64,000 bases of DNA from NCBI RefSeq assembly GCF_028464145.1, contig NZ_JAQPCG010000011.1, positions 62,001-126,000 of the forward strand, read 5' to 3'. Position numbers and translations under genes: made by a program. Source of the DNA: Maribacter sp. PR1. Its GTDB lineage: Bacteria > Bacteroidota > Bacteroidia > Flavobacteriales > Flavobacteriaceae. The notes beneath the pieces were generated by a model. The model made no database searches and had not been told where the DNA came from. It saw only the letters and a list, made by a program, of their open reading frames with translations. This document shows, one piece after another, positions 1 through 64,000 of the stretch. The first letter of the stretch is position 1. Each line of letters begins with the position of its first letter.

Positions 1-1532
1 TCCAATCCGTAGGGGTAAGATGGTTTTACTAAATTGGATACCATATACAAGTACTTACCATCTGGAGACCACACCGGGGAGCTTTCGGAAACACCGGTAT
101 TGGTAAGATTTGTGATTTTTTTATCAGAAAGACGAATTACAAAAACATCGGACTCGAAATTCCGGATGGCATTGTAAACAATATGGCTTCCATTGGGAGA
201 GAAATAAGGTTGTGGTGCATACAATGCCCAAAATTCATCCTTTAGTAATAGTTCACTTTTAAAGCTTGAAAGGTCCAACAACCTCAATTCGTCCCTGCCA
301 CTGATGTAAAGCGCTTTTTTAAAGTCCGGATCTATTAATAAATTCACGTTATTTCTTAAATCATCGGTGTGCTGTTTTTCTAAAGTACTTCCGTCCGCTG
401 CAATCGTGAATAGATTGGTATATCCCCTATGGGTACGGTTGTAAAAGAGGGTTTTATTGTCCTTCAACCACAACACTTCCAATACGCGCTCCCCTTTTTT
501 AATGGGAATGTGTTTTATAAATTTCCCTTTGATATCCGAGACAAATAATACTCCTCTGGATACAAATGCCAATTTTTTATTGTCAGGGGAAACAGAAAAG
601 TTGCTGATATTACCTTGAACCTTAAAATCCTGTTTTTTCTTTAAGGTATTATTCCGCGTAATTTTTATAGGTACTTTGGTTGCGGTCCCATTCTTTACGT
701 TATAGGTAAAGATTTGATAGTCTTTACTGAAAACGATTAGTTCCCCGTTGGCACTCACATTTGGACGACCTATGGAGGATTCAAAATCGGTCAATTGACT
801 TTTTTGGTTCCCCCTTATTTGATACAAATTGTATTCGTCATTGGCTTCGTCGGATACAAAAAATAGATTTCCGCTTTTATCCAAGGTGGCCCAAAGGTCT
901 TTTCCGTTGTAAGATGTATATTCTTTATATTCCTTTGTTTCGGGGTTATAAGACTTAATATCCGGATTGTATGCTCCTTTATACCGTTTACGGTGTGTAA
1001 AATTTTTAGCCTCCCAACTTTCATTAAAGAAAATTTCTCCCGTTATCGGGTGGGTAGCAATGTTGGCAACCGTATTAAAATAATTTTGAAACAATCGTTT
1101 AGGAGTATCTCCACTAATGGAAACTTCATATCCCGAATATCTATTGTACCTCGATGACGTAAAATAGATATGTTCAGAATTCCATGACCAGCTATCCATA
1201 TCGTCATTGGCATCGTTAAAGGTGAGTTGCTTTACTTCTCCTCCATCTAAGGGCATAATGAAAACATCTTTATTGCCAAATTGGGTGCCGCTAAAAGCGA
1301 GCCATTTACCATCAGGAGAAATACTCGGTAAGGTTTCATTCCCCTCCATGGCGGTAAGTCGCACGGCTGTTCCACCTTTTGAAGAAACACTCCAAAGGTC
1401 CGAATCATAGCTAAAAATAATTGTGCTGGCGTCTGGCGATAGGGTAGGGTCTAAAAGAAAATAGGATTCCTGGGCCGTACTTATGGTAAAAGAATAAAAG
1501 GTTAAAAAAAATAGGAATAAGAGTTTGTTCAT
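1..1532 (-). CDS. Tricorn-like S41 peptidase, N-terminal part (runs off window)
   Basis: The minus-strand frame stays open from an ATG at 1532 to the window edge, about 510 codons, with no stop, so the gene is truncated by the window. It starts with a signal peptide (MNKLLFLFFLTFYSF, then a cleavage region ending TAQ). After that come PD40/WD40-like beta-propeller repeats with SPDA and SPDGKWLAFSG signatures near residues 30-100. This arrangement is typical of bacterial Tricorn-protease homologues, in which the propeller precedes a PDZ and an S41 serine-protease domain. The protease part is not visible here, so a plain TolB-like propeller protein is an alternative. Probably an exported protein or peptide degrader. 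It is divergent from the BNR pair that follows. Confidence 0.75.
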   Translation of the reverse strand, partial: MNKLLFLFFLTFYSFTISTAQESYFLLDPTLSPDASTIIFSYDSDLWSVSSKGGTAVRLTAMEGNETLPSISPDGKWLAFSGTQFGNKDVFIMPLDGGEVKQLTFNDANDDMDSWSWNSEHIYFTSSRYNRYSGYEVSISGDTPKRLFQNYFNTVANIATHPITGEIFFNESWEAKNFTHRKRYKGAYNPDIKSYNPETKEYKEYTSYNGKDLWATLDKSGNLFFVSDEANDEYNLYQIRGNQKSQLTDFESSIGRPNVSANGELIVFSKDYQIFTYNVKNGTATKVPIKITRNNTLKKKQDFKVQGNISNFSVSPDNKKLAFVSRGVLFVSDIKGKFIKHIPIKKGERVLEVLWLKDNKTLFYNRTHRGYTNLFTIAADGSTLEKQHTDDLRNNVNLLIDPDFKKALYISGRDELRLLDLSSFKSELLLKDEFWALYAPQPYFSPNGSHIVYNAIRNFESDVFVIRLSDKKITNLTNTGVSESSPVWSPDGKYLYMVSNLVKPSYPYGL

Positions 1533-1681
1533 GGCGAATCGATGAATTGAAATTTTATTTACAAAGATGAATGGCTGCAATTATTGACAATTTAACAATT
1601 AACACACGAAAAACTACACTTAGGGGAGTTCTTTAAAACCTTTTTCCTTAATTTAGGGACGACTAATTCAAAGAATTCAAA

Positions 1682-4600
1682 ATGAAACCAAACTACACCT
1701 TATTGGGCCTATGGGCCCTTTTTCTATTATTTTCAAATACTTCGGAAGCACAACGGAGAAACAAATCCAAAAGTGTCAACGTCACCTATCCAGAGGAATT
1801 ATATTCTAGCCTGGACTATCGAGAAATAGGTCCTTTCAGGGGCGGCCGTTCAGCAGCAGTAACCGGTGTTCCGGGGGAACCTAATCTGTATTATTTCGGA
1901 GCCACTGGAGGTGGGGTTTGGAAAACACTGGACGGAGGACGCACCTGGGAAAATATTTCTGACGGTTACTTTGGTGGAAGTATTGGTGCGGTTGAGGTTG
2001 CACAGAGTGATCCAAATGTAATGTATGTCGGCGGCGGAGAACAGACCCTACGAGGTAATGTTTCATCGGGTTACGGAGTTTGGAAAACTGTGGATGCCGG
2101 TAAAACCTGGGAAAAGGCCGGGCTGGAAAAAAGTAGGCATGTACCACGAATCAGGGTGCACCCCACGGATTATAACACAGTATATGCAGCGGTTTTAGGA
2201 GATATTTACAAACCCACCAAGGATAGAGGAGTCTTTAAAAGTACGGACGGTGGAAAGAACTGGAAACAAATACTTTTTGTAAACGAACAGGCTGGTGCAG
2301 TCGATTTGACCTTCGACCCTAACAATCCGAGAATTTTATACGCATCCACTTGGCGTGCACAGCGTACGCCTTATAGTTTGAGTAGTGGTGGAGAAGGTTC
2401 TGCCTTATGGAAAAGTACGGATAGTGGGGAAACTTGGAAGGAAATTTCCAAGAACGAGGGCTTCCCAACGGATACTTTGGGGATTATCGGCGTAGCAGTT
2501 TCCCCTAAAAATTCAGAGAGGGTTTGGGCCATTGTAGAAAATAAAGAAAAAGGTGGACTGTACCGTTCCGAGGACGGTGGGAAAAAATGGACGCTTGTCA
2601 ATAGCGACCGTAGTTTAAGACAACGTGCCTGGTATTACACACGCGTATATGCAGATACCCAGGATGAGGATGTGGTTTATGTACTAAATGTAAGTTATCA
2701 TAAATCTACGGATGGAGGTAAAACCTTTAAGTCATTCAACGCACCACATGGAGACCATCACGATTTATGGATATCCCCAGAGGATGGGCAACGCATGATT
2801 ATTGGCGATGATGGAGGTGCCCAGATTTCCTATGACGGCGGGGAGACTTGGAGTACCTATTACAATCAACCAACGGCTCAATTTTACCGGGTTACTACGG
2901 ACAACCATTTTCCATATCGGATCTATGTGGCGCAACAGGATAATTCTACCTTGCGAGTGAACCACAGGAGTGATGGTTCTGCTATAACAGAGGATGATTG
3001 GGAAGAAACGGCAGGGGGTGAATCCGCTTGGATAGCCGTAGACCCTGAAAATGACGATATCGTGTATGGAGGTAGTTACGATGGTTTTCTTACCCGTGTC
3101 AATCATGAAAAGGGAACGGTTAGAGGAATAAATGTATGGCCAGATAATCCAATGGGTGCTGGTGCGGAGGCCATGAAGTATCGATTTCAATGGAATTTTC
3201 CTATTTTATTCAGTAGGCACGATCCAAATAAACTTTATACCTTCTCCAACCATGTACACATGACCACCAATGAAGGGCAAAGTTGGGAAGTCTTAAGTGG
3301 CGACCTTACCAGGAACGACCCCACCAAGTTAGGTTCCAGTGGTGGACCCATCACCCAGGATAATACCAGTGTAGAATACTACTGTACCATCTTTACGGCC
3401 AATGAAAGTCCTTTAAAGGAAGGCTTACTTTGGGTAGGTAGTGATGACGGGTTAATCCATGTAACAAAAGACGGTGGCGAAACATGGGAAAATGTCACCC
3501 CCGCTAATATGCCGGAGTGGAATATGATCAACAGTATAGAGCCTTCTTATTTTGACGAAGGAACTTGTTACGTGGCAGCTACGCGATACAAATTAGGTGA
3601 TTTTCAACCTTATTTATATAAAACGACTGATTATGGTAAAACATGGACCAAGATTACCAATGGCATCGATGCAGAACATTTTACCCGAGTTGTTCGGGAA
3701 GATCCCAAAAGAAAGGGATTGCTTTATGCAGGAACGGAAACAGGTATATATATTTCCTTTGATGATGGAGCCAATTGGAATTCCTTTCAGATGAACCTGC
3801 CCATTGTACCAATCACGGATTTGACCATTAAGGATGATAATCTTATAGTGGCCACTCAAGGTAGAAGTCTTTGGATGATCGATGATTTAACCGTGTTACA
3901 TCAGTTGGACGAGAATAAGAAGGGTTCCGGAAATATTCTTTACAAACCAAAAGAAACATATCGTACAAAGGGACGGGCTTCAAGTAGGCTATCCAAAACT
4001 TCAGGTCAAAACCATCCTAATGGTGTGGTAACCCATTTTTACTTAAAAAATCTCAGTGAAAAGGACAGTGTACATCTAACGTACACTTCAATGGCAGGCG
4101 ATACTTTGGCCACATACAATAACTTTTCAAAGGAAAAGGATAAAAAACTCGAGGTAAAGAAAGGCGGAAATACCTTTGTTTGGGATACTCGGGGGAAAGG
4201 GGCGAAACTATTGGATGGTATGATCCTTTGGTGGGCCAATTTAGATGGTCCAAAGGCGGTTCCAGGCAGCTATAAGGTACATCTTAACGTTAATGGAGAT
4301 ACCAATACGGAAACCTTCAAAATTGTTCCGGATCCGAGGGCAGAAGCATCTGTTGCAGATATGCAAAAACAGTACGACTTTATTACCGATATCAATACCA
4401 CTATTGATAAGGCCCATAAATCCATAGAAAAGATTAGGAACGTTACTGCTCAATTAGATGCATTTACCAAACAGTATGCGGACAACGAGTCCACTAAGGA
4501 GCTTATTGAAAAGGCCAAGAAGATGAAGGAAAGCCTTGGTGAAGTGGAAAAGGCCCTATATCAAACAAAGAACAGAAGTAGGCAAGACCCATTGAACTTC

Positions 4601-4813
4601 CCAATCAAATTGACCAATAAATTAGGGCATCTAAACAGCTTGGTGGCGATTGATGATTTTCCGCCAACGGATCAGGATATTCAGGTAAAAAATGAGCTTA
4701 CGGCTCAAATCAATGAGGAGTTGGAGAAGTTTGACGCGGTAATGTCCAACGAACTCAAGGAGTTTAATTCTTCTTTTAATGCATTGGGACTTAAATATTT
4801 GTTTGTTGAATAA
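1682..4813 (+). CDS. Exported BNR/VPS10 (sortilin-like) beta-propeller protein, copy 1
   Basis: 1043 residues with an N-terminal signal peptide (cleavage near SEAQRR, residue 24). The body carries about eleven Asp-box repeats of the S/T-x-D-x-G-x-T-W type, for example TLDGGRTW, STDGGKNW, SEDGGKKW, TKDGGETW and TTDYGKTW, spread over residues 80-700. That predicts one or two large beta-propellers of the VPS10/sortilin or BNR sialidase-like fold. The last 180 residues are charged and helical, possibly a coiled coil. Such proteins are often annotated as glycosyl hydrolases, but I see no catalytic signature, so ligand binding or protein handling in the envelope is as likely. The next gene, 23 bp downstream, is a full-length paralogue, and the two probably form an operon. 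Confidence 0.85.
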   Translation: MKPNYTLLGLWALFLLFSNTSEAQRRNKSKSVNVTYPEELYSSLDYREIGPFRGGRSAAVTGVPGEPNLYYFGATGGGVWKTLDGGRTWENISDGYFGGSIGAVEVAQSDPNVMYVGGGEQTLRGNVSSGYGVWKTVDAGKTWEKAGLEKSRHVPRIRVHPTDYNTVYAAVLGDIYKPTKDRGVFKSTDGGKNWKQILFVNEQAGAVDLTFDPNNPRILYASTWRAQRTPYSLSSGGEGSALWKSTDSGETWKEISKNEGFPTDTLGIIGVAVSPKNSERVWAIVENKEKGGLYRSEDGGKKWTLVNSDRSLRQRAWYYTRVYADTQDEDVVYVLNVSYHKSTDGGKTFKSFNAPHGDHHDLWISPEDGQRMIIGDDGGAQISYDGGETWSTYYNQPTAQFYRVTTDNHFPYRIYVAQQDNSTLRVNHRSDGSAITEDDWEETAGGESAWIAVDPENDDIVYGGSYDGFLTRVNHEKGTVRGINVWPDNPMGAGAEAMKYRFQWNFPILFSRHDPNKLYTFSNHVHMTTNEGQSWEVLSGDLTRNDPTKLGSSGGPITQDNTSVEYYCTIFTANESPLKEGLLWVGSDDGLIHVTKDGGETWENVTPANMPEWNMINSIEPSYFDEGTCYVAATRYKLGDFQPYLYKTTDYGKTWTKITNGIDAEHFTRVVREDPKRKGLLYAGTETGIYISFDDGANWNSFQMNLPIVPITDLTIKDDNLIVATQGRSLWMIDDLTVLHQLDENKKGSGNILYKPKETYRTKGRASSRLSKTSGQNHPNGVVTHFYLKNLSEKDSVHLTYTSMAGDTLATYNNFSKEKDKKLEVKKGGNTFVWDTRGKGAKLLDGMILWWANLDGPKAVPGSYKVHLNVNGDTNTETFKIVPDPRAEASVADMQKQYDFITDINTTIDKAHKSIEKIRNVTAQLDAFTKQYADNESTKELIEKAKKMKESLGEVEKALYQTKNRSRQDPLNFPIKLTNKLGHLNSLVAIDDFPPTDQDIQVKNELTAQINEELEKFDAVMSNELKEFNSSFNALGLKYLFVE

Positions 4814-4836
4814 TGAGGGAGTTAAAATAATTTAAA

Positions 4837-7800
4837 ATGAAGAAACCGAATAAAATATTACTTTTTCTTGGGTGTACGTTAGCCACGCTGGTTGGTTTTT
4901 CGCAAACAGCCAATGACTATTTTCAATCGATGAAATATCGGAACATTGGTCCTTTTCGAGGGGGAAGGTCTGTGACTGCTTCCGGCGTGGTCAATGACCC
5001 GATGACCTACTATATGGGAACTACCGGTGGTGGCCTGTGGAAAACGGAGACGGCCGGACAAAAATGGGAGAATATTTCAGACGGCTACTTTAAAACAGGT
5101 TCTGTTGGTGCGGTTGCTGTTTCCAAATCCAACCCTAATGTCCTCTATTGCGGTATGGGAGAGCATGCTCCTAGAGGGGTGATGACTTCTTATGGTGACG
5201 GGGTCTATAAATCTACAGATGGTGGAAGAACTTGGCATTATTTAGGTTTGGAGAAAACACAGCATATTTCCAGAATTCTTATTCATCCAACGAACCCTGA
5301 TATTGTTTATGTGGCCGCTCAAGGAGCCTTATTTGAAGGTAATCCCGAAAGAGGTATCTATAAATCGGTAGATGGAGGAAAAACGTGGAAAAACACCCTA
5401 TTCGTCAATGACCTGACCGGAGCTGCGGAGCTTTCCATGGATTCCAACTTTCCAGAAATTATGTATGCGGCCATGTGGGAACATCAGCGTAAACCAAATA
5501 TCGTTATCAGTGGTGGAGCAGGCAGTGGTCTTTATAAATCTACCGATGCAGGGGAGACCTGGACAAAAATTCATGAAGGGCTTCCGGAAGAAAAGGGAAA
5601 AATGGCCATTGCGGTGAGTCCGGCCAATTCCAACAAAGTATATGCTTTGATAGAGAGTGATTCCAATTCGGATAAAGGTGGACTTTTTGTCTCCAATGAT
5701 GCCGGTGAATCTTGGTCCATGGTCAGCGGTGACAATAGATTGGTGCAACGCGCCTGGTATTACATTGAAGTGTTTGCAGACCCCAATGACGAGGATACCG
5801 TATATGTTTTAAGTGCCTCGATGTTCCGTTCCGAGGATGGAGGTAAAACTTGGGAAACAATTAATGTTCCCCATGGTGACACCCATGACCTGTGGATTAA
5901 TCCAGAGAATTCTAAAAACATGGTTTTAGCGGATGATGGTGGGGCAACCATCACTTTTGACTACGGAAAAACTTGGTCCTCCCAGGATAATATGCCTACG
6001 GCCCAGTTCTACAGAATTAGTGTGGATAACTTGTTTCCGTACAATATCTATGGTGGCCAGCAAGATAATACATCGGTTCGTATTGCGAGTTTGTCCTTGG
6101 GCAGGGGTGGAATTTCGGAACAAGATTGGACCTACGCTGCGGGAGGTGAAAGTGCCTTTTTGGCCTTTGACCCGGATGATCCAAGATATGTGTTGGGAGG
6201 CAGTTACTTGGGAACTATTGAAGTATTGGATATGGATACCAAAAGTTCCACTAACGTTATGGCGGCCCCTATTCAATATCTTGGACGTGAAGCCAGAAAT
6301 ATGAAATATCTTTATAACTGGAATGCCCCTATTATTGGCTCAATTCACGAGCCTGGCACCTATTATCACGGAGCTCAATTAGTACTAAGAACCCGAGACA
6401 TGGGAGTAACTTGGGAGGAAATTTCACCTGATCTTACGAGGGACATTGACGAAAAGCAAGGAAACGGTGGTGGTCCATATACCAATGAGGCCGTTGGTGC
6501 AGAGAACTACGGAACCTTAGCCTATATGATAGAATCTCCACATGAAAAGGGAGTTTTTTGGACAGGGAGCGATGACGGATTGGTGCATATTACCAAAAAC
6601 GGAGAGGAAACTTGGGAAAATGTCACCCCTAAGGGATTAGGAGAGACCTTGATCAATGCTATTGAGGTATCACCTCATGATTCGGCCACGGCCTATATCG
6701 CAACAACCCGATACAAGTTTAACGATTATACCCCGGCACTTTACAAAACAACCGACTATGGTAAAACCTGGACCAATATTAGTTCAGGGATTCCATATGG
6801 GGCCTTTACCAGGGTGGTAAGGGAGGATGAAAAGAAAAAGGACCTGCTATATGCCGGGACCGAACAGGGCATGTATATTTCTTGGAACGGAGGAAAGACC
6901 TGGGAACCTTTCCAATTGAATTTACCGGTAACTCCCGTGTTGGACTTAAAAGTGCATCAGGGTGATTTAATTGTGGCAACTTCTGGCCGTTCTTTTTGGA
7001 TATTGGATAATCTGGATGCTTTAACGCAATATGAACCTTCCAATAAAGGTCTGAAAATCTTAAAACCAAGCCCTGCCTATGCAGGATCGTGGGGAAGTCC
7101 TCTTTCAACAAACTCCAAAGAAATAAAGGCAACCGATGCTTTTGAAGGAGTAAACCCTGCAAATGGTATGGTACTTTATTATGAATTGCCCAAATTGGGG
7201 GATTCTACTAAGGTTACTATGAAAATCAAGGATTCAAAGGGTAAATTAGTACGAAGCTTTAGTTCTGAGAAGGACAAGGACTATATACCACATAATGGAG
7301 GAGGAGCTCCTCCGGCATCCGTTCTGCCTAAAGAACAGGGATTAAACCGTTTTGTTTGGGACATGGGCCATGCCATTGTTCCGGGGATACCTGGAGTGTA
7401 TATAGAAGCCGGCTTTAGGGGACATAAAGCCATCCCGGGCAAATATACTTTAGAACTTACCGTAGGGGAGGAAACGGTAAGCACACAAGGGGAAATCAAA
7501 GCCATTCCAACCATTGAGATGAAGCCTGGGCAGTTTGAGGAGTATGACGAATTGATGGGTGAAATGGAGCAGAAGATTACCGAGATGCATACCATGGTCA
7601 ATTCACTCTACAAAGTACAAAAGGAACTAAAAGAAGTACTTTCAAGTATGGAAGACGAATCCTTAAAAGCCAAGGGTCAGGCACTTTTGGATAAAATGAA
7701 GGTGTGGGATGAGGATATGGTACAACGAAAGTCACAGGCCTATGACGATGTGGAAAATTTCCCGAATAAGTTTACCGCAGAGTATTTGTTTCTATTAAAC

Positions 7801-7971
7801 CAGACCAGTGGAAGTATACCACGGGTGAACAAATCGAATTTAGACCGAAAGAAGGAATTGGACCAACAATGGACTATACTCAAGTCAAGAGGGCAGGAGT
7901 TGATTAAAGAAGATATTCCCGCTTTTAATAGTGTACTCTGGGAAGCTGGAATTGGGGCGCTACGGTTATGA
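4837..7971 (+). CDS. Exported BNR/VPS10 (sortilin-like) beta-propeller protein, copy 2
   Basis: 1044 residues, collinear with the preceding gene over its whole length. Shared landmarks include the N-terminal IGPFRGGRS block, about eleven Asp boxes ([40 protein letters not shown] and others), the FTRVVRED segment near residue 660 and a helical C-terminal domain. A signal peptide ends near GFSQ (residue 23). The pair arose by tandem duplication, but the copies have diverged strongly, which suggests different ligands and not simple dosage. Family relatives are common, often in several copies, in Bacteroidota genomes. The enzymatic role is unknown. The gene ends 77 bp before hemJ. Confidence 0.85.
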
Positions 7972-8012
7972 GTTTCGGTTCATATCCAAAGGTGCTAATC
8001 TTTTGTATTTGC

Positions 8013-8020
8013 TACCTTTG
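8013..8020 (+). promoter_or_regulatory. Bacteroidota -7 promoter element before hemJ
   Basis: TACCTTTG matches the Bacteroidota -7 consensus TAnnTTTG exactly and lies 28 bp before the hemJ ATG. I see no good -33 TTTG at the usual spacing. Confidence 0.35.
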
Positions 8021-8048
8021 ATTTTATTAGCCTAAGACCATAAACTTC

Positions 8049-8600
8049 ATGTCGGAATACTATAATTATATCAAGGCCTTGCATCTCATTTTTGTAATAA
8101 CATGGTTTGCAGGGCTTTTTTATATACCACGATTGTTTATTTATCATATTGAGGCCCATCAAAAACCATCCCCTGAAAAAGAAATATTAAGTGAGCAACT
8201 TAAATTGATGACCAAACGCTTATGGTACATTATCACATGGCCATCAGCCATATTGGCTACAATGTTTGCTGTGTGGCTTTTAATACTGTTTCCTCAATGG
8301 TTGCAGCAGTCTTGGATGCATATAAAACTGGGTTTTGTGGTTTTGCTTATAGCGTATCATATAAAAAACCATTTGATTTTTAAAAAGTTCCAGAAGAATG
8401 AAATCAACTACACTTCCAATTACATGCGCATTTGGAACGAGGGTGCCACATTGATACTTTTTTCGGTTGTCTTCTTAGTAATTCTAAAAGGTACCTTTAA
8501 TTGGATTTTTGGTGTTGTGGGTATATTAGTTTTAGGTATTTTGTTGATGTTGGGTATTAAACTCTATAAGAGAATTAGGAACAAAAACCCAAAAGCTTAA
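8049..8600 (+). CDS. hemJ: Protoporphyrinogen IX oxidase HemJ (CopD-like membrane protein)
   Basis: 183 residues and four predicted membrane helices (about 8-25, 60-85, 90-105 and 130-165), the usual size and layout of the HemJ (UPF0093/CopD-domain) family. The N-terminal helix contains the family signature LHLIFVITWFAGLFYIPR, with a conserved His at residue 12 expected to bind heme. HemJ oxidises protoporphyrinogen IX to protoporphyrin IX in heme synthesis and replaces HemG/HemY in many bacteria. It is a monocistronic-looking gene with its own candidate promoter. The next gene begins 188 bp later. Confidence 0.88.
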   Translation: MSEYYNYIKALHLIFVITWFAGLFYIPRLFIYHIEAHQKPSPEKEILSEQLKLMTKRLWYIITWPSAILATMFAVWLLILFPQWLQQSWMHIKLGFVVLLIAYHIKNHLIFKKFQKNEINYTSNYMRIWNEGATLILFSVVFLVILKGTFNWIFGVVGILVLGILLMLGIKLYKRIRNKNPKA

Positions 8601-8763
8601 AAGAGTTGACCCAAATCTTTGAGGAAGGTTCTCCAATTTTGGATTGTACCGATAGACGGAAATGAACCGTATTTATTGTTCTTTATTTTTAGCTTGAGCT
8701 TGATTCATGAGATTGAACCTGCTTATGATTTTTTCCAAAAACTTTCTTTGGTGTGATATTTGC

Positions 8764-8771
8764 TAACTTTG
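8764..8771 (+). promoter_or_regulatory. -7 promoter element before the histidine kinase
   Basis: TAACTTTG matches TAnnTTTG, with a near-consensus TTTC 17 bp upstream at 8743-8746. It sits 17 bp before the TTG start of the kinase, so the leader would be very short. Confidence 0.4.
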
Positions 8772-8788
8772 AATGAAACACGAGTCCT

Positions 8789-10261
8789 TTGTTAAGCAGA
8801 TTTTCTTTACGGTCACGCATTTTTGTATCAATGATTCTATTGGTGCTTATTGCATCTGTACTCATATTGGGCGTTACCATCTATCAGTTTAGAGAGATCA
8901 ATATCGATTATCATGAAAACCGAATGGTTCGTAAAGAAGAACAGATCAGACAAAGTATAGACCTAACCATACAGAAGACCACATATCCTGTTACTACGGA
9001 AAACTTAGGACTTATTTTTAAAGACGATATTTATGAGATTGCCGTGGTGCAAAACATGAATTTCAACATATATTCCTTGGATGGACAACTAATTAAAAGT
9101 TCCCGACCTAAGCTTGATAATGACCCAATTTCCCTTTGTTTGGACCCAGAGGTTTTGAACCAGCTCGATACTAGTATTGATAAAAGGTATGTGGAAAAAA
9201 ACACTGCTGCAGGGGATCAATATCAGGCATCATATACTTATATCTCTGATCGTCAGTTTAAACCTATTGGCATACTTAACCTCCCCTATTTTGAGGATAA
9301 TTCCTTTAACGACAAGGAGCTATATGAATTCTTGGCAAGATTAGGTGGTGTATATTTTTTAATGCTGATTCTGGCCATAGTCCTTGCTTTCTTTATTTCC
9401 AAATATATAACACGTTCCCTGGAGACGATCAGTGATATGATGGAACGAACAGATCTCACCCGAAGAAACGAAAAGATTCATTTAGATAAACCAGGTGAGG
9501 AAATTGAAAAACTAATTTCGTCCTATAATGCCATGATCGACGAATTAAGCCAAAGTGCGGCAAAATTGGCAAAAAGTGAACGGGAACAAGCTTGGAGAGA
9601 AATGGCCAAGCAGGTGGCCCATGAAATTAAAAATCCGTTAACGCCTATGCGTTTGAGCGTTCAAAGTTTTGAACGTAAGTTCGACCCAAATGATCCAGAT
9701 GTTAAGGATAAGGTAGCCGAATACTCCAAAACACTTATACAGCAAATAGATACCATGAGTAGTATTGCTTCAGCTTTTTCCAGTTTTGCTGAAATGCCCG
9801 CACAACAAAATGAAACCCTGAATGTGGTCAAAATTGTAAAATTGGCTTTGGATATATTCAATGAGGATTATATCCATTTTATTGCAGAGGAGGAGGAAAT
9901 AATCGCAAAATTGGACCGCACCCAATTAATACGAGTCGTAACCAATTTAGTTAAGAACGCTATCCAAGCCATCCCGGAAGATAATACTAACCCTAGGATA
10001 TTGGTTTCGGTTGCCGTTGATGGTGATATGGTAAAAATTTCGGTGGCAGATAACGGTATTGGAATACAAAAGGAGGTCGAGGATAAGATATTTGAACCAA
10101 AATTTACAACCAAAACTAGTGGCATGGGACTTGGATTGGTTATGGTAAAGAATATTGTGGAAACCTATAAGGGGATTATTAACTTTACTTCCCAACCAGG
10201 CAAGGGAACCGTGTTCTGTGTTAAATTTCCCAGGGCAGGGAATATGATAACGATAAAATAA
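8789..10261 (+). CDS. NtrY-like membrane sensor histidine kinase
   Basis: 490 residues: membrane helix at 12-33, extracytoplasmic sensor region at about 35-183, second helix at 185-205, HAMP linker to about 255, then a HisKA domain with REMAKQVAHEIKNPLTPMRL (phospho-acceptor His278) and a HATPase_c domain with N box NLVKNAIQAI, G1 DNGIGI and G2 GMGLGL. The HEIKNPLTP wording is typical of NtrY/PilS-type kinases. The start is a TTG at 8789. An in-frame TGA lies five codons upstream, and the first in-frame ATG (8831) falls inside the first membrane helix, so TTG is the better start. No response regulator is adjacent, so this is an orphan kinase here. The crotonase gene follows after 11 bp. Confidence 0.87.
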   Translation: MLSRFSLRSRIFVSMILLVLIASVLILGVTIYQFREINIDYHENRMVRKEEQIRQSIDLTIQKTTYPVTTENLGLIFKDDIYEIAVVQNMNFNIYSLDGQLIKSSRPKLDNDPISLCLDPEVLNQLDTSIDKRYVEKNTAAGDQYQASYTYISDRQFKPIGILNLPYFEDNSFNDKELYEFLARLGGVYFLMLILAIVLAFFISKYITRSLETISDMMERTDLTRRNEKIHLDKPGEEIEKLISSYNAMIDELSQSAAKLAKSEREQAWREMAKQVAHEIKNPLTPMRLSVQSFERKFDPNDPDVKDKVAEYSKTLIQQIDTMSSIASAFSSFAEMPAQQNETLNVVKIVKLALDIFNEDYIHFIAEEEEIIAKLDRTQLIRVVTNLVKNAIQAIPEDNTNPRILVSVAVDGDMVKISVADNGIGIQKEVEDKIFEPKFTTKTSGMGLGLVMVKNIVETYKGIINFTSQPGKGTVFCVKFPRAGNMITIK

Positions 10262-10272
10262 ATTAAAAAAAG

Positions 10273-11055
10273 ATGTCTTACGAAACAATTCTTTTAGAAG
10301 TAGATGAGTCCATCGCTACAGTGACTATTAATAGGCCAAAAAAGTTAAATGCTTTAAATCGGGAAACCATTCAAGAACTTCACGAGGTAGTCTCCGAACT
10401 GGAAAAGGATTCAAAGATTAAGGTGATAATCATCACTGGAAGTGGTGAAAAAGCCTTTGTGGCAGGTGCGGATATTTCCGAGTTTGCCGATTTCTCTGTA
10501 AAAAAAGGGAAAAAACTGGCTGCTAAGGGACAAGGAATATTGTTCGACTTTATAGAAAATTTGTCCAAACCTGTGATAGCAGCGGTCAATGGTTTTGCCT
10601 TGGGCGGCGGTCTGGAGTTAGCAATGGCATGTCATTTCAGAATTGCAAGTGAGAATGCCAAAATGGGGTTGCCAGAGGTTTCTTTAGGTGTTATTCCAGG
10701 TTATGGAGGAACACAACGTCTTCCACAATTGGTGGGTAAGGGAAGGGCAATGGAAATGATAATGACCGCAGGTATGATTACGGCCGAACAGGCCAATAAC
10801 TATGGATTGGTTAACCATGTGGTACCTCAGGAGGAATTACTACCGCTTTGCTCCAAAATAGCACATAAAATAACTAATAATTCCAGTGTTGCCATTTCTT
10901 ATGCAATAAAAGCGGTAAATGCGGGTTTTATGAATACTGTAAATGGTTACGAGCAGGAAATTGATGCTTTTGGAGCGTGTTTTGGAACGAATGACTTTAG
11001 TGAAGGCACTACCGCATTTTTGGAGAAAAGAAAAGCTGAGTTTCCAGGTTCGTAG
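10273..11055 (+). CDS. Enoyl-CoA hydratase/isomerase (crotonase family)
   Basis: 260 residues, the standard length for short-chain enoyl-CoA hydratase. The CoA/oxyanion-hole segments AFVAGADI (61-68) and ALGGGLELAMA are present, and both catalytic glutamates of crotonase are in place: Glu115 in GGGLELA and Glu135 in GLPEVSLGVIPGYGGTQRL. It should hydrate trans-2-enoyl-CoA in fatty-acid or amino-acid catabolism in the cytoplasm. It follows the sensor kinase by 11 bp, with an A-rich stretch AAAAAAAG before the ATG, and is probably cotranscribed with it. Substrate chain length cannot be read from the sequence. Confidence 0.9.
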   Translation: MSYETILLEVDESIATVTINRPKKLNALNRETIQELHEVVSELEKDSKIKVIIITGSGEKAFVAGADISEFADFSVKKGKKLAAKGQGILFDFIENLSKPVIAAVNGFALGGGLELAMACHFRIASENAKMGLPEVSLGVIPGYGGTQRLPQLVGKGRAMEMIMTAGMITAEQANNYGLVNHVVPQEELLPLCSKIAHKITNNSSVAISYAIKAVNAGFMNTVNGYEQEIDAFGACFGTNDFSEGTTAFLEKRKAEFPGS

Positions 11056-11072
11056 ATAATACCGAACCAAAC

Positions 11073-12623
11073 ATGGTAAAAAAAACATTCCTATTTCTTT
11101 TTTTGATGACTATGGTTGCATCTTTTGCACAACAAAACGATGTTGCTTATAGCATTGGCCAAAAATATAATGATAAATACAAGTACTCCAACCTTTTGGC
11201 CATTGCTGATGATGGAGAAGGGGGCACCGTTATTGTAAGATCTTACTTTACCGGAATTGTTCTTAGGCCCAAGGGATACTTTATTGAACATTATAACAAG
11301 GATTTGGAATTGTTGTCCGAGTTTAACTATAAGCTGAAAAATGCAAATTTTGTAGATGCCTATATTAAAAACGGTCAGGCATATCTTCTATTTTTGGAAT
11401 ACAATTTTGACCGTATGGCTTATGAATATCAAATTCATAGAAGTCCATATACGGACTATCAATTTACGAAAGAAACGATATTGTCCATTCCTTCGGACCC
11501 CGTATCAGAACCCCTAGATCGTAACTATTACAATCGAAATTTCTCTTCAGGTTTTACAACCTCAGTGCTTTTTAATGATGAGAAGTCAGCTTTTGCCATT
11601 ACTACGCATTTTAAAAAGCGGAAGGAGAACAAACATTTTATCCATGTTTTTGATGCTAGTCTAAACAAAATTATGGAGCATGACTTTTCCGATGAGGTGG
11701 AAGAAAAGAACTATGCCTTTGAGACTATAACCTTTTCTGAAGATTTGAGAAATGTTTATTTGGTTGGAAAGGCCTATTTTAAAAAGAAACGATTTAATGC
11801 TACAGAAAGAAAGTTTCAATATGAGATGGTTAGGATTTCCTCTGCAGGTAGAAGTACACAATCATTTTTCACCCCCGGAAAGTTTCCGGAGGCCTTAAAA
11901 CCGATTTTTAAGGGTCAGGAATTACTTTGCCTTGGATTTTATGCCGATAGAAAGGATAATCGTTATAATGGTATCGCTTATTTCAAGCTCAATCCAAGTT
12001 CTCTTAATGTTGAAACGCAGAAATTCAATCCCTTCTCTCAACAATTTATGATGGATAAATTTGGTCGGGAGGATGATAAAACTCTTAAAAATTTAGTGTT
12101 CAAAGGAATGGATATTACTCCAAAAGGTGAAATCCTGTTCAATGCTGAAGAATATTTTACAAGTACCAGTACTCAAGCAAATAGCAGTGGGGGTCGTGTC
12201 ATGGTTACAAGATATCATCATAATGATATAGTAAGCGCTAAATTAAGTGATGGTGGTGACTTGATTTGGGCCAGAAATATTAATAAGACCGAGGTTACCC
12301 AAGGAGATGGGGCTTACGCTTCCTATAGCTCGTACACGAAGGGTGATAAAACGTATTTCTTTATTAGTACTTCAGCCGAAAACCCACAACAGTTAAGCGA
12401 CGAACGAATTATGTTCAAGCAGGGTCTAAGCAGGAACAGAAATATTTTTCTTATCAAGTTGGACAAAAACGGAAGTATGAATTATGAAAAGGTCATTGAC
12501 GATACAGACGCGCGCCTGCCATTAATGGTTTCTAAACCCTACGTAGATCATCTAAATGATGAGCTTATGTTTTATGCAAAGCGGGGTTCCAAAAAACAAC
12601 TCGTACAAGTAGCTGTTAAATAA
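11073..12623 (+). CDS. Exported protein of unknown function (516 aa)
   Basis: I do not recognise a family. The protein starts with a clear signal peptide (MVKKTFLFLFLMTMVASFAQ) and is otherwise free of membrane segments. Composition and alternating hydrophobic/polar stretches suggest an all-beta, propeller-like envelope protein. Phrases such as NGQAYLLFLEYNFD and GGDLIWARNINKTE resemble the strand pattern of repeated blades. It starts 17 bp after the crotonase stop and may share its transcript, although export makes a functional link unlikely. The following gene has its own candidate promoter. Confidence 0.7.
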   Translation: MVKKTFLFLFLMTMVASFAQQNDVAYSIGQKYNDKYKYSNLLAIADDGEGGTVIVRSYFTGIVLRPKGYFIEHYNKDLELLSEFNYKLKNANFVDAYIKNGQAYLLFLEYNFDRMAYEYQIHRSPYTDYQFTKETILSIPSDPVSEPLDRNYYNRNFSSGFTTSVLFNDEKSAFAITTHFKKRKENKHFIHVFDASLNKIMEHDFSDEVEEKNYAFETITFSEDLRNVYLVGKAYFKKKRFNATERKFQYEMVRISSAGRSTQSFFTPGKFPEALKPIFKGQELLCLGFYADRKDNRYNGIAYFKLNPSSLNVETQKFNPFSQQFMMDKFGREDDKTLKNLVFKGMDITPKGEILFNAEEYFTSTSTQANSSGGRVMVTRYHHNDIVSAKLSDGGDLIWARNINKTEVTQGDGAYASYSSYTKGDKTYFFISTSAENPQQLSDERIMFKQGLSRNRNIFLIKLDKNGSMNYEKVIDDTDARLPLMVSKPYVDHLNDELMFYAKRGSKKQLVQVAVK

Positions 12624-12646
12624 TTTTTAATAATGGATTATTTCCA

Positions 12647-12654
12647 TAATTTTG
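12647..12654 (+). promoter_or_regulatory. -7 promoter element before the radical SAM gene
   Basis: TAATTTTG matches TAnnTTTG and lies 15 bp before the ATG at 12670. A TTTT at 12624-12627 sits 19 bp upstream in the -33 position. Confidence 0.42.
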
Positions 12655-12669
12655 GAATAAATCCAACAA

Positions 12670-13743
12670 ATGAATTTTGATTATCCTATTAAAGGAAGGG
12701 GTGCCCAGGAAAATACGCCCAATAAATTTCTTCAACATATTTACGAGACCAGGGACGACTTCCTGGAATTTTGTCGTCTCGAAGGTGAATTGGCCGATAA
12801 TAACAGAACCCAGTACATTCCCATTTTTCCAAAAACCATAGTTAACGAGGTCAAAAGTCCAGACGTTGGGATGATGTATTCCATGAACACCTATCAAGGA
12901 TGTGAACATGGATGTGTGTATTGTTATGCACGGAATACGCATGAATATTGGGGATATAGTGCAGGATTGGATTTTGAGCGTAAAATTTTGGTAAAGCGTG
13001 ATGCGCCAAAATTGTTGGGGGCAAAGCTAAAAAGCAAAGCTTGGAAAGCGTGCACCATTGTACTATCCGGAAATACGGATTGCTACCAACCTGCAGAGCA
13101 GAAATATAAAATTACGAGGGAGTGTCTAGAAGTATTTTTAAAATATCGGCATCCGGTAGGTATCATTACGAAAAATGGATTGATTTTAAGGGATTTGGAC
13201 CTTTTAAAAGAGTTGAACAACTATGGTTTGATAGGGGTGAATGTTTCGGTGACCTCCCTGAAAGAGGAAACCCGGCGGATTTTGGAACCGAGAACCGCCT
13301 CTATCCCCAAAAGGCTGAAGACGATAAAAGTGCTGTCTGAAAACGGCATTCCCGTAAACGCAATGCTGGCGCCCATCATTCCGGGAATCAATAGCCATGA
13401 AATCTTGGGTTTGGCCCGGGCAGTATCAGACAATGGGGCCTTGTCCTTCGCTTTTACCGTAGTAAGATTGAATGGTGCCATTGGTGGTATTTTTTCCGAT
13501 TGGATTCACAAGACGATGCCAGATAGGGCGGATAAGGTGTTAAACCAAATCAAGGAATGTCACGGCGGAACCCTAAACGATAGCCGCTTTGGAATCCGAA
13601 GCAAGGGTGAAGGCAAAATTGCCACCCAAATTCACGATATGGTCCGATTGGCGAGGCATAAATATTTTAGGAACAAAAAGTTCCCTACTTTGAACACCGA
13701 GCTACATGGACAATATAAAACGGGACAGATGAGTCTGTTTTAA
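12670..13743 (+). CDS. PA0069-family radical SAM protein (SplB-related)
   Basis: 357 residues with the radical SAM cluster motif CEHGCVYC (Cys78, Cys82, Cys85, a CX3CX2C arrangement) followed by YARNTHEYWG, the signature of the PA0069/Rv2578c group related to spore photoproduct lyase SplB. The enzyme should hold a 4Fe-4S cluster and cleave S-adenosylmethionine. The substrate of this subgroup is not established; repair of photodamaged DNA has been suggested because of the SplB relationship. It stands alone with a promoter candidate upstream and is convergent with the esterase gene, 12 bp between stops. Confidence 0.88.
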   Translation: MNFDYPIKGRGAQENTPNKFLQHIYETRDDFLEFCRLEGELADNNRTQYIPIFPKTIVNEVKSPDVGMMYSMNTYQGCEHGCVYCYARNTHEYWGYSAGLDFERKILVKRDAPKLLGAKLKSKAWKACTIVLSGNTDCYQPAEQKYKITRECLEVFLKYRHPVGIITKNGLILRDLDLLKELNNYGLIGVNVSVTSLKEETRRILEPRTASIPKRLKTIKVLSENGIPVNAMLAPIIPGINSHEILGLARAVSDNGALSFAFTVVRLNGAIGGIFSDWIHKTMPDRADKVLNQIKECHGGTLNDSRFGIRSKGEGKIATQIHDMVRLARHKYFRNKKFPTLNTELHGQYKTGQMSLF

Positions 13744-13755
13744 CTGTTTTATGCG

Positions 13756-14784
13756 TTAGTCAAAATCAAGATAAAAATCGAAAAAGGGTAACATTTGTTG
13801 TGGAATTCGGCCATCCTTGGTATAGATGTTATTGGTGTGGGTGCCAATATATTCTTCGGCAAAATGCTTTACACCTACATTTTCCAAGCGTTGACTGAAC
13901 ATTTTGCACTGTATGGTAAAACGCTCCCCAGCATTTCTTCCCCAATCGAATTTAATGGCCCTGAGTTTATTTAGATTTTCGAGATACTCATCGATCATAT
14001 GAACGGGCATTTCGGAATACCATTTTTCAAGTGCCTTGGGGTTGGCTACAATGGCTTCATTCTTATATTCAAAGGGTAAATCAAAATAGAAAGGGGGTTT
14101 GTTGGCATTGGGAGACCATGACCGTCCAAATGCCATGATAACTTTCCCAAAATAGGATTTTGAGAGATCTTCTATGGTTTTCATTTTGGAAAATTCAATA
14201 TAGGTATTGCTATTTGGTCCATATTCCCGAACGATGGTTAGCGCTCCGGGACTTAATGCATAAACGGTTTCAAAAATATCCGGGTGCTTCATGGCAATTT
14301 TTAAGGCTCCGTATCCGCCCATGCTGTGCCCGGTAATTCCGCGACTGGCAGATTTTGCCAAGGTTCTGTAGTTTTTATCCATATAAGAAACCAAATCATA
14401 AGCTGTAAAATCCTCCCAGTTTCCAAAGATGCCCGTATTGGAGTAGAAACTACCGTCATAGGTGGTTCGCTGATCGGGTATTACAAGAATAAAGGGGTCA
14501 ATTTTTTGTGCCACAATAGCATAATCCAAAAGATCCTTCATATAATTCATAAGACTATTGTCGTTCAAAAAACCGTGCAAAAAATAAATTACAGGATACC
14601 TGGTTTCTGAATCTTCATAATTTGGTGGCAAATAAACCGATACTTTTCTGGTTGGATTTTCACCAAAATCATTTTCCAGGTTTTTGGAATAAATAGAGTT
14701 TAATACAACTTGTCCTTCGGCCACTTCTTGAGCGGAAAGCAAACTTGTTAGCGATAGAAATAGAATTACGAATATTTTTTTCAT
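13756..14784 (-). CDS. Exported esterase (esterase D / PF00756-type alpha/beta hydrolase)
   Basis: 342 residues from the ATG at 14784, chosen because it begins a signal peptide (MKKIFVILFLSLTSLLSAQ) and removes the overlap with the upstream gene that an 18-codon longer frame would create. The nucleophile elbow GHSMGGYGALK marks the catalytic Ser; the histidine near GTHTNNIY at the C-terminus and an upstream Asp would complete the triad. PVIYFLHGF provides the oxyanion region. The family includes S-formylglutathione hydrolases, feruloyl/acetyl esterases and mycolyltransferase-like enzymes; with a signal peptide, a carbohydrate or ester hydrolase in the periplasm is most likely. It is the last gene of the minus-strand AtuA-CitMHS set. 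Confidence 0.82.
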   Translation of the reverse strand: MKKIFVILFLSLTSLLSAQEVAEGQVVLNSIYSKNLENDFGENPTRKVSVYLPPNYEDSETRYPVIYFLHGFLNDNSLMNYMKDLLDYAIVAQKIDPFILVIPDQRTTYDGSFYSNTGIFGNWEDFTAYDLVSYMDKNYRTLAKSASRGITGHSMGGYGALKIAMKHPDIFETVYALSPGALTIVREYGPNSNTYIEFSKMKTIEDLSKSYFGKVIMAFGRSWSPNANKPPFYFDLPFEYKNEAIVANPKALEKWYSEMPVHMIDEYLENLNKLRAIKFDWGRNAGERFTIQCKMFSQRLENVGVKHFAEEYIGTHTNNIYTKDGRIPQQMLPFFDFYLDFD

Positions 14785-14794
14785 AATCTGAGTT

Positions 14795-15094
14795 TTAAAA
14801 AGGTATGTTAAGTAAATAAGCCCCAAGCGTTTTTCCATGTTTGTCCAAGGCGGTAGAAGACGTTACCCCTCCTCCAAGGGCGTCGTACATTACAAAATTA
14901 AGAGCACCGAGTTGCGGTAAATTATATCTTTTGACCTCACCCAGTACTTGTTCCCCAAACCATTGTTTAATAAATTCCGGAGTTAATTTTTCCGAAACCA
15001 TTTTAAAATGTTTTGGGTCATGGACGGTGACGGAAACGTTACTAATGTTTCCCTTGTCCCCAGTTCTGACATGAGCAATTTCCCATAGTTTCAT
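14795..15094 (-). CDS. AtuA-like ferredoxin-fold domain protein
   Basis: 99 residues matching the small ferredoxin-like-fold domain that occurs either fused to the C-terminus of AtuA proteins or as a separate gene. Recognisable pieces are AHVRTGDKGNISNVSV at the N-terminus and NFVMYDALGGGVTSS in the second half. Its stop and start tightly flank its neighbours (2 bp after the AtuA stop), so it is almost certainly translated with AtuA and probably forms a complex with it. It contains no cysteines, so it carries no iron-sulfur cluster despite the fold name. Confidence 0.82.
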   Translation of the reverse strand: MKLWEIAHVRTGDKGNISNVSVTVHDPKHFKMVSEKLTPEFIKQWFGEQVLGEVKRYNLPQLGALNFVMYDALGGGVTSSTALDKHGKTLGAYLLNIPF

Positions 15095-15096
15095 GG

Positions 15097-16431
15097 CTAT
15101 GTAGTTTTATAGAGTACGTTAATTTCAAAATCCTCTTTAGGTACCAATATGGAGGCAATGGAAATAATTTCATCTGCCTTTTTGGTAGCGCCGCCGCCAT
15201 AAGGGCCATTGGTATATAAGGTCTCCACTTCATTGGCAATGAACTGGGCCTGTTCTTTGGTATTGGTTTTCCCTGCTACCCTTAATCGAACTTCATTGAT
15301 TTCCTTGGGCATTTCCCCTGTATCAAATAAGGAATTTATACCGATAAGATCACATCGTAATTCTGAAATTACAAAAGGGAGGTTTTCTAACCTCTTTTCC
15401 ACGATTTCCTTGGCTAGAATAGCCCTTGCAATACAGTTGGGGCCACCGTAACTTATTTGACCTTCACCTATAAAACCATTTAAATAGCCAACGCTTACCT
15501 TATACGTTGGAGTGGCCGATTTTCCCGAGGCTCCAGAAAATTCAATTATATCCTTTTGTAATTCTTTGAATGTCACTTTTGAAAAATCAGCGGTACAGTC
15601 TGGTGTGATATAGTTTTCTGGATCATGGATTTCATATAGTAATTGCTCAGTGCATGTAGCGGTGGTGACCATTCCTCCAGTATGGTTTAATTTGGTGATA
15701 AAGCCTTCCCCTGCTTCATTTACTTCAACTAGGGGAAATCCCAAATTCCAAAGATTCGGTACTTCTTTAATACCGGGATCCGCAAAATACCCTCCGGTTA
15801 CTTGTCCGGCGCACTCCAATAGGTGACCGATCATAGTTCCTTTTCCCATTTTTTCCCAATTGGTTTTTTCCCATCCAAACTCATAAAGCATGGGTGCCAA
15901 GAAAAGGGAAGGATCTGCAACCCTGCCGGTAATGATGATGTCAGCCTTATTGCTTAAGGCTTCAACAATGCCTTCGCAGCCCAAATAGGCATTAGCGGAG
16001 AACATATCCTTATTAGTTTCGGATAATGGCTTACCGGTTTCAATGACTGTTTCGTTGGCGTATTCCTGTATTTTATTTGATATGTCATCCCCAAGAACTG
16101 CGGCTACTTTCAGATTTTTAAGTCCCAATGTAGTAGCCAATTTTGCAACCTCCTCCATGGCCTTTTTTGGATTGGCCGCTCCCATATTGGTAATCACCTT
16201 GATTTTGTTTTTATGTGCCAATGGAAGGACTTTTTCCATCCTATAGAGAAGTAGGTCATTATAACCTTTTTCTGGATTGGCTTTTTTAGCTTTTTGTGCC
16301 AAGGCGATTGTTCTTTCGGCAAGGCCTTCAAAACAGATATAATTTAGATTGCCATGTTCCATTAATTCGAGTGCAGGTTCTAGGCGATCTCCAGCATACC
16401 CCGCTCCGCTTCCTATTCTAATTTTTTTCAT
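15097..16431 (-). CDS. AtuA-family (DUF1446) protein
   Basis: 444 residues of the acyclic-terpene-utilisation AtuA / DUF1446 family. The N-terminus reads RIGSGAGYAGDRLEPALEL, followed by NYICFEGLAERTIALAQ and later ADIIITGRVADPSLFLAP, all characteristic. AtuA is required for citronellol/geraniol breakdown in Pseudomonas, but most homologues occur without the other atu genes and have unknown reactions. Here it sits between its ferredoxin-fold partner and a CitMHS carboxylate transporter, start 1 bp after the transporter's stop region, so a role in degrading a branched or hydroxy-carboxylic acid imported by that transporter is a reasonable inference. Confidence 0.83.
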   Translation of the reverse strand: MKKIRIGSGAGYAGDRLEPALELMEHGNLNYICFEGLAERTIALAQKAKKANPEKGYNDLLLYRMEKVLPLAHKNKIKVITNMGAANPKKAMEEVAKLATTLGLKNLKVAAVLGDDISNKIQEYANETVIETGKPLSETNKDMFSANAYLGCEGIVEALSNKADIIITGRVADPSLFLAPMLYEFGWEKTNWEKMGKGTMIGHLLECAGQVTGGYFADPGIKEVPNLWNLGFPLVEVNEAGEGFITKLNHTGGMVTTATCTEQLLYEIHDPENYITPDCTADFSKVTFKELQKDIIEFSGASGKSATPTYKVSVGYLNGFIGEGQISYGGPNCIARAILAKEIVEKRLENLPFVISELRCDLIGINSLFDTGEMPKEINEVRLRVAGKTNTKEQAQFIANEVETLYTNGPYGGGATKKADEIISIASILVPKEDFEINVLYKTT

Positions 16432-16432
16432 G

Positions 16433-17716
16433 TTACCAGCTTATTGCTCCAATCATTAAGGATAAAATTAAAATAACCATAGTCACCAAAAATGCCAATG
16501 GAATGGTCTTTTTTTGATGATCCCCCAATTCGATTCCCGTGAGTCCAATTAATAGATATGTGGAGCCCGTAAGCGGACTTACTGGAAACCCTGTTGTCAT
16601 TTGTCCTATTATAGATGCCCGTCCTACCTCAATAGCATCGACCCCAAAGTGGGATGCCGTGGTGGACAATAAGGGCAGTATTCCAAAATAATAGGAATCC
16701 GGATCAAATAAGAGACTTGCGGGCATGGACAGCACACCGGTTATGACGGCCAAATGACTTCCTATAGCATCAGGAACATAAGTTACGGCACTTTCCGCCA
16801 TGGCATTAATCATTCCGGAACCCTTAAGGATACCCGTGAAACACCCCGCAGCAAATAATATACTGGCCATTAATAGAGCTGCTTTTGCGTGGGCATTGAT
16901 ACGTTCCCCTTGATCTTTTGGGTTTGGATAATTTACTATTAAGGAAATAGCAAAAGCTATCATAAAAATAATATGTGGCGGGGCAATTCCACTTATCAAA
17001 ATTCCTACGGCAACCAAAACAAGGGCAATATTGAAGTAGTATAGCCTAGGGCGTTCCAATTTAGTGTCTATATCTTGTTCCAGTGCTATGTCATCAATAT
17101 TGGCAGCTTCATCCACACGTTCCCTTTTACCAAGTATATAGGCGATAATCAATACTGTCAATAGCCCACCGATAACAGGAATAAGTAATGGATTGAATAA
17201 CTCCGTAACACTGACTTCCAGAGCTGTTGCTGCCCTGATGGTTGGTCCACCCCAAGGTAGGATATTCATGGTGCCTGCAGCCAAAGCTGCAATAGTAGCC
17301 AAAGTTGTCCTTTTCATTTGTAATGTATCGTACAAAGGAAGGAGTGCTGGTATGGTCACCAAAAAGGTTACCGCTCCCGAGCCATCCAAATGCACGGCCA
17401 TTGCCAATAATGCGGTGGCTACGGCAACGCGAGAAGGATTATTTCCTGCAAACTTCAGAAGGGCCCTTATTAGGGGTTTAAAGGTTCCCGCATCGGTTAA
17501 TATGCCAAAGAACAGAATTGCGAATATAAACATGACCCCAGTGGGTGCGATGGACTTTAGACCGTCGGTTATAAAAGTTGTTATTTCCGTAGTAAAACCA
17601 CCCAAAAGAGCTGTGATTATTGGAACTATAATCAGAGCGACCACCGCCGCCATTTTCTTGCTCATGACAAGAAACAAAAGGGCAACAATAGTGATAAGGC
17701 CAAGCCAGGCTAACAT
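16433..17716 (-). CDS. CitMHS-family carboxylate:cation symporter
   Basis: 427 residues and about 11-12 hydrophobic helices, typical of the CitMHS (citrate-Mg2+:H+ symporter) family. The N-terminus MLAWLGLITIVALLFLVMSKKM and the hairpin-like AAGTMNILPWGGPTIRAATAL near residue 155 are family landmarks. It should import citrate or a related di/tricarboxylate, often as a metal complex. First gene of the minus-strand operon CitMHS-AtuA-ferredoxin-fold-esterase, with spacings of 1-10 bp. The substrate could equally be another carboxylate. Confidence 0.87.
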   Translation of the reverse strand: MLAWLGLITIVALLFLVMSKKMAAVVALIIVPIITALLGGFTTEITTFITDGLKSIAPTGVMFIFAILFFGILTDAGTFKPLIRALLKFAGNNPSRVAVATALLAMAVHLDGSGAVTFLVTIPALLPLYDTLQMKRTTLATIAALAAGTMNILPWGGPTIRAATALEVSVTELFNPLLIPVIGGLLTVLIIAYILGKRERVDEAANIDDIALEQDIDTKLERPRLYYFNIALVLVAVGILISGIAPPHIIFMIAFAISLIVNYPNPKDQGERINAHAKAALLMASILFAAGCFTGILKGSGMINAMAESAVTYVPDAIGSHLAVITGVLSMPASLLFDPDSYYFGILPLLSTTASHFGVDAIEVGRASIIGQMTTGFPVSPLTGSTYLLIGLTGIELGDHQKKTIPLAFLVTMVILILSLMIGAISW

Positions 17717-17800
17717 GTGAATTTAGGTATTAAGTTGGTTTTGGTCTAAAACTTAAATATAGGCATTTGGGTCGTTTCCAATACTAAATGCAATCTGGTT

Positions 17801-19540
17801 TCATTGGTTTTCGGAATCCCGATAAACAATTTTTCCATCAAAGATGGTCATGGCAACTTTAGTATTTAGAAATTTTTCTTCTGGAACCATCATAATATCT
17901 TGGTCGAAAATAGTAAAATCAGCCAATTTCCCCCTTACTATAGAGCCTTTTATATCTTCTTCAAAAGCCCCATAGGCTGCGTCCAAAGTGTATGACCTTA
18001 GCGCTTGATCTCTGCTCATTTTTTGATTTGGCTCATACCCTCCTTCAGGAGTACCATCTAAAGTCTTTCGGGTAACACTGGCATATAAACTGGCAATAGG
18101 ATTAAGAGGTTCCACTGGAACATCGGTTCCATTAACGATGGGCACCCCACTCTTTAATAGCTCTTGCCACATATAGGCACCTTCCTTGATTCTCTTTTCG
18201 CCCAAACGATCAATTGCCCAAGGCCTATCGGAAGATAGGTGAACTGCCTGCATGGCGGGTATCACTCCTAGCTTCGCAAATCTTGGAATATCATCGGGGT
18301 GTAGATGTTGGGCATGTTCAATTCGAAACCTGTGGTTATTAACCAACTCTGGTTTAAATTCAAAGGCGGCTTCATAACGGTCCAGAATTTCCCGGTTGGC
18401 ACGATCACCAATAGCATGGGAACATACTTGAAAACCATACTGTAAACCTTTGAGAGCAGTTTCCTTTACGAAGTCCATGGGAAGGGTCTCATGACCGTAA
18501 TGGTCCTCACGATCGGAATAGGGTTCCAACAACCATGCTCCACGTGAACCTAAAGCGCCATCACAATTTAATTTTACAGATCTGATGGTAAATAGATGGT
18601 TCGGATCTATTGATGGACCTTTTTCATACCATTCATTTAGCAATTCCTTATCCCAGCCGGTCAGCATGGCATACATGCGCAGACTCATTTTATCGGAAGC
18701 TTTCATGTTGTTGTAAAGTGCAATGGTTTCCCTACCGATACCCGCATCGTGAAAACCTGTAATACCATTTCTATGACACGCCGCCACAGCAAGTTCAAAA
18801 GCTTTAATGTCCTTTTCAGGAGTATTTTCGGGTATATGTTTGGTAATTAGGGTCATGGCCCGCTCGTTGAAAATACCTGTTGGTAAACCAAGGTCGTCCA
18901 AGATGACTTCGCCACCGTCAATTTCAAACGCATCAATACCATCCTTGCCCATGACCTGTAATCCGGCCAATTCCATTGCCTTTGCATTGGCAAATCCCGC
19001 ATGTCCGCTGGCATGCCTAAGGTAGACAGGGTTGTTGGGTGACACTTCACTGAGTCTATTGTGGGTTTGAAAACCTTTAAAGGTTTCTTCTGGCATTTGC
19101 TCCCACTTGCTTTGATGCCAGCCCCGTCCCGTAATCCATTCTCCCGGCTTCGCCTTTTTAACGGCTTCGGCAACGGCATCTATGATTTCCTGATAGCTTT
19201 TAGTATTAATAAGGTCTAGATTGAGTTCGTTATATCCCAAACCCATAAAATGCCCATGACCTTCTATAAGTCCCGGAGTCATAGTTTTACCTTCCAAATT
19301 TATGACTTGGGTATCTGGGCCATGAAATTTTTCTGCATCTACCATGCTTCCTGTGAAAAGTATCTTGTTGTCCAAGGTCGCAACGGCCTCCACAATTGTG
19401 TTTACAGAATCTACGGTATATATTGGCCCCCCGTGTATCAATAGTGTTGCTATCTGCTTTTTCTCACTAGTGCAAGAATAGAAAATGAAGACTCCTAGTA
19501 CAGAGAGGAACAGCAGGGATAGTTGGCGGTTTATTTTCAT
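17801..19540 (-). CDS. Exported YtcJ-like amidohydrolase lipoprotein
   Basis: 579 residues from the ATG at 19540, preferred over a 22-codon longer frame because it starts a lipoprotein signal peptide (MKINRQLSLLF, lipobox ending FYSC). The Amidohydro_3 (YtcJ) fold is shown by EGHGHFMGLG with the metal-binding HxH, the mid-protein HRFRIEHAQHLHPDDI, NGTDVPVEPLNP carrying the metal Asp, and the SIVRGKLADFTIFD tail. These enzymes hydrolyse N-acyl or amide bonds with one or two bound metals. Attachment to a membrane facing the periplasm fits scavenging of external amides. It lies between the CitMHS operon and a terminator. Confidence 0.86.
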   Translation of the reverse strand: MKINRQLSLLFLSVLGVFIFYSCTSEKKQIATLLIHGGPIYTVDSVNTIVEAVATLDNKILFTGSMVDAEKFHGPDTQVINLEGKTMTPGLIEGHGHFMGLGYNELNLDLINTKSYQEIIDAVAEAVKKAKPGEWITGRGWHQSKWEQMPEETFKGFQTHNRLSEVSPNNPVYLRHASGHAGFANAKAMELAGLQVMGKDGIDAFEIDGGEVILDDLGLPTGIFNERAMTLITKHIPENTPEKDIKAFELAVAACHRNGITGFHDAGIGRETIALYNNMKASDKMSLRMYAMLTGWDKELLNEWYEKGPSIDPNHLFTIRSVKLNCDGALGSRGAWLLEPYSDREDHYGHETLPMDFVKETALKGLQYGFQVCSHAIGDRANREILDRYEAAFEFKPELVNNHRFRIEHAQHLHPDDIPRFAKLGVIPAMQAVHLSSDRPWAIDRLGEKRIKEGAYMWQELLKSGVPIVNGTDVPVEPLNPIASLYASVTRKTLDGTPEGGYEPNQKMSRDQALRSYTLDAAYGAFEEDIKGSIVRGKLADFTIFDQDIMMVPEEKFLNTKVAMTIFDGKIVYRDSENQ

Positions 19541-19604
19541 AATATGAGGTTGTCGAGCAAGTCTTAGCAGTTTATACTTTTTTAAAGATAACCCTTTGTT
19601 TCGC

Positions 19605-19643
19605 AAAAATAAAAGCTATGGAAATGCCATAGCTTTTATTTTT
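19605..19643 (-). terminator. Rho-independent terminator (bidirectional hairpin)
   Basis: A perfect 17-bp inverted repeat, AAAAATAAAAGCTATGG (19605-19621) and its complement (19627-19643), with a 5-nt loop. The U-rich tail works in either direction, but the site lies 19 bp after the stop of the minus-strand Gfo/Idh gene and insulates the amidohydrolase. Confidence 0.85.
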
Positions 19644-19661
19644 CAATAATCATTTTGTTGG

Positions 19662-21086
19662 TTAACTGAGCTCCCAACCTTTTCGATAACTTCCCTTGAC
19701 CCATTCATTGGCTTTTTCCCAATTGGTCACGCGCATGTTGTCACCATCCCAAAGGATTTTTCTTCTTCCAGGATATTCAAAAGGATCCCAATCTCCCAAC
19801 TGTTTTCCTTCTTTCAACCTTTTATATTGGAATGCCTTAATGGCCAAATTACCCATAAGAACGGCTTCGGTCAATGGTCCGGAACGTTCAAAGTCCGAAG
19901 AGGTTTCAACACCTTGTAAACAACCTTCTACAAAGTTTCTTTGATGACCTCCTGTATCCCCTTCAATACGTTTTAAATAAGGCTCTGGAGGTGTCAAAAG
20001 TTCCATAGTAGTTGAGGGTAGTAACCTCGCATTTCTTGAGTACGTGTCACAGACCAAAATTCCCCTGGTACCGTAAAAAATGCTTCCACCGCCTGAATCA
20101 CCTATAGTCTCTCCATCTTTCAGCTCATCTGGTAAATCCGGTAATAGACCACCATCGTACCAATTCAAAGCTATATCCCCATGTTCTGGGGTATTGAATT
20201 TTAACCTAACTATGGAGGAAGCTGGACAAGATTCACTATAGTCGGCTTCTACAAAATCACCAACCCAATTAGTTGTGCAGCTTGCCTCGGCCTCGGTAGG
20301 ATATCCTAATCCCAAAACACTGAAGGGAGTTTCCATTATATGGCAACCCATATCGCCCAGGGCTCCCGTACCGAAGTCCCAATAGCCACGCCATTTAAAA
20401 GGGAGATAAGAATCGTTATAATCTCTCATTTTCGCGGTACCTAACCATAAGTCCCAATCCAACCCTTTAGGGATACGGTCTTTGCCCTGGGGCACTGGAA
20501 CCCCTTGTGGCCAAACCGGTCTGTTGGTCCAGCAATCCACTTTATATACTTTCCCGATGATTCCAGAATCTATTAATTCCTTTGCCTCCCTACTACCGTC
20601 ACTGGATGCTCCTTGATTTCCCATTTGGGAAACAATGCCGTTCTCCTTGGCAACCTGGGTCATTAAACGGGCTTCATTGATATTATGTGTCAATGGTTTT
20701 TCAACATAGGCATGTTTTTTAGCTCTCATAAAGGGTAGGGCTATGGAGGCATGCATATGATCTGGAGTGGCAACCATAATGGCGTCCATATCCTTTAAGT
20801 GCTTGTCATAAACTTTTCTAAAGTCTTTATATCTCTTGACGTCAGGAAAATTGGTATAAGTTTCAGCTGCCCTTCTATCATCTACATCACAAAAGGAAAC
20901 AAATTTTACTTTTTGGGTTTCATTAAGTCCTTGAATTACACTGGCTCCTCGGCCTCCAACTCCGAATGCACTGACATAGAGTGTATCACTTGGCGGAACA
21001 TGTTGCTTACCCATAACAAAACTGGGCACAATGGTAAATGCCGTTGAAGCAGCGGCGGTGTTCTTTATAAATTTTCTTCTTTGCAT
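19662..21086 (-). CDS. Tat-exported Gfo/Idh/MocA-family oxidoreductase
   Basis: 474 residues. The N-terminus MQRRKFIKNTAAASTAF is a twin-arginine signal, so the enzyme is folded with cofactor and exported. It is followed by a Rossmann nucleotide-binding region (VSAFGVGGRGASVI), the EKP motif of the family (AYVEKPLTHNI, catalytic Lys) and a long C-terminal alpha/beta domain with WDFGTGALGDMGCH. Relatives oxidise or reduce sugar hydroxyl groups using tightly bound NAD(H). Exported members with Tat signals are common in Bacteroidota sugar loci and may work as glycosidases or epimerases through a transient keto-sugar. Divergent from the GT2 gene with 281 bp between. Confidence 0.87.
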   Translation of the reverse strand: MQRRKFIKNTAAASTAFTIVPSFVMGKQHVPPSDTLYVSAFGVGGRGASVIQGLNETQKVKFVSFCDVDDRRAAETYTNFPDVKRYKDFRKVYDKHLKDMDAIMVATPDHMHASIALPFMRAKKHAYVEKPLTHNINEARLMTQVAKENGIVSQMGNQGASSDGSREAKELIDSGIIGKVYKVDCWTNRPVWPQGVPVPQGKDRIPKGLDWDLWLGTAKMRDYNDSYLPFKWRGYWDFGTGALGDMGCHIMETPFSVLGLGYPTEAEASCTTNWVGDFVEADYSESCPASSIVRLKFNTPEHGDIALNWYDGGLLPDLPDELKDGETIGDSGGGSIFYGTRGILVCDTYSRNARLLPSTTMELLTPPEPYLKRIEGDTGGHQRNFVEGCLQGVETSSDFERSGPLTEAVLMGNLAIKAFQYKRLKEGKQLGDWDPFEYPGRRKILWDGDNMRVTNWEKANEWVKGSYRKGWELS

Positions 21087-21367
21087 GATATAAATAAGAT
21101 TATTCTAGGCTAGAAAGTTACGAAAAATAGAAATTCCAATTAATCACCTAGTATTTTTAATAGTCTTGCAACAAATACATACCACTATTAAAAACTTGGT
21201 AAATTGTATTTGCTTTGATTTTTATTTAAAATCTATCAAAATATTAATAAATGCTCATTAATTCTTATTTAAAGGTTAAAGAAAAAATTATTACATAAAT
21301 AAATCATAAAGTATGATCCAGGCAGCCATGTGTTGACGTATAACCTCTAGAACAAATCGAAAACACA

Positions 21368-22813
21368 ATGAAATTTGAAAATACTTTTACCTCTAAATTA
21401 AATACCACTAATCATTCCGATAACACACCGAGCTTTAAGAACGGTTTTTTTATAAAATCCAAGTTGAAATCATTCGTTCATACTGCAAATGCATGGGGAG
21501 TTTTTGTAATGGGAAGCACATTCGTTCTCATGATTGCTTCCATATATGTGATGTATGTCTTACAAGCCGATTACGACCAGTTCAATCAAGACCGTATGAG
21601 TACGACTTTCGGGTTGATTTTTATGGTTATTGCAACTGGACTTTTTATATTCAAAGCTGGATTCTTCGTTTATACCTTGTATAGATATTTTAGATATAAG
21701 GCAATAGACTCTGTTTCAGACGAAGAGTTGCCAACTTGCACGGTAATTGTGCCGGCCTATAATGAGGGTAAGCAAGTCTACGCAACATTAATGAGCTTGG
21801 CGGACAGCGATTATCCAGTAGAAAAACTTCAATTGCTTTCTATCGATGATGGTAGCAAGGATGATACTTGGCATTGGATGCAAGAGGCCAAAAAGATATT
21901 GGGAAATCGGGTTTCCATTTGCCAGCAACCAAAGAATATGGGAAAAAGACACGCCCTTTACCGTGGTTTTAATGAGGGAATCGGTGATGTATTTGTAACG
22001 GTGGATAGTGATTCAATTGTTAAAAAGGACACTCTAAGAAATTTGGTTAGTCCGTTCATTACCAATGAAAAATGTGGAGCAGTTGCAGGTAACATCAGGG
22101 TTCTAAACAATGAAAAGGCCTTGATACCTAAAATGTTGGATGTAAGTTTTGTTTTGAGTTTTGAATTCGTAAGATCTGCGGAGAGTAGCTTAAATTCAGT
22201 TCTTTGTACCCCTGGGGCTTTGGCCGCTTACCGTAGAACAGCTGTTTTTGCTTGCCTTAACGATTGGATCAATCAGACCTTTATGGGACAACCTTCAGAT
22301 ATTGGCGAAGACCGTGCCATGACCAACATGATTTTAAAGCAAGGATATCATGTTTTATTTCAAAGAAATGCATATGCGTATACCAACGTTCCCGAAAAGT
22401 TTCGTGGTTTGTACAAAATGTTCATTAGGTGGGGTAGGAGTAATGTTAGGGAGAATATTGAAATGTCCAAGTATGTGTTTAAAAACTTTAGGGAGGGAAC
22501 TAAAGCGGGAACTCGACTTTTGTTCTTTAGTCAGGCAACAAAGATTGTTATGAGCTACCCATTCCTTTTGTTTATGCTTTATTTTGTTCTAACACATCCA
22601 ATCTTGTTTGTTAGCTCAACTTTTTTGAGTATACTGGTACTTTCTACTTTCCCGGTTATTTTTTATGCGAAGCGGTATAACTTTATTGAGTCATTCTGGG
22701 CTTATTCCTATAGTGTAATGTATACGTTTGGATTATTCTGGATAACACCTTACGCTATTGCAACAGCCAATAGAAGAGGTTGGCTGACTAGAGGCCTGGC
22801 CGAAAAAAAATAG
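21368..22813 (+). CDS. Processive GT2 glycosyltransferase (hyaluronan/chitin-synthase-like)
   Basis: 481 residues: two N-terminal membrane helices (about 43-65 and 82-104), a cytoplasmic GT-A domain at 120-360, and two or three C-terminal helices. Catalytic motifs of processive family-2 synthases are visible: DDGS (160-163), DSD (213-215), GEDR (313-316, the catalytic base Asp) and IRWGRSNVRE near 353-362. The usual QxxRW reads MFIRW, with Met replacing Gln. Such enzymes polymerise UDP-sugars and extrude the chain. A UDP-sugar dehydrogenase follows, which suggests a uronic-acid-containing polymer. The first 40 residues are polar and unlike the family. Confidence 0.84.
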   Translation: MKFENTFTSKLNTTNHSDNTPSFKNGFFIKSKLKSFVHTANAWGVFVMGSTFVLMIASIYVMYVLQADYDQFNQDRMSTTFGLIFMVIATGLFIFKAGFFVYTLYRYFRYKAIDSVSDEELPTCTVIVPAYNEGKQVYATLMSLADSDYPVEKLQLLSIDDGSKDDTWHWMQEAKKILGNRVSICQQPKNMGKRHALYRGFNEGIGDVFVTVDSDSIVKKDTLRNLVSPFITNEKCGAVAGNIRVLNNEKALIPKMLDVSFVLSFEFVRSAESSLNSVLCTPGALAAYRRTAVFACLNDWINQTFMGQPSDIGEDRAMTNMILKQGYHVLFQRNAYAYTNVPEKFRGLYKMFIRWGRSNVRENIEMSKYVFKNFREGTKAGTRLLFFSQATKIVMSYPFLLFMLYFVLTHPILFVSSTFLSILVLSTFPVIFYAKRYNFIESFWAYSYSVMYTFGLFWITPYAIATANRRGWLTRGLAEKK

Positions 22814-23008
22814 TAGTGAGGTAATGATGAATACGGTTCTTAGGTAATCCTATTTAGTATAGTGCTTTTTTGAAAATAAATTTCATTTTCTATCCTATAT
22901 TCGTGGGTTATTCTTGAACTATTTAGGCTTTTAACTAAAACAGCATTAGCTTTAAAAAAATAGTTTAATTACACTCTTTTAGACATTAAGCAATTAGAAT
23001 ATCTTTCG

Positions 23009-24280
23009 ATGAACAATATAAAAAATAAAAAACTGGCGATAATTGGTTTGGGGTATGTGGGTATTCCATTGGCCGTAGAGTTTGTTAAAAATGATTTTGA
23101 TGTCATAGGTTTTGATATCAATGAAGATAGGATAAATGAACTCAAAAAAGGGATAGATAATACTGGTGAAGTTACTTCCAATGACAAGGGCGATATGGCC
23201 AAAATTAAGTTTACACATTGTAAAAAAGATATTAAAAATTCAGATATTTTTATTGTTACGGTTCCTACACCTATAGACCATTTTAAACAACCAGATTTGA
23301 AACCAATTTTGTCCGCAAGTAGGTTGGTCGCCAAGAATCTTAATAAGGGGAATATTGTTATTTATGAGTCAACAGTTTACCCGGGATGTACAGAAGAGGA
23401 TTGTGTCCCTGTTTTGGAAAAATATAGTGGTATGACTTTCAATGAAGATTTCTTTTGTGGTTATTCACCAGAAAGAATAAACCCAGGTGATAAAAAAAGA
23501 CGTGTTCATAATATAATTAAGGTCACCTCCGGGAGCACAGCGGAAATAGCCAATGTAGTTGATGAACTCTATAATCAAATAATTACAGTAGGAACCCATA
23601 AGGTATCCAGTATTAAGGTCGCTGAGGCTTCTAAGATTATTGAAAATACTCAGAGGGATTTGAACATATCGTTGGTCAATGAATTTGCGCTTATTTTTGA
23701 TAGGCTAAATATTGATACTGAAGAAATTTTAGAAGCAGCTGGTACGAAATGGAATTTTTTACCTTTTAGACCAGGCTTGGTAGGTGGGCATTGTATAAGT
23801 GTGGACCCTTACTATTTAACTCATAAAGCCCAAAGTTTGGGTTATTACCCGGAAGTCATTTTATCTGGAAGGCGGATAAATGATAACATGGGCTTATATA
23901 TAGCAAATAGGGTAATTAAACTGATGGTAAAAAATAATTTAACGGTTACAAAATCCAGAATTTTAGTTTTAGGTATCACATTTAAAGAGAATTGCCCTGA
24001 TATCCGTAATTCCAGAGTGATTGATATGATAAGAGAATTTAAAAATTTTGGAGCCGATGTAGATGTTTACGATCCTTGCGCAAATGTCGAAGAAGTATTT
24101 GATGAGTATGGTTTCAGTCTAGCTCCTAAAATTGGAAAAAACTATGATGCTATTATTTTAGCAGTAGGGCATAATAATTTCAAGAAAATTAATCTTGGAG
24201 ATATAAAGTCAAGTTCAAAAACTGTAATTTTTGATATAAAAAGTTTTTTCCAAAAACAATTAGTTACAGATCGTCTTTAA
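23009..24280 (+). CDS. UDP-sugar 6-dehydrogenase (TviB/WbpA type)
   Basis: 423 residues with the N-terminal NAD Rossmann motif GLGYVGIPLA (13-22), NTQRDLNISLVNEFA in the central helix and the catalytic Cys262 in GLVGGHCISVDPYYLTHKA. The wording matches the VipA/TviB branch, which oxidises UDP-GlcNAc or UDP-GalNAc to the uronic acid in two NAD-dependent steps. UDP-glucose dehydrogenase is a less likely alternative. It lies 195 bp downstream of the GT2 synthase on the same strand without an obvious terminator between, so it may supply the uronate donor for that synthase. Confidence 0.88.
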   Translation: MNNIKNKKLAIIGLGYVGIPLAVEFVKNDFDVIGFDINEDRINELKKGIDNTGEVTSNDKGDMAKIKFTHCKKDIKNSDIFIVTVPTPIDHFKQPDLKPILSASRLVAKNLNKGNIVIYESTVYPGCTEEDCVPVLEKYSGMTFNEDFFCGYSPERINPGDKKRRVHNIIKVTSGSTAEIANVVDELYNQIITVGTHKVSSIKVAEASKIIENTQRDLNISLVNEFALIFDRLNIDTEEILEAAGTKWNFLPFRPGLVGGHCISVDPYYLTHKAQSLGYYPEVILSGRRINDNMGLYIANRVIKLMVKNNLTVTKSRILVLGITFKENCPDIRNSRVIDMIREFKNFGADVDVYDPCANVEEVFDEYGFSLAPKIGKNYDAIILAVGHNNFKKINLGDIKSSSKTVIFDIKSFFQKQLVTDRL

Positions 24281-24285
24281 ATTAC

Positions 24286-24960
24286 TTAGTTCGGTTTGAT
24301 AATGAGAGGATTCCACTCCGTGTAAAACTGTTCTAAATAAGCCAACATAAATTGATGCCTTGACTCGGCAAGCCTTTTCCCCGTTTCCGTATTCATTTTA
24401 TCCTTTAGCAAAAGCAGTTTCTCGTAAAAATGATTAATAGTTGGGGCTTTTGATTTCTTGTAAGCTTTCTTGGTCAAATTTAAATTAGGAGCAATTTCTG
24501 GATTATAGATTTCTCTGTTTTTATAGCCACCATAATTGAATGCCCTAGCGATACCAATAGCTCCAATGGCATCTAAACGGTCAGCATCCTGTACAACTTC
24601 CAGTTCCTTAGAATTAAAAGGCTTTTTTTTGGACTTTCCTAGACTGTTTTTAAAGGATATATACTTAATAATTTTTACGACATGGCGAATGGTCTTTTTT
24701 GGAACATTAAGGGAGTTTAGGAAATTATTAGCCATCTTGGGTCCTATTTTTTCGTCACCATCATAAAATTTTGCATCGGCTATATCGTGCAATAAGGCTG
24801 CAAGGCTTACCACAAGAATATCCACTTTTTCGTCCTTTGCAATGAGCATACTGTTCTGAAATACCCTCTTGATATGAAACCAATCGTGTCCACCTTCGGC
24901 ATTTTGCAGTGTTTCCTTTACAAAGGTTATGGTTTCTTCGATTATTTCGGTGTTGCTCAT
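24286..24960 (-). CDS. HD-domain phosphohydrolase
   Basis: 224 residues of the YedJ/YfdR-like HD family. The metal site is visible as GHDWFHIKRV (His), LAALLHDIADAKF (the HD pair) and VVQDADRLDAIGAIGIARAF (Asp). Members hydrolyse phosphate mono- or diesters, often of nucleotides; the substrate here is not deducible. Its ATG overlaps the stop of the upstream plsC-like gene by 4 bp (ATGA), indicating translational coupling. It converges on the UDP-sugar dehydrogenase with 5 bp between stops. Confidence 0.85.
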   Translation of the reverse strand: MSNTEIIEETITFVKETLQNAEGGHDWFHIKRVFQNSMLIAKDEKVDILVVSLAALLHDIADAKFYDGDEKIGPKMANNFLNSLNVPKKTIRHVVKIIKYISFKNSLGKSKKKPFNSKELEVVQDADRLDAIGAIGIARAFNYGGYKNREIYNPEIAPNLNLTKKAYKKSKAPTINHFYEKLLLLKDKMNTETGKRLAESRHQFMLAYLEQFYTEWNPLIIKPN

Positions 24961-25694
24961 TTAAAAGAATTTATTCCGGATACGACGGCTGCTTCTGTTT
25001 TGGCCAGTAATTCATCCAAATCCCCGTTGTTCTCTATTGGTTCATGGACATCAAAAGAAACTTTTGCCCCAAGTCCCATAGGGAATTTTCCAAAGCGTAC
25101 AAGTTTCCACGAATTATTAATACTTATTGGAACTATTAAAGCGGACGGTGCTTTTTTCATTAGCATTTTGAGTCCCATGGGTTTGAATGGTTTTGGATGT
25201 CCATCCCTACTTCTTGTTCCTTCAGGGAATATAACAGCTGTTCTATTATGTTTTTCTATATAAGCACCTAGTTTCCCAATTTCAATAATTGAACCTTTTG
25301 CGTCCTTTCTGTCAATTAATACAGACCCACCATGTCTTAAATTATATGAGACACTTGGAATACCTTTCCCTAACTCTTTTTTACTCACAAACTTTGGGTG
25401 GTGCTTTCTCATGTACCATATAATTGGTGGTATATCATACATACTTTGGTGGTTTGTGACGATAATTAAGGGTCGATCAATCGGAATATTATAAGGATTT
25501 GAAAATTTATAGGTAGTTCCTAAAATATTAGTGGAGCGCATTAACGAAAGATTGAGAAGACTAACGGTCCTCTTAATTCCGGGATAACCAAAAAGATTTA
25601 AGCTCAACCAAAGTATAGGGTGAAAAACCAACAGCGTTATCCCAAAGGCAACGAAAAAAAAAGGGGTAACAATGTAGGATAGCATCTTTTGCAT
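24957..25694 (-). CDS. 1-acyl-sn-glycerol-3-phosphate acyltransferase (PlsC-like)
   Basis: 245 residues, with an N-terminal membrane helix (about 5-30), the acyltransferase HX4D box NHQSMYD near residue 80, and the acceptor-binding motif FPEGTRSRDG near 157. This is the standard PlsC layout and length; the enzyme makes phosphatidic acid at the inner membrane. The gene is coupled by a 4-bp overlap to the HD hydrolase. A hairpin terminator separates it from the upstream bacilliredoxin gene, so it likely has its own promoter in the short gap. Confidence 0.88.
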   Translation of the reverse strand: MQKMLSYIVTPFFFVAFGITLLVFHPILWLSLNLFGYPGIKRTVSLLNLSLMRSTNILGTTYKFSNPYNIPIDRPLIIVTNHQSMYDIPPIIWYMRKHHPKFVSKKELGKGIPSVSYNLRHGGSVLIDRKDAKGSIIEIGKLGAYIEKHNRTAVIFPEGTRSRDGHPKPFKPMGLKMLMKKAPSALIVPISINNSWKLVRFGKFPMGLGAKVSFDVHEPIENNGDLDELLAKTEAAVVSGINSFK

Positions 25695-25700
25695 GTTACA

Positions 25701-25730
25701 AAAATAAAAAACCGCTCTGTTAAGAGCGGT
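25701..25730 (-). terminator. Rho-independent terminator after the bacilliredoxin gene
   Basis: ACCGCTCT-GTTA-AGAGCGGT hairpin (25711-25730). On the minus strand it is followed by a run of T (the A-rich 25701-25710 stretch), placed 38 bp after the bacilliredoxin stop. Confidence 0.88.
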
Positions 25731-25768
25731 GTAAAATGTCTAAAATACGTTTGAAAGAATGAAGCTTC

Positions 25769-26179
25769 TCAACAGAATTCGTTATAAGCTTGTACGAGGT
25801 TCTCAGCAATCATTTCAGCAGGTCTTCCCTCAATATGGTGACGTTCTATCATATGGACCAATTCACCATCCTTGAACAAGGCCATGGACGGAGAAGAAGG
25901 AGGAAAAGGGACCATTAGATTCCTAGCCGCGTTCACTGCCTCAGTGTCTACTCCGGCAAATACGGTAACAGTATGATCCGGAGTCTTATCGTTTTGTAAA
26001 CTCATCTTTGCAGCTGGTCTTGCATTGGCAGCGGCACATCCGCAAACAGAATTAACCACTACCAATGTGGTTCCTTGTTTTTTAATGGCCTGTTCCACTG
26101 ATTCAGCTGTATGTAATTCTTCAAACCCGGCAGATGCCAAGTCGTCTCTCATAGGTTTTACTAATTCTGCAGGATACAT
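25769..26179 (-). CDS. BrxA/BrxB-family bacilliredoxin
   Basis: 136 residues of the YphP/YqiW (BrxA/B) family: thioredoxin-like fold with the CGC redox motif in VVVNSVCGCAAANARPA near residues 50-66, and HHIEGRPAEMI at the C-terminal end. In Bacillus these enzymes remove bacillithiol from mixed disulfides. The presence here suggests the organism may use bacillithiol, whose synthesis genes are known in many Bacteroidota but are not in this window. Monocistronic, with its own promoter candidate and terminator. Confidence 0.9.
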   Translation of the reverse strand: MYPAELVKPMRDDLASAGFEELHTAESVEQAIKKQGTTLVVVNSVCGCAAANARPAAKMSLQNDKTPDHTVTVFAGVDTEAVNAARNLMVPFPPSSPSMALFKDGELVHMIERHHIEGRPAEMIAENLVQAYNEFC

Positions 26180-26202
26180 AGTATTTTTTTAAAAATGAAT
26201 TA

Positions 26203-26210
26203 CAAAGATA
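26203..26210 (-). promoter_or_regulatory. -7 promoter element before the bacilliredoxin gene
   Basis: On the minus strand the site reads TATCTTTG, an exact TAnnTTTG, 23 bp before the ATG at 26179. No clear -33 element. Confidence 0.42.
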
Positions 26211-26277
26211 ACCAATCTGACCTATTTACTAGAAGACCTTAACTTTTCGTTAGTCTTCCAGTATCTCCTGAATATTT

Positions 26278-26285
26278 TATCTTTG
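26278..26285 (+). promoter_or_regulatory. -7 promoter element before the TerB-DnaJ gene
   Basis: TATCTTTG matches TAnnTTTG and lies 20 bp before the ATG at 26306, back to back with the bacilliredoxin promoter. Confidence 0.42.
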
Positions 26286-26305
26286 GCAAATATCAAAATA
26301 TTGGA

Positions 26306-27046
26306 ATGATTAAATGGATTGGGGCTTTTGTCGGCTTTTTTATTAGGGGTTTGGCTGGAGCCATTTTAGGTTTCTTTGTCGGGAGTATTCTGGATAGTCT
26401 TTTTGGTTCGGGAACCAGTCAGGCGAAGACTGTTTTTAGGGATTTTACAAGGCCCAATGTATCACCCGCAGATTTTGAATTGAATTTACTCTCGTTATGT
26501 TCTATCGTAATCAAGGCAGACGGACAAGTAAGCCAGCAGGAAATGGATTATGTTAGGCAGTACTTTGTTGGTACCTATGGCAAGGAAAAGGCCAATGCAA
26601 TCTTTAGAACATTTAATGACATTACTAAGAAAAGGGAGGTGTCCGCGCAACGTATCGGCTCATTTTTGGCACAAAGGACACGTTATGAAGTAAGACTTCA
26701 ACTACTTCACTTCTTGTTTGGTATAGCACAGGCAGATGGTAATGTTAGTACCCCTGAAATAAACAAAATTCGAGAAATAGCCGGATACTTAAGAGTGTCT
26801 CAACGAGATTTTGATAGTATTATGGCCATGTTCATAAAATCTGCGGATAATTCCTATAAGATATTGGAAATAGATAAATCGGCCTCCAACGAAGAAGTAA
26901 AAAAAGCCTATAGAACAATGGCCAAAAAGTATCACCCTGACCGTGTAAACACACAGGATGAGGCCATTAAAAAAGGTGCAGAGGAGAAGTTTAAACAAGT
27001 TCAGCTTGCCTACGAAACCATACAAAAAGAAAGAGGAATCAATTAG
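26306..27046 (+). CDS. TerB-DnaJ co-chaperone (DjlA-like)
   Basis: 246 residues in three parts: a glycine-rich hydrophobic N-terminal segment (about 5-35) likely to insert in the membrane, a TerB-like helical domain (about 55-170, with [15 protein letters not shown] and [12 protein letters not shown] as its two acidic repeats), and a C-terminal J domain (about 185-245) with the HPD tripeptide in [10 protein letters not shown] needed to stimulate DnaK. This is the DjlA arrangement of a membrane-tethered J protein. The HupE gene follows by 13 bp and is probably cotranscribed. Confidence 0.9.
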
Positions 27047-27059
27047 TGTTAAATAGATT

Positions 27060-27647
27060 ATGGAAAATTTTTGGTTTTATGTGGAAATGGGATTAAACCA
27101 TGTTTTGGATTTAGCGGCCTATGACCATATTTTGTTTCTATCTGCCTTAGCTATCCCATTTACTTTCAAAAGCTGGAAGAAGGTTTTGCTTTTGGCTACG
27201 GTATTTACGATAACACACTGTCTTTCCCTTTTGTTGTCTGTATTTGAGATTGTAGTTATGGATGTCTCACTAATCGAATTTTTAATACCCGTGACCATTT
27301 TCCTGACCGCTATTTTTAACATCATGTATCAGAAGAATATAAATGGAAACAAGCGTATTGTGCTTCATGTCCTAGCTACCGCTTTTTTTGGCCTTATTCA
27401 TGGTTTCGGATTTTCGAATTATTTTAAAATGCTTATTTCGGGGGAGGATGAGAAAATAACCCCTTTACTTGGATTTGCAACAGGAATCGAGATTTCTCAA
27501 GTTATAATTGTTATGATAGTACTCTTGATGGCATTTTTCATTCAAGGCATAGGGAAGGTCAAACAGTCCATTTTCGTTTTGTCGGCTAGTATAATTGTTT
27601 TATTGATCACAATACCACTCTTATACCAAACGTTTCCTTGGTATTGA
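27060..27647 (+). CDS. HupE/UreJ-type membrane protein
   Basis: 195 residues, about six membrane helices. The opening GLNHVLDLAAYDHILFL carries the His/Asp pattern of HupE/UreJ family metal permeases, and FFGLIHGFGFSNYF further on is also characteristic. Members are linked to nickel or cobalt uptake or to secondary metal transport, but many homologues in Bacteroidota stand without hydrogenase or urease genes, as here, so the substrate is open. Confidence 0.8.
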   Translation: MENFWFYVEMGLNHVLDLAAYDHILFLSALAIPFTFKSWKKVLLLATVFTITHCLSLLLSVFEIVVMDVSLIEFLIPVTIFLTAIFNIMYQKNINGNKRIVLHVLATAFFGLIHGFGFSNYFKMLISGEDEKITPLLGFATGIEISQVIIVMIVLLMAFFIQGIGKVKQSIFVLSASIIVLLITIPLLYQTFPWY

Positions 27648-27648
27648 G

Positions 27649-27680
27649 TTTCAAAAGTTAAAATTGTCCTTATACTTTTG
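27649..27680 (+). promoter_or_regulatory. Candidate promoter of the dCMP deaminase gene
   Basis: TTTC (27649-27652), 20-bp spacer, TACTTTTG (27673-27680): close to the Bacteroidota -33 TTTG / -7 TAnnTTTG consensus. The start codon follows 54 bp later. Confidence 0.45.
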
Positions 27681-27734
27681 TAGGGGCTTTTAAAGCAGTT
27701 ATATTAGTTAATCCAAGCATTTTTGCTTCTTTTT

Positions 27735-28166
27735 ATGAATAAATCGAAACAGGAAAAATACGATAAAGCTTATTTGAGGATGGCCAAGGAATGGGGAAAG
27801 CTATCCTACTGTCAACGTAAGCAAGTCGGGGCCATTATCGTTAAAGATCGTATGATTATTTCGGACGGATATAACGGTACGCCTACCGGATTCGAAAATT
27901 TTTGTGAGGATGAAAAAGGGTATACAAAATGGTATGTGCTTCATGCAGAAGCCAATGCTATATCAAAAGTAGCTTCCAGTACGCAGTCCTGTCAAGGAGC
28001 CACATTATATATAACGCTGTCTCCCTGTAGGGAATGTAGCAAGTTGATACACCAATCTGGCATAAAACGTGTTGTATATCAAATTGCATACAAGGATGAC
28101 TCCGGACTTAGCTTTTTAAAAAGGGCTGGAGTAGAGATTGAATTTATGCCAAAAATTGATGACTAG
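27735..28166 (+). CDS. dCMP deaminase
   Basis: 143 residues from the ATG at 27735 (an in-frame TTG four codons upstream is less likely). The zinc site is complete: HAEANA (His and catalytic Glu) and SPCRECSK (two Cys), in the ComEB/dCMP deaminase version of the cytidine deaminase fold. YNGTPTGFENFC near residue 50 is typical of deoxycytidylate deaminases. It converts dCMP to dUMP for thymidylate synthesis. The CtpA gene begins 5 bp downstream, indicating one operon. Confidence 0.9.
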   Translation: MNKSKQEKYDKAYLRMAKEWGKLSYCQRKQVGAIIVKDRMIISDGYNGTPTGFENFCEDEKGYTKWYVLHAEANAISKVASSTQSCQGATLYITLSPCRECSKLIHQSGIKRVVYQIAYKDDSGLSFLKRAGVEIEFMPKIDD

Positions 28167-28171
28167 TTGAA

Positions 28172-29797
28172 ATGAAGAACAAAGACTCATACCTTTTACC
28201 TACCATTATTGCCTTTGCTTTAGCTATTGGTGTTTTTGTGGGGGGTAAACTCAATTTCAATGATACTCCTGAAAAGTTATTTACTACAAATTCAAAAAAG
28301 GATAAACTCAATAGGCTTATAGACTATATAGATTATGAGTATGTGGATGAGGTGAACACTGATAGTATAGTCGATGTTACCGTCAATAGTATTTTGGAAA
28401 AATTGGATCCACATTCGGTATATATTCCAGAAAAGGAAATGACCCGGGTTTCAGAAAATATGAAGGGTGATTTTGTTGGTATTGGCATAAATTTTTATTC
28501 GTACAGGGATACGATTTCTGTCATAAGAGCGGTAAAGGACGGGCCTAGCTTTGCAAAAGGGATAAAGCCAGGAGATCGGATTTTAATGGCAGATAACGAC
28601 ACATTGTATGGAAAGAATATGCCGAGCGATGTTATTGTGGATAAACTTAAAGGGAAGGAAGGTACGCCAGTTAAGCTTCAAGTCTATCGAAAATCAGAAG
28701 AAAAAACCTTTACAGTTACCGTTAAAAGAGGCGTCGTTCCCATTAAGAGTGTTGAATCCTACTACATGCTTGCAGAAGACATAGGATACATCAAGGTGAC
28801 GAGATTTGCCGAATCTACCTTTAAAGAATTTAAATCGGCCTTAAAAAAATTACAAAAAGAGGGCGCTTCCAAACTAGTTTTGGACCTAAGGGATAATCCT
28901 GGCGGTTATTTGAATATCGCCGAACAAATGGCCGATGAGTTTTTAAAAGATGGCAAACTCATACTTTTTACAAAGAACAAGAAAGGGAAAATAGATAAGA
29001 CTTTTGCCACCGGAAGAGGTGGTTTTGAGGAAAAGCCTATTTACGTTTTAGTTAATGAACGTTCGGCCTCAGCTAGTGAGATTGTAGCCGGTGCATTGCA
29101 GGATAACGACATTGGAACCATTGTGGGTAGACGTTCTTTCGGGAAGGGGCTTGTGCAAAGAGAGATGGCTTTGGGAGATGGCTCCGCCGTACGTTTAACC
29201 GTTTCTAGATATTATACTCCTACAGGTAGGAGTATACAGAAAAGTTATGCCAACGGTAACAAGGATTACTATGAAAGATTTACGGATAGGTACCACAATG
29301 GTGAAATGGTATCTGTTGATAGTATAAAGGTAGCGGACTCATTAAAGTTTACTACTCCAAAGGGTAAGATAGTTTATGGCGGAGGCGGCATTATTCCAGA
29401 TGAGTTTGTTCCCATTGGAACAAATGAAGAAGAGGCTGTAGAAAGTATGGACAGTCTTGGGTTTCTATCCTTTTTTGTGTTTGAACATTTGGATGAAAAC
29501 AGGGGACTGTACTCGGACTATACCGCGGAGGAATTTTTTAGATATTTCCGTGTGGATGATATTCTGTTCGAAAAGTTTGTAGAGTACTCCTTGGAAAGGA
29601 ATTTAAAAATGAATTTTTACGATTTTGAGGATAGTATCAAACTATACCTCAAAGCCTCCTTGGCAGAACAATTGTTCGATGCCAATATGCATGCAAAAAT
29701 AAAAAGTGTTGAAGACCCAATGCTTTTAAGGGTTTTGGAATTGGATAACCCCACTATCCAGCAAGGAGCGGCAGAAGCCATAGAGTCCCAAAACTAA
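28172..29797 (+). CDS. CtpA-type carboxyl-terminal processing protease (S41)
   Basis: 541 residues: N-terminal membrane anchor or signal (about 8-25), a PDZ domain (about 90-185) and an S41 catalytic domain with the Ser in SASASEIVAGAL near residues 298-302 and the general-base Lys325 in RRSFGKGLVQ. The substrate-entry motif DLRDNPGGYL is also present. The C-terminal 120 residues form an extra helical region common in the Bacteroidota version. It trims exported proteins at their C-termini in the periplasm. The stop overlaps the convergent small membrane protein gene by 4 bp. Confidence 0.92.
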   Translation: MKNKDSYLLPTIIAFALAIGVFVGGKLNFNDTPEKLFTTNSKKDKLNRLIDYIDYEYVDEVNTDSIVDVTVNSILEKLDPHSVYIPEKEMTRVSENMKGDFVGIGINFYSYRDTISVIRAVKDGPSFAKGIKPGDRILMADNDTLYGKNMPSDVIVDKLKGKEGTPVKLQVYRKSEEKTFTVTVKRGVVPIKSVESYYMLAEDIGYIKVTRFAESTFKEFKSALKKLQKEGASKLVLDLRDNPGGYLNIAEQMADEFLKDGKLILFTKNKKGKIDKTFATGRGGFEEKPIYVLVNERSASASEIVAGALQDNDIGTIVGRRSFGKGLVQREMALGDGSAVRLTVSRYYTPTGRSIQKSYANGNKDYYERFTDRYHNGEMVSVDSIKVADSLKFTTPKGKIVYGGGGIIPDEFVPIGTNEEEAVESMDSLGFLSFFVFEHLDENRGLYSDYTAEEFFRYFRVDDILFEKFVEYSLERNLKMNFYDFEDSIKLYLKASLAEQLFDANMHAKIKSVEDPMLLRVLELDNPTIQQGAAEAIESQN

Positions 29798-29997
29798 TCT
29801 TCCTCCATATTTTTCTGGATTTTTTTACTGGTATAAAATATAAGTATTAAAACAATGGCACATAATGATGCCATGACCCCAATTATGGCAACGATACTAT
29901 TTCCTTCAAAAGGATTGGAAAAATCTATTAAGGTTACATTATATGCAATGAGCGCCACCGCGCACACTACCAATATAATAGCTAAAGTTTTGTTCAT
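29794..29997 (-). CDS. Small two-helix membrane protein
   Basis: 67 residues from the ATG at 29997 (a GTG codon directly upstream is in frame but less likely). Two hydrophobic helices (about 5-25 and 36-58), then a charged tail KKIQKNMEED, which should face the cytoplasm. No family recognised; similar small proteins are common in Flavobacteriaceae. The 3' end overlaps ctpA by 4 bp tail to tail. Confidence 0.6.
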   Translation of the reverse strand: MNKTLAIILVVCAVALIAYNVTLIDFSNPFEGNSIVAIIGVMASLCAIVLILIFYTSKKIQKNMEED

Positions 29998-30032
29998 CAC
30001 AATTCCGGATTACCGTAAAAATACACTCTTTT

Positions 30033-30617
30033 TTACTGATTAAAAAGTTCATTGATATTGGCCGCAAAAAGTTTAACAGCAATGGCCATAAGTATAACAC
30101 CAAACACTTTTCTGATTACATTGACACCTCCTTTCCCTAGGATTTTTTCCAACTTTACAGATGATTTCAGTACTAGATATACAAAAATGATATTGACAAT
30201 GATTGCCACTATGATATTCTCTACATGATATTCGGCCCTAAGCGATAGAAGTGCAGTCAAGGTTCCCGCTCCGGCAATTAAAGGAAAAGCAATAGGAACT
30301 ATTGAAGCACTTTCGGGCTCGTCGTCTTTATATATGGTAATGCCCAATATCATCTCAATGGCAAGAAAGAAAATAATGAACGCACCGGCGACGGCAAATG
30401 AGTTTACATCTATCCCAATAAGGTTTAGAATTTCTTCTCCCAAAAATAAGAATGCGACCATGATACAAGCCGCAACCACAGATGCCTTTTCGGACTGTAT
30501 ATGACCCACCTTCTTTCTTAGGCCTATGATAATAGGAATGCTTCCTAAGATATCGATTACGGCAAACAAAACCATACTTGCTGTCGCTATTTCCCTAAGG
30601 TCAAAATTAAAGTTCAT
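30033..30617 (-). CDS. MarC-family integral membrane protein
   Basis: 194 residues from the ATG at 30617; the six-codon longer frame begins at TTG and would overlap the promoter element. Six membrane helices are predicted. The start NFDLREIATASMVLFAVIDILGS with IPIIIGL and the central GAGTLTALLSLR match the MarC/UPF0056 family. Members were once linked to multiple antibiotic resistance, later not supported; function is unknown. Confidence 0.87.
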   Translation of the reverse strand: MNFNFDLREIATASMVLFAVIDILGSIPIIIGLRKKVGHIQSEKASVVAACIMVAFLFLGEEILNLIGIDVNSFAVAGAFIIFFLAIEMILGITIYKDDEPESASIVPIAFPLIAGAGTLTALLSLRAEYHVENIIVAIIVNIIFVYLVLKSSVKLEKILGKGGVNVIRKVFGVILMAIAVKLFAANINELFNQ

Positions 30618-30632
30618 TTTATAAAATTTTTG

Positions 30633-30640
30633 CAAATTTA
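30633..30640 (-). promoter_or_regulatory. -7 promoter element before the marC-like gene
   Basis: Minus strand reads TAAATTTG, an exact TAnnTTTG, 15 bp before the ATG at 30617. Confidence 0.4.
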
Positions 30641-30730
30641 CGTTTAATAATAGGTCTTTGGATGTTATTAAATTAATAATCTTCTAAGGCAACACACGAA
30701 ATATGTTATCTTGCCGCACAAAAAAATAAA

Positions 30731-31300
30731 ATGTTCCAGTTAGGTAAGACCATTGTTTCGGAGGAGATTATTGAAAATGACTTCGTGTGCAACCTTAATG
30801 CGTGTAAAGGGGCTTGTTGTGTGGATGGGGATGCTGGGGCTCCACTGGAGGAATCGGAAACGGAGATTTTGGTAGATATCTATGCAAAGGTTAAGCCATT
30901 TTTGAGACCGGAGGGCATATCCGTTATAGAAAAAGAGGGAGCGTTCGTAAAAGGGGACGACGGTGAATGGGAGACGCCATTGGTAAAAGGCAGTGAGTGT
31001 GCTTACGTTACCTTCGATGATAAAAATATAGCAAAGTGCGGAATTGAGGAGGCTTACAACCAAGGAAAGATCAATTGGAAAAAGCCGGTGTCCTGTCATC
31101 TTTATCCCGTTAGGATACGTGAGTACACGAAGTTGACGGCGATTAATTATCACAAATGGCAAATTTGTCACCCAGCATGCACTTTAGGTGAAGAACTTAA
31201 AGTTCCTATTTATAAATTTGTAAAGGAAGCCCTAATTAGAAAGTTTGGAAAGACTTGGTACGAAGAATTGGACCAGGTTGCTAAGGAACACCTTAAATAG
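30731..31300 (+). CDS. DUF3109 cysteine-rich protein
   Basis: 189 residues with the family's cysteine-rich N-terminal motif CNLNACKGACCVDGDAGAPL (residues 18-37) and later single-Cys segments (KCGIEEAYN, VSCHLYPVRI, ICHPACTLGEE). The pattern resembles the YkgJ/Fe-S or zinc-binding group. Cytoplasmic; function unknown although widely conserved in Bacteroidota. The 3' end overlaps the convergent kinase gene by 8 bp. Confidence 0.85.
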   Translation: MFQLGKTIVSEEIIENDFVCNLNACKGACCVDGDAGAPLEESETEILVDIYAKVKPFLRPEGISVIEKEGAFVKGDDGEWETPLVKGSECAYVTFDDKNIAKCGIEEAYNQGKINWKKPVSCHLYPVRIREYTKLTAINYHKWQICHPACTLGEELKVPIYKFVKEALIRKFGKTWYEELDQVAKEHLK

Positions 31301-33284
31301 TTGGGATGTGTAGCATTATTTTAGTTCCAGAAGCTTTATTTTCGTTATCATAAATATCAATGATTTCCACATGGAATGAATTTTGATAATCCTTTGAGAA
31401 ATTTGCCAATCGCTCTTTGGTAATGTCTATTCCTACGGACTTTCGTTTTAATACCTTTCTCTCCTTTATTTTTTCCGCGGCATCACGTCCAACACCATCA
31501 TCCGTAATGGCAATATTGATAAACCCTTCCACTCCCTTCATAACATCTAAGGTGATGTTCTTTTCTCCTTCTTTGGATGAAAGCCCATGCCAAAGTGCAT
31601 TTTCCAAAAAAGGTTGAAGAATCAGTGACGGAATTTTGACGTTATGCACATCGATATCATCTTCTACATTGATTTTAAAAATGATTTCATTTGAAAATCG
31701 GATGTTCTCAATATTCATGTATAATTCCACGGTTTCCAATTCTTCCGCGAGTGGAATTTCCCTTTGTGAAGAGGCTTCTAGAATTTTCCGAACCAGTTTA
31801 GAAAACTTATTGAGATAGTGGACCGCGTTTTTCTTTTCGTTATTAATGATGTATAGTTTAATGGAATTCAATGAATTAAAGAGAAAATGTGGATTCATTT
31901 GACTCCTCAACATAGTCTGTTCCAATGTCAAAAGTTTCTTTTCACTGCTTAGCTGATATTGTCTATATAGAATGTAAAGAATTCCGGCCACTAGGGCGAG
32001 ACCAATGAAGGTAATCAAGAGCATCGTCTTGTTTTTTCTCAAGGTAATGGCTTGGTTTTTTACTTCTTCCTCTAATGATTTTAATTGGTCGCTTTGCTTT
32101 TCAGCTTCGTACCGCACAATCATATCGTTTACATACCTAAGGTTTAAGTTGTTAGTTACCTGTTCCTCATATTTTTTGGACTCTTTGTAAAAGTTCATTG
32201 CTCTTTTAAAATCATCTTTTTTCATCCATAATTCGGATAGAAATTTATTGGCTTCCGCTATCTCGGAAGGAAAGTTATATTCCGTAGCAATTTTAAGTCC
32301 TTCATTTAAATTGGATTCGGCCAAATTGTAATCTCCAACATTTAAATAGGCCCAACCCAAATTGATATAAACAGTAGCGATGATTTCTTGATCTCCTAAA
32401 TTTTTTGCCCTTTTTAAGGAGGAATTTAGCAGTTTTAAGGCCTCTTCCATTTTGTTTAAATGGACATACACATGGGCAATACTATAATTACAAATGATTT
32501 TGCCTTTTTCGGAATTGATTTCCGTATTAAAAGCCAATGATTTTTGAAAGCTTTCCAATGCCAGATCTAACTTTTCTTGTGCTTCATAGCACTCCCCTAC
32601 ATTTTGATGGTTAATAGCCAAACCCAACTTATTGTTAAGTTCATTTTCCAATTTCATGGACTCATTAAATTTTTCAATGGCCAAATCATACTGTTCCAAT
32701 AGTTGATAAATGTTTCCGATAGAATTCAAGGAGACATTTATACTTCTTTTTAAACCAGTTGAACGATTTTCAAATGGAATTGTTTCCGCCAATTCCAACG
32801 CCTCCTGACTATAATCCAAAGCGGATTTGATCGCATCTGTTCGCCTATAGACGACACTGATCATGTTTAGGCTATAGACTCTGAATTCCAGGTTTTCTGT
32901 TTCAATGGAGAGTTTAAGAGCGTCTTGGAAAAGTTCCAGTGCCTTGGGATACTGCGATATATCTCTATATACCCTGCCCATTTGATTTAGGGCATAGATT
33001 TGTGATTCCCAATAATTGAATTTTTTGGATTCTTCTACAACCAATTTCATTAAGGAAGTGTCCTTTCTATACGCTCGTAAATAACCATCTATTTCGGCAT
33101 AGGTACTTGGGGCCTCGATAATTAGGTTTTTCAAGGTACTCTCAAACTCTTCCGAAGTCTCTTGGGAAAATGAAAATGTGCTGGCTGTAAGTAGAATCAA
33201 ATAAAGAAATGTACGCCCCTTTAGAAAAAATGGGAATTTTAGAAATGAAAAAAACCAATGAATATTACAAAGATTCAAAATCAT
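31293..33284 (-). CDS. TPR-containing LytS/YehU-type sensor histidine kinase
   Basis: 663 residues. An N-terminal signal or anchor helix (about 22-40) leads into a periplasmic array of roughly seven to eight TPR units (about 65-390), a coiled linker, one membrane helix (420-441), then the His_kinase domain with MNPHFLFNSLNSIKLYI (phospho-acceptor His466) and a HATPase_c domain with ITDDGVGRDAA. This is the common Bacteroidota form in which external TPRs sense a peptide or protein signal. The response-regulator gene ends 6 bp upstream, so regulator and kinase form an operon, regulator first. Confidence 0.9.
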   Translation of the reverse strand: MILNLCNIHWFFSFLKFPFFLKGRTFLYLILLTASTFSFSQETSEEFESTLKNLIIEAPSTYAEIDGYLRAYRKDTSLMKLVVEESKKFNYWESQIYALNQMGRVYRDISQYPKALELFQDALKLSIETENLEFRVYSLNMISVVYRRTDAIKSALDYSQEALELAETIPFENRSTGLKRSINVSLNSIGNIYQLLEQYDLAIEKFNESMKLENELNNKLGLAINHQNVGECYEAQEKLDLALESFQKSLAFNTEINSEKGKIICNYSIAHVYVHLNKMEEALKLLNSSLKRAKNLGDQEIIATVYINLGWAYLNVGDYNLAESNLNEGLKIATEYNFPSEIAEANKFLSELWMKKDDFKRAMNFYKESKKYEEQVTNNLNLRYVNDMIVRYEAEKQSDQLKSLEEEVKNQAITLRKNKTMLLITFIGLALVAGILYILYRQYQLSSEKKLLTLEQTMLRSQMNPHFLFNSLNSIKLYIINNEKKNAVHYLNKFSKLVRKILEASSQREIPLAEELETVELYMNIENIRFSNEIIFKINVEDDIDVHNVKIPSLILQPFLENALWHGLSSKEGEKNITLDVMKGVEGFINIAITDDGVGRDAAEKIKERKVLKRKSVGIDITKERLANFSKDYQNSFHVEIIDIYDNENKASGTKIMLHIPTI

Positions 33285-33290
33285 ACCTAC

Positions 33291-34025
33291 TTATAATAAA
33301 TCTAAAAAGTCAGATTTCTTTTGTCTGGAAACAGGTATCTTATGATTCGATTTTAATACTACATAACCATCGGTCTTCAGGAATTCCTTTATTTTATTTA
33401 GGTTGATAATGTATGAATTATGAATTCTGAAAAAGGCATCTTCCGGTAATAAAGTATTTACTTCCTTGAGTTTCTTTGTAAGTACTATCTTTTGTCCATC
33501 AACAAGGAAAATAGTACTGTAGTTACCATCTGATTCAGCATAGAGGATTTCATCGCTCTCTAAAAATAGTAGTTTTCCGTCCGTATTTAAGGTAATTCTT
33601 TTGTTGGTGGATCGGGAATTAAAGTTTAACAATATTTGCTCTAATTTTTCTGCCGTGAAATTTTTAGTGTTGAACTTTTTAATTTTTGTAATGGTGTCCT
33701 CTAGGTCGTCGGAATCAATTGGTTTAAGCAAATAATCTATCGCTTCGTTCTTTAAAGCCTTAATGGCATACTGATTGTATGCAGTGGTTATCACAACAGG
33801 AAAGTTCTTATTGGTCAGTTTCTGTATAAATTGGAACCCATCCATTGTAGGCATTTCTATATCTAAAAAAAGACAGTCCGGAGTGTTTTTCTCCAAATAT
33901 TCCAATGCTTCAAACGGATTTGTAAATGAAGCGGTCACATTGATTTCTTCACTGAAATTTGTGAGCTCCCATGAGAGACTCTGGAGCGCCTTTATTTCAT
34001 CATCGACAATTACAGCTTCTAGCAT
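33291..34025 (-). CDS. LytTR-family response regulator
   Basis: 244 residues: receiver domain (1-120) with the acidic pocket VDDE, phospho-acceptor Asp55 in CLFLDIEMPTMDGF and the Lys in YLLKPI, then a LytTR DNA-binding domain (about 145-244) with ILYAESDGNYSTIFL and FFRIHNSYIINLNKIKEF. It pairs with the TPR-LytS kinase in the same operon. Target genes are not evident; the small exported orphans divergent from it (34.3-35.6 kb) are candidates by position only. Confidence 0.93.
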   Translation of the reverse strand: MLEAVIVDDEIKALQSLSWELTNFSEEINVTASFTNPFEALEYLEKNTPDCLFLDIEMPTMDGFQFIQKLTNKNFPVVITTAYNQYAIKALKNEAIDYLLKPIDSDDLEDTITKIKKFNTKNFTAEKLEQILLNFNSRSTNKRITLNTDGKLLFLESDEILYAESDGNYSTIFLVDGQKIVLTKKLKEVNTLLPEDAFFRIHNSYIINLNKIKEFLKTDGYVVLKSNHKIPVSRQKKSDFLDLL

Positions 34026-34056
34026 ATTTCAAATATATCTCAAGAGGTAAGTTAAT

Positions 34057-34064
34057 CAAATTTA
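34057..34064 (-). promoter_or_regulatory. -7 promoter element before the LytTR-kinase operon
   Basis: Minus strand reads TAAATTTG, 31 bp before the regulator ATG at 34025. Confidence 0.38.
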
Positions 34065-34332
34065 GTACTATCGACATACTCCCTTAAATATTTTGTGTCA
34101 ATGGAACACATTTAAGTATAACTGGTAAAAAATATCAAATCAACTGTTTAAATAGATGAAAACCATATTCTTATAAGAAAAGGATTACATAAATTAAGGT
34201 GAATGATATTCTTTAAATTTTCCTATCCCGATTATACAAAAAAGAATGCAGTTTATACATGTTGGCCCCATTCACAGTAATCTTGGCTTAAATTCGTATG
34301 GGCTATTCACTAACCTTTCAATGAACGTGATT

Positions 34333-34482
34333 ATGAAAAAATGTTTACTAATGTTCGGGATTTTATTGATTGTAGTTATTATGGCATCTTTACTGGAACG
34401 AAAAAATAACAAGGAAGTACTAGATGAAAAATTAGCAATGGGGCAGAATGAGCCAAAAACTATTATTAATTCTAATAACTAA
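34333..34482 (+). CDS. Small membrane-anchored peptide, orphan
   Basis: 49 residues from the ATG at 34333: MKKCLLMFGILLIVVIMASL followed by a charged tail rich in K, E and N. It could be a membrane-anchored or secreted peptide. The frame is open from 34246, but the added N-terminus is unlike a protein start, and ATGs at 34321 and 34333 both precede the hydrophobic segment. No family recognised. The next gene starts 17 bp downstream. Confidence 0.45.
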   Translation: MKKCLLMFGILLIVVIMASLLERKNNKEVLDEKLAMGQNEPKTIINSNN

Positions 34483-34499
34483 GATCAATCTAAACTCGG

Positions 34500-35006
34500 A
34501 TGTATCGTTTCTCGATTAAATTTTTCAAGTATAGTATTTTGGGTTTTTTACCATTTTTGTTGATTTCCAGTTCTGGAAATGAATTGGAATTTATACCAAA
34601 TGAGACTTTGGTTCACAAGAATTCAAGGATACCATCCCAATTAAGTTTTGAACTAGAAGCCGAAAAATCTGAAGATGGACTTTATTACAAGAAATTGACA
34701 TTGGTTTTTTTTGATTGTGATTCAGAAGGTGCTATTGAGCTGGTTATCATGAGTCGGGGTAACGACAAGTATCTTAGTAATGAAGTGTATACAATAAACC
34801 ATATTGACGGATTCTTAAATGGCTTTGAAGGTGTTTTTGGGGTTTTTACGAATAAAGGTTTCGGAGAAAAACCCTTTTTTGCTAACAAAGGTTTTGTACA
34901 AATAAATAAACTAAAAGATGAGCATATTCAAGGTTATTTAGATATAACCCTTTTAAATAATAATGGGAAAACAATTCGAATTTCGGATTCTTTTCAAAAT
35001 TTCTAG
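34500..35006 (+). CDS. Small exported protein of unknown function
   Basis: 168 residues with a basic N-terminus and hydrophobic core (YSILGFLPFLLISSSG, residues 11-26) typical of a signal peptide. The mature part is beta-rich with a FxxKGF phrase repeated (TNKGFGEKPFFANKGF). No family recognised. AT-rich and flanked by decayed sequence, it looks accessory. It is probably cotranscribed with the small membrane peptide upstream. Confidence 0.55.
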   Translation: MYRFSIKFFKYSILGFLPFLLISSSGNELEFIPNETLVHKNSRIPSQLSFELEAEKSEDGLYYKKLTLVFFDCDSEGAIELVIMSRGNDKYLSNEVYTINHIDGFLNGFEGVFGVFTNKGFGEKPFFANKGFVQINKLKDEHIQGYLDITLLNNNGKTIRISDSFQNF

Positions 35007-35390
35007 CAATATACGACCCTAGGGATATTTTTGTTCCGGTCAATGTTTTGAGCGCCAATGGTAACAGGAATGCACTGAGTATTTCGTTACAAGTCTAATA
35101 ATAGGTTTCGGGGGAACTACCTAGATTAGCACTTGGTGGGCATTTTTCATCAAATGAAGCATTGAGGGGTCGTATTTTTTTAAGATTAAACGCTATTCCA
35201 ACTAAACAAGGCGATAATACAAAGTAACCCTATTTCGCTAGAAATTAAGGGTTAAGCCCTAACGATATAGTAGCTAAACCAATACACAGCAAGAGTTTTA
35301 CCTGTATATGGGCCTTTATAGTTTTGGTTTATAATTTATCGTTAACCTAATAATTGAATTAAGAGCATATTAATTAAAAACCAATGAAAG
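35007..35390 (+). other. 384-bp gap with possible decayed coding sequence
   Basis: No intact gene. A short plus-strand frame (35009-35098) reads coding-like (YDPRDIFVPVNVLSANG) but has no start, and on the minus strand about 35090-35210 another stretch reads PLNASFDEKCPPSA without start. Both may be remnants of lost genes. I see no hairpin, tRNA or repeat. Confidence 0.3.
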
Positions 35391-35582
35391 ATGAAAACTA
35401 AAATGGTAATTATAATAGGTGTTATGGCATTGGCCCTATCAATAACCTCATGTACAAAAGAACAAACTGATCTAATTGAATGCCTACAAGGAGACTGCCC
35501 TGAAGAAGATGAAAGTACAATTTTGGAGATGAGTGAAATTCAGATTGATTCCGTTAGCGTGGTAAAACCAGAATTGGATTAA
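35391..35582 (+). CDS. Small lipoprotein, orphan
   Basis: 63 residues. A lipoprotein signal peptide (MKTKMVIIIGVMALALS) ends in the lipobox ITSC, so the mature peptide starts at Cys21 and is about 43 residues, strongly acidic (QGDCPEEDES). A second pair of cysteines lies 10-16 residues in. No family recognised. It could be a small surface or signalling lipoprotein. It lies between decayed sequence and a recombinase-like scar. Confidence 0.5.
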   Translation: MKTKMVIIIGVMALALSITSCTKEQTDLIECLQGDCPEEDESTILEMSEIQIDSVSVVKPELD

Positions 35583-35658
35583 GTATACAATGTCATCACC
35601 ATGTAAAGTATGTTGTTTTATGCTGTTGCATTTTTTGTATGCCGACACCTAGCAATAA

Positions 35659-35787
35659 AGGATACTTGAGATAAGGTTCCATTATGGTCAAGATCTCTTT
35701 AATCCATATGAATGTATCCGTGGATTAAAGCGTGGTAAACAAGCCAAAAAAAACGGCGGAAGGCCATTTGGGTCCATATCCCGTTAA
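35659..35787 (+). pseudogene. Serine-recombinase (resolvase) fragment
   Basis: A 42-codon open stretch without start codon encodes IRGLKRGKQAKKNGGRPFGS. In resolvases/invertases the catalytic domain ends in a helix reading G-L, nine residues, then GGRP; this fragment has that exact spacing (GL at 35722, GGRP at 35755-35766). The DNA-binding domain that should follow is replaced by a stop six codons on. I read it as the scar of a decayed recombinase gene; the match is short, so chance cannot be excluded. Confidence 0.35.
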
Positions 35788-35794
35788 AAAATAT

Positions 35795-35836
35795 AAACCT
35801 CTATCGTGAAAATTTTTTACGATGGGGGTTTTTCTT
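35795..35836 (+). terminator. Rho-independent terminator
   Basis: AAACCTCTATCGT (35795-35807) pairs with ACGATGGGGGTTT (35819-35831) over 13 bp with two G-U wobbles on the plus-strand RNA (these would be mismatches on the minus strand), followed by TTTTTCTT. It probably ends plus-strand transcription from the accessory pocket before the convergent TIM-barrel gene. Confidence 0.65.
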
Positions 35837-35860
35837 GAAAAAGGTTTATCCGGGTCTGTT

Positions 35861-36781
35861 TCAAAGAAATTGATCCACTTTTTTGTAAGCTTCGATTACT
35901 GCCGTTTCCCCATCCTTACCAGATTGGGAATTACCATGTTCCATCCCGAGTACGCCATTGAAACCTTGGTTATGAATAAACTTGAATACATTTTTGTAAT
36001 TAATCTCGCCAGTAGTAGGCTCATTTCTACCAGGATTGTCACCAACTTGAATATAGGCTATTTCATCCCATGTAAGTCCCATATTGTGTATAATATTACC
36101 TTCTGTTTTTTGCATATGGTATATATCAAACAGTATTTTACAGGAAGGGCTGTCCACCCCTTTACAAATCATATATGTTTGATCTGAGTTCTGCAAATAA
36201 AGGTCCGGCGAATCCGATAATGGCTCTAATACCATCACTAGTCCATGAGGTTCAAAAATTTCAGCACCTCGTTTCAGGGCTTCTATAACATTGCCATCTT
36301 GTACTCCTATCGGAAAATTTCTTTCAAATCCTCCAGGGACAACGGTCATCCATTTTGCGTCTACACGTTTTGCTACTTCCACGGCTTTTTTACAACCATC
36401 TAGGAAGATATCAACATGTTCTTTTTTTCCTGCAGCTAAGGTATTTGCCATATTACCTCCTTTATCCACAACGAACACCCCCATGGTCATACCTCTTTTG
36501 GCAAGGGTTTCCCCAATTTTATTTTGTAAGGAGATATCACGGTTCATAAGGCCATTATCTTCAAATGCATTAAACCCTTGGTCTGCCATGAAATTTATTT
36601 GGTCAATAGGGTCTTCCCCTGCATGTTGCTTGAACATGCCTAAGTGAGGCGCATAATTAAGATTAAAGCTGTTAGGGGCTTTTCCTTGGTTATGATCTGA
36701 GGATGCGTAAGAAAAAGCCCCTCCCAACGAAATAACTCCGCTGGAAAGGGCTGTATTTTTAACAAAGTCTCTTCTTTTCAT
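35861..36781 (-). CDS. Tat-exported TIM-barrel sugar isomerase (hydroxypyruvate isomerase-like)
   Basis: 306 residues. The start MKRRDFVKNTALSSGVISLG is a twin-arginine signal. The mature part is a xylose-isomerase-like TIM barrel (AP endonuclease 2 superfamily) close to hydroxypyruvate isomerase: FEDNGLMNRD, VLEPLSDSPDLYL (metal Glu), CKILFDIYHMQKTEGN (metal Asp/His) and VLGMEHGNSQSG (metal Glu). It should isomerise or epimerise a keto-sugar. It is the last gene of the GMC-small-subunit-isomerase operon, starting 1 bp after the small-subunit stop, and export through Tat with a bound metal would place it with them in the periplasm. Confidence 0.86.
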   Translation of the reverse strand: MKRRDFVKNTALSSGVISLGGAFSYASSDHNQGKAPNSFNLNYAPHLGMFKQHAGEDPIDQINFMADQGFNAFEDNGLMNRDISLQNKIGETLAKRGMTMGVFVVDKGGNMANTLAAGKKEHVDIFLDGCKKAVEVAKRVDAKWMTVVPGGFERNFPIGVQDGNVIEALKRGAEIFEPHGLVMVLEPLSDSPDLYLQNSDQTYMICKGVDSPSCKILFDIYHMQKTEGNIIHNMGLTWDEIAYIQVGDNPGRNEPTTGEINYKNVFKFIHNQGFNGVLGMEHGNSQSGKDGETAVIEAYKKVDQFL

Positions 36782-36782
36782 G

Positions 36783-37430
36783 TTATAAGGACCATGCTTT
36801 GCCTCCGGTTAACTCTTGAGTATCCGCACAGGGAATATACTCTCCCGGTACGGGAAGATAAGCCATTACTTCCTCTCCTACATATTCTGAAGTTTTATAA
36901 CCCCAAATGGTCAATCCACGAAGATTATTTGCAAATGCGAACCTGGATGTCTCATCGTCCAAAGTCGCTTCACTACCTTCGGCTACAGCTTCCGTATAAG
37001 AGGTAATGGACTCGAACATTTTGGCTTCATCCTCTTTCGTATACTTTAGGGAACTTGCCAATACAGGTTCCAAATCTTCAGAAGTAAGGTCGTCTACATT
37101 TGACTTTCCAGAATCCTGTAAAGCCTTATCGGTAAATTTTCCCATAGCCATTCTTAGAAAATCTTGTTCTTCTTTTTCCAAGACGTCTTTAGCAAACTTA
37201 TCTATAAATATATCCACTTGTACTTCCGATGCGGAAGGAGTATCGGTCTTTGGAAGAATTATATCTACCAGTTTGGTAAGGACAGCTCCTTCCGATACCG
37301 TTAAGAATTCAGGTGTCCATGTCGCCACAGTTTCCCCTTTACAACTTTGCATAATGCTTAAAAGGGTGGGAGTAGCAACAGTATAACCCATTGCTAACCC
37401 CATATTTTTAAGTGCTTTTCTTCTATCCAT
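36783..37430 (-). CDS. GMC dehydrogenase small subunit (gluconate 2-dehydrogenase subunit 3 family)
   Basis: 215 residues. The N-terminus MDRRKALKNMGLAMGYTV is a Tat signal, followed by a possible lipobox (IMQSC, Cys30). The mature protein fits the gluconate 2-dehydrogenase subunit 3 family, with LTKLVDIILPKTDTPSA and the C-terminal LRGLTIWGYKTSEYVGEEV. In FAD-dependent glucose and gluconate dehydrogenases this subunit carries the only export signal and takes the folded flavoprotein through Tat with it. Here its ATG overlaps the stop of the GMC gene by one base, so the two are coupled. Confidence 0.88.
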   Translation of the reverse strand: MDRRKALKNMGLAMGYTVATPTLLSIMQSCKGETVATWTPEFLTVSEGAVLTKLVDIILPKTDTPSASEVQVDIFIDKFAKDVLEKEEQDFLRMAMGKFTDKALQDSGKSNVDDLTSEDLEPVLASSLKYTKEDEAKMFESITSYTEAVAEGSEATLDDETSRFAFANNLRGLTIWGYKTSEYVGEEVMAYLPVPGEYIPCADTQELTGGKAWSL

Positions 37431-39148
37431 TATATATTTCCTTTTTTAAGTTCTTCTGCAGCGTGGTTTGCGGCCCTCGCTGAAAATGCCATGTAGGTTA
37501 ATGACGGATTCACGCAACTTGCAGATGTCATAAATGATCCATCTGTGACATAAACATTAGGTACATCATGGAGTTGGTTATTGCCATTTAATACCGAAGT
37601 TTTTCGATCCCTACCCATTCTGGCCGTACCCATTTCGTGGATTCCTAGACCTATAGCACGAGATTCTTCATTGTCATGCCCTTGTACATCACGCAGACCT
37701 GCTTTCTCCAACATTTCAACGGCTGACTCCTGCATGTCCTTGCGCATATTATATTCATTTTCTTGGAATTCTGCATCAAAGGTTACCGTTGGTAGTCCCC
37801 ACTGATCTTTTTTATCGTAATCCAAAGTGAATCTATTTTCTTGATAAGGTAATATTTCCCCGAATCCACCAATACCAAAGGTCCATCCGCCGGGTTTGGT
37901 AATGGCATCCTTTAAGTTCTTGCCGTGGGACATTTCTGCGATGACGTCTTCCCAGTTTCCACGGCTAGCACCACCTTGATATCCAAAGCCACGTTTATAA
38001 TCGGTGCGATTGGAGTCGCCTCCCAAATTTCTAAATCTTGGAATATAAACACCATTAGGCTTTCTGCCTTTATAGTATTTATCGTCAAATCCATCAAATT
38101 TTCCAGAGGCTCCCACGCCCAAATGGTGATCCATTACATTACGTCCCAGCTGATCGGAGTCATTGCCCATTCCGTTGGGGAAGCGATCGGATTTGGATTG
38201 CATTAGAATGGATGTTGAAGCAATGGCCGAAGCACAAAGGAAAATAACCTTTGCTTTAAATTCATAGGCCTCTTTGGTGACCCTATCGATTACCTTCACA
38301 CCAGTAGCTTTTTTAGTGTTAGGGTCGTACATTATTTCATGCACGATGGAATCTGGTCTTAAGGTCAGGTTACCGGTTGCCTCGGCCGCGGGTAAAGTTG
38401 ATGACAAGCTGCTGAAATAAGCTCCAAAAGGACAACCTCGTATACATCTATTTCTGAATTGGCATTTTGATCGGCCATCGAAATTTTTACTTCCCGTTAT
38501 ATGTGCAACCCTTCCTGATGTAATTACGCGACCATCGAAATTTTCAGCTACTTTTTCCCGAACATGTTGCTCTACACAGTTTAGATCCATCATGGGTAAA
38601 AAGTTACTGTCCGGGAGTTGTGGCAGGTTTAATGCCTCACCACTTACTCCGATATAATCCTCAACTTTAGCGTACCATGGCGCGATGTCCTTATAACGGA
38701 CAGGCCAATCTACGGCTATACCATCTCTTTTATTCGCAGTAAAGTCAATATCGCTCCATCGATAGCTATGCCGCCCCCATTGAAGTGAACGTCCTCCAAC
38801 ATGGTAGCCACGCATCCAGTCAAATCTTTTGATCTCATTGTAGGGATGTTCCAAATCATTTACAAACCACATATGGCTTGCTTGGCTCGTAGTATAACCA
38901 GTTCTGTGTTGTTTAGGTTGTTGCTCAATAATTTCTTTGGTAGCAACACCCCCATTTGGAAAATCCCAAGGGTCTTTGTTGGCAGTCACGTAATCCTCTA
39001 TGTGCTTCACCATTCTACCCCGTTCAAGAACTAGTGTCTTTAAACCATTTTCACAAAGCTCTTTAGCGGCCCATCCACCACTAATTCCAGTTCCAACAAC
39101 AATCGCATCATACGATTCCTGTTCTTCGTTATAATAAAATTTACTCAT
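37430..39148 (-). CDS. FAD-dependent GMC-family sugar dehydrogenase, catalytic subunit 1
   Basis: 572 residues without its own signal peptide. FAD-binding GxGxxG in YDAIVVGTGISGGWAAKEL (residues 13-31), the GMC substrate domain, and the C-terminal active site HEMGTARMG (catalytic His) and SCVNPSLTYMA (catalytic Asn). It also holds CQFRNRCIRGCPFG, a CX5CX3C arrangement like that binding the 3Fe-4S cluster of Burkholderia FAD-glucose dehydrogenase. It should oxidise a sugar hydroxyl (C1, or C3 as in glucoside 3-dehydrogenases) in the periplasm. Cotranscribed with the Tat small subunit; no cytochrome c subunit is adjacent. Confidence 0.9.
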   Translation of the reverse strand: MSKFYYNEEQESYDAIVVGTGISGGWAAKELCENGLKTLVLERGRMVKHIEDYVTANKDPWDFPNGGVATKEIIEQQPKQHRTGYTTSQASHMWFVNDLEHPYNEIKRFDWMRGYHVGGRSLQWGRHSYRWSDIDFTANKRDGIAVDWPVRYKDIAPWYAKVEDYIGVSGEALNLPQLPDSNFLPMMDLNCVEQHVREKVAENFDGRVITSGRVAHITGSKNFDGRSKCQFRNRCIRGCPFGAYFSSLSSTLPAAEATGNLTLRPDSIVHEIMYDPNTKKATGVKVIDRVTKEAYEFKAKVIFLCASAIASTSILMQSKSDRFPNGMGNDSDQLGRNVMDHHLGVGASGKFDGFDDKYYKGRKPNGVYIPRFRNLGGDSNRTDYKRGFGYQGGASRGNWEDVIAEMSHGKNLKDAITKPGGWTFGIGGFGEILPYQENRFTLDYDKKDQWGLPTVTFDAEFQENEYNMRKDMQESAVEMLEKAGLRDVQGHDNEESRAIGLGIHEMGTARMGRDRKTSVLNGNNQLHDVPNVYVTDGSFMTSASCVNPSLTYMAFSARAANHAAEELKKGNI

Positions 39149-39227
39149 AGAAATTGTTTATTCCCTAAATTTATTAAATATTAAATTAATTCTATACATT
39201 TAAATCTTAATCTTATTGAGAATATGA

Positions 39228-39245
39228 CACTATAACGTTATAGTG
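39228..39245. promoter_or_regulatory. LacI-type palindromic operator candidate
   Basis: CACTATAACGTTATAGTG is a perfect 18-bp palindrome with a central CG, the hallmark of LacI/GalR-family operators. It lies in the 173-bp divergent promoter region, 80 bp from the GMC start and 77 bp from the TIM-barrel start, so one repressor could control both arms. No LacI gene is present in the window. Confidence 0.6.
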
Positions 39246-39259
39246 GTAATCAGTAAATT

Positions 39260-39276
39260 ACTCCATTTTATGGAGT
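39260..39276. promoter_or_regulatory. Second dyad in the divergent promoter
   Basis: ACTCCAT-TTT-ATGGAGT, a perfect 7-bp inverted repeat with a 3-bp spacer, 14 bp from the palindrome and 46 bp before the TIM-barrel ATG. Could be a second regulator site or an RNA hairpin in the leader. Confidence 0.4.
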
Positions 39277-39321
39277 TAAACATTTTAGAACCAATTACCT
39301 AAGCAAAAATTATTTTGATCA

Positions 39322-40314
39322 ATGAAAAGAAGAAATTTTATTACTAGGACCACCGCAGCAGGTGTGGGAGTTACTTTTTTGGGAGCCTACGCTTGTAAGG
39401 AAACAAAAAAAGAGGATAAAACGATTCCCGAAATGGAGGAATCTTCAGCAATGACGGAACCGTTTTTTGAACTATCCCTGGCGCAATGGTCCATTCATAA
39501 AATGATTAATGAAAAGGGTGTGGATCCATACACTTTTGCGGAAAAAGCTAAAAACTGGGGTTTCAAAGGTTTGGAATACGTTAGCCAACTTTACCCTGCT
39601 GATTTAGAAAACGATGACTATTCACCAGAGGCTATGACCGCATTTATTGATAAGTCTAATACCGAAGCTGAAAAGCACGGTATGAAGAATGTTTTGATTA
39701 TGATTGACCGACAAGGGAATCTTGCCGCAAGCGATGAAGCTGAGCGAAATGAAACAGTAGAGAAACATAAAAAGTGGGTAGATGCCGCTGCGGCAATGGG
39801 TTGCCACGCCATCCGAGTAAATCTAAATGGCAGCAATGATCCGGAGGAATGGAAGATGAATTCTGTGGACGGTCTTACCAAACTTGGCAGGTATGCCAAG
39901 GATAAGAACATCAATGTTCTTGTAGAGAACCATGGAGGACTATCTTCTAATGGTGAATTACATGCTGAGGTAATGCAGATGGTAGCTATGGATAATGTAG
40001 GTACCTTACCGGATTTTGGAAATTTTTGCATAACCAGGAAACCTGATAGCTGGGATTGCGAAGTAATGTATGATAAATATAAAGGAGTTAAGGAATTGAT
40101 GCCTTATGCCAAAGCGGTAAGTGCAAAATCCAACGTATTTGATGCAGAGGGGAACGAAGAGAATATTGACTATGTAAAGATGTTACAAATAGTCAAGGAC
40201 AATGGATATACCGGATTTGTGGGCGTTGAATATGAAGGAAACGTGCTAAGCGAGGAAGAAGGTATTATTGCAACAAGGGATTTATTATTAAAGGCGGCTA
40301 AAGAAGTTGTTTAA
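39322..40314 (+). CDS. Tat lipoprotein, TIM-barrel sugar isomerase/epimerase
   Basis: 330 residues. MKRRNFITRTTAAGVGVTFL is a Tat signal and GAYAC (Cys25) a lipobox, so the protein is likely a folded, membrane-anchored periplasmic enzyme. The mature part is a xylose-isomerase-like TIM barrel: FKGLEYVSQLY, NVLVENHGGLSSNG (metal Glu), GTLPDFGNF (metal Asp), VSAKSNVFD and FVGVEYEGNVLSEEEG (metal Glu). It should isomerise or epimerise a sugar or keto-sugar. First gene of the plus arm of the cluster, with the LacI-type dyads upstream; the DinB gene follows after 18 bp. Confidence 0.86.
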   Translation: MKRRNFITRTTAAGVGVTFLGAYACKETKKEDKTIPEMEESSAMTEPFFELSLAQWSIHKMINEKGVDPYTFAEKAKNWGFKGLEYVSQLYPADLENDDYSPEAMTAFIDKSNTEAEKHGMKNVLIMIDRQGNLAASDEAERNETVEKHKKWVDAAAAMGCHAIRVNLNGSNDPEEWKMNSVDGLTKLGRYAKDKNINVLVENHGGLSSNGELHAEVMQMVAMDNVGTLPDFGNFCITRKPDSWDCEVMYDKYKGVKELMPYAKAVSAKSNVFDAEGNEENIDYVKMLQIVKDNGYTGFVGVEYEGNVLSEEEGIIATRDLLLKAAKEVV

Positions 40315-40332
40315 CTCTAGGTTTATTGGAAT

Positions 40333-40776
40333 ATGAAAGCATTCTTTCATGAATTGTTCGACTATAATTTCTTTTGTAATAAGAGAATTATCGATGAATG
40401 TGTGGCAATGCAACAGGTTCCCGATAAAACGCAGGAACTTTTTAGCCATATCCTTAATGCACATCATATCTGGAATGCCCGAATTCTAATGAAGACTTCC
40501 GAATTTAATGTTTGGGACAGACATAATGTAAAAGATTGGTCTGATATCCATTATGAAAACCAAAGGACTTCGTTTGAAATAACCACAAATGCGGATGGTT
40601 TTGATAAACGAATCGACTATGAAAATTCCGAAGGCAGGCTTTTCACCAATACCTTACAGGATATATTGTTTCACATTATAAATCATTCTACAAATCATAG
40701 GGGGCAAATTGCTATGGACTTTAGAAAAAATGACATAGAGCCTATTGTATTGGATTACGTTTTTTATAAAAGATAA
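40333..40776 (+). CDS. DinB-family protein
   Basis: 147 residues, a four-helix DinB/YfiT-like fold. The metal-binding histidines are visible in LFSHILNAHHIWNARI (near residues 39-54) and IINHSTNHRGQIAM (near 117-130). Members include thiol-dependent S-transferases and damage-inducible proteins; the reaction is unknown here. Its place inside a sugar operon, 18 bp after one gene and 5 bp before the next, suggests cotranscription and not SOS control. Confidence 0.83.
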   Translation: MKAFFHELFDYNFFCNKRIIDECVAMQQVPDKTQELFSHILNAHHIWNARILMKTSEFNVWDRHNVKDWSDIHYENQRTSFEITTNADGFDKRIDYENSEGRLFTNTLQDILFHIINHSTNHRGQIAMDFRKNDIEPIVLDYVFYKR

Positions 40777-40781
40777 AAGCC

Positions 40782-42014
40782 ATGAACCTCGGTATTCGAA
40801 TACGCCTATGTTTAATGATGTTCCTGGAATTTTTTATTTGGGGAGGGTGGTTTGTAACACTAGGTACTTTTCTGGGTAATAATATTAATGCTTCGGACGG
40901 TGAAATTGCTTTGGCTTTTTCAACCCAATCTTGGGGTGCTATTATTGCTCCTTTTGTTATTGGTTTAATTGCCGATAGATATTTCAATGCTGAAAGAATT
41001 TTGGGGCTCTTACATCTCTTGGGTGCTGGTCTTTTGTTTCTAATGTACAAGACAACTTCCTTCGATGTTTTCTATCCGTATGTTTTGGGCTACATGATAT
41101 TGTATATGCCAACTTTGGCATTGGTCAATTCCGTTTCCTTTAATCAGATGAAAAATCCGGCCAAAGAATTTTCCATGATAAGGGTCTTTGGGACACTCGG
41201 TTGGATTGTTGCTGGGCTATTGATCAGTTATCTTTTTGAATGGGATTCTAGTTCGGGTATATTACAGGGGCAATTAAAAAACACATTTTTAATGACCTCC
41301 ATGGCTTCTTTGTTCTTAGGGATATTCAGTTTCAGCCTACCAAAAACACCGCCGAAAGCAAAAGGTACAAGTGAAAAATTGAGCATCAGGGATATTCTGG
41401 GTTTAGACGCATTGAATTTGTTCAAGGACAGGAATTTTTTGATATTTTTTATATCCTCGATTCTCATATGTATTCCCTTAGCGTTCTATTATCAGAATGC
41501 GAATCCTTTTTTGGTAGAAATAGGAATGGAAAACCCAACTGGTAAAATGACATTAGGTCAGATTTCCGAAATTCTTTTTTTATTGCTATTACCCTACTTT
41601 TTTACAAAATTTGGATTTAAAAATACCATTTTGGTAGCCATGCTTGCTTGGGTAGTACGTTATCTTTTATTTGCTTATGGGGATGTAGGGGAACTCGGCT
41701 TCATGTTGATAATAGGTATTGCACTTCATGGTATATGCTATGATTTCTTTTTTGTTTCCGGTCAAATTTATACGGATAGTAAAGCAGGGCCTAAATATAA
41801 AAGCTCGGCACAGGGACTAATTACCCTAGCAACCTACGGGGTGGGTATGTTAATTGGTTTTTGGATAGCGGGGGAGATAGCCAACACCTATTTGTTGAGC
41901 GACGGAATGCATATTTGGGAATCGATTTGGTTATATCCTGCCAGCTTTGCGTTTATAGTGTTGATTTTATATGCTCTTTTATTTAAAAGAGAAAAAATCG
42001 ACTATCAATCTTAG
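40782..42014 (+). CDS. NupG-like MFS permease (nucleoside:H+ symporter family)
   Basis: 410 residues, 12 membrane helices. The N-terminus LCLMMFLEFFIWGGWFVTLGTF with STQSWGAIIAPFVIGLIADRYF is characteristic of the NupG/XapB nucleoside:H+ symporter family of the MFS, and the C-terminal half has GIALHGICYDFFFVSGQIYTD. In Bacteroidota sugar loci these permeases are often next to Gfo/Idh and TIM-barrel genes, so the cargo may be a modified sugar or glycoside and not a nucleoside. Confidence 0.88.
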   Translation: MNLGIRIRLCLMMFLEFFIWGGWFVTLGTFLGNNINASDGEIALAFSTQSWGAIIAPFVIGLIADRYFNAERILGLLHLLGAGLLFLMYKTTSFDVFYPYVLGYMILYMPTLALVNSVSFNQMKNPAKEFSMIRVFGTLGWIVAGLLISYLFEWDSSSGILQGQLKNTFLMTSMASLFLGIFSFSLPKTPPKAKGTSEKLSIRDILGLDALNLFKDRNFLIFFISSILICIPLAFYYQNANPFLVEIGMENPTGKMTLGQISEILFLLLLPYFFTKFGFKNTILVAMLAWVVRYLLFAYGDVGELGFMLIIGIALHGICYDFFFVSGQIYTDSKAGPKYKSSAQGLITLATYGVGMLIGFWIAGEIANTYLLSDGMHIWESIWLYPASFAFIVLILYALLFKREKIDYQS

Positions 42015-42062
42015 AATTTTTACATAAATTGAAAACCTTAAAACTAAAAATACGATTACAAC

Positions 42063-43202
42063 ATGCCAAAGAAAATTAGATTAGGAATTTTAGGAGGAGG
42101 AGGAGATTCACTCATTGGGGTATTACATAGGGTAGCTTCCCATATAAATGATAATTATCAAATCACAGGGGCGGTTTTCAATCCCGATTATGATGATAAC
42201 ATTGCTTTTGCAAAAGAAATTGATATTCCTCTGGACCGGGTATACAAAGATTTTGACACCCTAGTGGAGGAGGAAATGAAATTGCCTGAGGATGAACGTA
42301 TACAAGTATGTTCCGTTCTTACGCCTAATTTTTTACACTTCCCAATGGCCAAAAAGTTATTGGACAATGGATTTCATGTCATTTGTGAAAAGCCCATGAC
42401 AACTACTTTGGAAGAAGCAAAAACCTTATTGGAATCACAACAAAAATCAGGTACCGTTTTTGCCTTGACACATACTTATACCGGGTATCCTATGGTGCGC
42501 CAAATGAGGGAAATGATTAAAGCCGGAGCTCTTGGGAAAATCCATAAGGTAGATGCCAGATATTATCAAGGTTGGATCAATGAAATTATCCATGATAAGG
42601 AAAAACGAAATTCGGTTTGGCGCCTAGACCCTAAGAAGGCGGGAATAAGTTCCTGTATGGGAGATATAGGGGTACACGCGTTTAATATGGTAGAATACAC
42701 TACTGGTCTTAAAGTGAAGTCGCTTTTATGTGATTTCAACTATTTATATGAGGATAATAAAATGGATGTAGACGGTACCGTATTAATAAGAATGGGCGAC
42801 CATGTAAAAGGGGTAATTCGAGGAAGTCAGGTCGCAACAGGAGAGGAAAATGGTTTGGCCATTCGCATCTATGGCGAAAAGGGAGCTTTTGTTTGGGAAC
42901 AGGAAAAACCTAATTTCCTGTATAAGATGAGTGATACCGAACCTGTTCAAATATACAAGCCCGGTCATGCCTATAATACCGAATTATCATTGGATGGTAC
43001 GAAACTACCTGCAGGTCACCCTGAAGGAATTTTTGATTCTATGGCCAACATTTATTTAGGAGCGGCAAGAGCCATTAGAGGTGAAAAATATAATGACGGC
43101 GAATTCCCAACCATCGTTGATGGTGTAAGAGGGATGGATTTTATTTTATCGACAGTAGAATCTAATAAGAACGGAAATACTTGGGTGGATTTAGAGGATT
43201 AA
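42063..43202 (+). CDS. Gfo/Idh/MocA-family oxidoreductase (cytoplasmic)
   Basis: 379 residues without signal peptide. N-terminal Rossmann fold (RLGILGGGGDSLIGVLHRVA), the HVICEKPMTTTLEEA block with the catalytic EKP Lys near residue 115, and a GIDH-like C-terminal domain with SSCMGDIGVHAFNMVEY carrying the substrate-binding His. It should oxidise or reduce a sugar hydroxyl/ketone with NAD(P). As the cytosolic step next to a permease, reduction of an imported 3-keto-sugar back to the sugar is a plausible role. Last gene of the plus arm; a strong terminator follows. Confidence 0.9.
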   Translation: MPKKIRLGILGGGGDSLIGVLHRVASHINDNYQITGAVFNPDYDDNIAFAKEIDIPLDRVYKDFDTLVEEEMKLPEDERIQVCSVLTPNFLHFPMAKKLLDNGFHVICEKPMTTTLEEAKTLLESQQKSGTVFALTHTYTGYPMVRQMREMIKAGALGKIHKVDARYYQGWINEIIHDKEKRNSVWRLDPKKAGISSCMGDIGVHAFNMVEYTTGLKVKSLLCDFNYLYEDNKMDVDGTVLIRMGDHVKGVIRGSQVATGEENGLAIRIYGEKGAFVWEQEKPNFLYKMSDTEPVQIYKPGHAYNTELSLDGTKLPAGHPEGIFDSMANIYLGAARAIRGEKYNDGEFPTIVDGVRGMDFILSTVESNKNGNTWVDLED

Positions 43203-43221
43203 TTAATAGACCCATTTTAAG

Positions 43222-43256
43222 AAAGGACCGGCTACTCACCGGTCCTTTTTATTTTT
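43222..43256 (+). terminator. Rho-independent terminator (bidirectional)
   Basis: AAAGGACCGG (43222-43231), 7-nt loop, CCGGTCCTTT (43239-43248) and a T-rich tail. It ends the Gfo/Idh operon and, read from the other strand, may also serve the convergent ASCH gene whose stop is at 43256. Confidence 0.88.
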
Positions 43257-43714
43257 TAGAAAATTTTTTCAAATTCCTGACACACCACGATCATACTTTC
43301 GTTTGGTTTTCTATTAAAGGGTTCTAGTTCCCTGGTATAGTAATCCCAATGCGTTTTTTTCCAATAGGATAAACTTTTATCCCCTTCTCCTTCCAATGCT
43401 GCGTATTGCTCGTCAATATTAAAATAGGGTTTTAGTTTAACTGAAATAAGTTTAATAATGCATTGTGCCTCACCTTCCCAATTGGTAACTACCTTAAAAT
43501 CTCCAATTTTAGGTAAGGCTTCCTTTCTTAGTTGTAAACCTAAAAGCGAATCCGTTGTCGCTTTTTTAATTCCTTTTTTTGCTAAATCCGCACATAGGTC
43601 AGCATCTTTTTGGTTGTCGCAGAAATGTATGACTTCCGGCGCATCGTGAAACGCATCCTCGAGATGTTTGTCCAAGTAATCACCCCACATATTTCTGGCA
43701 GAAGCATTTTCCAT
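43256..43714 (-). CDS. ASCH-domain protein
   Basis: 152 residues of the ASCH (PUA-like) family: GIKKATTDSLLGLQLRKEALPKIG near residues 48-71 corresponds to the substrate-pocket strand-turn, and LSYWKKTHWDYYTRELEP to the typical C-terminal W-rich helix. Members bind RNA or act as amidohydrolases on N4-acetylcytidine. No link to the surrounding sugar genes is evident. It is probably a short independent unit between two terminators/gaps. Confidence 0.86.
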   Translation of the reverse strand: MENASARNMWGDYLDKHLEDAFHDAPEVIHFCDNQKDADLCADLAKKGIKKATTDSLLGLQLRKEALPKIGDFKVVTNWEGEAQCIIKLISVKLKPYFNIDEQYAALEGEGDKSLSYWKKTHWDYYTRELEPFNRKPNESMIVVCQEFEKIF

Positions 43715-43830
43715 AGTCTATTTAATAAATAAATGGTTGGGTCTGTAGAATCTTTAAAGAACTTACATTGATATTGAATCAAATAATTAGATCGATACGA
43801 TTCTTAAGATTCCCGTTATATCGTTATTGT

Positions 43831-45534
43831 TTACGAAAATTTACCCGCTTTAAATTCTTTAGCCGCATGATTTGCCGCCCGGGCAGTAAAAGCCATATAG
43901 GTCAATGAAGGATTAACACAGCTAGAGGACGACATAAAGGCTCCGTCGGTTACATACACATTGGGTACTAAATGGACCTGATTGTTTTTGTTTACGATGG
44001 AGTCCTTAGGACTATGACCCATACGGGCACCACCCATTTCATGTATACCTAATCCAGGACCGGTAACTTGATCATAGGTGCTTATTTCCTTAAAGCCCGC
44101 AGCCTTAAACATGACTTCTATTTGTTTTTTTATATCCTCTCTCATATTATATTCATTTTCTTTGAACTCCACATCAAAAGCCAATTGAGGTAGCCCCCAT
44201 TTATCTTTTTCTGTTGGGCTTAAGGTAACTCTGTTATCATCGTAGGGAAGAAATTCACCAAAACCTGTAACGCCGATAGTCCAATGTCCGGGTTTTATAA
44301 TTTCTTGTTTTAGTTCCTTTCCGTAACTCAACTCGGCAATGGATTCAGACCAATCTCCACGGCTAGCTCTTCCCTGATATCCAAAACCTCGTAAGTAACC
44401 TTCTCGCTTTGTATTTTCGTCCAGGTTTACAAATCGCGGGATGTAAAAGCCTGTAGGCTGTCGTCCCTTATAATATTTATCCAGAAATCCATCAACCTTA
44501 GCCGAAGCCCCTAATTTATAATGGTGGTCCATAATTCCTCGTCCCAAGGCATCGGAATCATTACCAAGCCCGTTTGGAAATCGTTCCGATTTGGACTGAA
44601 GCAAAATCCCAACTGATGCCATCGCCGAAGCACATAGAAATATTACATTTGCCTTAAACTCTAATTCTTCATGGGTTTCGGCATCGATTACCTTTACCCC
44701 CGTAGCCATTTTTGTAGTGTCGTCATAAATAATTTCATAAACAATGGAATTCGGCCGCAAGGTCATATTGCCTGTTCGCTCCGCTGCTGGCAAAGTGGAG
44801 GAATTACTGCTAAAATATCCTCCAAAAGGACAACCTCTTGAACAACGATCGCGGTTTTGGCAGGTACCTCTACCTTCAAAATTTGCATTGGGATCTGTTA
44901 TATGGGCTGTTCTGCCAATTGTAACCAATCGCCCATCATCGAATTTTTCAGCGGTCTCTTTTTTAAAGACCTCTTCAACACAGTTCAACTTCATAGCGGG
45001 CTGATATTTCCCGTCAGGCAATTGTTTTAGACCCAAATTCTCACCACTAACACCAATATATTCTTCAACCTTATCGTACCATGGTGAAATATCGGTATAT
45101 CGTACAGGCCAATCCACTCCAATATTTTCCTTTTTATTGGCTCCGAAATCAATATCACTCCATCGGTAACTCTGTCTCCCCCAAGTAAGGGATCTTCCTC
45201 CCACTTGATACCCGCGAATCCAATCAAAACGTTTTGTCTCTACGTAGGGATGTTCCAAATCGTTTACGAAAAAATGCTTATTATCGTCTTTAGGCGCCCA
45301 ATTTACCCTACTCTGAACATGATATTTTTTTTGTTCGTCCTTAGAAAGCTCACCTTTGTAAGCGTAGTCCCAAGGATCATCGTTCATGGTAGGGTAGTCT
45401 TTTAAATGCTCTACCATACGGCCACGTTCCAGGACTAAGGTTCTTAAGCCGTTTTCGGTCAGTTCCTTGGCTGCCCAACCACCACTTATTCCCGTTCCAA
45501 CTACGATAGCATCGTAGGTTTCTTCTTGATTCAT
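43831..45534 (-). CDS. FAD-dependent GMC-family sugar dehydrogenase, catalytic subunit 2
   Basis: 567 residues, a clear paralogue of the GMC protein at 37.4-39.1 kb along the whole length: YDAIVVGTGISGGWAAKEL at the N-terminus, CQNRDRCSRGCPFG (again CX5CX3C), HEMGGARMG and SCVNPSLTYMA at the active site. No signal peptide and, unlike copy 1, no small-subunit gene beside it, so export would need the small subunit from the other operon or an unseen partner. Divergent from the cytosolic TIM-barrel gene, 159 bp apart. Confidence 0.9.
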   Translation of the reverse strand: MNQEETYDAIVVGTGISGGWAAKELTENGLRTLVLERGRMVEHLKDYPTMNDDPWDYAYKGELSKDEQKKYHVQSRVNWAPKDDNKHFFVNDLEHPYVETKRFDWIRGYQVGGRSLTWGRQSYRWSDIDFGANKKENIGVDWPVRYTDISPWYDKVEEYIGVSGENLGLKQLPDGKYQPAMKLNCVEEVFKKETAEKFDDGRLVTIGRTAHITDPNANFEGRGTCQNRDRCSRGCPFGGYFSSNSSTLPAAERTGNMTLRPNSIVYEIIYDDTTKMATGVKVIDAETHEELEFKANVIFLCASAMASVGILLQSKSERFPNGLGNDSDALGRGIMDHHYKLGASAKVDGFLDKYYKGRQPTGFYIPRFVNLDENTKREGYLRGFGYQGRASRGDWSESIAELSYGKELKQEIIKPGHWTIGVTGFGEFLPYDDNRVTLSPTEKDKWGLPQLAFDVEFKENEYNMREDIKKQIEVMFKAAGFKEISTYDQVTGPGLGIHEMGGARMGHSPKDSIVNKNNQVHLVPNVYVTDGAFMSSSSCVNPSLTYMAFTARAANHAAKEFKAGKFS

Positions 45535-45693
45535 CCCTTTATTTTTATCTTTTTCTGATGGTATTTCCTATATTTATAAATTGACGAATGATAAATACAG
45601 GAATGTGTAATTAATTCTTTAAATATAATATTAATTCACAGATTTCTACTTGCAACATTAACAACGTATTAAATAACAGAAGCAGTATCAAAT

Positions 45694-46746
45694 ATGAAAA
45701 CAATTAAAGGCCCTGGGGTATTTTTAGCGCAATTTGTAGATAGTGAAGCACCGTTCAACACTTTAGATGGTATGTGTAAATGGGCTGCAGATTTAGGATA
45801 TAAAGGAATTCAGATTCCAACATGGGAAAGCTTTCTTATCGATTTGGATAAAGCCGCGGAGAGTCAGACCTATTGTGACGAGTTAAAAGGTAAGATTAAC
45901 TCTTACGGATTGGAGATAACAGAACTGTCTACACATTTACAAGGGCAATTGGTAGCGGTTCACCCTGCCTATGATTTAATGTTCGATTCATTTGCACCAA
46001 AAAATGTGCATAACAATCCTAAGGCAAGAACGGAATGGGCGGTTGAAACGGTAAAGAAGGCGGCAACTGCAAGTAGAAGATTGGGTTTAAAGTCTCATGC
46101 TACTTTTTCCGGTTCACTTTTATGGCATACGATGCATCCATGGCCCCAAAGGCCAGCGGGATTAGTTGAGATGGGTTTTGAGGAACTGGCCAAAAGATGG
46201 ATGCCGATATTGGACCACTATGATAAGGAAGGTGTAGATGTTTGTTATGAAATTCATCCTGGTGAAGATTTGCATGACGGGGATACCTTTGAACGATTTC
46301 TTGAAGCAACCAATAACCACAAACGAGTAAACATACTTTATGATCCAAGTCACTTTGTGCTTCAACAGTTGGACTACATAGAGTATATCGATTTTTATCA
46401 CGAATTTATTAAATCTTTTCACGTAAAGGATTCGGAGTTTAATCCTACTGGAAAAAAGGGAGCCTTTGGTGGGTATAATGATTGGGGTAATCGTGCCGGT
46501 AGATATCGTTCCTTGGGCGATGGCCAAATTGATTTTAAAACCATCTTTTCAAAACTTACCCAATATGGCTGCGATGTTTGGGCCGTAATGGAGTGGGAGT
46601 GCTGCATTAAGAGTCCTGAGCAAGGAGCTAGGGAAGGAGCTATTTTTATACAAGATCATATTATAGAGGCTACGGAGAAAACGTTCGATGATTTTGCAGG
46701 AGCGGAAATTGATAAGGAAATGCTGAAAAATATATTAGGACTTTAA
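45694..46746 (+). CDS. Cytoplasmic TIM-barrel sugar isomerase/epimerase
   Basis: 350 residues, no signal peptide. A complete xylose-isomerase-like barrel: GYKGIQIPTWE, GVDVCYEIHPGEDLHDGDTFERF (metal Glu plus His), VNILYDPSHFVLQQLD (metal Asp/His), SFHVKDSEFNPTGKKG and WAVMEWECCIKSPEQGAREG (metal Glu). This long subgroup is often found with GMC, Gfo/Idh and DUF1080 genes. It likely acts on a keto-sugar after uptake. The DUF1080 lipoprotein genes follow immediately, forming the operon isomerase-DUF1080-DUF1080. Confidence 0.88.
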   Translation: MKTIKGPGVFLAQFVDSEAPFNTLDGMCKWAADLGYKGIQIPTWESFLIDLDKAAESQTYCDELKGKINSYGLEITELSTHLQGQLVAVHPAYDLMFDSFAPKNVHNNPKARTEWAVETVKKAATASRRLGLKSHATFSGSLLWHTMHPWPQRPAGLVEMGFEELAKRWMPILDHYDKEGVDVCYEIHPGEDLHDGDTFERFLEATNNHKRVNILYDPSHFVLQQLDYIEYIDFYHEFIKSFHVKDSEFNPTGKKGAFGGYNDWGNRAGRYRSLGDGQIDFKTIFSKLTQYGCDVWAVMEWECCIKSPEQGAREGAIFIQDHIIEATEKTFDDFAGAEIDKEMLKNILGL

Positions 46747-46766
46747 TTATGGCTAAAATGATACCA

Positions 46767-47516
46767 ATGAAGAATATTTTAAAAACTCTCATCATCGCTT
46801 TACTAGTTGTAGGGTGTAAGGAAACCAAGAAAGAAACTGAAGAGTCCAAGGCTGTAGTGGATGATGCTACAATGATGCCAGACCAAGATACTTGGACCAT
46901 CATTTTTGATGGTGAAACTTTTGACGGATGGCATGAATACCTAAAACAAGATGTATCCGATAATTGGAAGATAGAGGACGGAGCTATGATTTTGTACCCA
47001 CCGGAGGAAAGGGAGGACGGAGAACAATTTAATTTGGTTAGCAATGACTCCTATACCGATTTTGAACTTTCCATGGACTGGAAAATTTCTGAAGGTGGTA
47101 ATAGCGGTGTTATGTGGGGTGTTAAGGAAATTGAGGAGTTGGGCCAGCCCTATGAAACGGGACCGGAAGTACAGGTTCTCGATAATGAAGGTCATCCTGA
47201 TGGTAAGAACGGTACAAGTCATCAATCCGGAGCATTATACGATATGGTATCCCCATCTGAAGATGTGACCAAACCAATTGGGGAATGGAATAACATGGTG
47301 ATTACCATCAACCATAAAACCAATGAAGGTAATGTTGTTTTAAATGGAGTAGAGGTAGTTGATTTCCCAGTTAATGACCCCGAATGGGGAGAAATGGTTT
47401 CCGAATCAAAATTTGCGGATTGGGAACATTTTGCGAAATATTCCAATGGAAAAATAGCCTTACAGGACCATGGAAATCAGGTTGCATTTAAGAACATCAA
47501 AATAAAAGAACTTTAA
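46767..47516 (+). CDS. DUF1080 lipoprotein 1 (3-keto-disaccharide hydrolase/lyase family)
   Basis: 249 residues from the ATG at 46767, which gives a good lipoprotein signal (MKNILKTLIIALLVVGC); an ATG six codons earlier (46749) is also possible. The mature protein is a jelly-roll of the DUF1080 / 3-keto-disaccharide hydrolase family: TIIFDGETFDGWHEY, DFELSMDWKISEGGNSGVMW, GPEVQVLDNEGHPDG and a C-terminal KIALQDHGNQVAFKNIKI. Members act on 3-keto-glycosides made by glucoside 3-dehydrogenases. Anchored in the periplasm or on the surface, 20 bp before its paralogue. Confidence 0.88.
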   Translation: MKNILKTLIIALLVVGCKETKKETEESKAVVDDATMMPDQDTWTIIFDGETFDGWHEYLKQDVSDNWKIEDGAMILYPPEEREDGEQFNLVSNDSYTDFELSMDWKISEGGNSGVMWGVKEIEELGQPYETGPEVQVLDNEGHPDGKNGTSHQSGALYDMVSPSEDVTKPIGEWNNMVITINHKTNEGNVVLNGVEVVDFPVNDPEWGEMVSESKFADWEHFAKYSNGKIALQDHGNQVAFKNIKIKEL

Positions 47517-47536
47517 AAAGCCATATAAACTATAAT

Positions 47537-48358
47537 ATGAAAAGATTTTATATTTCGGGACTACTATGTTCAATATTGTTTGCTTCATGTCAAGAAAAGG
47601 TTACCCAGGAAACAGCGGAATCAGAAATGGAAGTTAAGGATGAGGTAATTGTATACGATGAGTATTCGGGTACGGAGCCAACTACCCCAGAGGAAACAGA
47701 ATTTTACGAGCCAAAGGTGCCAGTAGTAAATCCTACTGGGCAGAATGGAGCTCCGAGCGACGCCATTGTTTTATTCGATGGTAGTGATTTGGACAATTGG
47801 ATATCTTCCATTGATAGTACAGCTGCGAAATGGCATTTGAACAACGATGGTAGTATGACCGTAAAGGACAAGACGGGTGATATACAAACAAAGCAAAATT
47901 TTGGGGACATTCAATTACACATCGAATGGAAGTCTCCTTTACCTGTACAAGAAGAGGGGCAGCATAGGGGGAATAGTGGTATTTTTTTGAATGGTATGTA
48001 TGAGGTACAAGTTTTAGATCAAAATGACAACCCAACCTATGTTAATGGGCAAGTAGCATCGATTTATAAGCAGCATGTTCCTCTGGCCATGGCTTCCGTA
48101 CCTACAGGGGATTGGAACACGTATGATATTATTTATCATGCTCCGGAATTCAATAATGAGGGAGGTAAAACAAAATCAGGTGACATTACTGTAATCCATA
48201 ATGGTGTTTTGGTACAAGATCATATAGAGCTAAAAGGCACTACACCATATATTGGCTGGCCTAAGAATCCAGCACATGGGAAAGGCCCGCTTAAATTACA
48301 GGACCATGGGGACGACAGTCGTGTAAGTTATCGTAATATTTGGGTAAGGGAACTTTAG
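47537..48358 (+). CDS. DUF1080 lipoprotein 2 (3-keto-disaccharide hydrolase/lyase family)
   Basis: 273 residues; lipoprotein signal with lipobox ending FASC (Cys18) and an acidic linker before the domain. DUF1080 landmarks: AIVLFDGSDLDNWIS, FGDIQLHIEWKSP, HRGNSGIFLNGMYEVQVLD and the end motif PLKLQDHGDDSRVSYRNIWV. The core differs much from copy 1 (GIFLNGMYEVQ against GVMWGVKEIEE), so the two probably carry out different steps, for example elimination and hydration, or act on different aglycones. Last gene of this operon; 56 bp before yicC. Confidence 0.9.
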   Translation: MKRFYISGLLCSILFASCQEKVTQETAESEMEVKDEVIVYDEYSGTEPTTPEETEFYEPKVPVVNPTGQNGAPSDAIVLFDGSDLDNWISSIDSTAAKWHLNNDGSMTVKDKTGDIQTKQNFGDIQLHIEWKSPLPVQEEGQHRGNSGIFLNGMYEVQVLDQNDNPTYVNGQVASIYKQHVPLAMASVPTGDWNTYDIIYHAPEFNNEGGKTKSGDITVIHNGVLVQDHIELKGTTPYIGWPKNPAHGKGPLKLQDHGDDSRVSYRNIWVREL

Positions 48359-48414
48359 GCGCTAAGTAAACCTTAACAAAACAGTTACCTTTACCACAAT
48401 TTTAAATTCGACCT

Positions 48415-49272
48415 ATGATTCAATCCATGACTGGATTTGGGAAGCATGTCGTGCAGCTTCCAACTAAGAAAATTACCGTAGAAATCAAATCCCTTAATAG
48501 TAAGAGTATAGATTTAAACGCGCGCATGCCCTCTGCTTACCGGGAAAAGGAGTTGGAAATTAGAAAGGTAATTGCAAATTCCTTACAACGTGGCAAGGTA
48601 GATTTCAATTTATATATTGAGATTACCGGTGATGAAGCCTCGGGACAAGTGAATGAAAGTGTTGTTAAACAATATATGAACCAATTGAAGTCCATTGCCA
48701 ACGGTGAGGATATTCAATTATTGGAAATGGCTCTGCGTCTACCGGATGCCATGCGTACCGATAGGGAAGATATAGATGAAGAAGAATATACTGCGATTTT
48801 AGAGGCATTAAAAGGTGCATTGACCGAAATAAATACATTCAGGTCAGAGGAAGGGAGCGTACTGGAGAATGATTTTGCAGAACGTATAAAGGCTTTACAG
48901 ACTTTGTTGGAAAAAGTACTTGTAATGGATCCGGAAAGGCAGTCTGCTGTAAGGGAACGTTTGGAAAAAGCTGTACAAGACGTAAAGGCAGAGGTGGATG
49001 CCAATAGGTTTGAACAAGAGTTGATCTATTACCTTGAAAAATACGATATCACCGAGGAGAAGGTCCGATTGGCCAATCATTTGGACTATTTTGTGAAAAC
49101 TTTAAAATCCAAGGATAGTAATGGTAAAAAATTGGGGTTTATCTCCCAGGAAATTGGTCGTGAAATAAATACAATAGGGTCCAAGGCAAATTATGCGCCC
49201 ATGCAGCAATTAGTCGTACAGATGAAGGATGAGTTGGAAAAAATAAAAGAACAAATGCTAAACGTGTTATAA
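48415..49272 (+). CDS. yicC: YicC-family endoribonuclease
   Basis: 285 residues, family length. The start MIQSMTGFGK and SLNSKSIDLNARMPSAYREKE are invariant features of the YicC N-terminal domain; the C-terminal DUF1732 domain shows FKTLKSKDSNGKKLGFISQEIGREINTIGSKAN. YicC is an endoribonuclease-type stress protein. The stop codon TAA overlaps the gmk ATG by one base, the usual yicC-gmk coupling. Confidence 0.93.
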   Translation: MIQSMTGFGKHVVQLPTKKITVEIKSLNSKSIDLNARMPSAYREKELEIRKVIANSLQRGKVDFNLYIEITGDEASGQVNESVVKQYMNQLKSIANGEDIQLLEMALRLPDAMRTDREDIDEEEYTAILEALKGALTEINTFRSEEGSVLENDFAERIKALQTLLEKVLVMDPERQSAVRERLEKAVQDVKAEVDANRFEQELIYYLEKYDITEEKVRLANHLDYFVKTLKSKDSNGKKLGFISQEIGREINTIGSKANYAPMQQLVVQMKDELEKIKEQMLNVL

Positions 49273-49856
49273 TGGAAGGGGGGAAGCTCATCATCTTTTC
49301 AGCCCCGTCCGGTAGTGGAAAAACCACCATTGTTCGACATCTTTTGGGATGTCCGGAGTTAAATTTGGCCTTTTCGGTTTCTGCCACTTCCAGACCTCGC
49401 CGTGGAAAGGAAAAGAATAAGGAACATTACTACTTTATGTCTGTATCCGAATTTAAGAACCACATCAAAAATGAAGACTTTTTGGAATGGGAAGAGGTAT
49501 ACCGAGACAATTTTTATGGTACGCTGAAGAGTGAGGTTGAACGTTTATGGGCCGAAGGGAAGAATGTAATTTTCGATATCGATGTTGCTGGAGGTTTACG
49601 AATTAAAAAGAAATATCCAGACCGTACTTTGGCTGTTTTTGTTAAACCTCCAAGTGTGGATGAACTTAAAATAAGGCTGAAGAAACGCAGTACCGAAAGT
49701 GATGATAAAATAAACATGAGAATTGCAAAGGCCTCCGTAGAGTTGGCCACGGCACCACAGTTTGATAAAATCATAAAAAACTACGATTTAGAAGTTGCCC
49801 TAAAAGAAGCGGAGAATTTAGTGGCCGATTTTGTTGGTACTACTAAGGAGGATTAG
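49272..49856 (+). CDS. gmk: Guanylate kinase
   Basis: 194 residues. P-loop SAPSGSGKTTIVRHLL (residues 9-24), GMP-binding SVSATSRPRRGKEKNKEHYYF and FLEWEEVYRDNFYGT, and the lid region RLKKRSTES. Phosphorylates GMP to GDP in nucleotide synthesis. Translationally coupled to yicC and followed 63 bp later by nadD on the same strand. Confidence 0.96.
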   Translation: MEGGKLIIFSAPSGSGKTTIVRHLLGCPELNLAFSVSATSRPRRGKEKNKEHYYFMSVSEFKNHIKNEDFLEWEEVYRDNFYGTLKSEVERLWAEGKNVIFDIDVAGGLRIKKKYPDRTLAVFVKPPSVDELKIRLKKRSTESDDKINMRIAKASVELATAPQFDKIIKNYDLEVALKEAENLVADFVGTTKED

Positions 49857-49919
49857 TTTTTTCTACTTTATGGCACAATATTTTATGTATCTCTCCCATT
49901 TGCAAAACTCCTTTACGAT

Positions 49920-50504
49920 ATGAAAAAGGTAGGTCTATATTTCGGAACTTTTAATCCTATTCATATAGGCCATTTGGTAATTTCGAACCATATGGTGGAG
50001 TTTTCGGACTTGGATGAGGTTTGGTTTGTTGTGACCCCTCAAAGTCCGTTTAAAGCAAAAAAATCACTTTTGGATAATCACCATCGGTATCAAATGGTTT
50101 TGGAGGCTACGGAAGAGTATCCAAAATTAAAACCTTCCAAAATCGAGTTCGATTTACCCCAACCGAATTATACGATCAATACTTTGGTTCATTTGATGGA
50201 AAAATATCCAGAAGGGTATCAATTCTGTTTAATTATGGGCGAGGATAATCTAAAGAGTTTTCATAAATGGAAAAATTATGAGGAAATTTTGAAAGGATAT
50301 GAAATTTATGTTTATCCCAGGGTTTCAGAGGGTGTAGTAGATCATCAATTTAAGGGTCACCCTAGAATTCAAGTGGTAAAAGCGCCAATAATGGAAATTT
50401 CTTCAACGTTTATTCGACATGAGCACAAGAACGGTAAAAACGTAAAGCCGATGTTGCCTCCTGCAGTTTGGAAATATATGGATGAGATGAATTTTTATAG
50501 ATAG
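49920..50504 (+). CDS. nadD: Nicotinate-nucleotide adenylyltransferase
   Basis: 194 residues. GTFNPIHIGHL (9-19) contains the HxGH-type nucleotidyltransferase motif, and MEISSTFIRHE near residue 158 is the ISSTxIR signature. DNLKSFHKWKNYEEIL is typical for NadD. It joins NaMN and ATP to give deamido-NAD. Probably in the yicC-gmk-nadD operon common in Flavobacteriaceae. Ends 4 bp from the stop of the convergent DUF6503-like gene. Confidence 0.94.
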   Translation: MKKVGLYFGTFNPIHIGHLVISNHMVEFSDLDEVWFVVTPQSPFKAKKSLLDNHHRYQMVLEATEEYPKLKPSKIEFDLPQPNYTINTLVHLMEKYPEGYQFCLIMGEDNLKSFHKWKNYEEILKGYEIYVYPRVSEGVVDHQFKGHPRIQVVKAPIMEISSTFIRHEHKNGKNVKPMLPPAVWKYMDEMNFYR

Positions 50505-50508
50505 AAAA

Positions 50509-51228
50509 TTACTCTAGGGGGTTAGCTTGGACAAGGTCATCCGTACCCAGGTATTTATCGTCCTTATTATAATACCAAGCCCTAAGCTTAGGCATTTTTA
50601 TTCCGTTCACCATAATTTCTTCGGACAGCAGAATATACTCACCATCGTTTTTAGACTCGTCATGGTAAAACTGATATACCTCCATTTTATAAGTATTAGG
50701 GTCAAAATAGAAGTACCAAGTGTCTTTCCCCACGGCCTCGTCATACTTTACACTTAAAACGAGATATTCTTTCCCTTTGAAAGTTCTTTTGGCAACTTTC
50801 TGGTCTATCATCGTTCCGGTATCTTTCAGTTTCATAGGTAAACCGTACAGATAGGTGTAGTAATCCTTCATCATATTTGCACGTTCGCAAGTTATTTGCA
50901 GACTATCCCTACTATCATCCGAAATATCGGGACTATTGTTTAACAACAGTTCACATTGGTCTTTGTCAATAATGTAGTCAACAGTATGTGTGCCCTTTCT
51001 AACTGAGGATTTAAAATAACTTTCGGGTAGATTCAGTTCCAAGTGGGTTCTTCTGGTTTCTGAATTGGGAGTGGTCATTATTATGTCCATATTCCCATTA
51101 AAATTCTTCCAATTGCTGTTGGGGTCATGATAGGAAATTGCTTTCTCCAGAAGTTGGGGACCGGTTAAGTCTTGTGTGGTGCCTAACCAAGAATTCAGCA
51201 CAATGAATCCAAAAAGTAAATATCTCAT
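50509..51228 (-). CDS. Exported DUF6503-like protein
   Basis: 239 residues with a short signal peptide (MRYLLFGFIVLNSWLGTT). The mature part resembles the LolA/LppX-like half-barrel proteins annotated as DUF6503 in Flavobacteriaceae: an N-terminal helix LLEKAISYHDPNSNW, then antiparallel strands (DTWYFYFDPNTYKMEVYQFY). Such folds carry lipids or lipoproteins across the periplasm, but function here is unproven. Downstream of the PiT gene by 55 bp on the same strand, so it may be the last gene of the phosphate unit. Confidence 0.65.
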   Translation of the reverse strand: MRYLLFGFIVLNSWLGTTQDLTGPQLLEKAISYHDPNSNWKNFNGNMDIIMTTPNSETRRTHLELNLPESYFKSSVRKGTHTVDYIIDKDQCELLLNNSPDISDDSRDSLQITCERANMMKDYYTYLYGLPMKLKDTGTMIDQKVAKRTFKGKEYLVLSVKYDEAVGKDTWYFYFDPNTYKMEVYQFYHDESKNDGEYILLSEEIMVNGIKMPKLRAWYYNKDDKYLGTDDLVQANPLE

Positions 51229-51283
51229 GACTAAATGAATTTATGGTTTATCAATATACCCAAAAAGCACTGTTGCTCGGGTA

Positions 51284-53584
51284 CTAATTGGTAGTTTCCA
51301 CAATTTTTGCTGGTTCCACGGAACTATCGTGTTCGCTATAATATTGTTCCAGAAGCTCCATGGTAGCCGTCATTAAATCCTTGGTTTCCAAAAGCAAGGA
51401 AAAATATAGCGTTGTATTTTTTGGACTTGATTCCTCTGTTCTAGTCCGTTCTACCTGTCTTTGGATTTTTTCAGAGACTAAATCGAACAACTCTTGTTTT
51501 TTTAATAACACCTTTCCAATTTCTTCAAAGGACCTCTTTTCAAATGCAGTTTGAGTGAGACCTAAAACCTCATCTAGTTTGGAATCTATTTGTTTTAGCT
51601 CTTTGATTTGGTTGTACTTTAACTTCTTATGGTTATTGTTTACATGCTTATGACTAACCTTGCCTATATACTCTAATGATTGGGCTATGTCGGTAAGATG
51701 GCCAAGAACTGTGATATAAAAATTACTGGCCCCTATACTGTTTTCATCCAAGTTTTTGATGAAGAAGAATATATTATCCCTTAGTTCATCTATTTCATTT
51801 GTTAGCTTGGCACCTTGTTTCTTGTTCTTTTTGAGCAGATTCAAATCCTGTACAGCTAAACCATTGATTGAGTTAGTGTAAATTTTATTCGTTCTTTTTA
51901 GTACGTTTGAGATATTATTGGCACTTTCCTCAATAACTCCTTGAATAGAACTGCTTTCGGCCTTATTTAAAGTGTATTCCGCCTTTATCTCTTTTGATTT
52001 CTTTTTGTGTGAAATATAATTTCTAGCTAAAAGTAAAACAGCGGCAAAAAGTAAAATAGCAATTGCAGCTCCTTTACCAAAACTTATAAGTGCCAAGACG
52101 ACTCCAGAAGCTATAAAAGCAATAATAGCAGTTCCGAACCAGCCGCCTATTACATTCAAGACCCCGGCCACCCTATATACGGCACTTTCTGCGCCCCAAG
52201 CACGATCAGCCAGTGATGTTCCCATAGCTACCATAAACGTAACATAAGTAGTGGATAATGGCAGTTTATAAGATGTGGCTATTGAAATTAAAATTCCTGC
52301 CACCATTAGGTTTACCGCGGCTCTAACCATATCAAAAGCAGGGAGTTCGTGGAATTTATTTTTTGTCAAAGGTATTATTGGCTTCTTGAAGCGGTGCTCA
52401 ATTCCTTTTTGCCAACTTTCAGGCAACAAGTTGCTTGTAGCATCAGATAGGCCAATGGAGAACCTTACGATACTTCTGGATAAATAGTTGGGCTGAAACC
52501 TTTCCTTGGCCTCACCCTCCCTAGAAAGGTTTATTTCTGTTTCTGCAACATATCTGGCTTTTTTGGATAGCCATAAAGTTGCTACCATGACAATACCGGA
52601 AAGAAACAAAAGTAGAGTCGGCGTTGCTACCTTTTCACTAAGTATTTCCATACTGAATTCCGTCGCTGGAATTCCGGAAGTTTCCCATTCGGCATAGGAT
52701 TGCCATGCCGCAATAGGTACACCAATAAAATTAACCAAATCGTTACCGGCAAAAGCCAGCGCCAAAGCAAATGTACCAACACCAATGATTAATTTGTATA
52801 TGTTGGTTTTGGCAAAGTTCATAAGTAAATAAGAAATTATGGACCAAAGGACAAAGTTTGCAGATACAACGGAAACCCATTTTTGTTCTAGGAAGTCCTT
52901 AATGGTTACTCCACCAATAATATCGAAACTGACATCGGCATAGGGTGTACCCTTGATTCCTTTGAGCAAAATAAAATATGTCATTGCAGACAAAGCTACT
53001 CCACCAAACAATGCACCTATCCACGTTGCTTTTTTCTGATAGTCATAGGATAACAATAATCTAGAAAGGTACTGGACCAGAGCTCCGACGGTAAAGGCGA
53101 CCACTACCGATAAAAGTATACCGGAAATTATTTGAATCGCCTTTTCGTTATTGATGTAATTTACAACCTCGGTAATACTTCCGTTATTAGCGGCAATCTT
53201 AATCAAGGCCATGGCAACTGCCGCGCCCAATAAGTTGAATACAATGGACACCGTTGTAGATGTAGGCATTCCTAGAGTATTAAAAAAGTCTAACAGGAGA
53301 ATATCCGTAATCATGACGGCCATAAATATGAACATGATTTCTTCAAAATAGAATTCTCCAGGGTTAAAGATTCCCTTACGGGCTACCTCCATTAACCCAC
53401 TGGAAAATACGGTTCCGCATATTATTCCTAAACTGGCTACAATCATTATGGTCCTGAACGAAATAGCTTTTGAGCCAATGGCAGAATTTAAAAAATTGAC
53501 TGCGTCATTGCTAACTCCAACTACTAAATCGGCTACAGCTAATGCGGCCAAAGCGATGACAATCAACAGGTAAATATTGTCCAT
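51284..53584 (-). CDS. PiT inorganic phosphate transporter with C-terminal PhoU-like domain
   Basis: 766 residues, far longer than a simple PiT permease (about 420-500). Residues 1-530 hold about 11-12 helices with the PiT signature blocks ALAVADLVVGVSNDAVNFLNSAIGSKA at the N-terminus (GVSNDAVNFLNSAIGS) and FAGNDLVNFIGVPIAAW in the middle. Residues 545-766 form a soluble helical PhoU-like domain (ISNVLKRTNKIYTNSINGL, LTDIAQSLEYIGKVSHKHV). The fusion suggests built-in regulation of uptake. The upstream porin gene (75 bp away) would bring phosphate through the outer membrane. Confidence 0.9.
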   Translation of the reverse strand: MDNIYLLIVIALAALAVADLVVGVSNDAVNFLNSAIGSKAISFRTIMIVASLGIICGTVFSSGLMEVARKGIFNPGEFYFEEIMFIFMAVMITDILLLDFFNTLGMPTSTTVSIVFNLLGAAVAMALIKIAANNGSITEVVNYINNEKAIQIISGILLSVVVAFTVGALVQYLSRLLLSYDYQKKATWIGALFGGVALSAMTYFILLKGIKGTPYADVSFDIIGGVTIKDFLEQKWVSVVSANFVLWSIISYLLMNFAKTNIYKLIIGVGTFALALAFAGNDLVNFIGVPIAAWQSYAEWETSGIPATEFSMEILSEKVATPTLLLFLSGIVMVATLWLSKKARYVAETEINLSREGEAKERFQPNYLSRSIVRFSIGLSDATSNLLPESWQKGIEHRFKKPIIPLTKNKFHELPAFDMVRAAVNLMVAGILISIATSYKLPLSTTYVTFMVAMGTSLADRAWGAESAVYRVAGVLNVIGGWFGTAIIAFIASGVVLALISFGKGAAIAILLFAAVLLLARNYISHKKKSKEIKAEYTLNKAESSSIQGVIEESANNISNVLKRTNKIYTNSINGLAVQDLNLLKKNKKQGAKLTNEIDELRDNIFFFIKNLDENSIGASNFYITVLGHLTDIAQSLEYIGKVSHKHVNNNHKKLKYNQIKELKQIDSKLDEVLGLTQTAFEKRSFEEIGKVLLKKQELFDLVSEKIQRQVERTRTEESSPKNTTLYFSLLLETKDLMTATMELLEQYYSEHDSSVEPAKIVETTN

Positions 53585-53659
53585 AATTCAATTTAAAATA
53601 AGTTTACAAATATCTATAAGTGTGTTCTCGGAAATGTTATCTAAATGTTATATTTTTCA

Positions 53660-54865
53660 CTAGAAATGGACCTCAACCTGCAGTCTTCCCATAAGTTCAT
53701 CTGTGCCCCCATCTATAGACAAGTAACTAACATCTGTCTGTACTTTTAGTTTATGACCTACAATATACTTAGATAGTCCTAAAGTATATTGGTTTTCTGG
53801 ATTTTTGCCCGTAATATCTTCATCAAGATGTATATTGGTAAATCTTCCTGAAATCTCTAAGTTGTTTTTGAAAAGATACCCGCTTTGAAGGTTTAAACCA
53901 CTTCCTACTTGTACCTCATCTCCCGTTAAGGTACCATCGGAATTTTTAGCAATGGGGTCATCTGCGGTTCTATTGGCGTATTCGCCCATGAAGGAAAAAC
54001 CATTGTATTTAAACATAGCGTCTACAAATATGGTATTAATGTCCGTTTGATAAAAACCGATATCATTTGCCATGTAGGAACCTAGGTTGCTTCTTGTTTT
54101 TACAGCATCTTGATTATTATCAAAAGTTACAGCCAACAAAAGTTTCGGTGTTTCTTCCCTGTTCAAATCTACTGCTTTATAATCCCCCCCATTTTTAAAC
54201 TTACCAAAAGGGAGTAATTCCAATCTGGCCGTATGTTGATACCCTCCTAGATTTCCGGTTACAACATTTCTTCCCTCTCCCATCGATACGGCCAATTTTT
54301 CACGAATTAAGAAATCATTGGATAGATAAAAGTGATGTCTAAGTTGAATTCCAAGGTCTCGGTCAATATTAAACCTTCTGTTCAATAGGGAACGATCAAC
54401 TTGCTGCAGGTTTCCCGAAGAGATTACACGTTCAATATTTCCGGGAAGTTTGGTTTGGCCCATCCAAAATTCAAAGTTGCCGTAAAAATTCCACATGACT
54501 ACAGCATCCAAAATATAACGTGGAGCGTTTCCTGTAAACTGGGATGCACCGGACATATCCCTATTCGATAATCCAAACTCTATCTTGTATTTTAGTTTTG
54601 GGGAATAGGCAAAACCATTGAACTTCAACCGAGATCTGCGGATTAGAAAACTTTGTTCGGGGTTTATCCATCCATTGTCCGGACCATTGTCCCATGTGGC
54701 CAAGGTTAAAAATTGCATTCTTGCGGAGACATTCATACTCCAGGTACTATCTTTACCTACAAGGTCAAATAGTCCTTTTCCAAAGGAGGGTGAATTCGTT
54801 TCTTGGGCTTTACAAACGGTAAGTAAAAAGAACAATATCCCTAAGGGGAAAAGTTTTAATTTCAT
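53660..54865 (-). CDS. OprO/OprP-like phosphate-selective porin
   Basis: 401 residues from the ATG at 54865, which starts a signal peptide (MKLKLFPLGILFFLLTVCKA); a ten-codon longer frame is less likely. The mature protein has the strand pattern of a 16-stranded barrel: RRSRLKFNGFAYSPKLKYKIEFGL, FEFWMGQTKLPGN and a C-terminus MGRLQVEVHF ending in Phe, the outer-membrane barrel signature. The family includes polyphosphate/phosphate porins OprO and OprP. Its position upstream of a PiT permease supports phosphate as cargo. Confidence 0.88.
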   Translation of the reverse strand: MKLKLFPLGILFFLLTVCKAQETNSPSFGKGLFDLVGKDSTWSMNVSARMQFLTLATWDNGPDNGWINPEQSFLIRRSRLKFNGFAYSPKLKYKIEFGLSNRDMSGASQFTGNAPRYILDAVVMWNFYGNFEFWMGQTKLPGNIERVISSGNLQQVDRSLLNRRFNIDRDLGIQLRHHFYLSNDFLIREKLAVSMGEGRNVVTGNLGGYQHTARLELLPFGKFKNGGDYKAVDLNREETPKLLLAVTFDNNQDAVKTRSNLGSYMANDIGFYQTDINTIFVDAMFKYNGFSFMGEYANRTADDPIAKNSDGTLTGDEVQVGSGLNLQSGYLFKNNLEISGRFTNIHLDEDITGKNPENQYTLGLSKYIVGHKLKVQTDVSYLSIDGGTDELMGRLQVEVHF

Positions 54866-54953
54866 GATTATCGATAATGATTTTTGTCGCGGCAAAGAAC
54901 CATAATCAATGTAAAGTTAATGTTTCCTGAATGTTATTTGTTTGGGTCTTCTT

Positions 54954-54984
54954 TAAAAAAAAAGCTACCTTGAAAAGGTAGCTT
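54954..54984 (-). terminator. Rho-independent terminator
   Basis: AAGCTACCTT-GAA-AAGGTAGCTT hairpin (54962-54984) followed on the minus strand by a run of nine or so T. It lies about 180 bp after the stop of the CarboxypepD_reg-like gene and separates it from the porin. Confidence 0.82.
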
Positions 54985-55165
54985 CGGAATTCTTGGAAAG
55001 AGTCGACAAAAACCATTATCCATCAGAAATTCCTAATTTTTAAGGATGCTATCAAATTTCTTTTTTATTATCGAACTGAATGTGAACATAAGTTTAACTT
55101 ACTGTTAAACTAAATCGTTTGACATTTCCGTGATAATCTACAAATGTTCTGAACGAAATAAACAA

Positions 55166-55537
55166 TCATCTTTTCTGCTTATCCGAATCCGCTCTCTCAG
55201 CTGTATCCATAACAGCAGATGGTAGGGATTTTGCGCTAAGGGCTTCTTGAAGATAAATTTCTTCATTTGCGGCCAAATGAACCACTTTTTCAATGGATTC
55301 ATACCCAAGAAATCTTATTTGGAGTATATAGGTCCCTGGCTCTATGGAAGTAATTTCAAAATTCCCATTAAAATTAGTCGTATCGGACCAATCTGTATCC
55401 TTTAAACTGATAGAAGCCATAAGCAATGGTTCGTTAAACATTTCGGCATCAAGAATCTTTCCGCTGATTTTCCCTGTACTTTGAGCAAAGGAGAATGTTG
55501 TAAAGAGAACCAAAAAAGTAAAAAGGATATTTTTCAT
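55166..55537 (-). CDS. Small exported CarboxypepD_reg-like domain protein
   Basis: 123 residues: signal peptide (MKNILFTFLVLFTTFSFAQ), then one carboxypeptidase regulatory-like beta-sandwich (GKISGKILDAEMFNEPLLMA to RFLGYESIEKVV), the domain that normally begins SusC/TonB-dependent transporters. Here it stops after a polar tail (ERADSDKQKR) with no plug or barrel, so it is either a stand-alone domain protein or the remnant of a larger gene. It lies upstream of the porin but behind a terminator. Confidence 0.75.
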   Translation of the reverse strand: MKNILFTFLVLFTTFSFAQSTGKISGKILDAEMFNEPLLMASISLKDTDWSDTTNFNGNFEITSIEPGTYILQIRFLGYESIEKVVHLAANEEIYLQEALSAKSLPSAVMDTAERADSDKQKR

Positions 55538-55713
55538 ATAACATTATTGTAATGTTGCACAAATTAAGGGTAGTTATGTTAAGCCAATGTTAGGGGCAGA
55601 TTATTTATATATTTTTAAAATGTTAAGTGTAGATTACCCTGGAAATATCTGTTTGTGGAATTTTAATTTCCTACCATTCTAAAAATGTATCTTGCAATGG
55701 ATAAGTTGTAAAT

Positions 55714-57057
55714 ATGAATTGGGAGCAATTACTGTCCTTGCGTAGAAAAGGCGATACCAATAAAAGAATTAGAAAAGAGCAAGATGAAACCCGTTTAGGG
55801 TTTGATGTCGATTACGACCGTATTATTTTCTCTGCTGCTTTTAGAAGTCTTCAAGACAAAACACAGGTAATACCATTGTCCAAAACCGATTTTGTACATA
55901 CAAGACTGACCCACAGTCTGGAAGTATCGGTTGTGGGAAGAAGTCTTGGGCGATTGGCCGGTAAACGTATTCTTGAAAGGCATCCCCACCTTAAAGAGGT
56001 ACATGGGTACATGTTCAACGATTTTGGCGCCATCGTAGGGGCAGCTGCCTTAGCTCATGATATAGGGAATCCGCCTTTTGGGCACAGTGGGGAAAAGGCC
56101 ATTGGAGAATATTTTAAAAACGGGAAGGGCCAAGAATTTAAAAGTCAGCTTACGGACAAGGAGTATCAGGATATTCTTGATTTTGAAGGAAATGCCAATG
56201 GTTTTAAGTTATTGACCCAGGATAGAAAAGGCGTTTCAGGTGGTTTGCGGTTGAGTTATGCCACATTGGGCGCTTTTATGAAATACCCGAAAGAATCGCT
56301 CCCCAAAAGACCAACAAATCATATTTCAGATAAAAAATTTGGTTTTTTTCAATCGGAAAGAAATGCCTTTTCGGGGGTGGCGAATGATTTGGGGTTGATT
56401 CAAACAAGGGATGGAGATGACATATCCTTTTCAAGGCACCCACTAACGTTTTTAGTAGAGGCAGCCGATGATATCTGCTATACCATAATAGATTTTGAAG
56501 ACGGGATAAACCTAGGGCTCATTTCTGAGGATTATGCCTTGGAATATCTTATAAAATTGGTAAAGGATTCAATAAATACCAAAAAGTATAACACCCTAGC
56601 GTATAAAGAAGACCGTATTAGCTATCTCAGGGCTTTGGCCATTAATACACTCATCCAAGATGCCGTCTCTGTTTTTATGGACCATGAGGAAAAAATACTA
56701 AATGGTACATTTGATGTGTCCTTGATGGATAAAAGTAAGTATGGGGCCCAAGTAAAGGATATTATAAGTCTAAGTGTGGAAAAGGTGTATAAGGCTCAAG
56801 AAGTCATTGAAAAGGAAATTGCCGGGTACAAAATCATAGCTGATATCCTTGAGGTTTATACAGATGCCTTAGTTCAAAAAAAAGAGAACAAGGCCTCCAA
56901 CTATCACAATCTGGTACTACAGACCCTTCCCGAGTTTTACAGAAGGACAGACGTGTCTCTTTATGAAATATTGTTAAATACATGTTGTTTTGTTGCCAGC
57001 CTATCAGATAGTTCGGCGGTGCATATTCACAATAAAATTAGTGGGAAACAACTTTAA
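55714..57057 (+). CDS. dgt: Deoxyguanosinetriphosphate triphosphohydrolase-like (dGTPase)
   Basis: 447 residues, family length. The HD metal site is complete: HTRLTHSLEVSVVGRSL (His), AALAHDIGNPPFGHSGE (HD pair) and VEAADDICYTIIDFEDG (Asp). The start RRKGDTNKRIRKEQDETRLGFDVDYDRIIFSAAFR is typical for long Dgt proteins. It removes triphosphate from dGTP (or other dNTPs) and helps set dNTP pools. The stop overlaps the convergent DUF3078 gene by 4 bp. Confidence 0.93.
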   Translation: MNWEQLLSLRRKGDTNKRIRKEQDETRLGFDVDYDRIIFSAAFRSLQDKTQVIPLSKTDFVHTRLTHSLEVSVVGRSLGRLAGKRILERHPHLKEVHGYMFNDFGAIVGAAALAHDIGNPPFGHSGEKAIGEYFKNGKGQEFKSQLTDKEYQDILDFEGNANGFKLLTQDRKGVSGGLRLSYATLGAFMKYPKESLPKRPTNHISDKKFGFFQSERNAFSGVANDLGLIQTRDGDDISFSRHPLTFLVEAADDICYTIIDFEDGINLGLISEDYALEYLIKLVKDSINTKKYNTLAYKEDRISYLRALAINTLIQDAVSVFMDHEEKILNGTFDVSLMDKSKYGAQVKDIISLSVEKVYKAQEVIEKEIAGYKIIADILEVYTDALVQKKENKASNYHNLVLQTLPEFYRRTDVSLYEILLNTCCFVASLSDSSAVHIHNKISGKQL

Positions 57058-58181
57058 AAATCGACTGCTACACCAACTCCCAGTACTTGTTTAAATTGTA
57101 TTTTTGGAATTCCAGGATCGGTTATTACACCTGCATCGTTTTCTACTTCATCAAAGAGGATATCGTCATCATATATCAAATGGGTTCCCAAAGTAGTTAA
57201 AATGTATTTGTTGACCCTCATTTTTATATTGAGCTCCCAGTCCACATCAACATTCCCAAAACTCTTTAAGTAGTCTGTGTACAGATTTAAACGGCTATTT
57301 ACATCAATATTTTGCGCTACGTTGAACTCCCATTTATGGGTGACCAATATACCGAGTTCCATCCGGTGGTTTTCCCCCGGAGTAACAACGTTTCCATTGG
57401 CATCCAAAACCGCCTTGTCCACCCCAAAGGCCCCTTTATCCGCTAATTCCTGATCTAACACAAATGTAGATTTTTGAGTTAATGGGGATAAGTAGAGATT
57501 AAATTTTTGATTTTCACTAATATAGGAAGTACCCGCACCAAAGAACAGGTAACCAGGTGCCATAAAGCGTGATATCGGTGTTTCTCTATCCGGATATTTA
57601 TAACCGTTCGAGAACTGGGTATTAAAATTCAATTGAACGGAGTAGTACCAATTGCTAATGGTATCCCTTCTATAACCTACATTGGAGCTAAGCCGGATTT
57701 CATCTTCCGTTTTTCTTATTTTTCTACCGTCTTGGGCGTTTAGTCCGTACCTAAGCTCTATGTTATTATCCCACTTGAAATATCGGAACTTATAGTTTCT
57801 AACAAATTTTAAAAACCCCAGACCACTTATCGCATTGTCACCCCCAGCATTCCAATTGACAAAGGCCACTTCACTTAAATTGATGCCAAGGGTGTTCTCC
57901 TTGGTCCAAAAGGAAGGTACACGGAACCTATCGTACTTGTCTTTTAATGGTTTGGTACGCTTAAAGGATATAATGGGGTTCATAAGATTTACTCCCCGTG
58001 GAATATGTTTAATTTTTTCTTGGGTTTTTCTAATAACAATGGTATCGATTACGGTAGTGTCTATCACGACCGTATCGGGAACTATGGGTGATGGAATAGT
58101 GTCTTGGGCAAATGATATAGCGGAAACAAAAAATAGTAGGTAGAACAACCGAAAAGTTCTACTTGAAATTAAGCTTTTCAT
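57054..58181 (-). CDS. DUF3078 exported protein
   Basis: 375 residues. Signal peptide (RLFYLLFFVSAISFAQ), a threonine/valine-rich linker (VVIDTTVIDTIVI), then the DUF3078 core with SEVAFVNWNAGGDNAISGL, the family's signature, and many amphipathic strands. Probably an outer-membrane-associated barrel of unknown role. Its ATG overlaps the dxs stop by 4 bp, so it is translated from the dxs transcript. Confidence 0.88.
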   Translation of the reverse strand: MKSLISSRTFRLFYLLFFVSAISFAQDTIPSPIVPDTVVIDTTVIDTIVIRKTQEKIKHIPRGVNLMNPIISFKRTKPLKDKYDRFRVPSFWTKENTLGINLSEVAFVNWNAGGDNAISGLGFLKFVRNYKFRYFKWDNNIELRYGLNAQDGRKIRKTEDEIRLSSNVGYRRDTISNWYYSVQLNFNTQFSNGYKYPDRETPISRFMAPGYLFFGAGTSYISENQKFNLYLSPLTQKSTFVLDQELADKGAFGVDKAVLDANGNVVTPGENHRMELGILVTHKWEFNVAQNIDVNSRLNLYTDYLKSFGNVDVDWELNIKMRVNKYILTTLGTHLIYDDDILFDEVENDAGVITDPGIPKIQFKQVLGVGVAVDF

Positions 58182-59944
58182 AAAATGGTCTCTATATACG
58201 ATTTCACAGAATTCTTATCTATGTGTGATATTTGATGTAACTCTTCTTGGGTCCCATGGGATATAAAACTATCGGGGATTCCAAATATCTTAATGGTTTT
58301 TTTGACACCTAGGCTGTTCGCCAATTCTAAAATTCCGCAACCAAAACCACCGATAATGACTCCATCTTCTATCGTAATGATTTCCTCATACTCGTCAAGA
58401 ATATTCTTGATGCCAGTAACATCCAGTGGTTTTATAAAAGGAAAGTGGTAGTGACCCACAGCCTGATTATTTTTTAATTCACTCAACAGTTCTAATACTA
58501 TATTACCTATGTGACCTGTACTGAGTATAGCGATTTTTGTTCCTTTTTTGACCTCAAAAGATGTGCCAATTTCCATTTTAGTAAAGGGTTGTTTCCAGTC
58601 CAATAATGCACCGTTACCTCTAGGATATCTGATGGCTATGGGTTTATCAAGACCCAATTGTGCCGTATACATAAGGTTTCTAAGTTCTACCTCGTTTAAG
58701 GGAGCGCATAGTATCAAATTTGGAATACACCTTAAATAGGCGATATCAAATACGCCGTGATGCGTAGGGCCATCATGCCCCACCAAACCTGCTCTGTCCA
58801 AACAAAATATAACCGGTATACTTTGCAACGCTACATCATGGATGACTTGATCATAGGCACGTTGCAAAAATGTGGAATATATATTACAAAAAGGAATCAT
58901 GCCGGCTGCCGACATACCTGCCGCCATGGTAACCGCATGTTGTTCGGCGATTCCCACGTCAAAGGCACGCTCCGGAATCTCATCCATCATATATTTTAAC
59001 GAACTGCCGGTAGGCATGGCTGGAGTTATGCCCACGATTTTATCGTTCATTCTAGCAAGCTCAACGAGGGTATGACCAAAAACGTCCTGAAATTTTGGAG
59101 GTTGGGGGGCGTTGTTTTTCTTTAATAGTTCTCCTGTCCTTTTATTGAACTTCCCGGGAGCATGGTAGGTTACCTGATTTTCTTCCGCCTTCTTTAGCCC
59201 TTTTCCCTTGGTGGTAATAACATGAAGCAACTTAGGTCCTGGAACCGATTTTAAACGCTCTAATTCTGAAACCAATTCTTTAAGGTTGTGCCCATCTATG
59301 GGTCCGGAATAGTTAAAATTTAGGCACTCAAAGATATTTTCGTCTTTGGCCGTCCCTTTTTTCACATTGGTCAAGTATTTTTTAAGCGCGCCAACACTGG
59401 GGTCTATTCCAATGGCATTGTCATTGAGCACAATAAGGATATTGGTGTCTGTTACCCCGGCATGATTAAGACCTTCAAAGGCCATACCACTCGCAATGGA
59501 GGCATCCCCAATAACTGCTATATGTTGTGTGTTTTGATTTCCTTTCAGTTTAGACGCCAAGGCCATACCCAAAATTGCGGAAATGGAGGTGGAGCTATGT
59601 CCGGTACCAAAGGCATCATATTCGCTTTCCGTCATTTTAGGAAAACCACTAATTCCATTTAGCTGTCTATTGCTTTCAAAAATCTCCTTTCTCCCGGTCA
59701 AAATTTTATGCCCATAGGCTTGATGGCCCACATCCCAAATAAGTTTATCCTGAGGCGTGTTAAATACGTAGTGCAGGGCAACAGTGAGTTCAACAACACC
59801 TAAACTTGCTCCCAAGTGGCCTTCTTTTGTGGAAACAATATCAATAATGAAGTCCCTCAGTTCCTGTGCCAATTGAGGCAGCTGTTCTTCTGAAAGCTTC
59901 TTTAGGTCCTTTGGAGCGTTAATATGTGCTAAAAATGTACTCAC
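58178..59944 (-). CDS. dxs: 1-deoxy-D-xylulose-5-phosphate synthase
   Basis: 588 residues, slightly shorter than the E. coli enzyme (about 620), as usual in this group. The thiamine-diphosphate site reads GDASIASGMAFEGLN with NDN 26 residues later; DVGIAEQHAVTMAAG gives the catalytic Glu, and LVGHDGPTHHGVFDIAYLR and AIRYPRGNG are the later motifs. The protein condenses pyruvate and glyceraldehyde-3-phosphate at the entry of the MEP isoprenoid pathway. The usual GDG reads GDA. Coupled to the DUF3078 gene. Confidence 0.95.
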   Translation of the reverse strand: MSTFLAHINAPKDLKKLSEEQLPQLAQELRDFIIDIVSTKEGHLGASLGVVELTVALHYVFNTPQDKLIWDVGHQAYGHKILTGRKEIFESNRQLNGISGFPKMTESEYDAFGTGHSSTSISAILGMALASKLKGNQNTQHIAVIGDASIASGMAFEGLNHAGVTDTNILIVLNDNAIGIDPSVGALKKYLTNVKKGTAKDENIFECLNFNYSGPIDGHNLKELVSELERLKSVPGPKLLHVITTKGKGLKKAEENQVTYHAPGKFNKRTGELLKKNNAPQPPKFQDVFGHTLVELARMNDKIVGITPAMPTGSSLKYMMDEIPERAFDVGIAEQHAVTMAAGMSAAGMIPFCNIYSTFLQRAYDQVIHDVALQSIPVIFCLDRAGLVGHDGPTHHGVFDIAYLRCIPNLILCAPLNEVELRNLMYTAQLGLDKPIAIRYPRGNGALLDWKQPFTKMEIGTSFEVKKGTKIAILSTGHIGNIVLELLSELKNNQAVGHYHFPFIKPLDVTGIKNILDEYEEIITIEDGVIIGGFGCGILELANSLGVKKTIKIFGIPDSFISHGTQEELHQISHIDKNSVKSYIETIL

Positions 59945-59961
59945 GGTTTACTTATTCGTGG

Positions 59962-59969
59962 CAAAAATA
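59962..59969 (-). promoter_or_regulatory. -7 promoter element before dxs
   Basis: Minus strand reads TATTTTTG, an exact TAnnTTTG, 17 bp before the dxs ATG; an imperfect ATTG lies 19 bp further upstream. Confidence 0.4.
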
Positions 59970-60028
59970 CTTCTTTTAAATACCAAAACAATTGTTTTTA
60001 ATAACTGGTGGTCCTGTGAAGCTTATTG

Positions 60029-60036
60029 TATTTTTG
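60029..60036 (+). promoter_or_regulatory. Possible -7 element directly before tadA
   Basis: TATTTTTG matches TAnnTTTG but ends only 4 bp before the tadA ATG, so transcription would begin at or very near the start codon. AT-rich context makes chance possible. Confidence 0.25.
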
Positions 60037-60040
60037 AAGT

Positions 60041-60481
60041 ATGATAGCACCTTTTGACGATTCCTATTTTATGAAAAAGGCCCTTCAGGAGGCCCAATAT
60101 GCTTTTGAAAGTGATGAGATTCCAGTAGGAGCGGTCATTGTAGTCAAGGATCGGATAATTGCTAGAGCACATAATCTCACTGAAAAGTTAAATGATGTAA
60201 CCGCTCATGCCGAAATGCAGGCCATAACCGCAGCGGCCAATTTTTTAGGAGGAAAGTATTTAAAGGAGTGTACCCTGTATGTTACCTTGGAACCTTGTCA
60301 AATGTGCGCTGGGGCTCTTTATTGGAGCCAAATTTCCAAAATCGTATTTGCCGCACGGGATCCAAAAAGGGGGTATATGACTTTGGGAACCTGTTTACAT
60401 CCGAAGACTAAAGTTGTAGGTGGAATTATGGAGCAAGAGGCGTCGGATTTGTTAAAACAGTTTTTTGCTAAAAAACGATAG
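60041..60481 (+). CDS. tadA: tRNA-specific adenosine deaminase TadA
   Basis: 146 residues. Zinc site HAEMQ (His56, catalytic Glu58) and EPCQMCAGAL (Cys86, Cys89); NLTEKLNDVTAHAE and KRGYMTLGTCL are typical of TadA-type deaminases. It makes inosine at position 34 of tRNA-Arg. Because the family also includes guanine and nucleoside deaminases, the tRNA assignment rests on overall similarity. Divergent from dxs, 96 bp apart. Confidence 0.88.
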   Translation: MIAPFDDSYFMKKALQEAQYAFESDEIPVGAVIVVKDRIIARAHNLTEKLNDVTAHAEMQAITAAANFLGGKYLKECTLYVTLEPCQMCAGALYWSQISKIVFAARDPKRGYMTLGTCLHPKTKVVGGIMEQEASDLLKQFFAKKR

Positions 60482-60493
60482 CCGAATCCTATC

Positions 60494-60521
60494 AAATAAA
60501 AAAACCACGCTGTGCGTGGTT
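60494..60521 (-). terminator. Rho-independent terminator after the cold-shock gene
   Basis: AACCACGC-TGT-GCGTGGTT hairpin (60503-60521) followed on the minus strand by seven T. It lies 28 bp after the csp stop and 12 bp after the tadA stop, and it may stop tadA transcripts as well. Confidence 0.88.
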
Positions 60522-60549
60522 CTTAATGCTTCAAAATGTAATACGTAAA

Positions 60550-60741
60550 TTAAAGAACAGTAACCTGTCCCGCAACTATACCTTTTCTGCCTTCTTCCTC
60601 AACGTATTCAACTTTGTCTCCTTCCCTGATTTCCGTTCCGTTAAGAGCGGTCGCATGGACAAATATGTCTTTCCCCGTGTCGTCGTTCGTAATAAATCCA
60701 AAGCCTTTGGATTCATTAAAAAATTTTACTGTGCCATTCAT
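60550..60741 (-). CDS. CspA-family cold-shock protein
   Basis: 63 residues, a single cold-shock domain. RNP1 reads KGFGFITN and RNP2 DIFVHATAL. Binds single-stranded nucleic acids and acts as an RNA chaperone. The 70-bp AT-rich region upstream (60742-60812) probably holds its promoter and leader. A strong terminator follows, so it is a single-gene unit. Confidence 0.95.
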   Translation of the reverse strand: MNGTVKFFNESKGFGFITNDDTGKDIFVHATALNGTEIREGDKVEYVEEEGRKGIVAGQVTVL

Positions 60742-60812
60742 TAAACTAAAAATTAAAAAATTAATACTCTAATTTAATAATTTTTGAAGCAAGTTTGGAA
60801 TTAAATTTATAT

Positions 60813-61079
60813 TTAATCTTTTGGAAACTGTTGATTTTCAGTGTTTTTTGGAGTTTTCCCCTGCATTCTTCGAATATTGTCTTCGGTCAGCATATAGTCG
60901 TTCATTTTTTTACCTCTGCTTTCCTTGATCAAAAACAAGGGCATGGCAATTAAAAAAAGGCCAACCGTACCACCACCAATAAATTTATGGGCTTTATCCT
61001 CTTCGGATGCATCGAGATTAAAACCATAAATGATGCAACCAAAGGAGGCCAATACGATTAGTGTAATCAAATACTTCAT
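60813..61079 (-). CDS. Small membrane protein of unknown function
   Basis: 88 residues, with two membrane helices (about 3-20 and 35-52) joined by a charged loop (DASEEDKAHK), and a polar cytoplasmic tail. No family recognised with certainty; similar proteins occur across Flavobacteriaceae. A -7 promoter element lies only 4 bp upstream of the ATG. Confidence 0.65.
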   Translation of the reverse strand: MKYLITLIVLASFGCIIYGFNLDASEEDKAHKFIGGGTVGLFLIAMPLFLIKESRGKKMNDYMLTEDNIRRMQGKTPKNTENQQFPKD

Positions 61080-61083
61080 GGGA

Positions 61084-61091
61084 CAAAGTTA
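61084..61091 (-). promoter_or_regulatory. -7 element next to the start codon at 61079
   Basis: Minus strand reads TAACTTTG, an exact match to TAnnTTTG ending 4 bp from the ATG. A transcript from it would be leaderless or nearly so. Confidence 0.35.
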
Positions 61092-61428
61092 GGAAATGAT
61101 TGGAAGAAATTTAATCTATAGCTATCTACCTGAACCAAGTTTATTGGTTTTTTACTTTGTTGTTCCAAAAAATCAAGGAATTACATAAGGTATTGGGCCT
61201 TTACTCGATTGTGAAAGAAGTTCATTCTGCAGAATATGGAGGTCCAACAATCAGCTAGTCTTTATAATTATCATCCAATTAAAACAATAAATTTGTTGAT
61301 AAATATGCTGCTTTTGGATTTACTTCGCTATTGAATTTTAAGTTCGTAGTCTTTGGATTTGTCAGTATCCGGTAAAAAACACATGCGTTTAGAAAGGCAC
61401 CATATTTATTGGGTTTAATCCCATCAGC
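61092..61428. other. 337-bp gap without recognised features
   Basis: AT-rich, with stops in all frames at short intervals. I see no hairpin terminator, tRNA, repeat or coding remnant that I can defend. Confidence 0.6.
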
Positions 61429-61860
61429 TTATATTTTACAAATATTCAATCCTTTTATCCAAAAGATTTTTGATTCAAAAAATTTAAGCTGAGTTTTTAG
61501 TACTCGGGCGGTTTTGTCCCTAGGAGGTTTAGTGATGAATCTAGCTCTGGTATTGTTGAAGTCGAGTGTATATTTTTCGTTCAAGTCCTTTTCCTCATCC
61601 GTAACGAATGAAACTATTTTGCCTTCCAAATTCCAATTACCTTTTCCGTATACATGCGTTTCCGGTGGAATTCCCCCCTCCACTTTGGAATAGGAATGGA
61701 AATCAAAGGATCCGTTGGAATTAAGACTTATCTCGTATTTAATATGATGTTGCTCATTTCCAAGTTCAATACTGTAATTCCCATATATAGTGTTGGGTTC
61801 CTGAGCCAATATATCATTAGCAGCAAGAAAGAAAACGAGCAATAAAACTATTTTTTTCAA
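61429..61860 (-). CDS. Small exported protein, lipocalin-like strand pattern
   Basis: 143 residues starting at TTG (61860); there is no in-frame ATG upstream, and the start is fixed by a signal peptide (MKKIVLLLVFFLAANDILAQ). The mature part begins IYGNYSIEL and continues with short antiparallel strands (YEISLNSNGSFDFHSY, GKGNWNLEGKIVSFV), a pattern seen in small lipocalin/COG-like envelope proteins. No catalytic features; function unknown. Confidence 0.6.
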   Translation of the reverse strand: MKKIVLLLVFFLAANDILAQEPNTIYGNYSIELGNEQHHIKYEISLNSNGSFDFHSYSKVEGGIPPETHVYGKGNWNLEGKIVSFVTDEEKDLNEKYTLDFNNTRARFITKPPRDKTARVLKTQLKFFESKIFWIKGLNICKI

Positions 61861-61923
61861 AATATTTGGTTTCCTAACTGTCGAATAAATTTACAATTAA
61901 AATAGTCTGTTTTAGGATTCCTA

Positions 61924-63351
61924 TCAATTAAAGTTCTTTATAAGGTGATAGGAGAACTGAACAATTTCCTTGTAGTTTTCCTTGCTTATTTTTTCATCGA
62001 TTCCGTGAAATCGCGACATGCTATCGGGTCCTATTCGGATTGGATAAAAACGATAAACATCATCCGAGATACCATAAAAATAACGAGCATCGGTACCTCC
62101 ACCGACTAATCCCGGCACAACCACACTGTTCGTAAATTGATTGCGTATCGTCTGTTCCAAAGTTTTATAGGCTTCGGAATCAATACCTGAAACTTCAGAC
62201 GGATTGGTTAAAAAGCCAACTGGTTCCACTTTTATTTTATCGGAAATCGTACTTTCAATATGTTCCTGCACAGAGGCTATGGTTTCCCCGGGGAGTATTC
62301 TAAAATTAATCGTTGCTTCGGCAACCGTTGGAATTACATTGTTTTTAACGCCCCCGTCGATAATTGTTGGTGCGGTTGTCGTATGCGCATTCAAAGCTTC
62401 CAATATTGGGGCCTTAAATAACCAGGGGTTAGCAAAGGCCATTTTTTTAAAAAAAGGTAGCTCCGCACCCATGTACTCCAGCTGATAGTCAATAGGCTTT
62501 ACGAGTTTATAGGGCAACTGATTGTTTTCTAGGTCCACGATGGCCTGGGCCAGCATACCAATGGTATTTTCTTTAGGGGGTTGGGAGCTATGCCCCCCGT
62601 TGGTTTCAACAATAAGTCTAAAAGAGGAAAAGCCTTTTTCGGCCAAATTAATCATGGCTACGGGGCTGTCTATTCCTGGTACTAGGTTTTCTGCCAAAAA
62701 ACCACCTTCATCCAATGCCATGGCGGCATTTACACCATTGGCCTTTAAATACTTTGCGATTTCTGCTGCCCCTTTACCGCCACCCACTTCCTCATCATGC
62801 CCAAAGGCGAGGTAAATGGTTTGTGCCGGTACAAAGGACTCTTCCAATAATTTCTCTACGGCCTCCATCAAACCAATTAAAGTACCCTTATCATCCATAG
62901 TTCCCCTACCAATAATATGGGTTTCGGTAATTTTACCATCAAATGGACCTGCCTCCCAATCCCCGAGTGTTGGTTGATCTACTGGCACAACATCTTGGTG
63001 AGACATTAAGATAATGGGCTTTTTTGAAGCGTCCGAACCCTTCCAGGTATATAACAAACTATAGGCATTAATTTTTTCTAAGGAGAGTGTTTCATGGGTT
63101 AAGGGGAAGGTTTCCTCTAAAAATCTATGAAAACCAAAAAAAGCGGTTGAATCTGGAATGGCATCTTCACTAAAAGAAATGGTCTTGTATTGTATGCCTT
63201 TGGATAGGTTTTGAAAGATGTCATTGGGGAGTTCTACATGCTCCATGGGCTCTGCTGACACTTGTTTGGAACTCAGGTTTATAGTGTTGAAAACTAGTAC
63301 ACCGGCAATCGCAACAATCACCAATAAGATAATTAGGAATATTTTTTTCAT
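61924..63351 (-). CDS. M20-family metallopeptidase (carboxypeptidase S-like)
   Basis: 475 residues. An N-terminal helix (about 3-25) acts as signal or anchor. Metal and catalytic residues follow the M20 order: ILMSHQDVVPV (His, Asp), GRGTMDDKG (bridging Asp), GHDEEVGGGKGA (catalytic Glu and metal Glu), ALDEGG (Asp/Glu) and RFHGIDEKIS (final His). The dimerisation domain (about 205-330) carries GGHSSQPPKENTIGM. It resembles the yeast carboxypeptidase S branch, which cuts dipeptides and N-acyl amino acids. Probably periplasmic. Confidence 0.91.
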   Translation of the reverse strand: MKKIFLIILLVIVAIAGVLVFNTINLSSKQVSAEPMEHVELPNDIFQNLSKGIQYKTISFSEDAIPDSTAFFGFHRFLEETFPLTHETLSLEKINAYSLLYTWKGSDASKKPIILMSHQDVVPVDQPTLGDWEAGPFDGKITETHIIGRGTMDDKGTLIGLMEAVEKLLEESFVPAQTIYLAFGHDEEVGGGKGAAEIAKYLKANGVNAAMALDEGGFLAENLVPGIDSPVAMINLAEKGFSSFRLIVETNGGHSSQPPKENTIGMLAQAIVDLENNQLPYKLVKPIDYQLEYMGAELPFFKKMAFANPWLFKAPILEALNAHTTTAPTIIDGGVKNNVIPTVAEATINFRILPGETIASVQEHIESTISDKIKVEPVGFLTNPSEVSGIDSEAYKTLEQTIRNQFTNSVVVPGLVGGGTDARYFYGISDDVYRFYPIRIGPDSMSRFHGIDEKISKENYKEIVQFSYHLIKNFN

Positions 63352-63633
63352 AGGGTCTGGTTAAATAAAAGGGTTATTTGTTTGGTCCATTTAAAGGTAG
63401 CGATTTCTCAGAATTGATGTACACGAATTATGGTTCCTGTATTTACGATTTGGAATTTCAAGAACTTTCAAACGATTTAGGGATACCTATATCCCTTATT
63501 ATTCTTTAAAACTCTTGAGGGATGCAAAATTGTAGCTGAACATCATTCGCCTTTAAAAAAAGAGGTAAGCTAAAAACAGAACAGTAACCGGTTTTCTTGG
63601 TGTTTGCTAAACTACTTCTACTTTTAATATAGT

Positions 63634-64000
63634 TTAGGTTTTGTCCGTAATTGAGGCCTCGTTTTGTGTAGCCCCATGAAATTTATTAAAAATTAGACAT
63701 GCAGTGAGATCTCCAGTTACATTAACTGCGGTCCTAAACATACCTAAAATTCGGTCTATTCCAATAATGATAATTAAGCCATCAATTGGAATTCCTGCAC
63801 TCTGTAACACGGAAGCAAGAATAATGACCCCACCTCCGGGAATGGCAGGTGTACCTATAGATGCGGCTACAACAGTAAAGGTGATTAAAAGTAAGTTCAT
63901 GATAGTTAATTCAATGCCATAGGCTTGTGCCATAAATAAAGTCGTTACACATTGAAATAATGCCGTGCCATCCATATTTATAGTTGCCCCTATTGGGATA
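63634..64000 (-). CDS. DAACS-family dicarboxylate/amino acid:cation symporter, C-terminal part
   Basis: The frame is open to the window edge; 122 C-terminal codons are visible. The first visible residues, IPIGATINMDGTA, are the conserved NMDG motif (cation-binding region) of GltP/DctA-type symporters, followed by helix 8 material (IGTPAIPGGGVIIL, the second hairpin) and IDRILGMFRTAVNVTGDLTACLIF with the substrate-binding Asp/Arg/Asn. It imports glutamate/aspartate or C4-dicarboxylates with Na+ or H+. The start and first two thirds lie outside. Confidence 0.92.
   Translation of the reverse strand, partial: IPIGATINMDGTALFQCVTTLFMAQAYGIELTIMNLLLITFTVVAASIGTPAIPGGGVIILASVLQSAGIPIDGLIIIIGIDRILGMFRTAVNVTGDLTACLIFNKFHGATQNEASITDKT

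Follow-up and report, generated by a model that had tools for sequence, protein, structure and literature searches.

A Maribacter locus probably encoding a two-compartment, non-hydrolytic pathway for glycosides

A locus of Maribacter sp. PR1 probably encodes a two-compartment pathway by which glycosides would be broken down without hydrolysis, as judged from sequence. The locus spans positions 35861 to 48358 of the window (the whole stretch of 64,000 nucleotides that was analysed), both limits being outer ends of open reading frames (ORFs). In the proposed pathway, one of two GMC dehydrogenases, GMC1 or GMC2, would act with the small subunit SS outside the cytosol and oxidise a glucose-type glycoside at C3. 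An exported lyase, i.e., one or both of two DUF1080 lipoproteins and perhaps the TIM barrel TIM-B, would then beta-eliminate the aglycone to yield 2-hydroxy-3-keto-glucal, and another exported barrel, TIM-A, may adjust the sugar configuration. The unsaturated ketone would be imported by a NupG-like permease and hydrated to 3-keto-glucose in the cytosol by TIM-C, a step strongly indicated by homology; homology and linkage further suggest that the oxidoreductase GFO would reduce 3-keto-glucose to glucose.

An earlier sequence-only reading had proposed 3-keto-glycoside chemistry with oxidation and cleavage outside, reduction inside and no hydrolase. Homology and gene linkage agree with these parts, but not with the suggested mode of cleavage, which now appears to be elimination followed by hydration, TIM-C being a hydratase homologue.

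Gene content and recurrence of the locus

The genes are arranged in transcription units that diverge in two pairs, across intergenic gaps of 173 and 159 bases. Every gene of the earlier inventory was recovered at its position in the ORF list and by Pfam: two GMC proteins and a Gluconate_2-dh3 subunit with a twin-arginine start, three PF01261 barrels, two with export-type N-termini and the third with none, the Gfo/Idh/MocA oxidoreductase GFO, the permease, and a pair of PF06439 (DUF1080) proteins with a lipobox-like cysteine. The claim that the locus has no GH, SusC/D or PL gene also held, as no such family turned up in a Pfam scan of 39 window proteins, a subset of the window ORFs (20, plus 19 at E ≤ 1e-10 only). 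Two genes had been omitted, one encoding a DinB-family protein (40333-40776, plus strand; PF05163, 41.4 bits) inside the plus-strand operon and one encoding an ASCH-domain protein (43256-43714, minus strand; PF04266, 75.5 bits), which is possibly a passenger.

A comparison of neighbourhoods across Flavobacteriaceae-type loci, an approach already put forward in the sequence-only reading, revealed that most of the gene set recurs. With the GMC pair, 80 named loci were found, and 65 full-length loci remained after 15 had been omitted as too short. Presence was scored by the best tblastn match at E ≤ 1e-5 with at least 35% of the query covered. SS occurred in all 65 loci, as did GMC1, which served as the query, followed by TIM-B, GFO and the ASCH protein (62 each), TIM-C (59), DinB (57), DUF1080-A and the permease (55 each), DUF1080-B (50), TIM-A (42) and GMC2 (40). 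The grouping of these genes is not due to chance. The best matches for GMC2 include GMC1, and a count of the gene order GFO-ASCH-GMC2 is thus unreliable.

The two divergent gaps were also searched for a shared operator. With up to 3 mismatches allowed, a perfect palindrome at 39229-39244 matched nowhere else in the window, and among the relatives compared it was not found again in that form, save for a near copy in one locus. The 9-mers common to both gaps were AT-rich, and these sequences were set aside as evidence for a single regulon.

Proteins predicted to act outside the cytosol and in transport

SS (36783-37430, minus strand) matched PF13618 with 99 bits and starts with MDRRKALK, whereas GMC1 (37430-39148, minus strand; PF05199 and PF00732) and GMC2 (43831-45534, minus strand) have no signal; SS is therefore presumed to be the Tat carrier of the GMC subunits. 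GMC1, the FAD oxidoreductase large subunit, is 56-60% identical to GMC proteins adjoining small subunits in Catenovulum, Hymenobacter, Palleronia and Ketogulonicigenium, 47% to that of Croceicoccus and 31% to that of Pseudoalteromonas. For the GMC, GFO, TIM-C and DUF1080 proteins, residues were counted in stop-free tblastn segments covering 90% and lying above an identity limit of 45-75%, set per protein; those of a catalytic type are conserved. C229, C235, C239, H504 and N547 of GMC1 were present in 81 of 81 segments, and the three cysteines, which we take to bind a 3Fe-4S cluster, align with those of fructose dehydrogenase, a placement as in Fe-S binding large subunits. As the closest solved GMC proteins are fructose and glucose dehydrogenases, the presumed oxidation at C3 rests on context. 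GMC1 is a presumed glycoside 3-dehydrogenase.

GMC2, which has no adjoining small subunit, is 65% identical to GMC1 and kept the three cysteines in 44/44, the histidine in 43/44 and the asparagine in 44/44 segments. In a tree of 65 of the 159 GMC segments, its clade was the sister of the GMC1 clade with a support of 0.998; the second GMC arose from a duplication. No LacB-like cytochrome c partner occurred among the locus ORFs, and no electron acceptor is encoded within the locus. Elsewhere in the genome, a Hymenobacter-type cytochrome matched only portions of frames of 939-1137 amino acids, indicating domain matches.

Of the putative cleavage enzymes, DUF1080-A (46749-47516, plus strand) and DUF1080-B (47537-48358, plus strand; a second subfamily) scored 168.6 and 137 bits to PF06439, respectively, both above the curated cut-off of 26.8. 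The histidine of a QDHG motif and the lipobox cysteine were found in 57/57 sequences for DUF1080-A and 39/39 for DUF1080-B, the best solved relative of the latter being 4qhz (260 bits). DUF1080-A is a candidate 3-keto-glycoside lyase or hydrolase.

TIM-B (39322-40314, plus strand) belongs to an uncharacterised, GMC-linked family that occurs phylum-wide in Bacteroidota. Its best solved relative, 4ovx (258 bits), was the sole close one found and bears no functional name. Conserved residues are E202-N203-H204, D231, S267, K269 and E303, and C25 was invariant in 33 sequences. On strand 7, where a metal-binding histidine is expected, TIM-B has Ser267, as do 32 close orthologues and 21 of another 22 homologues, the position being uncovered in the remaining one. 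The signatures E-x-H and EYEG, along with a related fold, link TIM-B to the C-glycoside deglycosidases DgpBC and EuCGD, from which it differs in being exported, in the serine replacing the strand-7 histidine and, judging by the named locus ORFs, in having no adjoining beta subunit. No such subunit was named among the locus ORFs, and a search of the own genome with one DUF6379 protein, run without a positive control, was empty. TIM-B is a candidate 3-keto-glycoside lyase.

TIM-A (35861-36781, minus strand) is hydroxypyruvate-isomerase-like and would likely act as a 3-keto-sugar epimerase or isomerase. It carries E-x-L where TIM-B has E-N-H, and the H-N-H eliminase of the AtOGE type is absent from the locus; three relatives of the H-N-H barrel, matched as barrels and not by motif, lie elsewhere in the genome. 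A role of TIM-A as an AtOGE-like eliminase was rejected, as it lacks the base histidine. AtOGE (8BVK) was not among the best 50 matches listed for either TIM-A or TIM-B, which excludes no relationship.

The MFS permease (40782-42014, plus strand; PF03825, 373 bits) shares 56% identity with its counterpart in the Hymenobacter operon and scored 358.9 bits against TIGR00889, below the cut-off of 446.1. It is presumed to import the sugar-derived product. In 59 of the 64 loci that carry TIM-B and the permease on one strand, the DinB gene is situated between them in the same orientation, and His 39, 44, 114 and 122 of the protein were invariant in 20 sequences. The DinB superfamily includes bacillithiol transferases.

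Cytosolic hydration and reduction, and alternative readings

TIM-C (45694-46746, plus strand; no visible signal) had been described as a cytosolic sugar isomerase. Instead, its whole length (residues 1-350) aligned at 548.5 bits with 8ro4, a structure solved under the name '2-hydroxy-3-keto-glucal hydratase'. TIM-C is 59-68% identical to hydratases from seven plasmid operons across phyla and kept E186, H188, D217, H243 and E300 in 62/62 sequences. Homology thus strongly suggests that TIM-C is a 2-hydroxy-3-keto-glucal hydratase yielding 3-keto-glucose in the cytosol. Cleavage is therefore better read as beta-elimination with separate hydration, and the overall sequence as oxidation, elimination, hydration and reduction rather than simple 3-keto hydrolysis. 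The hydratase usually occurs in one copy and lacks a visible export signal; we infer that it is the unsaturated ketone that passes through the inner membrane, rather than the 3-keto-sugar.

The presumed partner GFO (42063-43202, plus strand; PF01408 and PF22725, no signal), a candidate cytosolic 3-keto-glucose reductase, is 34-41% identical to the Gfo proteins encoded next to the hydratase in the seven plasmid operons, and K110, D201 and H205 were present in 71/71 sequences. Its gene lies in the operon neighbouring that of TIM-C, not directly beside the hydratase gene. Among 40 of 51 hydratase places (omitted were the six nearest ones, with the own locus among them, and five more), a Gfo gene was the same-strand neighbour of the hydratase in 34, among the genes scored, and 20 had no GMC within about 10 kb. 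Of the seven plasmid operons, five had the hydratase-Gfo pair beside GMC and small subunit, and the other two had no GMC in the stretch read. Across 247 Bacteroidota genomes, all 49 with a hydratase carried a GMC of this type, and the hydratase was present in 49 and absent in 21 of the 70 GMC genomes, among the matches listed. For this comparison, which ignores kinship, 37 of 63 TIM-B places listed were used, along with 49 GMC places from among the matches listed. As every hydratase genome has a GMC, the notion that organisms lacking this GMC account for the hydratase loci with none nearby was rejected.

In the version of the sequence-only reading, the DUF1080 lipoproteins would finish cleavage outside, free 3-keto-sugar would be imported and reduced by GFO, and TIM-C would handle leaked enone only. 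PF06439 is named 3-keto-disaccharide hydrolase, the DUF1080 protein BT2157 has been called a 3-ketotrehalose hydrolase, and the 21 GMC genomes lacking the hydratase among the matches listed manage without it. In addition, a Bacteroides lyase also hydrates its own product, an activity absent from its variant H275N, so that import might concern the free 3-keto-sugar. However, a side reaction would hardly preserve a hydratase across phyla at the identity found here, in that many GMC genomes and, among the matches listed, in none without GMC, which makes this version rather unlikely. A route for free sugars or cyclitols, with the GMC proteins as C1 or polyol dehydrogenases and the TIM barrels and Gfo in an inositol-like or isomerase route, is very unlikely: the likeness to IolE, IolG, hydroxypyruvate isomerase and the fructose and glucose dehydrogenases is at the level of the fold, and scores of 58.3 against a cut-off of 290 (IolE), 47 against 355 (IolG) and 111.2 against 353.45 (hydroxypyruvate isomerase) stand against it, as do the hydratase match and the two PF06439 genes that directly follow the hydratase gene. 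The myo-inositol route was set aside, the IolE and IolG scores being far below the equivalog cut-offs.

Two further readings centre on TIM-B. In the first, which we regard as improbable, TIM-B would be the C-C lyase of a locus that mainly serves natural-product glycosides from plants or algae, possibly C-glycosides. Also unlikely, and speculative, is an extension of the non-hydrolytic pathway in which TIM-B would represent a novel type of exported 3-keto-glycoside lyase (a stand-alone C-glycoside-eliminase relative with a Ser-for-His metal site, Bacteroidota-wide with GMC), all exported lyases would yield 2-hydroxy-3-keto-glucal, a dedicated permease would supply a single cytosolic hydratase-reductase hub, and DinB would guard against this Michael acceptor.

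Relation to known pathways

If the non-hydrolytic pathway is correct, surveys counting only glycoside hydrolases would miss part of the glycoside use in Bacteroidota. The 'sugar phosphate isomerase' gene recurrent in such clusters would gain a concrete role, the imported species in these bacteria is predicted to be an unsaturated sugar ketone, and TIM-B would become a named exported enzyme family that can be assayed directly. Nasseri, in Nature in 2024, reportedly described a broad-specificity stepwise glycan pathway that likewise runs through oxidation, elimination, hydration and reduction. It is reported to employ enzymes of the DUF1080 and Gfo types and to leave the oxidation to NAD-dependent enzymes, where the Maribacter locus has GMC. 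Among the top matches in open-licence papers, no literature on this locus in Flavobacteriaceae was found.

The pathway class as such is already described for Agrobacterium (PMC10628242) and for Caulobacter and some Bacteroidetes (PMC9007349). The Caulobacter lacABC cluster comprises the same kinds of genes (DUF1080, transporter, two epimerases, reductase), likened here by gene kind and not by sequence. According to that work, similar clusters occur in some Bacteroidetes, and fitness data tie the dehydrogenase of Caulobacter and of a Pedobacter to glycoside use (PMC9007349). It proposes hydrolysis of 3'-ketolactose but does not settle what becomes of the 3-keto-sugar, a question to which the Maribacter locus, which has no LacB-like cytochrome gene, offers a possible answer.

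The four reactions were run in vitro for Agrobacterium (PMC10628242), with hydration on preliminary evidence, and for Bacillus (PMC7676230). The Bacillus smithii levoglucosan system LgdA-B1-B2-C proceeds by the same four reactions and includes a Gfo reductase besides two proteins of the TIM-barrel fold, but starts with an NAD-dependent Gfo-type dehydrogenase in place of the flavin GMC and Tat-type subunit (PMC7676230). With the Agrobacterium tumefaciens system GlycDH-TAT-AtOGE-AtHYD-Gfo (PMC10628242), the locus shares GMC and Tat small subunit, hydratase, Gfo reductase, a PF01261-type barrel and the four reactions. As an AtOGE-type eliminase is lacking and TIM-A, TIM-B, two DUF1080 lipoproteins, a second GMC, DinB and an MFS permease are present instead, the Maribacter locus counts as a variant of the Agrobacterium-type pathway.

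Organisation and conservation of the locus

The locus (window 35861-48358) comprises a minus-strand group encoding the FAD oxidoreductase GMC1, the Gluconate_2-dh3 small subunit SS and the PF01261 TIM barrel TIM-A, and, divergent from it on the plus strand, genes for a second TIM barrel (TIM-B), a DinB-family protein, an MFS permease and a Gfo/Idh/MocA protein (GFO). These are followed by an ASCH-domain gene (43256-43714) and the second oxidoreductase gene GMC2, both on the minus strand, and by genes for the TIM barrel TIM-C and the proteins DUF1080-A and DUF1080-B on the plus strand. All genes listed by the sequence-only reading were recovered at the positions it had assigned; the DinB gene (40333-40776, plus), lying inside the plus operon, had not been mentioned. 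The divergent gap between GMC1 and TIM-B holds a perfect 16-base palindrome (39229-39244; 18 bases including flanks), which occurs once in the window and is not generally retained in the relatives compared.

Export features were taken directly from the sequence by reading. Twin-arginine N-termini were found in SS, TIM-A and TIM-B, and a lipobox-like cysteine in all counted orthologues of DUF1080-A (57/57) and DUF1080-B (39/39); that of TIM-B, C25, is invariant among 33 sequences. By the same reading, GMC1 and GMC2 show no export signal of their own, which would fit their being carried out by SS, and none was seen on TIM-C or GFO.

When named genomes were scanned once with the GMC pair as query, 80 of 210 relatives were retained (79-94% identity); their titles name Maribacter, Zobellia, Arenibacter, Flagellimonas, Cellulophaga and comparable genera, which belong to the Flavobacteriaceae, or unassigned Bacteroidota bins. 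The locus is conserved, most of its genes recurring in the 65 full-length loci: SS 65, GMC1 65 (the GMC count is uninformative because GMC served as query), TIM-B, GFO and ASCH 62 each, TIM-C 59, DinB 57, DUF1080-A and MFS 55 each, DUF1080-B 50, TIM-A 42 and GMC2 40. Gene order in the listed relatives is that of the window. SS and GMC1 stand alone in three of the 65, and the only one of these in the tree (L052) clusters with C18, a paralogue encoded in the window's genome. Genes for a TPR histidine kinase and a LytTR response regulator (31293-34025, minus) adjoin the cluster, and their relatives lie next to 44 and 46 of the 65 loci, respectively; the pair is a possible regulator. Elsewhere in the window (15097-21086, minus), genes for an AtuA-family protein, a citrate-type transporter, an amidohydrolase and a Gfo/Idh/MocA protein lie in a row and look like a separate catabolic cluster.

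GMC2 is 65% identical to GMC1. In a tree whose root we placed on the Pseudoalteromonas GMC, the GMC2 clade (1.0) is sister to the GMC1 clade (0.937; node 0.998), indicating a duplication in an ancestor of the sampled Flavobacteriaceae, with later losses that left GMC2 in 40 of the 65 loci. Three cysteines and a His/Asn pair are retained in GMC2 (His to Tyr in 1/44), which is probably a working enzyme of different specificity sharing SS with GMC1.

In 59 of the 64 loci where TIM-B and MFS share a strand, the DinB gene lies between the two in the same orientation. Both DinB and ASCH look lineage-bound, since neither had a match (E<=1e-3) in 40 other Bacteroidota hydratase loci. As bshC is encoded in the window's genome (458.7 bits), bacillithiol synthesis is plausible, and bacillithiol transferases belong to the DinB superfamily (PMC5815605, available part). 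A role of DinB in detoxifying the enone 2-hydroxy-3-keto-glucal is speculation.

The hydratase as a putative hub in Bacteroidota

TIM-C aligned along its entire length with PDB 8ro4, annotated '2-hydroxy-3-keto-glucal hydratase', at 548.5 bits; the second-ranked solved relative reached 154.7 bits and IolE 39.6. Among 247 sampled Bacteroidota genomes, the window's included, 49 had the hydratase (E<=1e-80) and 70 the GMC type (E<=1e-120): both occurred in 49, the hydratase alone in 0, GMC alone in 21 and neither in 177 (p 2e-35 by Fisher's test, which depends on these thresholds and makes no correction for kinship). The hydratase was matched once in 47 of the 49 genomes and twice in two, and GMC up to five times, with at most five candidates scored.

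Neighbourhoods were scored for 40 of 51 hydratase places. A GFO homologue was present in 34, each time as same-strand neighbour among the scored genes. MFS was present in 29, GMC in 20, SS and a c-type cytochrome in 18 each, DUF1080 genes of the A and B kinds in 16 and 7, TIM-B in 2 and TIM-A in 1. The small cytochrome gene, found near the hydratase in L104 (14001-14474) and in 18 of the 40 loci L138-L177 from other Bacteroidota, is absent from the window's locus; its product is a likely electron acceptor in those other loci.

The window's genome encodes one hydratase at E<=1e-80, five GMCs of the GMC1 kind (one only 35% identical), four small subunits and, above the cut-off, 15 matches to PF06439, of which two share a frame. 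Three more GMC and small-subunit pairs lie in this genome (L005 9259-11645; L006 9671-11969; L007 8939-12261), the last of them followed by a gene for a TIM barrel akin to the H-N-H type. By inference, a single cytosolic hydratase-reductase node would receive the products of several extracytosolic oxidising systems, so that the imported molecule would be the unhydrated enone.

The pathway reading and known systems

Pfam's present name for DUF1080 is 3-keto-disaccharide hydrolase. DUF1080-A and DUF1080-B belong to two separate subfamilies, the former matching many PF06439 structures (e.g., 8rr2, 125.5 bits) and the latter mainly 4qhz (260 bits), and counted orthologues of both retain the QDHG-motif histidine. 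One lyase described from Bacteroides is a DUF1080 protein. It also has hydration activity, lost in an H275N variant, according to the available part of PMC13273386. That DUF1080 enzymes may hydrate in addition to eliminating counts against the reading of the locus as oxidation, elimination, hydration and reduction of a glycoside. Further points against it are that fructose and glucose dehydrogenases are the solved structures nearest to the GMCs, that the locus has no gene for an electron acceptor, that GMC is missing within the fetched stretch in half of the 40 hydratase loci, and that GFO lies one operon away from TIM-C in the window, not adjoining it. The hydratase alone points to a gluco configuration of the substrate.

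The locus is real, conserved and coherent, and its class has been described previously. Added here are the hydratase assignment, the hub pattern across genomes, the GMC duplication and a GMC-linked TIM-B family with an altered site (Ser267). Seven plasmid operons, five from Alphaproteobacteria, one from Pseudoalteromonas and one from Hymenobacter, encode counterparts of TIM-C that share 59-68% identity with it. A Gfo gene adjoins the hydratase gene in all seven, GMC and small subunit are nearby in five (the Pseudoalteromonas GMC being only 31% identical to GMC1), and a DUF1080 gene occurs in three; transporters are ABC in four and MFS in three. The Croceicoccus operon additionally has a GH3 and a DUF6379 gene, and an eighth region, from Catenovulum, contains GMC, SS, TIM and DUF1080 with the hydratase absent. 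The Agrobacterium operon corresponds to these hydratase operons; in the available part of its description, C3 oxidation and beta-elimination to 2-hydroxy-3-keto-glucal were shown, with preliminary evidence for hydration and reduction (PMC10628242). The same four reactions make up the levoglucosan pathway of Bacillus, as far as the accessible part of the source describes it (PMC7676230).
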